Shown here one piece after another: positions 1 to 34,758 of a stretch of 34,758 nucleotides of DNA. The DNA lies in the NCBI RefSeq assembly GCF_020194955.2, contig NZ_JAFCIY020000015.1:1-34758 (forward strand), read 5' to 3'. This stretch comes from Desulfuromonas sp. CSMB_57 (GTDB lineage Bacteria > Desulfobacterota > Desulfuromonadia > Desulfuromonadales > Syntrophotaleaceae). The first letter of the stretch is position 1. Every line of letters begins with the position of its first letter. The notes beneath the pieces are model-generated. The model was not told the origin of the DNA and did no database searches. It worked only from the letters and a program-made list of their open reading frames with translations. The translations under genes were made by a program, and so were the position numbers.

Positions 1-24
1 CCTGGCCTGCAGACCAGAGGAGGC

Positions 25-69
25 TTGACTTCCTTCTGCGGGATACGTTATTACCATCAATAAATATCG
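25..69 (+). promoter_or_regulatory. Putative wtp promoter with overlapping ModE-box-like dyad
   Basis: TTGACT at 25-30 and TATTAC at 49-54 (18-bp spacer) make a plausible sigma-70 promoter. A 24-bp imperfect dyad at 46-69 overlaps the -10: left half CGTTATTA, right half AAATATCG (reverse complement CGATATTT), with an 8-bp centre. It has the same length and half-site pattern as the dyad at 15583-15606. Known ModE boxes have CGnTATAT-type arms, so molybdate-dependent repression of the transporter downstream is a reasonable inference. No ModE protein is encoded in the window. Confidence 0.4.
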
Positions 70-179
70 AAGGCATTTTATAGTCACTATTTATACAACG
101 CTTTTCCCCCGGATCGCGTCAAGGAACATCAATCGTCCTCCGACAACTTCACCGACCACCCCTGCCGCCGGCCACAGCC

Positions 180-1043
180 ATGGGCAGCGGCCCATCCGTG
201 AATGGAAGCCCTTCGGCAATGACCTCTGAAATGGCCAGCAAAAGAAAAGTGATTTTCGGCAGTCCCTTCCATGTCGTGGCCTTTGCCTGCAGTACGGCGG
301 TCATGCTGTTCATCATTCTGCCCCTGCTTCAGATGGTGGCCGGCCCCGCCCCCGCCGATCTGTGGGAGACGTTGAAAGATCGGGAGGTGCTGTCCTCCCT
401 GTGGCTGTCCGTGTACACCGCGGCCATCGCCGCGCTGATCTCCTTTCTGGTCGGCACACCCCTGGCATATCTGCTGGCCCGCAGGGATTTTTTCGGCAAG
501 AAACTGGTGGAGAGCATCATCGATCTGCCCATTGTCATTCCCCATCCGGTGGTGGGCATCGCCATTCTCAGCCTGCTGGGCCGGGGCCAGCCCCTCGGCC
601 GGATCCTGAGCAGCCTCGGAGTACGCATCATGGGCAGCGCCACCGGTATCATCGTCGTGCTGACCTTTGTCGGCCTGCCCTTCTACCTCAATGCCGCCAA
701 GGCCGGCTTCGAGAGCGTTCCGCTGCGATTGGAAAAGGTTTCCCGCAGCCTCGGCGCAGGCCCTGCGGCCACCTTTTGTCGAGTAACCTTTCCCCTGTGC
801 TGGCGACACATGCTGAGCGGCGTCATCATGTGCGCTGCCCGGGCAGTGAGCGAATTCGGCGCCGTGGTCATTGTCGCCTATCATCCCATGATTGCTCCGG
901 TCCTGATGTATGAGCGGTTTACCGCCTACGGCCTCAAATATTCCCAGCCGGTCGGCGTCTGGCTGATCCTGGTCTGCCTGTCGCTGTTCCTTGCGCTGCG
1001 ACTGGTTTCGCTACCGATCCGGGGGAACCATGATCCAGCTTGA
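180..1043 (+). CDS. wtpB: Tungstate/molybdate ABC transporter permease (WtpB/ModB type)
   Basis: A 287-residue inner-membrane permease with several hydrophobic segments. It carries the ModB/CysT-type cytoplasmic-loop signature around RLEKVSRSLGAGPAATFCRV, where the ATPase docks. It would form the channel for tungstate or molybdate import. It precedes an ATPase gene (14-bp overlap) and a WtpA-like binding protein, so the order is B-C-A rather than the commoner A-B-C. Neither the ATG at 180 nor the in-frame ATGs at 219 and 228 has a convincing Shine-Dalgarno sequence, so the N-terminus is uncertain. Family membership is clear; tungstate rather than molybdate preference is inferred from the WtpA partner. 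Confidence 0.85.
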   Translation: MGSGPSVNGSPSAMTSEMASKRKVIFGSPFHVVAFACSTAVMLFIILPLLQMVAGPAPADLWETLKDREVLSSLWLSVYTAAIAALISFLVGTPLAYLLARRDFFGKKLVESIIDLPIVIPHPVVGIAILSLLGRGQPLGRILSSLGVRIMGSATGIIVVLTFVGLPFYLNAAKAGFESVPLRLEKVSRSLGAGPAATFCRVTFPLCWRHMLSGVIMCAARAVSEFGAVVIVAYHPMIAPVLMYERFTAYGLKYSQPVGVWLILVCLSLFLALRLVSLPIRGNHDPA

Positions 1044-2067
1044 CCAGTTGTCCGTCAAACTGCCGGGCTTCCGATTGCACCCCATCTCCCTGACCGTGGA
1101 GCAGGGTGAGTTCTTCGTCCTGCTCGGGCCGACCGGTTCGGGAAAAACCGTGATCCTCGAATCCATTGCCGGCCTGGTTCGCATCAGCGGCGGCCAGGTC
1201 CGGGTGGCCGGACAAGACCTCACCCACCTGCCTCCCGAGCAGCGGCAGATCGGCATCGTCTACCAGGACAACGCGCTTTTCCCCCATCTTACGGTCATGG
1301 AAAACATCCGCTACGGTTTGCGTTATGTCAGGCAGGATCCGAAGCAGGCCGATGAACGGGTCGAGCACCTGATCTCACTCCTTGGCCTGCGGCATCTGGT
1401 CCGGCGGCGACCGCTGAATCTCAGCGGCGGCGAAAAACAGCGGGTCTGCCTGGCGCGGGCCCTGAGCATCCACCCCTCGGTACTGCTTCTGGATGAACCC
1501 CTGTCGGCCCTGGACCCCAACTTCCGTGAGGACATTCGCCGCGTCCTGAAACAACTGCACGCCGAATTCGGCATCACCTTCATGATGGTGACCCACGACT
1601 TCAACGAGGCCCTGTACCTGGCCGACCGCATCGGCATCATCCGGCAGGGAGCCATGGAGCAGATCGGCAGCGCCGAGGATATTTTCCTGCGCCCGGACAA
1701 TCCCTTCGTCGCCGAATTCGTCGGCATGAAAAACATGTTCTCCGGCTGCATCGCCGACGGCGCTTTTGTCTTCGGCGGCCTGCATTATCCCCTCCCCGAA
1801 CAGCCTGCACAGCCATGGACGGTGCTGGCGGTGCGTCCGGAGGATATCATATTGCGCCGCGATCCCGGTTTTGCCGGCAACATCGTTCACTATCCCGGCG
1901 TCATTGAGCAGATCATGCCGACGGGACTAGGGCATGAAATCGGCGTGCGTTGCCTTGACGCCAGGTTCAGGGCCCTGCTGGATCGCCGGACCTTGCAGGA
2001 ACAGGGCTTCGGCGAAGGAGACCGCGTCTATCTGGGTTTTGAAGCCAAAGTGGCACGACTGTTTTAA
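1030..2067 (+). CDS. wtpC: Tungstate/molybdate ABC transporter ATP-binding protein
   Basis: A 345-residue cytoplasmic ATPase that powers the upstream permease. It has Walker A GPTGSGKT (about 33-40), signature LNLSGGEKQRV, Walker B LLLDEPLSALD and the switch histidine in MMVTHDF. About 110 further residues after the nucleotide-binding domain resemble the C-terminal regulatory (TOBE/Mop-like) part of ModC/WtpC proteins. The open frame extends back to 991, but the ATG at 1030, preceded by GGGGGAACC and starting the typical MIQLDQLSVKL, is the likely start. It overlaps wtpB by 14 bp, implying translational coupling. Confidence 0.87.
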   Translation: MIQLDQLSVKLPGFRLHPISLTVEQGEFFVLLGPTGSGKTVILESIAGLVRISGGQVRVAGQDLTHLPPEQRQIGIVYQDNALFPHLTVMENIRYGLRYVRQDPKQADERVEHLISLLGLRHLVRRRPLNLSGGEKQRVCLARALSIHPSVLLLDEPLSALDPNFREDIRRVLKQLHAEFGITFMMVTHDFNEALYLADRIGIIRQGAMEQIGSAEDIFLRPDNPFVAEFVGMKNMFSGCIADGAFVFGGLHYPLPEQPAQPWTVLAVRPEDIILRRDPGFAGNIVHYPGVIEQIMPTGLGHEIGVRCLDARFRALLDRRTLQEQGFGEGDRVYLGFEAKVARLF

Positions 2068-2135
2068 CTTTCGCCGGCCCCGCCGCCCGTCGGTGGCGAG
2101 GATGTCGGCACTATCGCCGGAAAGGATGGCTTGGC

Positions 2136-3116
2136 ATGCTGAAACGGGCAGGTTGGATTTTGGGGATGGCCGGATTGCTGCTGTGCTGCATGACTCTCAC
2201 GGCAGAGGTGCAGGCTGCCCCCAAGGGCAAACTCATCATCTTTCACGCCGGCAGCCTGACGGTGCCCTTCGCCGCCATGGAAAAGGATTTCGAGGCACGC
2301 TATCCGGACGTGGATGTGCAACGGGAAGCGGGCGGCAGCACCCGCATGGCCCGTCTCATTTCCGAGGTCGGCAAACCGGCGGACCTGCTGGCGTCCGCCG
2401 ATTTCCAGGTCATCGACCAGAGCCTGATGCCTCATTTGGCCGATTTCAATATCCGCTTTGCCACCAACGAAATCGTGCTGACCTACAGCGACCGCAGCAA
2501 ATTCGCCGCCGAGATCAACCGGGACAACTGGTTCGACATCCTCGGCCGGCCCGGCGTGGCCTGGGGACACTCCGACCCCAACGTCGATCCCGGCGGCTAT
2601 CGCAGCCTGATGGTGATTCAGTTGGCGGAAAAATATTACCGCCGCCCCGGCCTTTATCGAAAGCTCCTGGCCAACCGCCCCATGGCCAACCTGCGCGACA
2701 AGGCCGCCAGCCTGACCTTCATGGTGCAGAACGGCGACCTGGATTACGCCTGGAGCTATCGTTCCCTGGCCCTGCAGCACAAGCTCAAGTTCATCAGCCT
2801 CGACGACAACATCAACCTGGCCAACGTTGCCCATGACGCCTTCTACCACCAAGCCCGGGTGCGCGTTTCCGGAGAAAAACCGGGCACCTTCATTGATCGC
2901 ATCGGGCAGTTCGTGGCTTACGGCATCGCCATGCCCAAAAACGCTCCCAACCGCGAGGCGGCCGAAGCCTTTCTGGCCTATCTGCTGGATCCGGAGGGCG
3001 GCCAGAAGATTCTCCGCCAGTACGGTCAACCGCCCTTCGATCCCCCGTTCGTACCGACCCGGGCCATGCACCAAAAACTGCCGAAAAGCATCCAGCCGCG
3101 GGTGGTGGTCAAGTAA
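2136..3116 (+). CDS. wtpA: Tungstate-binding periplasmic protein (WtpA family)
   Basis: A 326-residue solute-binding protein with an N-terminal signal peptide (hydrophobic stretch about 7-22, likely cleavage after VQA). The mature protein begins with KLIIFHAGSLTVPF, and GGSTRMARLI and ADLLASADFQVID follow. These are hallmarks of the WtpA/ModA superfamily, in which the serines of the AGSL and ADLLASAD loops help bind the oxyanion. Its length and the conserved AWGHSDPNVDPGGYR and YAWSYRSLA segments fit the WtpA subgroup rather than ModA. A GGAAAGGA ribosome site precedes the ATG. It is the last gene of the wtpBCA operon and delivers tungstate or molybdate to WtpBC. Confidence 0.85.
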   Translation: MLKRAGWILGMAGLLLCCMTLTAEVQAAPKGKLIIFHAGSLTVPFAAMEKDFEARYPDVDVQREAGGSTRMARLISEVGKPADLLASADFQVIDQSLMPHLADFNIRFATNEIVLTYSDRSKFAAEINRDNWFDILGRPGVAWGHSDPNVDPGGYRSLMVIQLAEKYYRRPGLYRKLLANRPMANLRDKAASLTFMVQNGDLDYAWSYRSLALQHKLKFISLDDNINLANVAHDAFYHQARVRVSGEKPGTFIDRIGQFVAYGIAMPKNAPNREAAEAFLAYLLDPEGGQKILRQYGQPPFDPPFVPTRAMHQKLPKSIQPRVVVK

Positions 3117-3278
3117 TGATGTTCTGAGATGGGCTGACCCGTTCGGTATACATCCGTCCGGAAATCCCGATTCTTGAAAGGCGCGGCCACGATGCGGCTG
3201 TCGATACGTTTACGCCGGCAGCCATCTGTTTGATCTCTTTCGACGAATTTCCAATCATGATTGCGAAGGAGGATTGCC

Positions 3279-4445
3279 ATGCGTCCCTACAAAGAAAACC
3301 CTTTTTTCCTTCTATACATACTATTATTTATCATGGCCGGCGCCATCGGAGTCGGGGCCGCCGATCTTTCCTCAGTAACGGTCAAGGCCGCATCGTTGGT
3401 TCCCGGAGAGACAACACGTTATATTATAAAATTTATGACCGAGGAACCGCTGGACTTATCCAAAGGGACGCGTATAACCATTGAGCTTCCCAAGGGTTTT
3501 AATATAAAACAGGATCATATCATGTCTGCCGATCCTGGCTGCACTTTGGCCAAATTGGAGTATAAAAACCCAGGGGACCGATTTTATTCCGTGGTTCGAG
3601 GCGCAACCAGCATCAAAAAAACCTTCATACTTCGTGCAATACAGTCTGTCATACCGCCCCATACCGATCTTTTTCTGACCCTGCCCGGTGTCGTCAACGC
3701 TCCCGTTACAGGCCGCTATCTTTTGAACCTGATGGTACAGGATGACCGTGGTGTCGGATATCAAGGTGCCGGCCAATTCATCCTGGGTTTGCCACCAACG
3801 GCTGCGCCCCAACAGGTGCAGCTGGTGGAGGCTTCATCCCATGAAATAAGGCTGGCATGGGATCCCGTGCCGAAGGCTACCCGTTACCGTGTTCTATTTT
3901 CCTCCCAACCCGCCGGCCACTTTATCAGTGCCATGGATCTGGCCAGAGAACCGTATCCGGGCGAAGATTGGGCCCTTACCGACACGACCCACGGTTTTAG
4001 GGGGCGCGGCAACGGCGGTCTTGTACCGGGGAGGACGTATTTTTTCAAAGTACAGGCGGGGAATGAGACAGGTTTTGGGCCGTCTTCAAAAATACTCCCT
4101 GTTACATTGCCGGAAATCAAGCCCATCAAGGACCTGCCGGGGGGCAAACAGACAAAAACCCTCATTTTACCCGGCAACATCCTTTTCATCAGGCTGGACC
4201 AGCCGGTGAGGATTGCCGATCAGGACGCCATTAAGGTTTATGAAAAAAGTTCCGGAGTTAACGTTAGAAACGTACATGTCATGGTGGACGAGATCGACAA
4301 CAATAAAATCCGGATAAGTACCAAGGCTCCAGCCGGTCAAGAATATCTGGTGGTTTTTTATGAAGGCGCACTGGAGAGCCTGATCAAGCCCAATGTCGTC
4401 AATAATACTTTTGGCTGGACGGCTATGGTTGCGGATGGCGAATAG
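3279..4445 (+). CDS. Secreted Ig/fibronectin type III-like protein of unknown role
   Basis: A 388-residue exported protein. The ATG at 3279 follows a perfect AAGGAGG; the open frame extends 18 bp further upstream from a TTG without support. A signal peptide covers about residues 1-27. The N-terminal part (TIELPKGFNI, FILRAIQ) looks like an all-beta Ig-type domain. Residues about 177-270 match a fibronectin type III domain (IRLAWDPVPKATRYRVLF, then YFFKVQAGNETGFGP). The C-terminal part (VRIADQDAIKVYEKSSG) resembles a bacterial Ig-like module. No catalytic motif is seen. It lies 12 bp upstream of the dihaem cytochrome gene and probably supports it at the cell surface or in the periplasm. The pair is visibly AT-richer than flanking genes. 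Confidence 0.7.
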   Translation: MRPYKENPFFLLYILLFIMAGAIGVGAADLSSVTVKAASLVPGETTRYIIKFMTEEPLDLSKGTRITIELPKGFNIKQDHIMSADPGCTLAKLEYKNPGDRFYSVVRGATSIKKTFILRAIQSVIPPHTDLFLTLPGVVNAPVTGRYLLNLMVQDDRGVGYQGAGQFILGLPPTAAPQQVQLVEASSHEIRLAWDPVPKATRYRVLFSSQPAGHFISAMDLAREPYPGEDWALTDTTHGFRGRGNGGLVPGRTYFFKVQAGNETGFGPSSKILPVTLPEIKPIKDLPGGKQTKTLILPGNILFIRLDQPVRIADQDAIKVYEKSSGVNVRNVHVMVDEIDNNKIRISTKAPAGQEYLVVFYEGALESLIKPNVVNNTFGWTAMVADGE

Positions 4446-4457
4446 GAGGCTTGTAAA

Positions 4458-5612
4458 ATGAAAAATTTATACAACTTACTCATATTGCCACCACTTTTCG
4501 TTTTGCTGGCGTTAATAAGCTTTCCCGTGATAGCGGCTTATAAAGCGCACGTTAGCACCCAGGACTCGATGTTGTTTGTGGATGAGTATCCACAGGCCAA
4601 AGGCACGAAACTGGACAACTGTTTTTTGTGCCACACCGGTGGTGAAGTGAAGGATAGATATCTTAATGATTGTGATTATTGCCATGCGGTATACGGATAC
4701 CGAGCCCCCCATCCGCCGGGCAGCCTTGAAAAGACCCTGAATGCTTACGGAGCGGCCTATCTTGAGGCCGGTAGAAACGCGGAGGCCTTCAGAATTATTG
4801 CCGGAATTGATTCAGACGGAGACGGCTTCAGCAATGAGGAGGAAATAAAGGACGGCTCCCTTCCCGGGGACAAGAACGACAATCCGGCGACCCAAGAAGC
4901 ACCGGCCGTGATCTACAATAGAACCAAACTCAACCGCCTGCCGCGCACCAACCAGTTCATGGCGTTTGATACCGCCAAATTCGGTGATTATTATGCTGTC
5001 TATTCCGGGGTGAAGGTTTGGGATCTTTTGCTGGATGCAGGGGTCTTGGAAACGGCCACGGACATTACAATCTACTCAATCAGCGGTTACAGTCGTAACT
5101 TTCCCATAAATGAAATCAAGCAAGGCTTTGACCAAGGAAAATTCTTCTCGCGGTATCCATGGATTAAACACCCTGCCGAAGTGCCCTTCAAGGACGGACG
5201 GCCCATACCGGGCAAGCAGTTTTTTATCGTAGCCTTTGAGCGGGATGGTTTTCCTTTGCTGGAAGGCAAAATGAAGGCTGACGACAAAGGCCATTACCAC
5301 ATGTACGGCGAAGGTCCCTATCGTTTCATATCGCCATCACTGCAGCCGATCGTCCCTGATCGGTCACAATGGAGTATTGACCGGGACGAACCGCCCTATC
5401 CCTTCAATCCCGACAGGCCGGTTCCTAAAAACGCCGACTACTGCATTAAGTCCATTGTCGCCATTCAGGTCAACACCGCGGACAATAAATCATTTCGTTA
5501 TAACTGGTCCGAAAAGCAGCTTCAAATGGCTGCAAACGGCGAACTGGTCGTGTACGGTGCCATCCGGCCCCGTGAATTGGGGCGAAACCGGTTTTCTTGG
5601 GTACAGAATTGA
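4458..5612 (+). CDS. Exported dihaem cytochrome with Ca-binding loop and SUOX-like domain
   Basis: A 384-residue protein. A signal peptide (about 1-27) is followed by two c-type haem motifs, C55-F-L-C-H59 and C72-D-Y-C-H76. A calcium-binding-type loop follows at about 118-129 (DSDGDGFSNEEE, as in EF-hand or thrombospondin type 3 repeats). A C-terminal region (about 160-375) with GVKVWDLLLDAGV and ITIYSISGYSRNFPINEI resembles the sulfite-oxidase-fold oxidoreductase domain, but no cysteine that could ligate molybdenum is visible there. It is probably a periplasmic or outer-surface electron-transfer protein. A GGAGG site precedes the ATG. Codon use and AT content match the upstream gene, suggesting joint transfer. 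The SUOX-like assignment is by motif only. Confidence 0.72.
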   Translation: MKNLYNLLILPPLFVLLALISFPVIAAYKAHVSTQDSMLFVDEYPQAKGTKLDNCFLCHTGGEVKDRYLNDCDYCHAVYGYRAPHPPGSLEKTLNAYGAAYLEAGRNAEAFRIIAGIDSDGDGFSNEEEIKDGSLPGDKNDNPATQEAPAVIYNRTKLNRLPRTNQFMAFDTAKFGDYYAVYSGVKVWDLLLDAGVLETATDITIYSISGYSRNFPINEIKQGFDQGKFFSRYPWIKHPAEVPFKDGRPIPGKQFFIVAFERDGFPLLEGKMKADDKGHYHMYGEGPYRFISPSLQPIVPDRSQWSIDRDEPPYPFNPDRPVPKNADYCIKSIVAIQVNTADNKSFRYNWSEKQLQMAANGELVVYGAIRPRELGRNRFSWVQN

Positions 5613-5619
5613 CCCCCTG

Positions 5620-6035
5620 ATGACCCCGGCCATGCAGCCCTTCGTGCACCAACGAATCGTCACCATCAACGATACTGATTTATTCGGTGTCGTTTATTAC
5701 CTCAACTACCTGCAGTGGTGTGCCGAGGCGAGGGAACTGTTCGCTTTCAGGTTCGTGGAGGGTTTTCCCGAACAACACTTGATTGCCGTGGTGGATATGA
5801 CACCAGGTTTTTCACTCCGGCGCGATTGAAGGACGAGATTGCCATCCGGATCCACCTGGATTTTACGGAACGAAAAACTACCCATCACATGTTTTTCGAC
5901 GTGCGCCGGGTGTCCGACGACAAGCAGCTTGCTGCTCATCGGCAGACCCTGGTTTTCACCACCCTGAAAGGAAAAATCATCAAATTGCCCCGCCAGGCCG
6001 TGGATTTGATTGAGCGCTGCCGACCCCGCTCATAA
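5620..6035 (+). pseudogene. Hotdog-fold acyl-CoA thioesterase, frameshifted
   Basis: The N-terminal part reads MTPAMQPFVHQRIVTIND, then TDLFGVVYYLNYLQWCAEAR. This is the 4-hydroxybenzoyl-CoA thioesterase/YbgC signature with the catalytic Asp in the D-x-x-GVVYY motif. That frame ends at 5829. The remainder (TRFFTPARLKDEIAIRI onward, to the stop at 6035) continues in another frame. The switch lies near 5800-5812, where the codons for VVDMT are followed out of frame by TRFFTPARL, equivalent to one lost or two gained bases. With the frames joined, the protein is about 138 residues, normal for the family. It is either a recent pseudogene or a sequencing error. Confidence 0.7.
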
Positions 6036-6253
6036 TCGCGGTCCAACATGGACATCATTGAACAATCAACCTCCCCCCCTTCCATTGCGAGAGAACAAGG
6101 CCATGTCCGAGCTGCAACCGGCATGGCCTTGCAACCTCTGTCAGACTTTCACTTCCTCCGCGGAGGGCTTGGTGCGTTGGTGCGGCCCGCACAGCCTCAC
6201 CGGCATATCAAGCCAATGTCCGAATCCGGCGAGTATTCCCTGCCTGATCCTGC

Positions 6254-6259
6254 TACAAT
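6254..6259 (+). promoter_or_regulatory. Extended -10 (TGCTACAAT) just before the ATG at 6266
   Basis: TACAAT at 6254-6259, preceded by TGC, forms an extended -10 only six bases before the start codon of the Ada/AlkA gene. Transcription would begin at or next to the ATG, and no Shine-Dalgarno sequence is present, so a leaderless mRNA is possible. No good -35 is seen. The 230-bp gap before it holds no supported gene. Confidence 0.35.
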
Positions 6260-6265
6260 GACCCC

Positions 6266-7750
6266 ATGAAACAGCTCGATGAGGATATCTGCTACAAAGC
6301 CCTTTTGGCTCGCGATCGACGATTCGACGGCCGGTTTTTTACCGCCGTCCTGACCACGGGAATCTTCTGCCGGCCGATCTGCCCCGCCATCACCCCCAAG
6401 CGCGAAAATGTGCGCTTTTTCCCTACCGCCGAGGCGGCGATGGCCCACGGCTTCCGCCCCTGCCTGCGTTGCCGACCGGAGGTCACGCCGGGCCATCCCG
6501 CCGCTGCCGGGATCCATGCCACGGTGCGTCGCGCGGTGCAACTCATCGAGGATGGGGCCCTGGACAGGGGTTCCATTGAGGATCTGGCCGCCCGCCTCGG
6601 CATCGGCAGCCGCCACTTGCGTCGTCTCTTCAAGGAACATACCGGCGTCACCCCCCGGGAGCATGTCCGGGCGCGTCGACTGCTGCGCGCCCGGCAGTTG
6701 ATCGCGGACAGCAACCTGAGCATGTGCGAAATCGCCGCGGTAGCCGGGTTCCGCAGCCTGCGCCGTTTCAATGCTGCGATGAAAACCGCTTACGGTCACG
6801 CGCCGACGGCCTTTCGGCGCGGCTTGCGATCCCCGCGGCCCGCTTCGGTTCCGGCCTCACCCGGACCGGCGGTTGGTCGTGAGGACCTGGTGCTGCGTCT
6901 TGGCGCCCGGCCGCCCTTCGATGCGACCTATCTGCTCTCTTTCTTTCGGGAGCGCGCCATTCCGGGACTGGAACAGGTGGGACCGGATTGGTATTGCCGG
7001 GGTTTTCGGCTCGGCGATGCCGTCGGACTGATGCACTGCCGGTTTACCCGGGACGGCAGGGGGGTCGAAATCGGCCTGCGCGGAGCGGTCTGCGAGAAGC
7101 TTCTCGAAATCAGCGGACGGGTGCGCCGCCTGTTCGATCTGGATTCCGATATCGCGGCGATAAACGCCCTGCTGGCCGATGATCCTCTGCTCCTTCCGTT
7201 GATCGAAAAACGGCCGGGGTTGCGGGTGCCGGGCTGCTGGGACCGGTTCGAGCTCGCCGTACGGGCGGTGCTGGGGCAACAGGTTTCGGTAGCGGCGGCG
7301 CGCACCCTGGCCGGGCGCTTGGTCATGCGCCACGGGGAACCGTTGCCGGCGGCACTGATCGCCGACTGCGCGGTCACCCATCTGTTCCCCACCGCCGACA
7401 GTCTGATGAATCTGGATCTGCAGCCCATCGGGCTCACCGGACGACGCGCCCGCACCCTGTCCGGAGTGGTCGCCCTGTTTGCCGCTTTCCGCGCCCACGA
7501 TCCCGTCGACGCATCGTTGCTCGCCGATCTCGCCGCGATCTCCGGGATCGGGCCGTGGACCCTGCATTATTTCGCCCTGCGGGGACTGGGCGAGCCGGAT
7601 GCCTTTCCGGCGGCCGACCTCGGCCTCCTCAAGGCCTCCGCCCGCGGCGGCGGACCGGACAAGGCCGGGCTGCTGGAAGAGCACTCGCAACGCTGGCGAC
7701 CCTGGCGGGCCTATGCTGCGCAATATCTGTGGTCGTCACTGGGAGACTGA
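6266..7750 (+). CDS. Ada-type regulator fused to AlkA 3-methyladenine DNA glycosylase
   Basis: A 494-residue three-part DNA alkylation repair protein. The N-terminal Ada metal-binding domain has C35, C39, C66 and C69 (FCRPICP and CLRCRPE) for zinc binding and methylphosphotriester sensing. An AraC-type helix-turn-helix (about 80-190) includes SIEDLAARLGIGSRHLRRLF. A C-terminal AlkA-type glycosylase follows: ELAVRAVLGQQVSVAAA, the helix-hairpin-helix ISGIGPWT at about 424, and the likely catalytic Asp D451 in FPAADLGL. It excises alkylated bases and probably autoregulates. It overlaps the next gene (TGATG at 7748-7752), so an adaptive-response pair is expected. The ATG at 6266 matches the usual N-terminus of this family. 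Confidence 0.92.
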   Translation: MKQLDEDICYKALLARDRRFDGRFFTAVLTTGIFCRPICPAITPKRENVRFFPTAEAAMAHGFRPCLRCRPEVTPGHPAAAGIHATVRRAVQLIEDGALDRGSIEDLAARLGIGSRHLRRLFKEHTGVTPREHVRARRLLRARQLIADSNLSMCEIAAVAGFRSLRRFNAAMKTAYGHAPTAFRRGLRSPRPASVPASPGPAVGREDLVLRLGARPPFDATYLLSFFRERAIPGLEQVGPDWYCRGFRLGDAVGLMHCRFTRDGRGVEIGLRGAVCEKLLEISGRVRRLFDLDSDIAAINALLADDPLLLPLIEKRPGLRVPGCWDRFELAVRAVLGQQVSVAAARTLAGRLVMRHGEPLPAALIADCAVTHLFPTADSLMNLDLQPIGLTGRRARTLSGVVALFAAFRAHDPVDASLLADLAAISGIGPWTLHYFALRGLGEPDAFPAADLGLLKASARGGGPDKAGLLEEHSQRWRPWRAYAAQYLWSSLGD

Positions 7751-8325
7751 TGATGAAAAAGAGTGCTAGCGAGGCCACCCGCATCGACATCGCCTGGTAC
7801 GCAAGCCCCATCGGTGCCTTGATTCTTGCCTCTGTTGGAGGAAAACTGGTGCATCTGGATTTTGAGGGCAATGAAAAGCGTCTGCGAACCATCCAGAACC
7901 GTCGCCTCAAGGGTATTGATTGGCGGCAAAACGGGGCGATGGCGGCCCCGATCATCCGCTGGCTCGATGCCTATTTCTCCGGCGAGATGCAAGCTTTGCC
8001 GATGACGGATGTGAAGTTGCGCGGCACCGATTTCCAGCAACAGGTCTGGCGGGCGCTGCTCGCCATTCCCTGCGGGGAATGCCGGTCTTATAGCGGGCTG
8101 GCGGCCGATCTCGGTCACCCAGGAGCCGCGCGGGCGGTGGCACGGGCCAACGCCCTCAATCCGATAGCGATCATCGTGCCATGCCATCGCGTGATCGGAT
8201 CGGACGGCAAACTGACCGGTTACGCCGGTGGTTTGGACCGCAAACGATGGCTACTCGACCACGAAGCAGGGATTCGCATTGCCGATGAGCGTACCGGCAG
8301 GGATGTTTCCTGCCGGCCTGCATAA
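7750..8325 (+). CDS. ogt: Methylated-DNA--protein-cysteine methyltransferase
   Basis: A 191-residue O6-alkylguanine-DNA alkyltransferase (Ogt/MGMT family) that moves alkyl groups from DNA onto its own cysteine. The active-site motif IVPCHRVIG places the acceptor at C145, and C-terminal GGLDRKRWLLDHE is also typical. TDFQQQVWRALLAIPCGE and the recognition-helix segment ARAVARANALNP are conserved. Two adjacent ATGs (7750 and 7753) follow GGGAG; the first overlaps the stop of the Ada/AlkA gene, showing translational coupling. An in-frame upstream extension to 7555 lies inside the preceding gene and is not used. Confidence 0.92.
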   Translation: MMKKSASEATRIDIAWYASPIGALILASVGGKLVHLDFEGNEKRLRTIQNRRLKGIDWRQNGAMAAPIIRWLDAYFSGEMQALPMTDVKLRGTDFQQQVWRALLAIPCGECRSYSGLAADLGHPGAARAVARANALNPIAIIVPCHRVIGSDGKLTGYAGGLDRKRWLLDHEAGIRIADERTGRDVSCRPA

Positions 8326-8482
8326 CGGGACCTTTCAGGTCGAGGGGGCATGGCGTCGGATCATGGCAACTTATTGAATATTCCAAAAAACATAAATTAT
8401 CCCCAAAATCCCACTTATCCTCCTATTTTTGCAGGCAAAAGCATCGATTAGTCAACAGTTCGCCTACCTTGCCTCGGAGCGT

Positions 8483-8525
8483 ATGGCCTGCCGATAAACG
8501 GCAGGCCATTTGTCCATTCATGTCC
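8483..8525 (+). repeat. Dispersed hairpin repeat, copy 1
   Basis: A 43-bp element that recurs at 26238-26280 with only six mismatches. Its first 27 bases form a hairpin: perfect 11-bp arms (ATGGCCTGCCG and CGGCAGGCCAT) around the loop ATAAA. The 16-bp tail (TTGTCC...CATGTCC) is also conserved. Two of the mismatches between copies are compensatory and keep the stem paired. Confidence 0.65.
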
Positions 8526-8635
8526 CGGATCACGGATTGGGTCGTGCCACATGCAATATGTTCCACCGCCAAGCCCGGGCAAGTGGGATCGCGCGCCATC
8601 CCCACGACTGCTGAAAGGACACGGGGGATTTATGA

Positions 8636-8672
8636 TTGACATTATAATATCATTTATGACATTATAATGTTC
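8636..8672 (+). promoter_or_regulatory. AT-rich promoter/operator shared with the modA-regulator region
   Basis: TTGACA (8636-8641) begins two direct copies of TGACATTATAAT (8637-8648 and 8657-8668) whose starts are 20 bp apart, about two helical turns. Each copy is part of a near-palindrome (TGAyATTATAATrTCA type). An ungapped alignment with 21616-21581 (minus strand) gives 28 of 36 identical positions. In both places TTGACA points toward the transport genes. It probably combines a promoter and a binding site for the XRE-PBP regulator at 21610. Confidence 0.6.
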
Positions 8673-9038
8673 AGTTCGGCTTTCGGCCACCACAACTGCC
8701 CGGGGAAAACAACCAACCCAAGAATCTGCACCCCGTGTCGACCTCACCGCCGACATGACCGAATCTCCCGGCAAGACCGTTCCCATCCTGCGCCCACTTC
8801 GTCCTCCGCACCGCGGACTCAACGAAACCCGCATGATTCCGGTCTTTTTTTCAGGAATCGTAAGGGTTTTTCGTATTCGGCGCCAACGGCATGCGGCCGC
8901 CCCATGCTTCGGTTCCGATCTGTTTGCCATGTCATACGCCGTTCGTATCGACTTGGTTGCCGGGCCCGAACGTTAAACCAGCCTCCCTGACATGAAAACA
9001 ACTTCAAAAAATGCATGTCCGCATGCCGTGGATGAATT

Positions 9039-9872
9039 ATGGACCTACCCTTGATTGACTGGAATGAGATCTGGCGGAAACAGCAACCGCGAACCTTCGA
9101 TGAAGAACGCAACCGGAGTTACTGGAACAAACGCGCCAAGACCTTCAGCCGACCGGAAAATGTCAGCCCTTATGTAGACCGGTTTCTGAACCTGCTGCAG
9201 CCCGAACCCCATTGGCGGGTTCTGGATGTCGGCTGTGCCGCCGGGACCCTGGCCGTTCCCCTGGCTTCCCGGGTCTGCCAAGTCACGGGCCTGGATATTT
9301 CACCGCACATGCTTGCCGGCCTGCAGGAGACCTGCAGGGCGCAGAACATTCAAAACATTCGTCCCGTCGAGGCGTCCTGGAACGATGACTGGCAGAGCCT
9401 GGGCATCGAGCCCCACGAGGTGGTCATCGCCTCACGTTCCGTGATCGTCCCGGACCTGCGCCAGGCCATTGTCAAGCTCAACCGGTTCGCCACCAGCAAG
9501 GTCTGCATCTCCATCCCGGTCGGCACCGGACCTTTCGATCCACTGCTATTGCGTGCCATCGGCCGCCCTTGTCGTTGCGGCGCCGATTATATCTGTGTGG
9601 TCAACCTGCTTTACCAGATGGGCCTGCGGGCCAGCCTCAATTTCATCACCTACGAGGAAGAGTCCGGCTATCAGGATGAGGCGGAGGCCTTTCGCGCCCA
9701 CCAACGCCGCTTGGGAGAACTGACGGCCGACGAGGAACAGGCCCTGCGACAATATCTGCGCACCGGCTACATCCGCCGCGATGACCGCTGGCAACGAGCC
9801 GAACCCCTGCGGGTCAGTTGGGCGGTCCTGGACTGGTCTCCGGTTCCGGAGGCGCCGGACCGTCTACCCTGA
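9039..9872 (+). CDS. Class I SAM-dependent methyltransferase
   Basis: A 277-residue cytoplasmic methyltransferase. SAM-binding motif I is VLDVGCAAGTLAVPLA (about 61-76), followed by the acidic residue at the end of strand 2 (VTGLDISPHML). The N-terminus (YWNKRAKTF) and these motifs place it among Rossmann-fold methyltransferases of unknown substrate. It is the first gene of an apparent operon with a TonB receptor (28-bp gap), a BtuFCD-like transporter and FmdE. A role in making or modifying the metal-chelating ligand, or in processing the imported compound, is inferred from context only. No strong ribosome site precedes the ATG. The region upstream carries the shared operator. Confidence 0.8.
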   Translation: MDLPLIDWNEIWRKQQPRTFDEERNRSYWNKRAKTFSRPENVSPYVDRFLNLLQPEPHWRVLDVGCAAGTLAVPLASRVCQVTGLDISPHMLAGLQETCRAQNIQNIRPVEASWNDDWQSLGIEPHEVVIASRSVIVPDLRQAIVKLNRFATSKVCISIPVGTGPFDPLLLRAIGRPCRCGADYICVVNLLYQMGLRASLNFITYEEESGYQDEAEAFRAHQRRLGELTADEEQALRQYLRTGYIRRDDRWQRAEPLRVSWAVLDWSPVPEAPDRLP

Positions 9873-9900
9873 ACTTTTTTGCAGTCCTGGAGGGAACCTG

Positions 9901-11922
9901 ATGCACAACGATTCATCCGCAAAACGAAACCGTTCGCCTTTTCTCCTCTGGCCGACCGTACTGCTTTACCTGCTGCCCATCACCGCCGGGGCCTCGCCCT
10001 TGGCGACGGAAGGGGTCTTCACTCTCGGCCGGGTGGAAGTCACCGGCGCCCGCGACGAAGACCCGAGAGCGTTGACTACCGAGCAGATCACGGAAGAAGA
10101 CCTGCGCCGGTTCAACCGCGACGATGTGGCCAAGGCCCTCGAACTGTTGCCGGGCGTGCATTTCACCAAGGTCGGAGCCCGCAATGAAAGCACCGTTTAT
10201 GTGCGCGGTTTCGATCTGCGGCGCGTGCCGCTGTTTCTGGACGGCATTCCGGTCTACGTGCCTTATGACGGCTATCCCGACCTGCGCCGCTTCACCACTT
10301 TCGATCTTTCGCAGGTAACGCTTGCCAAGGGCTTTGCCTCGGTCCTGTACGGCCCCAACACCATGGGCGGCGCCATCAACCTGGTGACCAAGCGGCCGGA
10401 GAAGGCCTTTGAGGCCAACCTCGGCGCCGGTTATGCCTCGGGACACACCTACCAGGCCTATTTCAACCTCGGAACCAACCAAAACTGGTGGTATCTGCAG
10501 ACCGGCGCCAGCCTGTTCAATAGCAGATACTTCCGCCTCTCCGACCATTTCCGGCCGACCGTGGCCGAAGACGGCGGCCGGCGCGAGAACTCTTACCAAC
10601 GGGATCGCAAGGCCAGCATCAAGATCGGCCTGACACCCCGCGGTGACGATGAATACGCCTTCAGCTATACCTACCAGCACGGTGTCAAGGGGACGCCGCC
10701 CTATGCCGGCAGCGATCCCGCGACCACTCCACGCTATTGGCGCTGGCCCTACTGGGACAAGGAAAGCTTCTACTTCAACTCCTTCACCGAACTCGGCATG
10801 AAGTCCTACGTCAAGTCGAGGCTCTACTACGATCGCTATAAAAACTCCCTGTTCAGCTACGACGATGCCGACTACGACAGCTTCACCCGCCCCTATGCCT
10901 TTCAGAGCGACTACAAGGATCACAGCTATGGCGGCTCCATGGAACTCGGAACCCGGCTGCTGCCGGGCAACGACCTGAAAATGGCCTTCCATTACAAGCG
11001 TGACGTCCATCGGGAACACAATTGGCCCAACCCCTACCAACGATTCGAGGATGAAATCTGGTCCATTGGTGTCGAAGACACCCTGGATTTATCCGAAAGA
11101 TGGCAGTTGGTAACCGGTGTCTCCTATGACTGTCTCCGCACCTTGGCAGCCGAAAACCTGATTGATGGGGCGCTGGTTGATTTCCCCAAGGACCGCGGCG
11201 GTGCCTGGAATCCGCAACTCGGCCTGTTTCACAACCTGACCGAGACCGCCACCCTGTACGCCACCGCGGCGCACAAAACCCGCCTGCCGACCATCAAGGA
11301 CAAATACTCCTATCGTCTGGGACGGGCCATTCCCAATCCGGACCTGCGACCGGAAAAGTCCTGGAATTTCGAATTTGGATACCGGGATCGCTTCCTCCAT
11401 CGCCTTTCCTTCAATGCCGCCATCTTCTATAGCCGCATCAGCGATTTCATTCTCCTTACCACGATACCGGATCCGGCCAATCCCGGCACCACCACCGGCC
11501 AGAACCGCAACGTCGGCAAGGTCGAGCAGTACGGTCTGGAACTGGGACTGAGCGGCAACCTGACCGCGAACCTCGAGGCGGGGCTGAACTATACCCTGTT
11601 GGCACGCGACAACCGCAGCAACGACGACAAACTGACCAGCACCCCCAGTCACAAGCTGATGGTCTTTGCGCGCCACCGCCCCCTGTCCTGGCTGAGCGTG
11701 CAGGCTGACATGAATTATTACTCCAATTCCTACAGTTCCTCCAACGGAGCACGCATCGCCGGGGAATTCGCCGTGGTCAACACCAAGGTTGAAATCGAGC
11801 CGCTGCCGAACCTGATGGTGGAAGCCGGCATCAACAACCTGTTCGACACCAACTACGCTTACGACGAAGGCTACCCGGAACCCGGTATCAACTATTTCAC
11901 CAACCTCCGCTACCGGTTCTGA
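9901..11922 (+). CDS. TonB-dependent outer-membrane receptor
   Basis: A 673-residue beta-barrel receptor. A signal peptide (about 10-30) is followed by a TonB-box-like segment (VFTLGRVEVTGARD). The plug domain has ALELLPGVHFTKVGARNESTVYVRGFD, VPLFLDGIPVYVPYDG and the end motif LYGPNTMGGAINLVTKRP. The barrel ends in aromatic YRF, a typical outer-membrane insertion signal. It imports a ligand using TonB energy. The ATG at 9901 follows GGAGGG; the open frame's extension to 9781 overlaps the methyltransferase and is rejected. Its place before a periplasmic binding protein, permease and ATPase defines a complete cell-envelope import route. The FmdE neighbour points to a molybdenum- or tungsten-related ligand; iron or cobalamin cannot be excluded. 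Confidence 0.92.
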   Translation: MHNDSSAKRNRSPFLLWPTVLLYLLPITAGASPLATEGVFTLGRVEVTGARDEDPRALTTEQITEEDLRRFNRDDVAKALELLPGVHFTKVGARNESTVYVRGFDLRRVPLFLDGIPVYVPYDGYPDLRRFTTFDLSQVTLAKGFASVLYGPNTMGGAINLVTKRPEKAFEANLGAGYASGHTYQAYFNLGTNQNWWYLQTGASLFNSRYFRLSDHFRPTVAEDGGRRENSYQRDRKASIKIGLTPRGDDEYAFSYTYQHGVKGTPPYAGSDPATTPRYWRWPYWDKESFYFNSFTELGMKSYVKSRLYYDRYKNSLFSYDDADYDSFTRPYAFQSDYKDHSYGGSMELGTRLLPGNDLKMAFHYKRDVHREHNWPNPYQRFEDEIWSIGVEDTLDLSERWQLVTGVSYDCLRTLAAENLIDGALVDFPKDRGGAWNPQLGLFHNLTETATLYATAAHKTRLPTIKDKYSYRLGRAIPNPDLRPEKSWNFEFGYRDRFLHRLSFNAAIFYSRISDFILLTTIPDPANPGTTTGQNRNVGKVEQYGLELGLSGNLTANLEAGLNYTLLARDNRSNDDKLTSTPSHKLMVFARHRPLSWLSVQADMNYYSNSYSSSNGARIAGEFAVVNTKVEIEPLPNLMVEAGINNLFDTNYAYDEGYPEPGINYFTNLRYRF

Positions 11923-11950
11923 ACGACGGCTTAGGGGAACGACAAAAACA

Positions 11951-13009
11951 ATGCATCGGAATAAAAAGATATACGCGCTGCTGTTTCAGCTCATGCTGAT
12001 CGGGATTATGAGCCTGACGCCCCGGACGGGCACGGCCGGAACAGTGACCGCCGGACACGGACCGTCGACCAGGGCCGCGGGGGAAATCAAGCGGGTCTAT
12101 GGGGCCTCGCCGCCGGCCACCCTGCTTCTTTACGCCATCGATCCGACCCTGATGATCGGTTTGAACTTCCCCCTTCGGGACCGGGAGAAACCGTTCATTC
12201 ATCCCCATGTCCACACCCTGCCGGTGGTCGGCGGCTATTTCGGCCAGGGCAACACACCCAATCTGGAACTGCTGCTGAAAATTCGGCCGCAACTGGTCGT
12301 CAGCGGGCGTACCAACGCCCTGCAGGCCCGGCTTGATGCCCGCCTGCGGCAAATGGGCATTCCGGTTGCGCGCTTCGACCTCGAGCAACTCGCGGATTAC
12401 CCGCAAATCATCCGCCGCCTCGGCCGGTTGCTGCATCGTTCGCAGCGGGCCGAGCAATTGGCCGCATATGCCGACCGGGTGTTGGCGGACATCCCGCCTC
12501 GAACCGCGTCCATACCAGCACAATTGCGCCCCCGGGTCTATTACGCCCAGGGCCCTGACGGCCTGCGAACCGATTGCCACACCTCCTGGCATGCCGAATT
12601 GATTGAATTGGCCGGCGGCTACAATGTGCATCGCTGCCAGGCGCGGGACGATTTCGGCATGGAACAGGTCAGCATGGAGCAGGTCCTCATGTACCGGCCC
12701 GACATCATCCTGGTCCGCGAAGCCTCCGCCTACCACCGCATCACCACCGCGTCGGCATGGCGCCAGGTTCCGGCCGTGCGCCAGGGGCGGGTGTATCGCA
12801 TCCCCCAGGTCCCCTTTGACTGGTTCGATCGACCGCCATCCTTCATGCGGATTCTGGGATTGCAATGGACCGCCTCCAAACTGCATCCGCAACGGTTTCG
12901 GATCGACCTTGCGGCGGAAACCCGCCAATTCTACCGGCTCTTTCTGCAGGTCGAGATCTCCGACCGACAGATTGCGGACCTGCTCGAATCCGGCGAGGTG
13001 CGGCCATGA
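11951..13009 (+). CDS. Periplasmic binding protein, BtuF/FepB/MolA superfamily
   Basis: A 352-residue protein with a signal peptide (about 8-29) and the class III helical-backbone binding-protein layout. The first lobe begins IKRVYGASPPATLLLYAIDP, followed by GQGNTPNLELLLKIRPQLVV. The second lobe has RVYYAQGPDGLRTD, HAELIELAGGYNV and MEQVLMYRPDIILV. This superfamily delivers siderophores, cobalamin, haem or, in Haemophilus MolA, molybdate and tungstate. The YAQGPDGLRT and SWHAELIELAGG segments fit the MolA-like branch, which I infer rather than prove. Its stop overlaps the permease start (ATGA). Confidence 0.85.
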   Translation: MHRNKKIYALLFQLMLIGIMSLTPRTGTAGTVTAGHGPSTRAAGEIKRVYGASPPATLLLYAIDPTLMIGLNFPLRDREKPFIHPHVHTLPVVGGYFGQGNTPNLELLLKIRPQLVVSGRTNALQARLDARLRQMGIPVARFDLEQLADYPQIIRRLGRLLHRSQRAEQLAAYADRVLADIPPRTASIPAQLRPRVYYAQGPDGLRTDCHTSWHAELIELAGGYNVHRCQARDDFGMEQVSMEQVLMYRPDIILVREASAYHRITTASAWRQVPAVRQGRVYRIPQVPFDWFDRPPSFMRILGLQWTASKLHPQRFRIDLAAETRQFYRLFLQVEISDRQIADLLESGEVRP

Positions 13010-14034
13010 GCCTTCGCACGGTCCTGCGCCGCTATTGCCCGCAGGGTCTGTTGTTGCTGCTGGCAGCGGCCGCCATCTGGTCACTGACCCTGGGGCGCTA
13101 TCCCGTCTCGACGGCTGAAACCGTCCGGTTTCTGCTCCACAAGCTGTTCGGATTCGGCACGCCGGAAGCGGTCCAATACCAGCTTTGGCATAATGTGCTG
13201 TGGGAGATCCGCGCTCCGCGCATCGCCGCCGCGATCCTCATCGGCTCGGCCCTGGCCACCTCAGGCTCCGCCTTCCAGGCCATGTTCATCAACCCCCTGG
13301 TGTCGCCCGGCCTGCTCGGCGTGCTGCCGGGCGCGGCCGCCGGCGCCGCTCTGGGCATGCTGCTTGACCGGGGTTGGGGCACGGTCCAGCTCTGCACCTT
13401 TGTCGGCGGCCTGGCCGCCGTGGGCCTGGCCGTAAGCCTGGCGCGCCTCTACCGCGGCGACCGGCTGCTGATGCTGATCCTCGGCGGCATCATCAGCGGC
13501 TCCCTGTTCACCTCGCTGCTGTCACTGCTCAAATACCTGGCCGACCCCAACGATCAGTTGCCGGCCATCGTTTACTGGCTGATGGGCGGCCTGTCCCTGG
13601 CGGATGCCGAAACAGTGGCCATGGTCGCCCTGCCGATGCTCACGGGTATGGCCGGCATCCTGCTGTTCGCCGGCCATCTCAATGTTTTGAGCATGGGCGA
13701 CGAAGAAGCCGGCAGCCTTGGTCTCAGGGTGCGGCAGGTGCGTTTCTGGCTGGTCCTGCTGGCGACGGTGATCAGTGCCCTGACGGTGGTCATCGGCGGC
13801 CTCATCGGCTGGGTCGGGCTGGTCATTCCCCACAGCGCCCGCATGCTGGTCGGCCCGGACAACCGCCGACTGCTGCCGGTGGCGGCGGTCCTCGGCGGCC
13901 TGTTTCTGCTCACCGTCGACAACCTGTCCCGCCTGCTGCTGCAGGTGGAAATTCCCCTGGGGATTCTTACCTCGCTGCTGGGCATTCCCTTTTTTGCCAT
14001 GGTGCTGAAAAACGCCAGGAAAGGCTGGGGGTGA
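13006..14034 (+). CDS. ABC transporter permease, FecCD/BtuC/MolB type
   Basis: A 342-residue multi-spanning inner-membrane protein. Conserved FecCD features include RAPRIAAAILIGSALATSGSAFQ (RaPR...GaaLa.sG..fQ), NPLVSPGLLGVLPGAAAGA, and near the end GLIGWVGLVIPHSARMLVGPDNR. It forms the translocation channel for the ligand carried by the upstream binding protein. The ATG at 13006 overlaps the previous stop in ATGA; an in-frame extension upstream to 12865 is a shadow of the preceding gene. The ATPase gene follows after three bases. Confidence 0.9.
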   Translation: MSLRTVLRRYCPQGLLLLLAAAAIWSLTLGRYPVSTAETVRFLLHKLFGFGTPEAVQYQLWHNVLWEIRAPRIAAAILIGSALATSGSAFQAMFINPLVSPGLLGVLPGAAAGAALGMLLDRGWGTVQLCTFVGGLAAVGLAVSLARLYRGDRLLMLILGGIISGSLFTSLLSLLKYLADPNDQLPAIVYWLMGGLSLADAETVAMVALPMLTGMAGILLFAGHLNVLSMGDEEAGSLGLRVRQVRFWLVLLATVISALTVVIGGLIGWVGLVIPHSARMLVGPDNRRLLPVAAVLGGLFLLTVDNLSRLLLQVEIPLGILTSLLGIPFFAMVLKNARKGWG

Positions 14035-14037
14035 AAC

Positions 14038-14880
14038 ATGCTGCTCGAAGCCCGCGATATCAGTTTCAGCTATGATGACCACCCGGTACTGAACAAGGTT
14101 TCCGTGGGGCTGCCGCGTGGCGGCCTGGTTTCCCTGCTCGGCCCCAACGGCTGCGGCAAAACCACCCTTTTGAAGGTTTTGCTGGGCATCTATCCGTTCC
14201 GCGGCGGCGAGGTGCGTCTCGACAACCGGCCCCTGCACAACCTGTCGCGCAAAGCCCTGGCGCGGGAAATGGCCTATGTGCCCCAACTGCACCGCGCCGC
14301 CTTTGCCTACCAGGTCCTCGATGTGGTGCTCATGGGCCGGTTGCCCCATAAAAGCTTTCTGGCGCCCTTTTCCCGCCGCGACCGGGAGCTGGCCCTGGCC
14401 GCCCTTGAGCGACTCGGCATCGCCCATCTGCGGGAGCGGACCTACACCTGCATCAGCGGCGGCGAGCGGCAACTGGTGCTCATCGCCCGAGCCCTGTGCC
14501 AGGGAGCGCATACCTTCATTCTCGATGAGCCGGTCACCGGCCTGGATTACGGCAACCAGATCCGGCTGCTGGAACAGCTCTCCAGGCTGGCGTCGGAGGG
14601 CTACACCTTCGTCAAATCCACCCATTTCCCCGATCACGCACTGTGGATTTCCAGCCATGTGGTATTGCTCAAGGACGGCCGGGTCATAGCGGAGGGCAAA
14701 CCGGAGCAAGTCATCAACAAGGACACCCTGTTCCATCTCTATGGTACCGAAGTCGACGTGTGGCCGTTGCTCGAAAATTTTCGCATCTGCGTGCCGGAAC
14801 GTATTCGGCAACGCTTCTGTAGCTGCCATGACAGTCGGCGGCCGGTTCATTTTTGTGAAACAGGAGGAAAACAATGCTGA
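14038..14880 (+). CDS. ABC transporter ATP-binding protein, FepC/BtuD/MolC type
   Basis: A 280-residue ATPase with Walker A GPNGCGKTT, Q-loop segment AYVPQLHR, signature ISGGERQLVLIARAL (Ile replacing the usual Leu) and Walker B FILDEPVTGLD. The switch histidine lies in KSTHFPDHAL, where the usual MVTHD is altered. It drives the FecCD-type permease directly upstream. The C-terminal tail (about 235-280) is longer than the core domain needs and carries two cysteines. The gene overlaps FmdE by 7 bp, binding FmdE into the same translation unit. Confidence 0.9.
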   Translation: MLLEARDISFSYDDHPVLNKVSVGLPRGGLVSLLGPNGCGKTTLLKVLLGIYPFRGGEVRLDNRPLHNLSRKALAREMAYVPQLHRAAFAYQVLDVVLMGRLPHKSFLAPFSRRDRELALAALERLGIAHLRERTYTCISGGERQLVLIARALCQGAHTFILDEPVTGLDYGNQIRLLEQLSRLASEGYTFVKSTHFPDHALWISSHVVLLKDGRVIAEGKPEQVINKDTLFHLYGTEVDVWPLLENFRICVPERIRQRFCSCHDSRRPVHFCETGGKQC

Positions 14881-15452
14881 AAGTGGAAAATCTGCAATCC
14901 ACCCTGGAACGCTGCGAGGAGTATCACGGTCATCTCTGCACCGGCCAGATCATGGGGGTGCGAATGGCCAGAAAAGGCCTGGAACTGGTGGCGGCCGAAG
15001 ACATCAAGGATCTCATCGTCTTCGTTGAAAACGACCGCTGTATTACCGATGCCATCACCATCGCCACCGGCGTGCGCCTGGGCCGACGCAGTCTGAAATT
15101 TCTCGATTACGGCAAGATGGCCGCCACCTTCGTCAACCAGCGCACGGGCAAGGCCTGGCGGGTGGCCAGTCGCGGTCACGCGGAACTGCCTCCGGCAGAG
15201 GCCAAGGCCAGGGCCCTGAAAGAAGACGATGAAATACTGCTTACCTGGCGGCCGGTCACCGTATCCTTCAACCCGGGCGATCTGCCCGGCCCGCCGGCAC
15301 GCATTGTCCAATGCGCCCGGTGCGGTGAAACGGTTCTGGATTACCGCGATGTCACTCTGTCGGGAAATACCGCCGAGCCGCTGTGCCGGGCCTGTGGCCA
15401 CGGCGCCTATTACCGGACCTGCGATACCGCCCCTGCGGCTGCCGAAGTTTAA
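14874..15452 (+). CDS. FmdE-family protein with C-terminal zinc ribbon
   Basis: A 192-residue cytoplasmic protein. The N-terminal FmdE motif CEEYHGHLCTGQIMGVRM (C14, H18, H20, C22) and the C56-containing ENDRCITDA match formylmethanofuran dehydrogenase subunit E homologues. A C-terminal zinc ribbon has CxxC pairs at C147/C150 and C171/C174. FmdE was named from methanogen molybdenum formylmethanofuran dehydrogenase; bacterial homologues often sit beside transporters, and their exact function is unsettled. It closes the methyltransferase-TonB-ABC operon and is followed by a strong terminator, suggesting that it handles the imported metal or complex in the cytoplasm. Confidence 0.87.
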   Translation: MLKVENLQSTLERCEEYHGHLCTGQIMGVRMARKGLELVAAEDIKDLIVFVENDRCITDAITIATGVRLGRRSLKFLDYGKMAATFVNQRTGKAWRVASRGHAELPPAEAKARALKEDDEILLTWRPVTVSFNPGDLPGPPARIVQCARCGETVLDYRDVTLSGNTAEPLCRACGHGAYYRTCDTAPAAAEV

Positions 15453-15513
15453 AGCACCCCACTCCCCACCCGGGCCGCGCCTCCTCGGCCCGACAGCCAT
15501 CGGGGCTTGACAC

Positions 15514-15546
15514 CCCCGGGCGGCAGGTGCCGCCCGGGGTCTTTTT
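15514..15546 (+). terminator. Rho-independent terminator after FmdE
   Basis: An 11-bp GC-rich stem (CCCCGGGCGGC and GCCGCCCGGGG, loop AGGT) is followed by TCTTTTT. It ends the operon that begins with the methyltransferase gene and separates it from the padR promoter. Confidence 0.9.
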
Positions 15547-15564
15547 CCTTGTGCGAGCCGGCTC

Positions 15565-15606
15565 TTGACAGCAATCGCTGTTCGTTATATAAGACGCTAA
15601 ATAACG
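15565..15606 (+). promoter_or_regulatory. padR promoter with overlapping ModE-box-like dyad
   Basis: TTGACA (15565-15570), a 17-bp spacer and TATAAG (15588-15593) form a near-consensus sigma-70 promoter. A 24-bp dyad at 15583-15606 covers the -10 and start region: left arm CGTTATAT, right arm AAATAACG (reverse complement CGTTATTT), with an 8-bp centre. It shares length, left-arm CGTTAT and right-arm TAAATA plus terminal CG with the dyad at 46-69. The arms resemble known ModE boxes, so Mo-dependent repression is plausible. PadR autoregulation at the same site is the alternative. Confidence 0.55.
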
Positions 15607-15620
15607 GAGGAGGTCCAATA

Positions 15621-16001
15621 GTGGATTTCAACCAATGTGCCTGTTCGGGAAAAAATCTGGCCCGTCTGGTTCGGCCGGCCGTACTGGCCTTGCTGACTCG
15701 CGGTGAGACGCATGGTTACGACCTGATGCAGCAATTGTGCGGATTGGCCATCTATGCCGATGCTCCGCCCGACACCAGCGGCGTCTACAAGGTTCTCAAA
15801 ACCATGGAGCAGGAAGGGCTGGTTTCGTCCAGTTGGGAACCGGGGGGCAGCGGACCGGCCAAGCGGCGTTATGTTCTGACTCGGGATGGCAGGGAGTGTC
15901 TGCGACGCTGGATTGAAACGCTGGAAGGCTACCGCTCTCAAATCAATGGCCTGCTGGCCATTCTTCGGCCGGATGGCAAGTCATCGCCAAGCATTGGTTA
16001 A
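15621..16001 (+). CDS. PadR-family transcriptional regulator
   Basis: A 126-residue winged-helix regulator. GTG at 15621 follows a strong GGAGGAGG, so it is preferred over the in-frame upstream ATG at 15507, which lies within the terminator region. The PadR core is clear: VRPAVLALLTRGETHGYDLMQQL, SGVYKVLKTMEQEGLV (recognition region) and KRRYVLTRDGRECLRRW. Upstream of the core is a short N-terminal C6-x-C8-S-G10 motif, which could bind a metal or sense redox. Its own promoter carries a ModE-like dyad. It precedes a tiny ORF and the NitT/TauT-type transporter, which it probably controls. Confidence 0.85.
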   Translation: MDFNQCACSGKNLARLVRPAVLALLTRGETHGYDLMQQLCGLAIYADAPPDTSGVYKVLKTMEQEGLVSSSWEPGGSGPAKRRYVLTRDGRECLRRWIETLEGYRSQINGLLAILRPDGKSSPSIG

Positions 16002-16049
16002 AGCAGGCGGCACAAGGCGAAGCGGTGCGGCAATCAAGGAGCACTATCC

Positions 16050-16175
16050 ATGTACCACCCTTCTCTCGACCCATCGCCTTGTGACCACAAAACCCAAGCC
16101 GAACTGCATTTCCGGATGAATGATGCCCTGAGGAGCGATGAGGGCCTGACGCTTCGTCCTGCAAAACAGCCATGA
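16050..16175 (+). CDS. Small 41-residue protein coupled to the permease gene
   Basis: The ATG at 16050 is preceded by AAGGAG at ideal distance. The frame runs 41 codons, and its TGA (16173-16175) overlaps the permease ATG at 16172 in an ATGA junction. The product starts MYHPSLDPSPCDHKTQAELH and has one cysteine and three histidines, but no membrane segment or known domain. It may be a real small protein, for example a metal-binding accessory, or a leader ORF that couples permease translation. I do not recognise homologues. The ribosome site and the exact coupling are the main evidence. Confidence 0.5.
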   Translation: MYHPSLDPSPCDHKTQAELHFRMNDALRSDEGLTLRPAKQP

Positions 16176-17008
16176 TGTTTTTTCCCCAAGCGCTTTCCAC
16201 TGCTCTTCGACCCGGTGGCGGAAGTCTCTCCCGGCCGGTCTGGGGCATTTCCGCTGCGGTGTTCGGCATCGGCCTCTGGCAGCTGGTTGCCTGGCTGGTG
16301 ACGACCCGCCGCGGCGTTCCTTTTCCCACGCCCATCGAATGCCTCTGGGTTTTGCGCAATCTGTTGATGGGCGCCGTCTTTCTGGAACACAGTATCTACC
16401 ATCATCTGCAGGTGAGTCTGGTCCGCTGGGCCGAAGGTTTCGGCATCGGCCTGGGCGCCGGACTATTCTACACCTTGATCGCCGGCTGGTGGCGCCCGGT
16501 GCGTTTGCTGACCATGCCGACCGTGGAGGTGCTGCAGGTCGTTCCGGGTCTGGCCTGGATTCCCGTGGCCATCCTGCTGTTCGGACTCAACCAGACCGCC
16601 ACCGTGGCCATGATCGCCGTCACCGCCTTTCCGGCCGTGGCCATTGCCGGGGTGATGGGAGTGCAGAGCGTGGACCGGCGCTACGTGCGCGCCGGTCGGA
16701 TGTGCGGCGCCGGACCGCTGTCGCTGTTCGCCACCGTGTTTCTGCCCGGCGCCCTGCCGCATCTGCTGAGCGGCCTGCGCATCGCCCTGGGGGCGGCCTG
16801 GCGGGTTCTGGTGGCGGCGGAGATGATCGTCGGCTCCGGCGACGGGCTGGGCTATGCCATCATCCAATCGCGCTGGACCATGGACTATGTGTCGGCTTTT
16901 GTCTGCATCGCCATCATCGCCCTTTTCGGGCTGGGGCTCGAACGCCTGGTGCTGGCGCCTCTGGAGCGGCGCACCGTCAGACGATGGGGGCTCAGCCATG
17001 AGCACTGA
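16172..17008 (+). CDS. ABC transporter permease, NitT/TauT (SsuC/TauC) type
   Basis: A 278-residue inner-membrane permease with about six hydrophobic segments. The N-terminus has GIGLWQLVAWLV and FPTPIECLWVL, as in SsuC/TauC proteins. The cytoplasmic EAA-type loop is around RAGRMCGAGPLSLFATVFLPGALPHLLSGLRIALGAAW, and AAEMIVGSGDGLGYAI follows. The family imports sulfonates, nitrate, thiamine precursors or related anions. Here the substrate is unknown; its position between FmdE and ModABC hints at Mo/W or a thio-anion. It overlaps the ATPase gene by 11 bp. Confidence 0.88.
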   Translation: MMFFPQALSTALRPGGGSLSRPVWGISAAVFGIGLWQLVAWLVTTRRGVPFPTPIECLWVLRNLLMGAVFLEHSIYHHLQVSLVRWAEGFGIGLGAGLFYTLIAGWWRPVRLLTMPTVEVLQVVPGLAWIPVAILLFGLNQTATVAMIAVTAFPAVAIAGVMGVQSVDRRYVRAGRMCGAGPLSLFATVFLPGALPHLLSGLRIALGAAWRVLVAAEMIVGSGDGLGYAIIQSRWTMDYVSAFVCIAIIALFGLGLERLVLAPLERRTVRRWGLSHEH

Positions 17009-17801
17009 AGCGGCCCTGGTGCTCCATCAGGTGGGCAAGATCTTCCCCGGCCAGGGGCGTCAGGGCGGGATAACGGCCCTCGACAGCCTGGATCTCGAGA
17101 TCCGCCGGGGCGAGTTCGTGGCGGTCGTCGGCCCCAGCGGCTGCGGCAAGTCGACCCTCATCGACCTGCTGGCCGGCTTCACCCGGCCCACCTGCGGCTC
17201 GATCATGACCGGGAGCCGGCCGGTGTCGGGCCCCGGGCCCGACCGGGTGGTGGTCTTCCAGGATCACGCGGTGTTGCCCTGGTACACGGCCCTTGGCAAT
17301 GTCGCCTACGGCCTGCGCCGCCAGGGAGTGCCGAAGGGGGAGGCCAAACGGCGTGCCCGGGAAGCCCTGGTCCGGGTCGGGCTGGAGGAATTCCTGCATG
17401 CCCATCCCGCCGCCCTGTCGGGAGGCATGCGGCAACGGGTGGCGCTGGCCCGCGCCATGGTCCTGAATCCGGAAATTCTGCTCCTCGACGAGCCTTTCGC
17501 CGCCCTTGATGCGGTGACCCGGGCCCGCCTTCAGGACGAATTGACGGTTCTTTGGCAGGAGTTCGGCTGGACGGTCATTTTCGTCACCCATACCCTGGCC
17601 GAGGCGGTTTACCTGGCAGACCGGGTGGTCGTGCTGGAACGCCCGCCGGCGGGACTGCGCGGCATCGAAACCATCGATCTGCCACGCCCACGCCGGCGCC
17701 GCGATGGGCGGATCATTGCCTGCACCGAACATCTCGATGCGCGCCTGAGCGGCGGCCTTGATGAACTGGACGGCGAAACCTGCATTTGTGCACGACTCTG
17801 A
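16998..17801 (+). CDS. ABC transporter ATP-binding protein, NitT/TauT type
   Basis: A 267-residue ATPase with Walker A GPSGCGKST, Q-loop VVFQDHAVLPWYTAL (typical of SsuB/TauB/NrtD), signature LSGGMRQRVALARAM, Walker B LLLDEPFAALDA and switch histidine FVTHTLAEAVYLADR. The ATG at 16998 follows GGGGG and gives the expected N-terminus; in-frame sequence back to 16854 lies within the permease gene. It powers the upstream permease together with the lipoprotein encoded 13 bp downstream. Confidence 0.9.
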   Translation: MSTEAALVLHQVGKIFPGQGRQGGITALDSLDLEIRRGEFVAVVGPSGCGKSTLIDLLAGFTRPTCGSIMTGSRPVSGPGPDRVVVFQDHAVLPWYTALGNVAYGLRRQGVPKGEAKRRAREALVRVGLEEFLHAHPAALSGGMRQRVALARAMVLNPEILLLDEPFAALDAVTRARLQDELTVLWQEFGWTVIFVTHTLAEAVYLADRVVVLERPPAGLRGIETIDLPRPRRRRDGRIIACTEHLDARLSGGLDELDGETCICARL

Positions 17802-17814
17802 ACAAGGAGATGTC

Positions 17815-18825
17815 ATGAAATCGAAAACAGCCCTCGTCTGTTCCGCATTGGTCGTTTTGTCCCTTTTCGCCGTGCTGTCCATGTCCGGCTGCGACAACCG
17901 CTCCGAGGTCAAAAGCGATGCCGTCGTGTGTCGCCTGGCCTATACCTCCAAGGGCTACTACGCACCTCAGTTCCTCGCTTCCCAAAAAGGCTGGCTGGCC
18001 GCCGACGGCGTGATTGTCGAGGATGTCAAACTGGGCATGAGCGCCGGTATCGCCGCGGCCGAAGCCCTGGTCAGCGGCAGCGCCGACGTGGCGGTAATGG
18101 GTGACGTGCCCGCCCTCATCGCCCTCGCCGGCCCCCGTGACTGTGTCCTGGTGGCCGCCTACGGCGGCGGGGAGAACATGCACTCCATCGTGGTCGGCGA
18201 CAAGTCGGGAGTTGCCGAACCGGCAGATCTGGCAGGAAAACGCCTCGGCGTTCAGTTCGGTTCCAGCACCCATGGTGCGGTTTATCTCTACCTGGAGCAT
18301 CACGGCATCGACCCGGCGACGGTCCAACTGGTGAACCTGTCCCAGAAGGATCTCATCGAAGCCCTGCTCAGCGGCTCGATTGACGCCTTCGCCGCCTCCG
18401 AACCGACTCCCATGCTAGCGCAGGAAAAGGTGCCGGGAGCCCGCCAACTGGCCGACCTGTCAGGTCTTGGCAATGACTACCCTTCCCTCATCGTCGCCTC
18501 GCGGGAATTCGCCGACGCCCATCCCGAAGCTGTCCGGGCCATTGTCGCCGGCACCCGCCGGGCCGTGGACTGGATCAACGCCGACCCGGACGCAGCCGCC
18601 GCCGAAACCACCCTGGTGACCGGCGTGCCGGCCTCGCTGGAAGCCGCCATGTTCCGCAAGATGGAATGGCGGGTCCGGCTGGATGAACAGGTTACCAGAA
18701 GCCTGAATATGACAGGGGAGTTTTTACACCGCATCGGCAAACTGAAGGAAGTCCCGGATGTGGAGGGTCGTTCGCGGCCGGAATTCCTGCAACCCCAGGT
18801 TGGACAAGGGCGCAGGGAGTCCTGA
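17815..18825 (+). CDS. Solute-binding lipoprotein, NitT/TauT (SsuA/NMT1-like) type
   Basis: A 336-residue binding protein with a lipoprotein signal peptide: a hydrophobic stretch, then the lipobox LSMSGC, so the mature Cys would be lipidated and anchored in the membrane. The fold signatures are VCRLAYTSKGYYAPQFLASQ, GSADVAVMGDVPAL, LAGKRLGVQFGSSTHGAVYLYL and GSIDAFAASEPTPMLA. These match SsuA/TauA/NMT1-type proteins that bind sulfonates, nitrate-like anions or pyrimidines. The ATG at 17815 follows AAGGAG. It is the last gene of the padR-linked operon. The ligand cannot be read from sequence. Confidence 0.87.
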   Translation: MKSKTALVCSALVVLSLFAVLSMSGCDNRSEVKSDAVVCRLAYTSKGYYAPQFLASQKGWLAADGVIVEDVKLGMSAGIAAAEALVSGSADVAVMGDVPALIALAGPRDCVLVAAYGGGENMHSIVVGDKSGVAEPADLAGKRLGVQFGSSTHGAVYLYLEHHGIDPATVQLVNLSQKDLIEALLSGSIDAFAASEPTPMLAQEKVPGARQLADLSGLGNDYPSLIVASREFADAHPEAVRAIVAGTRRAVDWINADPDAAAAETTLVTGVPASLEAAMFRKMEWRVRLDEQVTRSLNMTGEFLHRIGKLKEVPDVEGRSRPEFLQPQVGQGRRES

Positions 18826-18936
18826 GCGGAGCTGGGGGAATTGAATGCCTGCCGATCGGTTTTAATGGTTTGCGGATGGGAACGCCGGGCAAGTTCGCGT
18901 TGTTCAGAACGACGCACGGGATAAATGTGTTCAGCA

Positions 18937-18953
18937 AGCGGCACGCAGCCGCT
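18937..18953 (-). terminator. Weak hairpin between convergent operons
   Basis: A perfect 6-bp stem (AGCGGC and GCCGCT, loop ACGCA) lies 11 bp past the stop of minus-strand modC and also downstream of the plus-strand lipoprotein gene. It has no T-run on either strand, so terminator function is doubtful. Confidence 0.25.
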
Positions 18954-18963
18954 CCGCAACCGA

Positions 18964-20019
18964 TCAATAAAGCCTGCGAAACGCCGAGGCCTTGATCGCC
19001 GCCATCACCTCTGTGCCGGGCGCAAGCCCGAGTTCCTCGACGGCTTCGCCGACGACCTGGCCGACCAGCGACTGCCCCATGCAATCGAGTTCCACGCCGA
19101 CCCGGCTGCCGACCTCGACAAGCTTCCTGACCCGGCAATGCAGCAGATTGCGGGCACTGGACGCTTCCGGATGCCGCTTGAACAGGGTAATGTCCTTGGA
19201 GGAAAGTTCAAACATGCCGGGGGCCGGGTCGACTCCGTTGAGCAGCACCAGCTCCTGCCCGCCCCAGCGATAAACCGTCAGCTCGCCGCGGGATCTGGGT
19301 TCTTCCAACTCCAGCAGATTCATGAAACCCGCCGGGCTGCTGCCCATGCATCGCAGAGCCAGTTCATCCACGGCGGTCTGGGAGCGGAATCGGCCGTTTT
19401 CGAATTCCAGCACCTGCTCGGCCATCATCTGCATTTCATTGAGGGAGTGGCTGATAAACAAAAAAGGTATGGCGAATTCTTTGAAGACGTTTTTCAGATA
19501 GGGAATGATTTGATATTTCAATCCGTCATCGAGGCCGTTGAGGGGCTCGTCCATCAGTATCAACCGCGGATTGCCGAGAATGGTTCTCCCCAGCGCCACC
19601 CTTTTGGCCTCTCCCCCGGAGAGACTGCCGACGCCCCGATCCAGCAACGGGGCAAGATTGAGCACATCGATCAAATCGTCCGCTTTGATCCGGGGCCGCG
19701 AACCGGCGACCCGCCGGTGGCCATAGAAAAGATTACGCCTGACGGACATGTGCGGAAACAGGTTGGAACTCTGGAAGACCACCCCGACATGACGCTGTTC
19801 CGGACGGAGATGAACTTTCCGGGAGGCATCGAACAACGTCTCGCCATCCAGGCGGATAAACCCGGAATCCGGTCGGAACAAGCCGGACAACAGGTTCATC
19901 AGGGTGGTTTTGCCGCTACCGGAAGGACCGAAAACTCCGATGCGACGGCCCTCGGCAGTGAAATCGGCGGCAAAGGAAAACCGTCCCAGCTGCTTTTTCA
20001 GTGAAACTTCCAGCTTCAT
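18964..20019 (-). CDS. modC: Molybdate ABC transporter ATP-binding protein
   Basis: A 351-residue ATPase with Walker A GPSGSGKTT (31-39), signature LSGGEAKRVALGRT, Walker B LILMDEPLNGLDD and switch histidine FISHSLNEM. A C-terminal TOBE/Mop-like domain (about 285-350; SSARNLLHCRV, VGVELDCMGQSLVGQVV) is diagnostic for ModC and can bind molybdate as a regulatory sensor. It overlaps modB by an ATGA junction and is the last gene of the modABC operon. Confidence 0.92.
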   Translation of the reverse strand: MKLEVSLKKQLGRFSFAADFTAEGRRIGVFGPSGSGKTTLMNLLSGLFRPDSGFIRLDGETLFDASRKVHLRPEQRHVGVVFQSSNLFPHMSVRRNLFYGHRRVAGSRPRIKADDLIDVLNLAPLLDRGVGSLSGGEAKRVALGRTILGNPRLILMDEPLNGLDDGLKYQIIPYLKNVFKEFAIPFLFISHSLNEMQMMAEQVLEFENGRFRSQTAVDELALRCMGSSPAGFMNLLELEEPRSRGELTVYRWGGQELVLLNGVDPAPGMFELSSKDITLFKRHPEASSARNLLHCRVRKLVEVGSRVGVELDCMGQSLVGQVVGEAVEELGLAPGTEVMAAIKASAFRRLY

Positions 20020-20705
20020 CGCCGTTCCTCCCTGTTCAGCCTCCGGACCATGCTTTCATTGAAGATCAATACCACCAGGGCCAGCAGCACGGATACCAGG
20101 CAAAGCCCGAGGGCCATGCCATCGCCGCCCGGGGTACTGGAATAACTGTAAATGGCCAGGGGAATGGTCTGGGTCACTCCGGGAATATTGCCGGCGATGA
20201 CGATGGTGGCACCGAATTCACCAAGACTGCGCGCAAACATCAGGGACATGCCGGCGAGTATCGAGCGACCTGCAAGCGGCAGGGTCACGGTCAGAAGGGT
20301 GTCATGCCAACCTGCGCCCAAGGTTCGCGCGGCGTGCAGCAGTTGCTTGTCGATCCCTTCCAGGCCGATGCGAATGGAGCGTACCAGCAGCGGGAAGCCC
20401 ACCACCATGGAAGCGATGACCGCTGCCTTCCAGGTAAAAATAATCCGGATACCGAAGCGTCCCAGCAGTTGCCCCAGCCAGCTGTTCCCGCCCAGGGCCA
20501 GCAGCAGCAGATAACCGACCACGACCGGCGGCAACACCAAGGGCAGGTTGATCAGGCCATCCACCAGGGCCTTGGCGCGAAAGCGGCAGAAGGCCAGCAG
20601 ATAGGCGACGCCGATGCCAAAGGGCAGGGACAGCAGGGTGGCGGCACAGGCCACCCATGCCGAAAGCTTCATGGCCTGCCAATCAGCGGGTGAAAAATCC
20701 AACAT
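20016..20705 (-). CDS. modB: Molybdate ABC transporter permease
   Basis: A 229-residue permease typical of ModB in length. It has LPLVLPPVVVGYLLLLALG, the cytoplasmic coupling loop HAARTLGAGWHDTLLTVTLPL, and ARSLGEFGATIVIAGNIPG, all strongly conserved in ModB. The ATG at 20705 lies eight bases after a GGAG site and is preferred over the GTG at 20714. It forms the membrane channel with ModC, to which it is coupled by a 4-bp overlap. Confidence 0.93.
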   Translation of the reverse strand: MLDFSPADWQAMKLSAWVACAATLLSLPFGIGVAYLLAFCRFRAKALVDGLINLPLVLPPVVVGYLLLLALGGNSWLGQLLGRFGIRIIFTWKAAVIASMVVGFPLLVRSIRIGLEGIDKQLLHAARTLGAGWHDTLLTVTLPLAGRSILAGMSLMFARSLGEFGATIVIAGNIPGVTQTIPLAIYSYSSTPGGDGMALGLCLVSVLLALVVLIFNESMVRRLNREERR

Positions 20706-20749
20706 CTTGCGCACTCCAGAAGGCAGAACCGATGCGGCCCGGGGGCCCT

Positions 20750-21496
20750 TTACCTGATAACGAACCCATACTGCTCAAGGATCTTTCCTGCCTCGGCCCC
20801 ACGCAGATATTTCATGAAGGCCTTGACTTCCGGTTTGGCGGCACCCTGGATGGTGACTCCCACCGGGTAAGTAACCTGATCATAGAGGTCTGCCGGCACT
20901 TCATAGAGGATGCCGGCACTCTTGGCCAAAAGGGCATCCGTCTTATATACGAAAGCGGCGTCGGCTTCGCCGCGATCCGCATACAGCAGGGCCTGCCGCA
21001 CATCCTGGGCCATGACCAGCCTTGCGACCAGACTCGAATAAATGCCGGCCGCCTGCATGGCCTGTTCGGCATATTTCCCGGCGGGGACGCTTTGCGGACT
21101 GCCGATGGCGATGAGTCTGAGCTTGCTCAGGTCCTTCATGCTGGAAATTTTCAGTTTTTTGTCGCCGACCACGACCAGGGCATTGTATGCTAAAACCTTG
21201 ACATCCCGGGGCGCGACAAACCCTTTACCAACCAGGTAGTCCATCCAGTCGGTGCTGGCGGAAATAAAAATGTCGGCGGGCGCCCCCTGTTCCACCTGCT
21301 TGGCCAAGGCGCCTGAAGCACCGAAATTGGGCAGAATTTTGACATCGGGATGCTTTTGTTCATAACCCGCGATCATCTGCTTGACCGCATCGCTCATGCT
21401 TGCCGCCACGGACAGACGCACCTCTCCTGAAAAAGCGGCAGTGACGGAGAAGAATACGCCGAAAAGTATCGCCAACACGGTTCTGGCTGCCAACAT
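20750..21496 (-). CDS. modA: Molybdate-binding periplasmic protein
   Basis: A 248-residue binding protein with signal peptide (LAILFGVFFSVTAAFSG). The mature start EVRLSVAASMSDAVKQMIAGYEQ, then PNFGASGALAKQVEQGAPADIFISASTDWMD, are standard ModA ligand-loop motifs. VVGDKKLKISSMKDLSKLRLIAIGSPQSVPAGKYAEQAM and EADAAFVYKTDA are also typical. The ATG at 21496 follows AAGGAA; an upstream in-frame extension to 21529 is not supported. It is transcribed divergently from the XRE-PBP regulator and starts the modABC operon. Confidence 0.93.
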   Translation of the reverse strand: MLAARTVLAILFGVFFSVTAAFSGEVRLSVAASMSDAVKQMIAGYEQKHPDVKILPNFGASGALAKQVEQGAPADIFISASTDWMDYLVGKGFVAPRDVKVLAYNALVVVGDKKLKISSMKDLSKLRLIAIGSPQSVPAGKYAEQAMQAAGIYSSLVARLVMAQDVRQALLYADRGEADAAFVYKTDALLAKSAGILYEVPADLYDQVTYPVGVTIQGAAKPEVKAFMKYLRGAEAGKILEQYGFVIR

Positions 21497-21580
21497 GATG
21501 AGTTCCTTTCTTCCTGATGCAGGATGCATGAGCCGAGGAAAGTTTTGCGAACCGAGCGAGGATGCGGTGGTTGCAGAATG

Positions 21581-21616
21581 GACAAAATAATGCCATATTG
21601 GATATTATCATGTCAA
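21581..21616 (-). promoter_or_regulatory. modA promoter/operator shared with the TonB operon
   Basis: On the minus strand TTGACA (21616-21611) is followed after 18 bp by CATTAT (21592-21587), pointing toward modA. The whole 36-bp stretch matches 8636-8671 at 28 ungapped positions. An inner dyad ATAAT-N12-ATTAT spans 21587-21608. It runs right up to and across the start codon of the divergent regulator at 21610, so a bound protein could control both directions. Confidence 0.6.
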
Positions 21617-22671
21617 AAGAAAACTTGACGGTTCACAATTTCGTTCGTCGCTTTCGCGAAGAGCGCGGCTGGTCGCAACAGGATCTGGCAGAGCGCGCCG
21701 GCCTTTCCCGAACCGGTATCAGCGGCATTGAAGCAGGACGCCTGATCCCGTCCACCGCCGCCGCCCTGGCCCTGGCAGCCATATTCGGTTGCCGGGTCGA
21801 GGATCTCTTTGTCCTGACCGGCAACGAGGCCGCCCAGTGGGCCTGGCCGCCGCCCGGCAAAACCTGCCGCTACTGGCGAGCCATCATCGGAGCCAGGCAT
21901 TGGCTCTATCCGGTGGAGGTCAGCCCCCTCGGCACGGTGCCCCATGACGGTGTCTGGCGGGACGGGAAATGCAACGATCACGAGTTTGCCGATCCGGTTC
22001 GCACCCTGGTGGTGGCCTGTTGCGATCCCGCGGTTGCCGTCCTGGCCGCGGAATATGCCCGGCAAACCCCTTTTCGCATGCTGGTGCTGCCGCGCTCCAG
22101 CCGCGCCGCCCTGGAACTGCTGGCGGCCGGCCTGGTCCATGCAGCGGGAGTCCATCTGGCCGACGCGGACAGCAAGGCAGGAAACCGCGATGCGGTGGCC
22201 CAAACCGTCCAAAATCCCTTCCAGTTGCTGCGCATCGCCGATTGGGATGAAGGCTTGGCCCTGGCGCCGGGCCTGGCCACCACCGCCATTGAAACCCTGA
22301 TTGAGTCGAAGTTGCAATGGATCGGCCGCGAACCGGGTTCCGGCGCCCGCCGGGTGCTCGATGAGATCACGCAAAACCGCATTTCTCTTTCCCACTTGGC
22401 CAGAGATCATCGGGGGGTGGCTCAGGCGATTCGCCATGGTTTTGCCCAGGCCGGCGTTTCCCTGCGCCTGGTCTGCGAAGAGGAAGGCGTCGATTTCTTA
22501 TCCGTATGCAGTGAAGCCTATGATTTCTGCATCCTGCAATCGAGCGTCGACGACCCCCGCATCCGAGGACTGGTCGACGTCATTCAATCGACGGTTTACC
22601 GGAACCTGATCGGTGAGTTGCCCGGTTACGACAACCGTCGCACCGGCGAAATGGAGTCCACCGACGGGTAG
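21610..22671 (+). CDS. XRE-family regulator with periplasmic-binding-protein-like sensor
   Basis: A 353-residue one-component regulator. The N-terminal XRE helix-turn-helix (about 5-65) reads FVRRFREERGWSQQDLAERAGLSRTGISGIEAGR. The rest matches the cytoplasmic PBP-like domain of the COG1910 type: LVVACCDPAVAVLAAEY, LLAAGLVHAAGVHLAD, QLQWIGREPGSGARRVLDE and VSLRLVCEEEGVDFL variants. These proteins commonly sit beside molybdate or tungstate transporters and are thought to sense the oxyanion. The ATG at 21610 is chosen because it begins the HTH region, although the ribosome site is weak; the open frame extends to 21562. It probably governs divergent modABC and, via the matching site at 8636, the TonB operon. 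Confidence 0.85.
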   Translation: MSKENLTVHNFVRRFREERGWSQQDLAERAGLSRTGISGIEAGRLIPSTAAALALAAIFGCRVEDLFVLTGNEAAQWAWPPPGKTCRYWRAIIGARHWLYPVEVSPLGTVPHDGVWRDGKCNDHEFADPVRTLVVACCDPAVAVLAAEYARQTPFRMLVLPRSSRAALELLAAGLVHAAGVHLADADSKAGNRDAVAQTVQNPFQLLRIADWDEGLALAPGLATTAIETLIESKLQWIGREPGSGARRVLDEITQNRISLSHLARDHRGVAQAIRHGFAQAGVSLRLVCEEEGVDFLSVCSEAYDFCILQSSVDDPRIRGLVDVIQSTVYRNLIGELPGYDNRRTGEMESTDG

Positions 22672-22749
22672 ACGCATGGGGGATGATGGCAGGACGTATA
22701 CTATGGCTATGCAGTGAAGAAGTCTGTTTCGCCGGTAGCGGTTGCCGTG

Positions 22750-23241
22750 TCAGGAAAGTAGGATTTCGACGACCCATTTCGCCACGAGGCCGCTGACACG
22801 GGCACACTGGTCCTCGCGCAGCTTGGCGAACATCATATACTCGCCGGCATTCCAGAAATTCCAGGTACGTCCGCTGAATCTGTGCTGCAGATGCTCGCAG
22901 GAGGTGCCGCCGAACTCGGCCTGGAAACGGGCGACCAGTTTCCGCCCCACATTGAAATTTTGAAGGCCGGGGCCGGAGCCAAAATGGTCGGGATCCCGTC
23001 CATGCCAGGCGCCCAGTGCGAGTAAGCCGCCCGCCAGGGCACCGCACATACCGCTGCCCATGAGGGCGCCGCCGCCGGACAAACCATGGCTGGCCTTAAT
23101 CAAATCGTCAGTCACCTTGTCCCCCATCACCGTTTGGACGGCGCTCAGGACACATTGGGGACAGCAGCCATATTTCAAATCCAGATCGTAGGCAATGTGA
23201 TAGGCCTGATCTGCCAGTTCCCGACGTTCTTCATCATTCAT
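22750..23241 (-). CDS. C_GCAxxG_C_C-type redox protein
   Basis: A 163-residue cytoplasmic protein resembling the C_GCAxxG_C_C family. It has CCPQCVLSAVQ near residue 26, the glycine-rich GSGMCGALAGGLLALGAW, a later Cys (TSCEHLQHRF) and a C-terminal Cys (EDQCARVSGLVAKWVVEIL). Spaced cysteines suggest redox or metal binding. Family members are mostly of unknown function and common in anaerobes. It is convergent with the XRE-PBP gene (78-bp gap) and appears monocistronic. Confidence 0.75.
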   Translation of the reverse strand: MNDEERRELADQAYHIAYDLDLKYGCCPQCVLSAVQTVMGDKVTDDLIKASHGLSGGGALMGSGMCGALAGGLLALGAWHGRDPDHFGSGPGLQNFNVGRKLVARFQAEFGGTSCEHLQHRFSGRTWNFWNAGEYMMFAKLREDQCARVSGLVAKWVVEILLS

Positions 23242-23658
23242 GGCACGTATTTCCTCTTATGAAGTTTCCATCTTTCCATGCAGCCGGTCGGTGCCAAGGC
23301 CCCGGCCTTTTTTGGATCAGAATCCCACGTTATTAAAGACAATCAACCATATCCTGTCAAGAGATACAGACGCCATCCGTGGGTTGCGGATGGGCACTTC
23401 GACGGATTTGGCCTCGAGATTTTTCCCTGGCCATACCGGGAAAAAAGGCAGCGGACGGGAGTGGTAACGGCTGCGACGCAGAGCAGGCGGCCCAGGCCCA
23501 AAAGGCAGACAATGCTATATCTATTCCGGGATTGAAAGCGATGGGAAGCATGCGCTGCCCAAGATGAATTGCGATTCCGGAGAAGGTCGCCAGATGCTTC
23601 AGCCATGGACGGACGAAGATCGACGCCCTGATGTTGGCCGACCTGTGCATGGCCGCGA
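23242..23658. other. Gap with no supported gene
   Basis: Several overlapping open frames occur on both strands, but none shows a ribosome site plus recognisable motifs. A small hairpin (AAGGC, loop CCCG, GCCTT, then TTTT at 23296-23313) looks like a plus-strand terminator but has no upstream plus-strand gene. The segment may hold decayed coding sequence. Confidence 0.5.
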
Positions 23659-24573
23659 TTATTCTTTCCCTGCACAGGCCCGTTCGAGGGCCGCCATGTC
23701 GAATTTCTTCATCTTCAGAAAAGCCCGGGTCACGCGGGCGCGCTGTTCGGGGGTGCCTGCCATCAGCGTGGCCAGTTTCGCCGGCACAATCTGCCATGAG
23801 AGTCCGAACTGGTCCTTGAGCCAGCCGCACTCCTCGGCCTGCGGCACCGCCGAGAGTTTTTCCCAGTAATAGTCGATCTCATCCTGGGTATCGCAGTTGA
23901 CCACCAGCGAAACCGCTTCGTTGAAGGAAAAGTCGTGGGGGTGCGCCGAGTCCATCGCCGCGAACCATTGCCCTGCCAGCATGAAATCCTCGAACATCAC
24001 CGTCCCTTCCCGGTCCGGTTCCTGGCCGGGGCCGTAGCGGGCGACGAGGCCCTCGCGGGCGTCCGGGAAGACGGAGAGATAGAACTTCATCGCCGCTTCG
24101 GCCTTGCCGCTGACCTCTTTGGTGAACAGCAATGACGGAACGATATTCGGCCGCGGCTCGCCTTCCGGATCGGAGAGGATCAGCTGCCAGGAGACGCCGA
24201 ATCTATCCTGAACCCAGCCGTAGCAGGCACTGAAGGGATAGCTGTCGAGGGGCATCAACACGGCACCGCCCTCGACCAGTCTGCCCCACAGGGCATCCAG
24301 CGCCTCTTTCGCGTCCGGGCGCCGCGACGGGTCGAAGTTGACGAAGAACGACACCGACGGATTGATCTTGAAGGCGGGGCCGGCACTGATGGCCGTGAAC
24401 TGGTAGCCGAGGAGCCGGAAACCCACCAACTCCACGTCGCCCGAAGGCGTATCGGCAATGGGCGTCACGCTTGTAACCGCCGAGTCGCCGCCAAAGGCGG
24501 ATACATAGAACTCGGCCGCGGCCTTCGCTTGTTTGTCGAACCAAAGAAACGGGATGATCTTCTGGGTAGCCAT
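23659..24573 (-). CDS. Double-domain VOC/PhnB-like protein
   Basis: A 304-residue protein made of two tandem glyoxalase/VOC-fold domains of the PhnB-like type (once annotated as 3-demethylubiquinone-9 3-methyltransferase). The first starts KIIPFLWFDKQAKAAAEFYVSAFG and ends YGWVQDRFGVSWQLI. The second starts NIVPSLLFTKEVSGKAEAAMKFYLSVFP and ends GWLKDQFGLSWQIVP. Both halves keep the DxFGxSWQ motif. The function is unknown for most members. It is six bases upstream of the HhH gene on the same strand and may be co-transcribed with it. Confidence 0.85.
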   Translation of the reverse strand: MATQKIIPFLWFDKQAKAAAEFYVSAFGGDSAVTSVTPIADTPSGDVELVGFRLLGYQFTAISAGPAFKINPSVSFFVNFDPSRRPDAKEALDALWGRLVEGGAVLMPLDSYPFSACYGWVQDRFGVSWQLILSDPEGEPRPNIVPSLLFTKEVSGKAEAAMKFYLSVFPDAREGLVARYGPGQEPDREGTVMFEDFMLAGQWFAAMDSAHPHDFSFNEAVSLVVNCDTQDEIDYYWEKLSAVPQAEECGWLKDQFGLSWQIVPAKLATLMAGTPEQRARVTRAFLKMKKFDMAALERACAGKE

Positions 24574-24579
24574 AACGCC

Positions 24580-24882
24580 TCACCTTTCCGCATCTCGCAG
24601 CAGGCGGCGCCCCTCGGCCGTGAACAGCCACCAGGGGCGGGCTTCGCCGCTGTCGAGAAAATGCCTGGCCGCCAGCAGGGTGTAGAGCACGCAGGGGTCC
24701 TGACGCTTTCCCATGACGGCGCCTAGGCGGAGGTAGACGGACAGCGGCGCCAGCTCGGCCAGCTGCCGGGGCTCCATGATGCCGACGGCACGCAGGTCGG
24801 CGGCAATCGCCCTGCCGATGTTCGGCAACTCTTCGAGTTCTCGGGCCTGCTCCGGTCGCCGGGCTTTCATGTGCGTCTCCAT
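24580..24882 (-). CDS. Helix-hairpin-helix protein, Cdd1-like
   Basis: A 100-residue protein starting METHMKARRPEQARELEELP. It contains a helix-hairpin-helix segment LEELPNIGRAIAADLRAVGI followed by LYLRLGAVMGKRQDPCVLYTLL-like sequence and a WW pair near the C-terminus, closely resembling the 'pathogenicity locus' Cdd1 family. Such proteins are small and uncharacterised, and may bind nucleic acid. The frame extends upstream to 25062, but the conserved domain starts near 24870, so ATG 24882 (or 24870) is preferred. The 258-bp gap before the ParE gene shows nothing else. Confidence 0.7.
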   Translation of the reverse strand: METHMKARRPEQARELEELPNIGRAIAADLRAVGIMEPRQLAELAPLSVYLRLGAVMGKRQDPCVLYTLLAARHFLDSGEARPWWLFTAEGRRLLRDAER

Positions 24883-25140
24883 CGCGGCTGTCCATCCCAA
24901 CGTGCGGTTTTTTCCTATTTTAGCACTCGTTGGCGTTACCATTGAAAAAAGGGCGACAGCGGCGATATAACCCCATAACCCGGCCACCCCGGCGTAGAGG
25001 GTCCCCACTATCACATCACCATCTGGCATGTGGATCCTGCCAAGGCCAGGATGCAATAGCATACCCGCGCAAATCCGTGACAGATCCTTCTAAAATTAGA
25101 TCTATCCCGGTTTCATAGGTTTTTCGGGAAGGTGATTCTT

Positions 25141-25431
25141 CTAAAGATGCCGGTTGAAATCCATTTTTTGGTGCAATATCCGCACAACATCGATTCCGTC
25201 AGATAGCACTTTGAAGAAAATGACGTGAGAACCGGCGTATACTTTTCGGTATCCCGGCCTCATATCTGCAATATCTATAGAAGTTGCGAGATCGGTGGCC
25301 TGTTTTTCCATTACCGCCCACAGTTCACGGACATATTTTTCTGCCTGGTCCATACCCCATCGGGCAAAGGTGAAATCCCAGATATCGTCCAGGTCTCCCT
25401 TGGCCTTGGGCGTTAAGGTGACCCTGCTCAT
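25141..25431 (-). CDS. parE: ParE/RelE-family toxin
   Basis: A 96-residue toxin of the RelE/ParE superfamily. The N-terminus VTLTPKAKGDLDDIWDFTFARWG and the C-terminal core GYRKVYAGSHVIFFKVLSDGIDVVRILHQKMD are typical of ParE proteins, which poison DNA gyrase. It overlaps the antitoxin gene by four bases (ATGA), the usual coupling. Confidence 0.9.
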   Translation of the reverse strand: MSRVTLTPKAKGDLDDIWDFTFARWGMDQAEKYVRELWAVMEKQATDLATSIDIADMRPGYRKVYAGSHVIFFKVLSDGIDVVRILHQKMDFNRHL

Positions 25432-25661
25432 ACGGAAAGGGACTTCTTCTTGTCCGCGATGAAGGCTTCAATGTCCAAGCCCGTAGAGGGGCCGGAATTT
25501 TCTCCCTCAATCAAGGCCCTTCTTAATTCTTCCAGCTTGAGATGGTCTCTCCGAATCAGGTCCCGCACATAGTCCGAGGCATTGGCATACCTCCCGGACT
25601 GCACACATTCCTCGACCCATTTCTTCATCTGCTCGGGCAATGAAATATTCATCGTCGCCAT
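25428..25661 (-). CDS. parD: ParD-type ribbon-helix-helix antitoxin
   Basis: A 77-residue antitoxin. The N-terminal ribbon-helix-helix reads MNISLPEQMKKWVEECVQSGRYANASDYVRDLIRRD, and the acidic, flexible C-terminal region binds the toxin. AGGAGA precedes the ATG. An operator lies within the promoter just upstream, consistent with autorepression. Confidence 0.9.
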   Translation of the reverse strand: MATMNISLPEQMKKWVEECVQSGRYANASDYVRDLIRRDHLKLEELRRALIEGENSGPSTGLDIEAFIADKKKSLSV

Positions 25662-25692
25662 GGGGCTCTCCTTTTTATCGGGTGATGACTAC

Positions 25693-25721
25693 ACCCTATG
25701 GCAATCTTTGCCATCTGTCAA
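25693..25721 (-). promoter_or_regulatory. parDE promoter with operator inside the spacer
   Basis: On the minus strand, TTGACA (25721-25716), a 17-bp spacer and TAGGGT (25698-25693) form a promoter 32 bp before the parD ATG. The spacer contains a perfect palindrome, TGGCAA-AGA-TTGCCA (25713-25699), the likely ParD binding site. Confidence 0.6.
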
Positions 25722-26083
25722 CCGGAGGCAACCCGTTTGGGAGGGGTCCATTACCTGGTCTCCAGGGTGAAAGTGGCCCTCAGTCTTAACGGAGGTACTC
25801 AATCCAGGTTCGGCAGCTACGATGGGCGGCGAGAGAGCAGGCATCCTCACCGTAGTTGGCGGGGCAAACTGTCGGCACCGGCTGATTTTTCAACTTGTCG
25901 TCAACGTTCATAAAGGAAAACAGGAGGAGTTGGAAAGAGCCTTGGTGGTCCGGTCGCGGCTGATGTGTTCGATGTTGGCTTCCCCGTCAACAGGCCGTGG
26001 AAGCCCGGCTCATCCTGGGCCGCATGGAGGCCGCTGAGCATGATAAACTCCGCCTTGTTGCGCGGTTCCCGCAACAGGACCTG
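25722..26083. other. Gap with no supported gene
   Basis: This stretch between the parDE promoter and the YHS remnant holds short open frames without ribosome sites or recognisable motifs. It probably contains degraded sequence. Confidence 0.4.
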
Positions 26084-26197
26084 CTGCTGTTGTAATCTAC
26101 CACCGAAGTCAAGCAAATGTTTGCAAAGGATAAGGCTGGGAACCTCCGCAAGGCCGCGGAAAATTGGGTCAAAATGGAATCTGATATGGCGGGATAG
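26084..26197 (+). pseudogene. C-terminal remnant of a YHS-domain gene
   Basis: The frame ending at TAG 26195-26197 encodes TEVKQMFAKDKAGNLRKAAE then NWVKMESDMAG. It is closely similar to the C-terminus of the intact YHS protein at 27588-27983. The aligned frame contains an in-frame TAA at 26093 where the intact gene has CAA, and similarity stops upstream of about 26084. It is thus a truncated, decayed paralogue, followed by the hairpin repeat. Confidence 0.75.
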
Positions 26198-26233
26198 TCC
26201 ATATGCTCACAGCAAGGCCGGCGACTTCCATCG

Positions 26234-26280
26234 ACAAATGGCCTTCCGATGAGCGGAAGGCCATTTGTCTAATCATGTCC
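26234..26280 (+). repeat. Dispersed hairpin repeat, copy 2
   Basis: Perfect 15-bp arms (ACAAATGGCCTTCCG and CGGAAGGCCATTTGT) surround the loop ATGAG at 26234-26268. Bases 26238-26280 match 8483-8525 in 37 of 43 positions, including the tail after the hairpin. It follows the YHS remnant and precedes the end of orphan modA. It could act as a terminator but lacks a T-run. Confidence 0.65.
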
Positions 26281-26323
26281 ACTGTGTGTGGCGAGTGTTT
26301 TTTGCCGCCACATTCCGTTGCAG

Positions 26324-27142
26324 TTAATCCGCCTGAGGGATCGCGGCCGCTTCAAATCCGTAATCCCGCAGAATGCCTTGCCCCTGGGGCGACAGGATGA
26401 ACATGGCCAGCCGCCATGCCTCCTCGGCGGCCCCTTTCCTGACGATGAGGCCGTAATCGGCACCCACGGACAGATTGTCCGGCACCCGGACAATCTGAAG
26501 CGCCGGGACTTCCTTTTGCGCCAGCACCGCATTGGTGCAGTAGGTCAGAAACACATCGGCCTGCTTTTCGGTCATGACCCAACCATAAGGGTTGCGACCT
26601 TCGGGAGCCTTGGCGCTGTCGGGTCCGCCGGTCAACTGCAGGGCCTTGCCGGAAAGGGTGTCGAAACTCCCGGTTTTGATGCCGTCAGCCTTTTTAAAGA
26701 GTTCCCACGCGTAGTCCCCGCTCGGATCCGCCTTCGGAGTCGAGGTTCCTACCCGAATCTTCCTGTCCATCATAACCTTGTAGAGATTGTCGGTGGTCAC
26801 CGCCAGACCGGGCTGCGCCAGACCACAGAGTTGATTCCGAGTGAACAGTACCACCGGACTGCCCCATCCGGCGGCGGCCAGGGTTTTCGGATGGTTCATG
26901 TCCGCAGAAGCAAATACATCGGGCTTTTCACCTGCTTCGATGGATTTGCGCAACAGTCCGCTGGGGCCGAATTTGGTGGTCACCTTGGTGCCATAGGCAT
27001 TTTCATAGGCGGCCACCACATCGCTGAGAGCAGCCTTCAAGCTGCCCGCGGCATAGAGGGTCAGGGACTCGGCCGACACGGCCAGAGGCGCAGAAAAAAC
27101 CAGCAGAGCCACCATCGTCAGGAACTTTTTACCAAACTTCAT
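26324..27142 (-). CDS. Orphan ModA-like molybdate/tungstate-binding protein
   Basis: A 272-residue binding protein with signal peptide (FLTMVALLVFSAPLAVSA). The mature start ESLTLYAAGSLKAALSDVVAAYE, then KFGPSGLLRKSIEAGEKPDVFASADMNHP, are the canonical ModA ligand loops. SPVVLFTRNQLCGLAQPGL and GTSTPKADPSGDYAWELF also fit. GGGGGAAATT precedes the ATG. No permease or ATPase gene is adjacent, so it must work with one of the other transporters here or act as a scavenger or sensor. A perfect dyad ATAAAAA-GA-TTTTTAT (27210-27225) lies in its leader, and a ModE-like box lies further upstream. Confidence 0.88.
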   Translation of the reverse strand: MKFGKKFLTMVALLVFSAPLAVSAESLTLYAAGSLKAALSDVVAAYENAYGTKVTTKFGPSGLLRKSIEAGEKPDVFASADMNHPKTLAAAGWGSPVVLFTRNQLCGLAQPGLAVTTDNLYKVMMDRKIRVGTSTPKADPSGDYAWELFKKADGIKTGSFDTLSGKALQLTGGPDSAKAPEGRNPYGWVMTEKQADVFLTYCTNAVLAQKEVPALQIVRVPDNLSVGADYGLIVRKGAAEEAWRLAMFILSPQGQGILRDYGFEAAAIPQAD

Positions 27143-27587
27143 AATTTCCCCCTTTTCTTAAACTGCCTGATTGACCAAAGAACTTTTCGGAAATCTATTT
27201 TTTCCCACAATAAAAAGATTTTTATATGCTTCCAAGCGCTTCCTCTCGTCACATCACAAGGAATCGAACCACCTCCTCAAATTCCAAGTCTGAAAAAGTG
27301 CCAAGGTGCATTGTGGACATGCTTGTTTGAGCCGATTGGGGCACCAAATAGAATTGGGGACAAATTAAGAATAGACCAATGAAATATCTTGCCAAGCCGA
27401 ATCGAAATATATTGAATTATATAGCGTAGTCTGCAAAAATCTACAAGAAACGATATCTATCGAACGAATGCTCCCTGGCCAACATTGGTACCATGCTGGA
27501 AATAATGTTGCATTTAATCGCCAATTCGTCATTTTTATGCCGTGGTCGCTGGTCTCCCAATCCCCTTCAACATGAAAGGAGTTTTCG
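27143..27587. other. Divergent regulatory region between orphan modA and YHS gene
   Basis: 445 bp without a supported gene. It contains the dyad ATAAAAA-GA-TTTTTAT (27210-27225), the ModE-like box (27403-27426) and a small palindrome CGATA-TC-TATCG (27451-27462). A TTCGATTCC-like string near 27260 (minus strand) resembles a tRNA T-loop but does not fold into a tRNA. Confidence 0.5.
27403..27426. promoter_or_regulatory. ModE-box-like dyad
   Basis: A 24-bp element with left half CGAAATAT, 8-bp centre ATTGAATT and right half ATATAGCG (reverse complement CGCTATAT). Spacing equals that of the dyads at 46-69 and 15583-15606. It could serve the orphan modA (minus) or the YHS gene (plus). Confidence 0.35.
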
Positions 27588-27983
27588 ATGAAGCACGTCT
27601 TGAATGCCGACCCTTTTGGAAAAATCGCGTTGCAGGGCTACGATCCGGTGGCCTTTCATTCTGCCGGCAAGCCGATGAAAGGGAATCCTGCAATTCTGGC
27701 TGAATATGCCGGCTACAAGTTTGTCTTTGCTTCCGAGGAGAACAAGACCGCATTTGAAAAACAACCCGAAAAATATCTGCCGGCGTTCGGTGGTTATTGT
27801 GCCTTCGGTATCTCCATCGGGGTATTGTTCCCGGTCGAAATCGACACCTGGGAGATCATCGATGGCCGCCTGGTGCTCCAATACACCACTGAAGTAAAGC
27901 AAATGTTCGAACAAGACAAAGCAGAAAACCTCCGCAAGGCCAATGAAAACTGGGCCAAAATGGAACCGGACATGGCGAAATAG
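27588..27983 (+). CDS. YHS-domain protein
   Basis: A 131-residue protein with no signal peptide. The N-terminal half is a YHS-type domain (IALQGYDPVAFHSAGKP, then YAGYKFVFASEENKTAFEKQPEKYLPAFGGYCAFG), a fold often linked to metal handling and found in copper-ATPases and oxygenases. The C-terminal half has NLRKANENWAKMEPDMAK. A GGAG site precedes the ATG. A decayed paralogue of its C-terminus lies at 26084-26197, so orphan modA is flanked by two YHS copies. The role is unknown. Confidence 0.85.
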   Translation: MKHVLNADPFGKIALQGYDPVAFHSAGKPMKGNPAILAEYAGYKFVFASEENKTAFEKQPEKYLPAFGGYCAFGISIGVLFPVEIDTWEIIDGRLVLQYTTEVKQMFEQDKAENLRKANENWAKMEPDMAK

Positions 27984-28013
27984 TCTCGATATCCCTGGAG
28001 CACGGTCAGCGAC

Positions 28014-28060
28014 TGCCATGCAAAAAAGGCCCCTCACAGAGGGGCCTTTTTTGCATGGCA
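28014..28060. terminator. Bidirectional terminator with 22-bp arms
   Basis: Perfect 22-bp arms surround the loop ACA: the left arm runs 28014-28035 and the right arm 28039-28060. Each arm carries GGCCCC-type sequence next to a run of six A or T, so it can end transcription both from the YHS gene (plus) and from the APC permease operon (minus). Confidence 0.92.
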
Positions 28061-28091
28061 AACTAATTTTTCGGTCGTCTTGGGCATTGTT

Positions 28092-29435
28092 TCAAGAAGG
28101 TGCGGCAACTTGGTCCGTGCCGGAATCTGCAAGCAGGCGCCGCCGGCGCTGCAAGAGATAGCAGGGCAACCCGCTCAGGGTCATCAACAGCCCCAGCAAG
28201 GCAGGTCCGGGTCGATCCCGGACAATCTGGACCAGAATCAACAGATACCCGCCCATGAACAATAGCGGCACCAAGGGATACCCCCAGGCCCGATAAAGTC
28301 GCGGCGTTTCCGGCCTCCGGAAGCGCAACACGAACAGGGCCAGACCGCAAGCCAGGCAGGACAAGACCATGACCGCCACGACGTAGCTAAGCAACTGGTC
28401 GAAGGTGCCCAGCACCAACAGCAGGATCCCCAACAGTGCCTGGCAGGCCAGGGCGACGGTCGGGGTGCGGTATTTCGGATGCAGATGGCCAAGTCGCACC
28501 GCGAAGAGTCCGTCTCGGCCCATGGCATAGGCGACCCGCGATCCGGTCATGACTGTCGCATTGATGCCGGCGGCAATAGCCAATATGATGGGCAGGGAAA
28601 CCCATCGCGCTACGCCCGACCCATAGAGCGACTGCAGGACCACTTGAGCGACGTTGGTGGCCCCGGCCAGCTCGGTCAAGGGCAGGGCCGTCACATAGAC
28701 CAGATTGATCAACAGGTAAATGACCGTCACCGCCAGGGTGCCGAAAATCAATGCCCGGGGCAGATTGCGCTGTGGATTGCTGATTTCGCCGCCGACATAG
28801 GCGGCGGCGAACCAGCCACTGAAGGTGAAAAGAACCGCGATCATGGGCCCGCCGAACATGCGCGACCAGCTTAACGGCATTGGTGCGACGCCGGTCAAGA
28901 GTTCCCAATTCACCCCCGGTGCCGCCAGACCCGCCAGCACCAGCCCCCCCAGAAGCGCCAGAGTTCCCAAGGCGAACAGGTTCTGGGTGGTGCCCCCGGG
29001 ACGAATGCCCAGCCAGTTGATGGCCGTAAAGATCAAAATCAGCCCGCCGCCAAGAACCATTTCGGAAACGCCGTTCAGCAGCGGCAGCGCCATCCGCAGA
29101 TAACTGGCCAAGGCGATGGACAGGGCAGCAATGGAGCCGGGATTGATGACCCAGAACGCCACCCAGCCCAACAGAAAACCGGCCCAGGGTCCGAAAGCTT
29201 CCTTGAGAAACTGATAATCACCGCCGGAGCGGGGAAACATCCCGGCCAACTCCGCATAGGTCAGCGCGCCGCACAGGGACAGCACGCCGCCCAGTACCCA
29301 GATACCCAGAAACAACCAGGGATGGGACAGTTCGCCGGCCAGAAAACCACTGGTGGTAAAAATGCCGGCACCGATGACATTGCCGATAATGAGCAGCACT
29401 GCATCGACCAAGGTCAGGCGACGACTCAAACTCAC
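28092..29435 (-). CDS. APC-superfamily amino acid permease
   Basis: A 447-residue membrane protein with about 12 hydrophobic segments. The N-terminal NVIGAGIFTTSGFLA is the GxGIF substrate-binding motif of the APC superfamily, and AELAGMFPRSGGDYQFLKEAFGPWAGFLLGW is typical of LAT-like members. VGGEISNPQRNLPRALIFG is also conserved. It likely imports or exchanges an amino acid. It overlaps the upstream tetrapyrrole-methylase fusion gene by ATGA (29432-29435), so it is the last gene of that operon. An amino acid carrier beside haem-handling proteins has no obvious explanation. Confidence 0.88.
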   Translation of the reverse strand: MSLSRRLTLVDAVLLIIGNVIGAGIFTTSGFLAGELSHPWLFLGIWVLGGVLSLCGALTYAELAGMFPRSGGDYQFLKEAFGPWAGFLLGWVAFWVINPGSIAALSIALASYLRMALPLLNGVSEMVLGGGLILIFTAINWLGIRPGGTTQNLFALGTLALLGGLVLAGLAAPGVNWELLTGVAPMPLSWSRMFGGPMIAVLFTFSGWFAAAYVGGEISNPQRNLPRALIFGTLAVTVIYLLINLVYVTALPLTELAGATNVAQVVLQSLYGSGVARWVSLPIILAIAAGINATVMTGSRVAYAMGRDGLFAVRLGHLHPKYRTPTVALACQALLGILLLVLGTFDQLLSYVVAVMVLSCLACGLALFVLRFRRPETPRLYRAWGYPLVPLLFMGGYLLILVQIVRDRPGPALLGLLMTLSGLPCYLLQRRRRLLADSGTDQVAAPS

Positions 29436-31198
29436 TCGACCATCCCTTCCGCAACCAACCGCGGACCGATATAGACCAAACCGAGGGTTTTTTCCGATTC
29501 GGCCCGCACTTGGTTGGCGGCCTGATTCAGGTTGGTCCTCACCAGTTTTTCGCTACCGGCAATACCTGCCGAATAGACCAGGGCCACAGGGGTTTGCCCG
29601 TCATAGTAGCGTTGCAGGAGGGGGACCAGTTTTTCGAATTCCCACATGGCCAGAAACAGGGCCATGGTTTCGCCGTTGGCGGCCGCCGCCTGCAGCAGTA
29701 ATTCGTTTTGGCGCAACCCCTCAGGCCCGGAAATGATGATGGATCCGGTGCCGGTGATGTCCCGGTTGATAACGGCGTTGGCGGCGTTGAAGGAACTCAT
29801 GGCCGGAATGGTGACGATTTGATCCTCGTTGAAATACTCCCGCACCCAGCGACTGCTGCCATAGATCATGGGATCGCCCCAATCCATGAAAGCAATACTG
29901 CGACCGTCGGCCAGCACCTCCTTGAGCTTTTTGATCTCACCGGCCCGCAACCGGGCCAGCATTTCGTCGAGTTGCTCTTCCGGCAAATCCGGCTGTTGGC
30001 GCCGATAGACGCCACGAATGAACTGCAGGGGATCAAAAAGATTTTCCTTGCCCCTCAGGTAATGGCCGAAACGCTTGACAATATCGGCCGGCGCCGCCAT
30101 GACGTCGACGCGGGCCAGAGCCGACAGGGCCTCCAGAGTGATCAGATCCGTATCACCGGGGCCGACGCCGATGATGTACAACTTGCCCGGTTGCCGCAAA
30201 TCCACTACCTCGATGCGCACCACGGCCTGGATATCGCGATCTTCGGTCAGTTCGTCCGGCACGATCATGGTGAATTTACCGCCGAAATCCTTGAAACTTT
30301 GCCCGTTTTTGGCCGTGGCAACAATGATGCGCCGCCCCTCGGGCGAAAGAAACAGTTCCCCCATGGCGAACAGGGCTCGATAGCCGTCGGGCGCCGAGAC
30401 CAGCACGGCCTTTTCCAGGTCCGGTTGTACGCCGGCCTGTTCCAGCAACTTCACCAGGGGAACGCCCCGGTACCGGTGCAGGCCCCGGAAACCGTGACTG
30501 CCGCCAAACAATTTCTTATGCACCTCGATTTGCGGATGACGAGACAAGTCCTTCAGTTCCAAAGGCTTGCCGACTAAACCGTCGATCCGGAAAGAATCGG
30601 AATAAAGGCGTGCCGAACGATCGATACGAATGTCGGGGTGCAGATCCATAACCTCGATACTGACCACATCCTCCAGGTAGCGCTCGGTATAGAAATCCCC
30701 GGTCAACAACAGTTTCGGCAATCCGACCCGACGTTGGAGGGTGGCCAACTGCGTCTTGTCGCCGGGATGGCGCGGAATGACTGGGTCCGCGCTCAGGGCA
30801 ATGGTGACCTCGGCCGGGTTGCTGTAATAGACCTCGCCCCAGGACAGCACCACCTGGCGCCCCTGACGATCGCGAACCCGGATGGCCACATCGATCGGCT
30901 TGGCGAAATCGGACGCCTCCTTTTGGATATGCGCCATGTCCAACAGGGTTTTCAGGGGTACCGCTCGGTGCTGAAAAAAGCCGTGGAAGCGTCCTTGCCG
31001 ATCCACTTCGTTGGCCTGTACGGTTACGGTCTGCAACCGCCCCAAGTCTTCGAGGGTCAGTCGCTGGGGATTTTTGACAATGCCGCTGATCGCCAGAACT
31101 GCCGGGGCGGCGGGCTTGTCATCGGCGGCCCAAATCGGCGCAGCCGTCAACAAAGCAATCAGCAAAGTGAATACGGACCATACGTTCCAATTCTTCAA
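29432..31198 (-). CDS. Exported SUOX-like/tetrapyrrole methylase fusion (copy without haem motif)
   Basis: A 588-residue protein. A TTG start at 31198 lies seven bases after GGAG, followed by a signal peptide (about 5-25). Two SUOX-like domains follow (about 33-185 and 200-335), with GFFQHRAVPLKTLLDMA and GLHRYRGVPLVKLLEQAGV plus VLVSAPDGYRALF. The C-terminal quarter starts YIIGVGPGDTDLITLEALSAL (GVGPGD at 344-349) and has DWGDPMIYGSSRWVREYF and AMSSFNAANA. This is the tetrapyrrole methylase (TP_methylase) fold that uses SAM. It is a clear paralogue of the neighbour at 31278, but lacks that protein's CxxCH segment: PVIPRHPGDKTQ replaces the longer region. No molybdenum-ligating Cys is visible. 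Confidence 0.8.
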   Translation of the reverse strand: MKNWNVWSVFTLLIALLTAAPIWAADDKPAAPAVLAISGIVKNPQRLTLEDLGRLQTVTVQANEVDRQGRFHGFFQHRAVPLKTLLDMAHIQKEASDFAKPIDVAIRVRDRQGRQVVLSWGEVYYSNPAEVTIALSADPVIPRHPGDKTQLATLQRRVGLPKLLLTGDFYTERYLEDVVSIEVMDLHPDIRIDRSARLYSDSFRIDGLVGKPLELKDLSRHPQIEVHKKLFGGSHGFRGLHRYRGVPLVKLLEQAGVQPDLEKAVLVSAPDGYRALFAMGELFLSPEGRRIIVATAKNGQSFKDFGGKFTMIVPDELTEDRDIQAVVRIEVVDLRQPGKLYIIGVGPGDTDLITLEALSALARVDVMAAPADIVKRFGHYLRGKENLFDPLQFIRGVYRRQQPDLPEEQLDEMLARLRAGEIKKLKEVLADGRSIAFMDWGDPMIYGSSRWVREYFNEDQIVTIPAMSSFNAANAVINRDITGTGSIIISGPEGLRQNELLLQAAAANGETMALFLAMWEFEKLVPLLQRYYDGQTPVALVYSAGIAGSEKLVRTNLNQAANQVRAESEKTLGLVYIGPRLVAEGMVE

Positions 31199-31277
31199 TG
31201 CAATACTCCCTCACACAAATTCTTCCATCCCGAAAGCCGCATGCAGCCTTGCAGGGTCCGAGGTCCCTCACAGACAA

Positions 31278-33074
31278 TCAGGGCCAGGCTCCGGCTTGGT
31301 GCGCCAGCGCCGGACCGACATAAATCAGACCGAGAAACTTTTCCTCTTCGTCAGCAAGTTTTTTGCTTACTTCATCGAGGGTGGTCCGTACCAGCTTCTC
31401 CCGACCGGAAATGCCGGCCGCATAGGCCAGGTTGACCGGCGTGCCGCCCACATAGTGTTTCCTGAACAGAGGCAGCAACTCCTGGAAATCCTTGAGACCC
31501 ATGAATATGGCCAGGGTATCGCCATTGGCGGCCACAGCGCGCAGCAGGTCCTCGTTGCGCCGCAAACCGTCAGGCGCGGAAATGATGATGGAGCCATTGC
31601 CGCCGATATCCCGCGCAACCATGGCATTGGCCGCATTGAAGGAACTCATGGCCGCCACGCTGACGATTTCATCCTCCTCAAAATAGTTGCGCACCCAGCG
31701 ACTGCTGCCGTAAATAAGGGGATCGCCCCAATCCAGAAAGGCCACGCTGCGCCCTGCGGCCAGGGCCGCCTTGATCTTCTTCACCGGCTCCTGCCGCATG
31801 GTATCGAGCCGGCGGTCAATCTCCTCTTTGGACAACTGGGGATTCTGCCGGGTGAATAGCGGACGGGCCATCTTCAGGGGATCGAACAGCTGCTCCTTGC
31901 CGGTAAGATAGGGAGCGAAACGCTTGGCGATATCGTCCGGTGCCGCCATGGCGTCGGCTTTCTGCAAGGCGGACAAGGCCTCCAGGGTAATGAGACTGGT
32001 ATCGCCGGGGCCAACGCCGATGATGAACAATTTTGCCCGTTGCCTCAAATCGACCACTTCGATACGGTCGACAGCTTGCACGTCGCGGTCATCGGTCAAC
32101 TCGTCTGGTACAATCATGGTGAACCTGCCGCCCGGGTCCTGAAAGGGCTTGCCGTTCTGGCTGGCGGCCACAATGATGCGGCGTCCGAGGGGAGAAAGAA
32201 ACAGTTCGCCCATGGCAAACAGAGCCCGGTAACCATCGGGGGCGGAAACCAGCACCGCCTGGTCCAGTTCGGGCTTGACGCCGGCGGCTTCAAGGAGCTT
32301 GACCAGCGGCACACCACGATAGCGATGCAAACCATGATAACCGCGCCCGGTGCCCACCACCTTTTTCTGGACTTCGATCTGCTCGTAACGGGCCAGATTG
32401 CTTATCTCCATAGGCTTGTCCACCGTCCCGGCAATACGAAATGATTTTGAGTAGGGTTTTGCCGAGCGGTCCACACGAATGTCCGGATGCAGATCCAGGA
32501 CTTCGATGCTGACAACATCCTCCAGGTTTCGATCATTGAAAAAATCACCGGTGAGCAACAATTTGGGGAATCCCACCCGCCGTTTAAGCACGTCCAAAGC
32601 CGGCTGGTATTCGGCGGGGCTGTGGCAGGAGGCGCAGTTGGCGGCCGAGTGTCTGGGCATGACCGGCTCCGCGCTGTAGGCAAGGGCGATCTCCCCGGGA
32701 TTGCTGTAAAATATCTCCCCCCACGAAAGCACCACCTGGCGCCCCTGGCGATCCCGCAAGCGGACCGCCACATCGACCGGTTTGGTAAAATCCTGGGCTT
32801 CCTTTTCGATCAGGGCCATTTCCAGCAACGTTCGCAGCGGCACTGCCTGGTATCGGAAAACACCATGGAATCGGCCGTCCCGGCTCACTTCGTTCATTTG
32901 CAAGGGAATCGATCGAAATTTGGCCAAATCATCCAGGGTCAGGCGTAAGGGATGTTTGACGATGCCGCCAACGGTCAGCACCGGGGGAGCAGGGTCCGCG
33001 GCCCGCAGCCGCGGGATGCCGATGAGGGCAACCAGCAGCAAACCAAAGGCGGCGGCAAAGGCGACTTTTTTCAT
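31278..33074 (-). CDS. Exported SUOX-like/tetrapyrrole methylase fusion with haem c motif
   Basis: A 598-residue protein starting MKKVAFAAAFGLLLVAL. The ATG at 33074 overlaps the ResB-like stop (ATGA) and follows AAGGAG; the frame upstream to 33134 is rejected. The signal peptide is about 1-25. The first SUOX-like domain (about 32-195) contains a haem c motif C147-A-S-C150-H151. The second spans about 210-345 (GLHRYRGVPLVKLLEAAGV). The TP_methylase domain starts LFIIGVGPGDTSLITLEAL (GVGPGD 353-358) and carries DWGDPLIYGSSRWVRNYF. An exported protein has no obvious access to SAM, so the methylase fold may bind a tetrapyrrole without catalysis, or the protein may not be fully exported. Co-expression with CcsA/ResB-like proteins suggests a haem-related role. 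Confidence 0.8.
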   Translation of the reverse strand: MKKVAFAAAFGLLLVALIGIPRLRAADPAPPVLTVGGIVKHPLRLTLDDLAKFRSIPLQMNEVSRDGRFHGVFRYQAVPLRTLLEMALIEKEAQDFTKPVDVAVRLRDRQGRQVVLSWGEIFYSNPGEIALAYSAEPVMPRHSAANCASCHSPAEYQPALDVLKRRVGFPKLLLTGDFFNDRNLEDVVSIEVLDLHPDIRVDRSAKPYSKSFRIAGTVDKPMEISNLARYEQIEVQKKVVGTGRGYHGLHRYRGVPLVKLLEAAGVKPELDQAVLVSAPDGYRALFAMGELFLSPLGRRIIVAASQNGKPFQDPGGRFTMIVPDELTDDRDVQAVDRIEVVDLRQRAKLFIIGVGPGDTSLITLEALSALQKADAMAAPDDIAKRFAPYLTGKEQLFDPLKMARPLFTRQNPQLSKEEIDRRLDTMRQEPVKKIKAALAAGRSVAFLDWGDPLIYGSSRWVRNYFEEDEIVSVAAMSSFNAANAMVARDIGGNGSIIISAPDGLRRNEDLLRAVAANGDTLAIFMGLKDFQELLPLFRKHYVGGTPVNLAYAAGISGREKLVRTTLDEVSKKLADEEEKFLGLIYVGPALAHQAGAWP

Positions 33075-33841
33075 GGGTCCTCTCCTTTGCGCAATTTCAA
33101 AATTCCGGGGAAATACCAGAGCATCAAAAGACACAAAACGCCATTGCCCAACAGAATCAGCAGCATGCCGGGATCACGCTTCACGGTGATGCCCATATCC
33201 GGAATCCGATAGGGTTGGTTGTCCTGCGGCTTGCCGACCATGCCCAAATGCAGGCTGAGGCCCTGCCAGTACACCGGCTCCAGAATTTCCACGCTGCGCC
33301 ACTCGGAGCGACCGTTGGCCGTCAACTCAAGATCCGCCCGGCATTGTTCGAGACTGCCGGGCGGCAGGGGGGCTCCGGTAAAACGGCATTGATAATCCAG
33401 CACCGCGATGTGTCGGCCGGCCAGTTCCAGCGAAGCGCCGGCCCGGGCCGGCAGACCGGTCTTGACGCCGGTAAAATCGGTCAGGGCATGGCCCATGAGC
33501 AGCAGCAGGAAGCAACCATGCATCACCGAAGGCGCCAGCAACAGGCAGAACAGGTAGGGCTGATGCTGGCCGCGTCGCTGCCAAAGAAACAGGACCCGGT
33601 TCAAGGTACAGGCGAAAGTGTTGATGCCCAACAGGGTCAGCAGGGCGAGCAGGCTCAGCAACCACCAGGCATGCCATCCCGAATGCTGCATGAACCAGGG
33701 CAGCAGCAGATTGCGGTTCAGCAAATCGTAAACCGGTAGGAATTTGGCGTGAAAACTGCCGATGAACAGGTTGAGGGAGAGAAGCACCAGCAGCCAAAGG
33801 GTCAAGCGGAGGCCGGCCAGCCAATTCCAAAATGTTCTCAT
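33071..33841 (-). CDS. ResB-like cytochrome c biogenesis protein, short form
   Basis: A 256-residue membrane protein. The ATG at 33841 starts MRTFWNWLAGLRLTLWLLVLL; the frame extends upstream to 34099 but overlaps the CcsA-like gene. The N-terminal W-L-x-x-L-R-L-T-L-W pattern, the second span with LLGINTFACTLNRVLFLW, a third hydrophobic span and a periplasmic beta-rich loop (ELAGRHIAVLDYQCRFTG) fit ResB/Ccs1. Normal ResB proteins are much longer, so the large periplasmic domain is reduced. It would pair with the upstream CcsA-like protein in system-II-type haem handling, and is coupled to the downstream fusion gene by ATGA. Confidence 0.72.
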   Translation of the reverse strand: MRTFWNWLAGLRLTLWLLVLLSLNLFIGSFHAKFLPVYDLLNRNLLLPWFMQHSGWHAWWLLSLLALLTLLGINTFACTLNRVLFLWQRRGQHQPYLFCLLLAPSVMHGCFLLLLMGHALTDFTGVKTGLPARAGASLELAGRHIAVLDYQCRFTGAPLPPGSLEQCRADLELTANGRSEWRSVEILEPVYWQGLSLHLGMVGKPQDNQPYRIPDMGITVKRDPGMLLILLGNGVLCLLMLWYFPGILKLRKGEDP

Positions 33842-33843
33842 GA

Positions 33844-34701
33844 TCAGCGCTCCTCCCGGCCGGTGGTGTTCATGGCTTCGATCGCCGCGGGCAACTCCGG
33901 GCCCGCCGCCTCGACAACCGTACCGGTTACAACCTGTTCCGGTTTTGCCTTGGCTGCGAACAGGGTCATATAGGGCACCACCTGCAGGACATAACCGAAG
34001 ACCAGCATCAGGCCGGCGCCGGTCAACGCCCAGCGCGCCTTGTGGCGCAAAGTCACGGCACGATCGAAATGGGTGTGGAGGTAGCCGCAATAGCAGCACC
34101 AGATGGCCGCCGACTGCAGGTGCCGCTCACTCCAGTGAAACAGGGTCGCCCAGCCCAGGTAGCTCCAGATGGCTCCGACAATCTGCGCCAGGCTGTAAAG
34201 GATGAAGCCCCAGATGGCCAGGCTGTTGAACAACGTGCCCTGGTAACGGCCGCGCAGAAAGCGCCAGGCAAACCAGCCGGCCAGCAACCAGCAGGCCGTG
34301 GCCAGGACTTCGAGAAAGAAGAATGCCGGGGAAAACAGGGTCGCGCTGAACGGCCCCGGAGCCGGCAGGGAGATGGGCAGCAGCAAGCCCAGCAGGGCGG
34401 CAATGGCGGTGGGCCAGACGATGGAGGCGGCGTCCTCGCTTTTTTTCCACAACAACAGCAAAGCCAGCAGCGCAAAGCACCAGGGCAGGAAATGGCTGAC
34501 GTTGAACACACCGTTGAGGGAAAACACGCCCCAGGACCAGGAGCGGGTCAACAGAGACAGGGTATGAAAACCGAATCCGGTCGCCAGCAGAATCGTCATC
34601 CAGGCGGACCGGCTTGGGCGCAGGCAGTGAAAAATCAGGCTGCCGGCGTAACCGCCGACAGCCCCAATCAACAACATAGAGGAGGCATCAGTTGTGCTCA
34701 T
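33844..34701 (-). CDS. CcsA/ResC-like membrane protein, divergent
   Basis: A 285-residue protein with about eight hydrophobic segments. It resembles CcsA/ResC haem-handling proteins: FGFHTLSLLTRSWSWG and FNVSHFLPWCF in the N-terminal half (candidate haem-ligand H46), and IVGAIWSYLGWATLFHWSER then HLQSAAIWCCYCGYLH (174-209) in the position of the tryptophan-rich WWD signature. The usual W-G-x-x-W-x-W-D core is degraded: LFHWSER has no aspartate after the tryptophan. Candidate histidine H209 persists. GAGGG precedes the ATG. Only two bases separate it from the ResB-like gene. It may handle haem differently or for a dedicated partner. Confidence 0.7.
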   Translation of the reverse strand: MSTTDASSMLLIGAVGGYAGSLIFHCLRPSRSAWMTILLATGFGFHTLSLLTRSWSWGVFSLNGVFNVSHFLPWCFALLALLLLWKKSEDAASIVWPTAIAALLGLLLPISLPAPGPFSATLFSPAFFFLEVLATACWLLAGWFAWRFLRGRYQGTLFNSLAIWGFILYSLAQIVGAIWSYLGWATLFHWSERHLQSAAIWCCYCGYLHTHFDRAVTLRHKARWALTGAGLMLVFGYVLQVVPYMTLFAAKAKPEQVVTGTVVEAAGPELPAAIEAMNTTGREER

Positions 34702-34758
34702 GCGTGTTGCCCTCGCTTGCGCGGCCGGGTCGGGTTCCGGCCGCGCTTGCCTGTGAAA
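34698..34758 (-). CDS. Possible 3' end of an upstream gene in the same operon
   Basis: Reading into the window edge on the minus strand, one frame stays open and ends at TGA 34700-34698, overlapping the CcsA-like ATG in ATGA, exactly like other junctions in this operon. The visible 19 residues are a basic, Arg/Pro-rich tail (GKRGRNPTRPRKRGQHA). Too little is present to identify it. Confidence 0.35.
   Translation of the reverse strand, partial: FTGKRGRNPTRPRKRGQHA

Follow-up and report, generated by a model that had tools for sequence, protein, structure and literature searches.

Exported tetrapyrrole-methylase/SUOX-like fusion proteins encoded with a LAT-type permease and CcsA- and ResB-like proteins in Desulfuromonas: a candidate periplasmic unit for metal-ligand processing

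The window analysed here is a stretch of 34,758 nucleotides from Desulfuromonas sp. CSMB_57 (contig NZ_JAFCIY020000015.1), with a compact operon on its minus strand. In order of transcription, the genes encode a compact CcsA-like membrane protein of 285 amino acids (33844–34701), a compact ResB-like membrane protein (33071–33841), two fusion proteins, F1 (31278–33074) and F2 (29432–31198, TTG start), and an APC-superfamily permease of the LAT-exchanger type (28092–29435, GTG start). The contig ends at 34758, immediately upstream of the CcsA-like gene. The ResB ATG at 33841 lies 2 nt past the CcsA stop, the F1 ATG at 33074 overlaps the ResB stop by 4 nt, and the permease start overlaps the F2 stop by 4 nt. 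An earlier note on this DNA, made from sequence alone, had described all junctions as overlapping or nearly so; this holds for these two overlaps and one near-overlap, but not for F1 and F2, which are 79 nt apart. The note had drawn the unit as 29432–34701. Its four minus-strand genes, CcsA-like, ResB-like and two secreted fusions, were confirmed by profile searches and by comparison of the ResB fold, but the more constant partners, the exchanger and a TonB receptor, had been left out. The permease is probably the last gene of the operon. After it, a 20-bp hairpin with A/T runs (28014–28060) is a possible bidirectional terminator, found only by a consensus scan that gave 13 terminator-like sites where 10.6 were expected.

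F1 and F2 are 63% identical and share one architecture, consisting of a leader, two SUOX-like domains, the first interrupted in F1 by an insertion with the motif CASCH, and a TP_methylase domain. PF00590 scored 125.6 bits in F1 and 131.3 in F2 (cut-off 27.8), while PF00174 matched two stretches in each, with 40.0 and 36.3 bits (cut-off 24), bearing out the domain assignments made before. The two SUOX-like domains are mutual repeats (hhalign probability 99.4, E 1.1e-21). The SAM-site motif GVGPGD, previously reported as intact, is present in both fusions, and the second SAM loop is likewise intact. Both leaders read as Sec-like, without a twin arginine, in agreement with the signal peptides proposed earlier, and secretion leaders run throughout the related set: by a scripted criterion of mean hydropathy of at least 2.1 over 11 residues, 54 of 58 related proteins have a hydrophobic leader ahead of their first domain. 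Such an N-terminal leader is also visible in locus L134, in one L137 protein and in the upstream ORF of L127, and none is seen in L138.

The CASCH of F1, at residue 147 counted from the ATG, is a haem-c motif; a c-type cytochrome CxxCH is found in F1 and not in F2, and in 16 of the 23 aligned fusions. Its two cysteines are the only ones in F1, and F2 contains none. By fold, the SUOX-like domain resembles sulfite dehydrogenase 2blf (Z 16.0) and sulfite oxidase 3hbg (Z 15.7 over 140 residues), in VIA comparisons whose rows barely covered SUOX-like domain 1. This fold, together with the Moco riboswitch of some relatives described below, would fit a sulfite-oxidase-type molybdoenzyme of the periplasm that carries haem c and in which the TP_methylase is a structural appendage. 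We regard this as highly improbable and rejected it for lack of a possible cysteine ligand. Because F2 is without cysteine and F1 has only those of CASCH, neither protein, judged from its sequence, can bind molybdenum as SUOX enzymes do, and just 10 of the 23 fusions have the only other cysteine that is frequent in the SUOX-like domains (F1 alignment residue 184). The fold is fitted as well by PruR, a periplasmic pterin binder that has a secreted SUOX fold without the molybdenum cysteine (7rkb, Z 14.5, 1.9 Å over 121 of 146 residues); PruR-like pterin binders are defined by a secreted SUOX fold that lacks the cysteine (PMC13259868). A further criterion for them is a tryptophan at the cysteine position. 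Unlike PruR, F1 and F2 have two tandem copies, a fused methylase and, in the wider set, often haem c, and pterin binding by them is putative.

The TP_methylase domain is closest, by fold and by profile, to the precorrin methylases. It shares SAM-site motifs with the precorrin and cobalt-precorrin methyltransferases (CobM/CbiF, CobI/CbiL), with a fold Z of 14.8 to CobM 3ndc (3.3 Å over 226 residues). A vitamin B12 enzyme was rejected, since the NCBIfam corrin equivalog cut-offs (CobM, CobI, CobA, CbiE and others) were not reached, the best scores being 74.8 against 259.65 (CobM/CbiF) and 58.7 against 163.25, and the context differs. Unlike precorrin methyltransferases, the exported set is secreted and encoded with TonB receptors, and at the N..N of SxFNxxNA and the G of AG it departs from the residues most frequent in the controls. 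Across 60 domains the SAM-site motifs are mostly kept (G in 59, G in 48, D in 56, then GD in 59 and 60), counting as gaps the L029 loop, which consists of unknown letters. The third glycine of the loop is replaced by alanine in 9 of the 60 and the proline is kept in only 23; the loop is strongly altered in L123 and in one L131 copy.

Rows entered the trees on a score above 100 bits against alignment A2, irrespective of secretion. The L084 corrin-cluster enzyme (110 bits) was placed among the controls by hand, 2 of the 23 controls were duplicates, ten partial control domains were skipped, and one control (L041, 7752–8630) also has a hydrophobic N-terminus. An unrooted FastTree gave a support of 0.539 to the split grouping all exported TP_methylases. 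This split was absent from the IQ-TREE result, in which the 38 fused (UFBoot 99) and 22 unfused (98) domains each occupied one side of a branch and the unfused group took in 8 controls, with UFBoot 57. In a second IQ-TREE run, SH-aLRT was 93 and 73, and p-AU for all 60 together was 0.36. The low FastTree support, the missing split and this p-AU led us to drop the claim of one clade for the whole exported set; on these sequences, a single origin of export is neither supported nor rejected.

Secretion-signal TP_methylases related to F1 and F2 were found in 39 of 395 sampled genomes of the phylum, in two groups, SUOX-fused and unfused. Searching the genome contigs with F1 alone gave no matches; searching with the alignment gave 9 loci, and one of these, L041, resembles a corrin cluster on a reading of its ORFs. 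The class yielded 24 matches, and because that in genome G200 (109.5 bits) too looks like a corrin cluster, about 23 of 277 genomes remain. A TonB receptor lies within 6 kb in 37, and a LAT-type exchanger in 32, of the 49 loci read, scored with neighbour profiles built partly from these same loci. The uptake context of the exported TP_methylases is well supported. In relatives the receptor heads the operon; a search for it in the window genome with the L033 fragment returned only paralogues of 30–33% identity, so the receptor of this operon probably lies in the assembly gap beyond the contig end. Over the stretch read, neither a TonB receptor nor an exchanger nor CcsA/ResB adjoins the type-B loci (L074–L078 and L085). 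FmdE, DUF364 or FecCD genes lie near some fusions, and unfused relatives are found near CbiM/CbiQ, DUF4198, a cobalamin riboswitch or FeoB.

The permease matches PF13520 (E 7.4e-57), and its closest PDB entry, similar over nearly the full length, is 6f2g (E 9.3e-54), which we take to be BasC. Compared with LAT-type amino-acid exchangers it belongs to a sequence-distinct clade found mostly beside exported methylases. In the 277 class genomes this clade comprises 19 full-length matches above 550 bits, the next match scoring 340, and 16 of the 19 genes adjoin an exported TP_methylase. No TP_methylase was seen alongside the other three, one of which stands in the order TonB receptor, CcsA, ResB, exchanger without a fusion. 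From this linkage only, SAM and S-adenosylhomocysteine (SAH) are proposed as the cargo.

The CcsA- and ResB-like partners had been called divergent. The CcsA-like protein matches TIGR03144 at E 1.3e-9 (38.1 bits, short of the 187.6 cut-off) and PF01578 at 28.9 bits (cut-off 29.9), and its family profile matches PDB entries 25vk (3.8e-5) and 7s9y (0.0023). W179, GW183–184, W190 and H209 are invariant in 15 aligned sequences; this tryptophan-rich stretch is presumably the WWD motif, whose aspartate, in the same alignment, is not kept in the window copy. The ResB-like protein has no Pfam match, PF05140 falling short of its cut-off; the ResB-like protein of the relative L026 matches PF05140 at E 4.6e-5, also below cut-off, and a ResB profile gave only chance-looking matches among PDB sequences. 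The AlphaFold model of the window protein (pLDDT 85.0) aligns with CcsBA 7s9y at a VIA Z of 11.0 (3.5 Å over 214 residues), against 7.1 for CcmF and at most 6.6 for unrelated rows. The pair resembles CcsBA, the system II haem exporter/cytochrome c synthase, in its CcsA tryptophans, ResB fold and gene adjacency, but is compact, lacks the WWD aspartate in the window copy and appears uncoupled from CxxCH.

One reading of this pair is a side branch of cytochrome c maturation, in which F1 receives its haem from CcsA/ResB and this haem is then modified by the methylase domain. F1 with its CASCH does lie behind the CcsA/ResB genes, CxxCH is frequent among the fusions, and a canonical ResB and CcsA, adjacent to each other, are encoded elsewhere in the same genome, which makes the operon's pair special. 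However, the two features occur independently. CcsA and ResB are present at L033, L123 and L131, and ResB at L038, where the only fusion lacks CxxCH; conversely, L073, L124, L125, L129 and type-B loci have CxxCH and no CcsA/ResB pair in the stretch read, and none of the unfused proteins listed has a CxxCH. We therefore set aside a dedicated haem lyase as the main role of CcsA/ResB and hold the side branch to be decidedly improbable.

A riboswitch for the Mo or W cofactor precedes the operon in 3 of the 7 same-family loci searched. In L025, L026 and L027 it lies directly upstream of the TonB receptor, and it is absent from L022, L023, L024, L029 and the other loci searched, having been seen in a single genus. 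In 20 pieces, most of them from upstream regions, an Rfam search admitting E values as high as 1 gave only the L025 Mo element (as L106) and one cobalamin element. The evidence for Mo/W is therefore limited to a single genus, together with gene context; the metals suggested by regulatory elements and neighbouring genes are Mo or W for some relatives, and Co/Ni or Fe for others.

Reactions that use SAM are assumed to take place only in compartments able to synthesise or take up SAM, and we know of no bacterial periplasmic SAM pool. As SAM is not known outside the cell interior, either it is exported or the fold has been given a new job. This paradox, raised in the earlier note, stands together with export and the domain identities. 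The specifically haem-modifying process suggested there is disfavoured, because CcsA/ResB and CxxCH are independent and because regulation and neighbours point to Mo/W, Co/Ni and Fe. Also unlikely is the suggestion that the methylase domain stays cytoplasmic, given the Sec-like leader, the CxxCH of many members and its placement behind exported SUOX-like or DUF4198 domains; judged by these features, export of the TP_methylases is well supported.

Our preferred reading, with a probability of about 0.4, is that the operon specifies a periplasmic unit that processes a metal-ligand complex delivered by TonB (in this lineage the metal is most likely Mo or W), with an active methyltransferase supplied through the permease. 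The reading starts from the observed domain content, secretion leaders, gene order, recurrent partnership and retained SAM-site motifs, and we infer the catalysis, SAM transport, ligand, metal release and CcsA/ResB role within it. The TonB receptor would bring the complex into the periplasm, where the SUOX/PruR-like domains of F1 and F2 would hold the ligand or its pterin moiety and the haem c of F1 may pass an electron. Methylation of that ligand, which would be a tetrapyrrole or a chelator of the pterin type, by the TP_methylase domains would then free the metal or render it transportable. SAM would enter the periplasm, and SAH leave it, through the LAT-type exchanger whose gene overlaps F2, and the compact CcsA/ResB pair may handle haem or a related macrocycle at the membrane.

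A rather unlikely alternative is that the fold is a non-catalytic periplasmic binder of a tetrapyrrole or chelate, which takes the ligand over from the TonB receptor and delivers it to an importer in the inner membrane; the exchanger would then transport the portion of the cargo that resembles an amino acid. The variation in the SAM loop, the fusion to SUOX/PruR-type and DUF4198 modules and the FecCD importers paired with the TP_methylase in 5 of the 6 type-B loci would agree with this. On the other hand, binding alone would not require the near-invariant G and GD or the two intact loops of F1 and F2, and the exchanger linkage is left unexplained. It is improbable that the proteins make, outside the cytoplasm, a methylated metallophore of the porphyrin type that is released and taken back up through the TonB receptor. 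CcsA-like proteins of known systems move haem, and the nearness of the domain to precorrin methylases would also suit this reading; however, no porphyrin-making or -exporting gene recurs beside the methylase in ORF tables scored against reference families only, and the window genome has six TP_methylase matches, F1 and F2 included. The metallophore was proposed in passing in the 2012 genome paper on P. carbinolicus (Pelobacter), where one paragraph notes ligand-gated channels next to three tetrapyrrole methyltransferases, of which one is also a c-type cytochrome (PMC3543383). Judging partly by gene content, the Pcar_0191/Pcar_0192 neighbourhood of that paper is most likely our locus L024, a direct relative. 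The statement that no such system had been described is therefore nearly right, apart from this one paragraph (PMC3543383); in a library of mostly open-access papers, nothing further on secreted TP_methylases was found.

Under the preferred reading of a TonB-fed methylating unit, a comparable concept is oxygen-free processing of an imported metal-tetrapyrrole, as by HmuS and ChuW. HmuS is a CobN-like chelatase and ChuW a radical-SAM enzyme, with folds unrelated to the exported methylases. HmuS of Bacteroidota serves TonB-dependent haem uptake in which the periplasm is given as the site of iron release (PMC13227078), and ChuW carries out SAM-dependent anaerobic haem breakdown (PMC6018153). The secreted B12-type methylases beside nutrient-uptake genes form a widespread and hardly noticed set. 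A bolder and doubtful extension is an extracytoplasmic SAM economy in anaerobic bacteria, in which the LAT-type exchanger trades SAM against SAH at the inner membrane and feeds secreted proteins related to the precorrin methylases, which free metals by methylating an imported ligand, Mo/W via the SUOX-fused group and Co/Ni/Fe via the unfused one. For the SUOX-fused group, a possible ligand is a pterin dithiolene (Moco or W-cofactor taken up from outside), and methylation at its sulfurs would release the metal. Given secreted methylases across the phylum and an exchanger to match, whether bacteria have a periplasmic SAM pool could be tested directly on a single transporter and a single soluble enzyme. 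If true, this would be an unexplored route of metal acquisition, here probably of Mo or W, in anaerobes dependent on W- and Mo-enzymes.

The window also contains ModA and ModB genes scoring above cut-off. On the plus strand, a Moco-II RNA (RF01713, 8789–8832; 61.3 bits, gathering 35), about 19 kb from the 3' end of the operon, precedes a second, related cluster. This cluster (9039–15452, plus strand) encodes a methyltransferase, a TonB receptor, Peripla_BP_2, FecCD, an ABC ATPase and FmdE, and its methyltransferase is 40% identical to one in the L137 locus. It is separate from the fusion operon, and similar components flank fusions in other genomes.

An operon of secreted SUOX-like/TP_methylase fusions with CcsA- and ResB-like partners, described in an earlier note, was found to be real and larger than first described, a permease being added to it. 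All five genes lie on the minus strand, in the transcription order CcsA-like gene (34701-33844), ResB-like gene (33841-33071), F1 (33074-31278), F2 (31198-29432) and amino-acid-type permease (29435-28092), where F1 and F2 are the two fusion genes. There is a 4-nt overlap at both the ResB/F1 and the F2/permease junctions, while 2 nt separate the CcsA-like and ResB-like genes and 79 nt separate F1 from F2. The operon probably ends with the permease, because a 20-bp hairpin (28014-28060) comes 3' of it. The window is one entire contig of a 3.14-Mb genome, and the contig end truncates the operon upstream; the contig breaks at the operon's TonB receptor both here (34758) and in the near-identical relative L033 (at its start).

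The fusion is present in 8 of 13 other genomes of the same family. A profile of the exported domain matched 24/277 class genomes at E 1e-30 (one of these matches is probably a corrin-cluster enzyme) and 39/395 sampled phylum genomes at E 1e-40, the window genome being counted both times; named relatives come from Desulfuromonadales, Pelobacter, Desulfobulbaceae, Syntrophus and deltaproteobacterial MAGs. We read 49 loci, which are part of all matches and include 20 hand-picked from the phylum list, mostly from its top. By manual count, 33 carry SUOX-fused TP_methylases (L127, split across two frames, counted as fused) and 16 carry secreted relatives lacking the SUOX-like domains (unfused). Within 6 kb, a TonB receptor was found in 37 of the 49 loci, an exchanger related to the permease in 32, CcsA-like in 15, ResB-like in 16, ExbB in 16, FmdE in 8 and FecCD in 5, in counts where contig ends cut several loci and the neighbour profiles were partly built from the same loci. 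We consider that the fusions belong to TonB-linked uptake of metal-ligand complexes, with a probability of about 0.8.

The metal served may differ between groups. L025, L026 and L027, which represent a single genus, each have a Mo/W-cofactor riboswitch directly before the TonB receptor; it was absent in L022, L023, L024, L029 and the other loci searched. A Moco-II RNA, one of five Moco-II matches in the genome, lies in the window some 19 kb away from the 3' end of the operon. It belongs to a cluster (8789-16001) of Moco-II RNA, methyltransferase (a weak CpaM-like match), TonB receptor, Peripla_BP_2, FecCD, ABC ATPase, FmdE and PadR regulator, which we read as a second uptake cluster of the Mo/W type; in other genomes, some of the fusions have components of a similar kind around them. 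The window also encodes two ModA and one ModB above NCBIfam cut-offs, with WtpB/WtpC-like matches below them (20016-21529, 26324-27142 and 180-2067), and a PBP_like regulator (21562-22671), and so looks like a molybdate/tungstate island. DUF364, for which the part of PMC2954201 available suggests a role with metal chelators of the pterin or flavin type, adjoins the fusions of the type-B loci (L074-L078 and L085). Unfused relatives have CbiM/CbiQ (L139), FeoB (L080) or cobalamin riboswitches (L079) in their vicinity. In the loci read, DUF4198, known from Ni/Co uptake, was seen only with unfused TP_methylases, within 6 kb in four loci (L079, L139, L141 and L142); in L134 (2413-3975) it is fused to an exported TP_methylase, beside a TonB receptor broken into two ORFs. 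We read the methylase module as serving different metals, Mo/W being our best guess for the SUOX-fused group. Two loci with DUF4198 and an exchanger encode tandem TP_methylase domains in a single exported protein (L139:6023-7798 and L142:6074-7780), the former of which may be a lipoprotein.

TP_methylase scores were 125.6 bits for F1 and 131.3 bits for F2 (cut-off 27.8), Oxidored_molyb matched two stretches in each protein, and the two SUOX-like domains are mutual repeats (hhalign probability 99.4). An AlphaFold model of F1, built with 23 sequences and from a row starting one codon upstream of the ATG, had a pLDDT of 83.4 and a pTM of 0.70. It matched sulfite dehydrogenase 2blf at Z 16.0 and sulfite oxidase 3hbg at Z 15.7 over 140 residues. 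Further matches were PruR, a protein that binds pterin (7rkb; Z 14.5, 1.9 A, 121 residues), and 3ndc, a precorrin-4 methyltransferase (Z 14.8, 3.3 A, 226 residues). In the accessible portion of PMC13259868, PruR is set apart from Mo enzymes by its missing Mo-binding cysteine. F2 has no cysteines and F1 just two, both in CASCH; of 23 fusions aligned, 16 contain CxxCH and 10 have a cysteine at another site within the first SUOX-like domain. The fusion at L028:8604-10391 has an F1-like front and an F2-like back, reflecting either recombination or assembly collapse.

A hydrophobic leader precedes the first domain in 54/58 proteins by script, and a hydrophobic N-terminus was also seen in L134, the first L137 protein and the L127 upstream ORF; none was found at the N-terminus of L138. 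The fusions and their relatives are almost certainly secreted. A tree was made of 60 exported domains with 21 distinct controls, which were TP_methylases of other kinds encountered during the searches, their family not profile-assigned. In it, one branch set off the 38 SUOX-fused domains, including a divergent L137 copy (UFBoot 99, SH-aLRT 93), and another the 22 unfused domains (UFBoot 98, SH-aLRT 73). The split uniting both groups, as a possible single origin would give, had a FastTree support of 0.539, was absent from IQ-TREE, and gave a p-AU of 0.36.

At the SAM site of the 60 domains, one glycine is kept in 59, another in 48 (alanine in 9), an aspartate in 56 and the GD pair in 59 and 60 respectively; the loop proline is kept in only 23, and the loops are altered in type-B loci, L123 and one L131 protein. 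Both SxFNxxNA asparagines (57/60, 55/60) and the AG glycine (60/60) differ from the commonest control residues. The exported TP_methylase could be a decayed fold, yet on its sequence we read it as more probably an enzyme for a new substrate, and its enzymatic use of SAM is somewhat favoured.

The closest relative of the permease is the LAT-type exchanger 6f2g. Across the 277 class genomes, 19 full-length permeases scored above 550 bits against a clade profile, the next scoring 340. An exported TP_methylase adjoins 16 of the 19 (one gene intervening in genome G258), in a set where 10 of the 19 built the profile and six of the remaining nine are linked, three in a profile member's genus. The unlinked permeases are in G116 and G197, both at contig ends, and in G198, where the order is TonB receptor, CcsA, ResB, permease, ExbB and the fusion is absent from that place. 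Of the hints that SAM and SAH pass through the membrane in this system, this linkage, read from gene order, is the best; SAM/SAH transport by the exchanger is a tentative proposal.

All 15 CcsA-like family sequences keep three haem-motif tryptophans, the motif aspartate being missing from the window copy, and a PDB search with the family profile returned CcsA chains. The ResB-like model matched CcsBA 7s9y (Z 11.0), followed by CcmF (7.1) and unrelated rows (at most 6.6). Separate canonical ResB and CcsA genes adjoin each other elsewhere in the genome. CxxCH and the CcsA/ResB pair occur together in most same-family loci and L072, and in divergent form in L126 and L140. The pair is not simply a lyase for the fusion's haem, because each occurs without the other: the pair is present in L033, L123 and L131, and at least ResB in L038, where the only fusion at the locus lacks CxxCH, and no pair was found in the stretch read despite CxxCH in L073, L124, L125, L129 and the type-B loci. 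L079 (14854-19249) has what looks like an operon for corrinoid uptake, in which a cobalamin riboswitch is followed by a related CcsA/ResB-like pair and by Peripla_BP_2 and FecCD genes, an arrangement that fits a CcsA/ResB role with imported macrocycles. In L109 (2137-7353), genes for a TonB receptor, a CcsA-like protein, a ResB-like protein and the exchanger follow one another, the fusion being absent between the last two; a type-B fusion lies at another place in that genome.

Taken as a whole and in broad form, an explanation by TonB-fed periplasmic processing of a metal-ligand complex has odds somewhat short of even. The P. carbinolicus genome paper, in the part available (PMC3543383), mentions three tetrapyrrole methyltransferases next to ligand-gated channels, one of which is a c-type cytochrome as well, and proposes that the products may be novel porphyrins for other metals; L024 and L032 appear to be the loci mentioned, and that part holds no discussion of SAM export, the exchanger or the distribution.

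Elsewhere in the window, the protein at 4458-5612 has two CxxCH motifs and a TSP3-repeat match below cut-off, with no other Pfam match, and 6266-7750 encodes a single DNA-repair protein combining Ada metal-binding, AraC HTH and AlkA domains.
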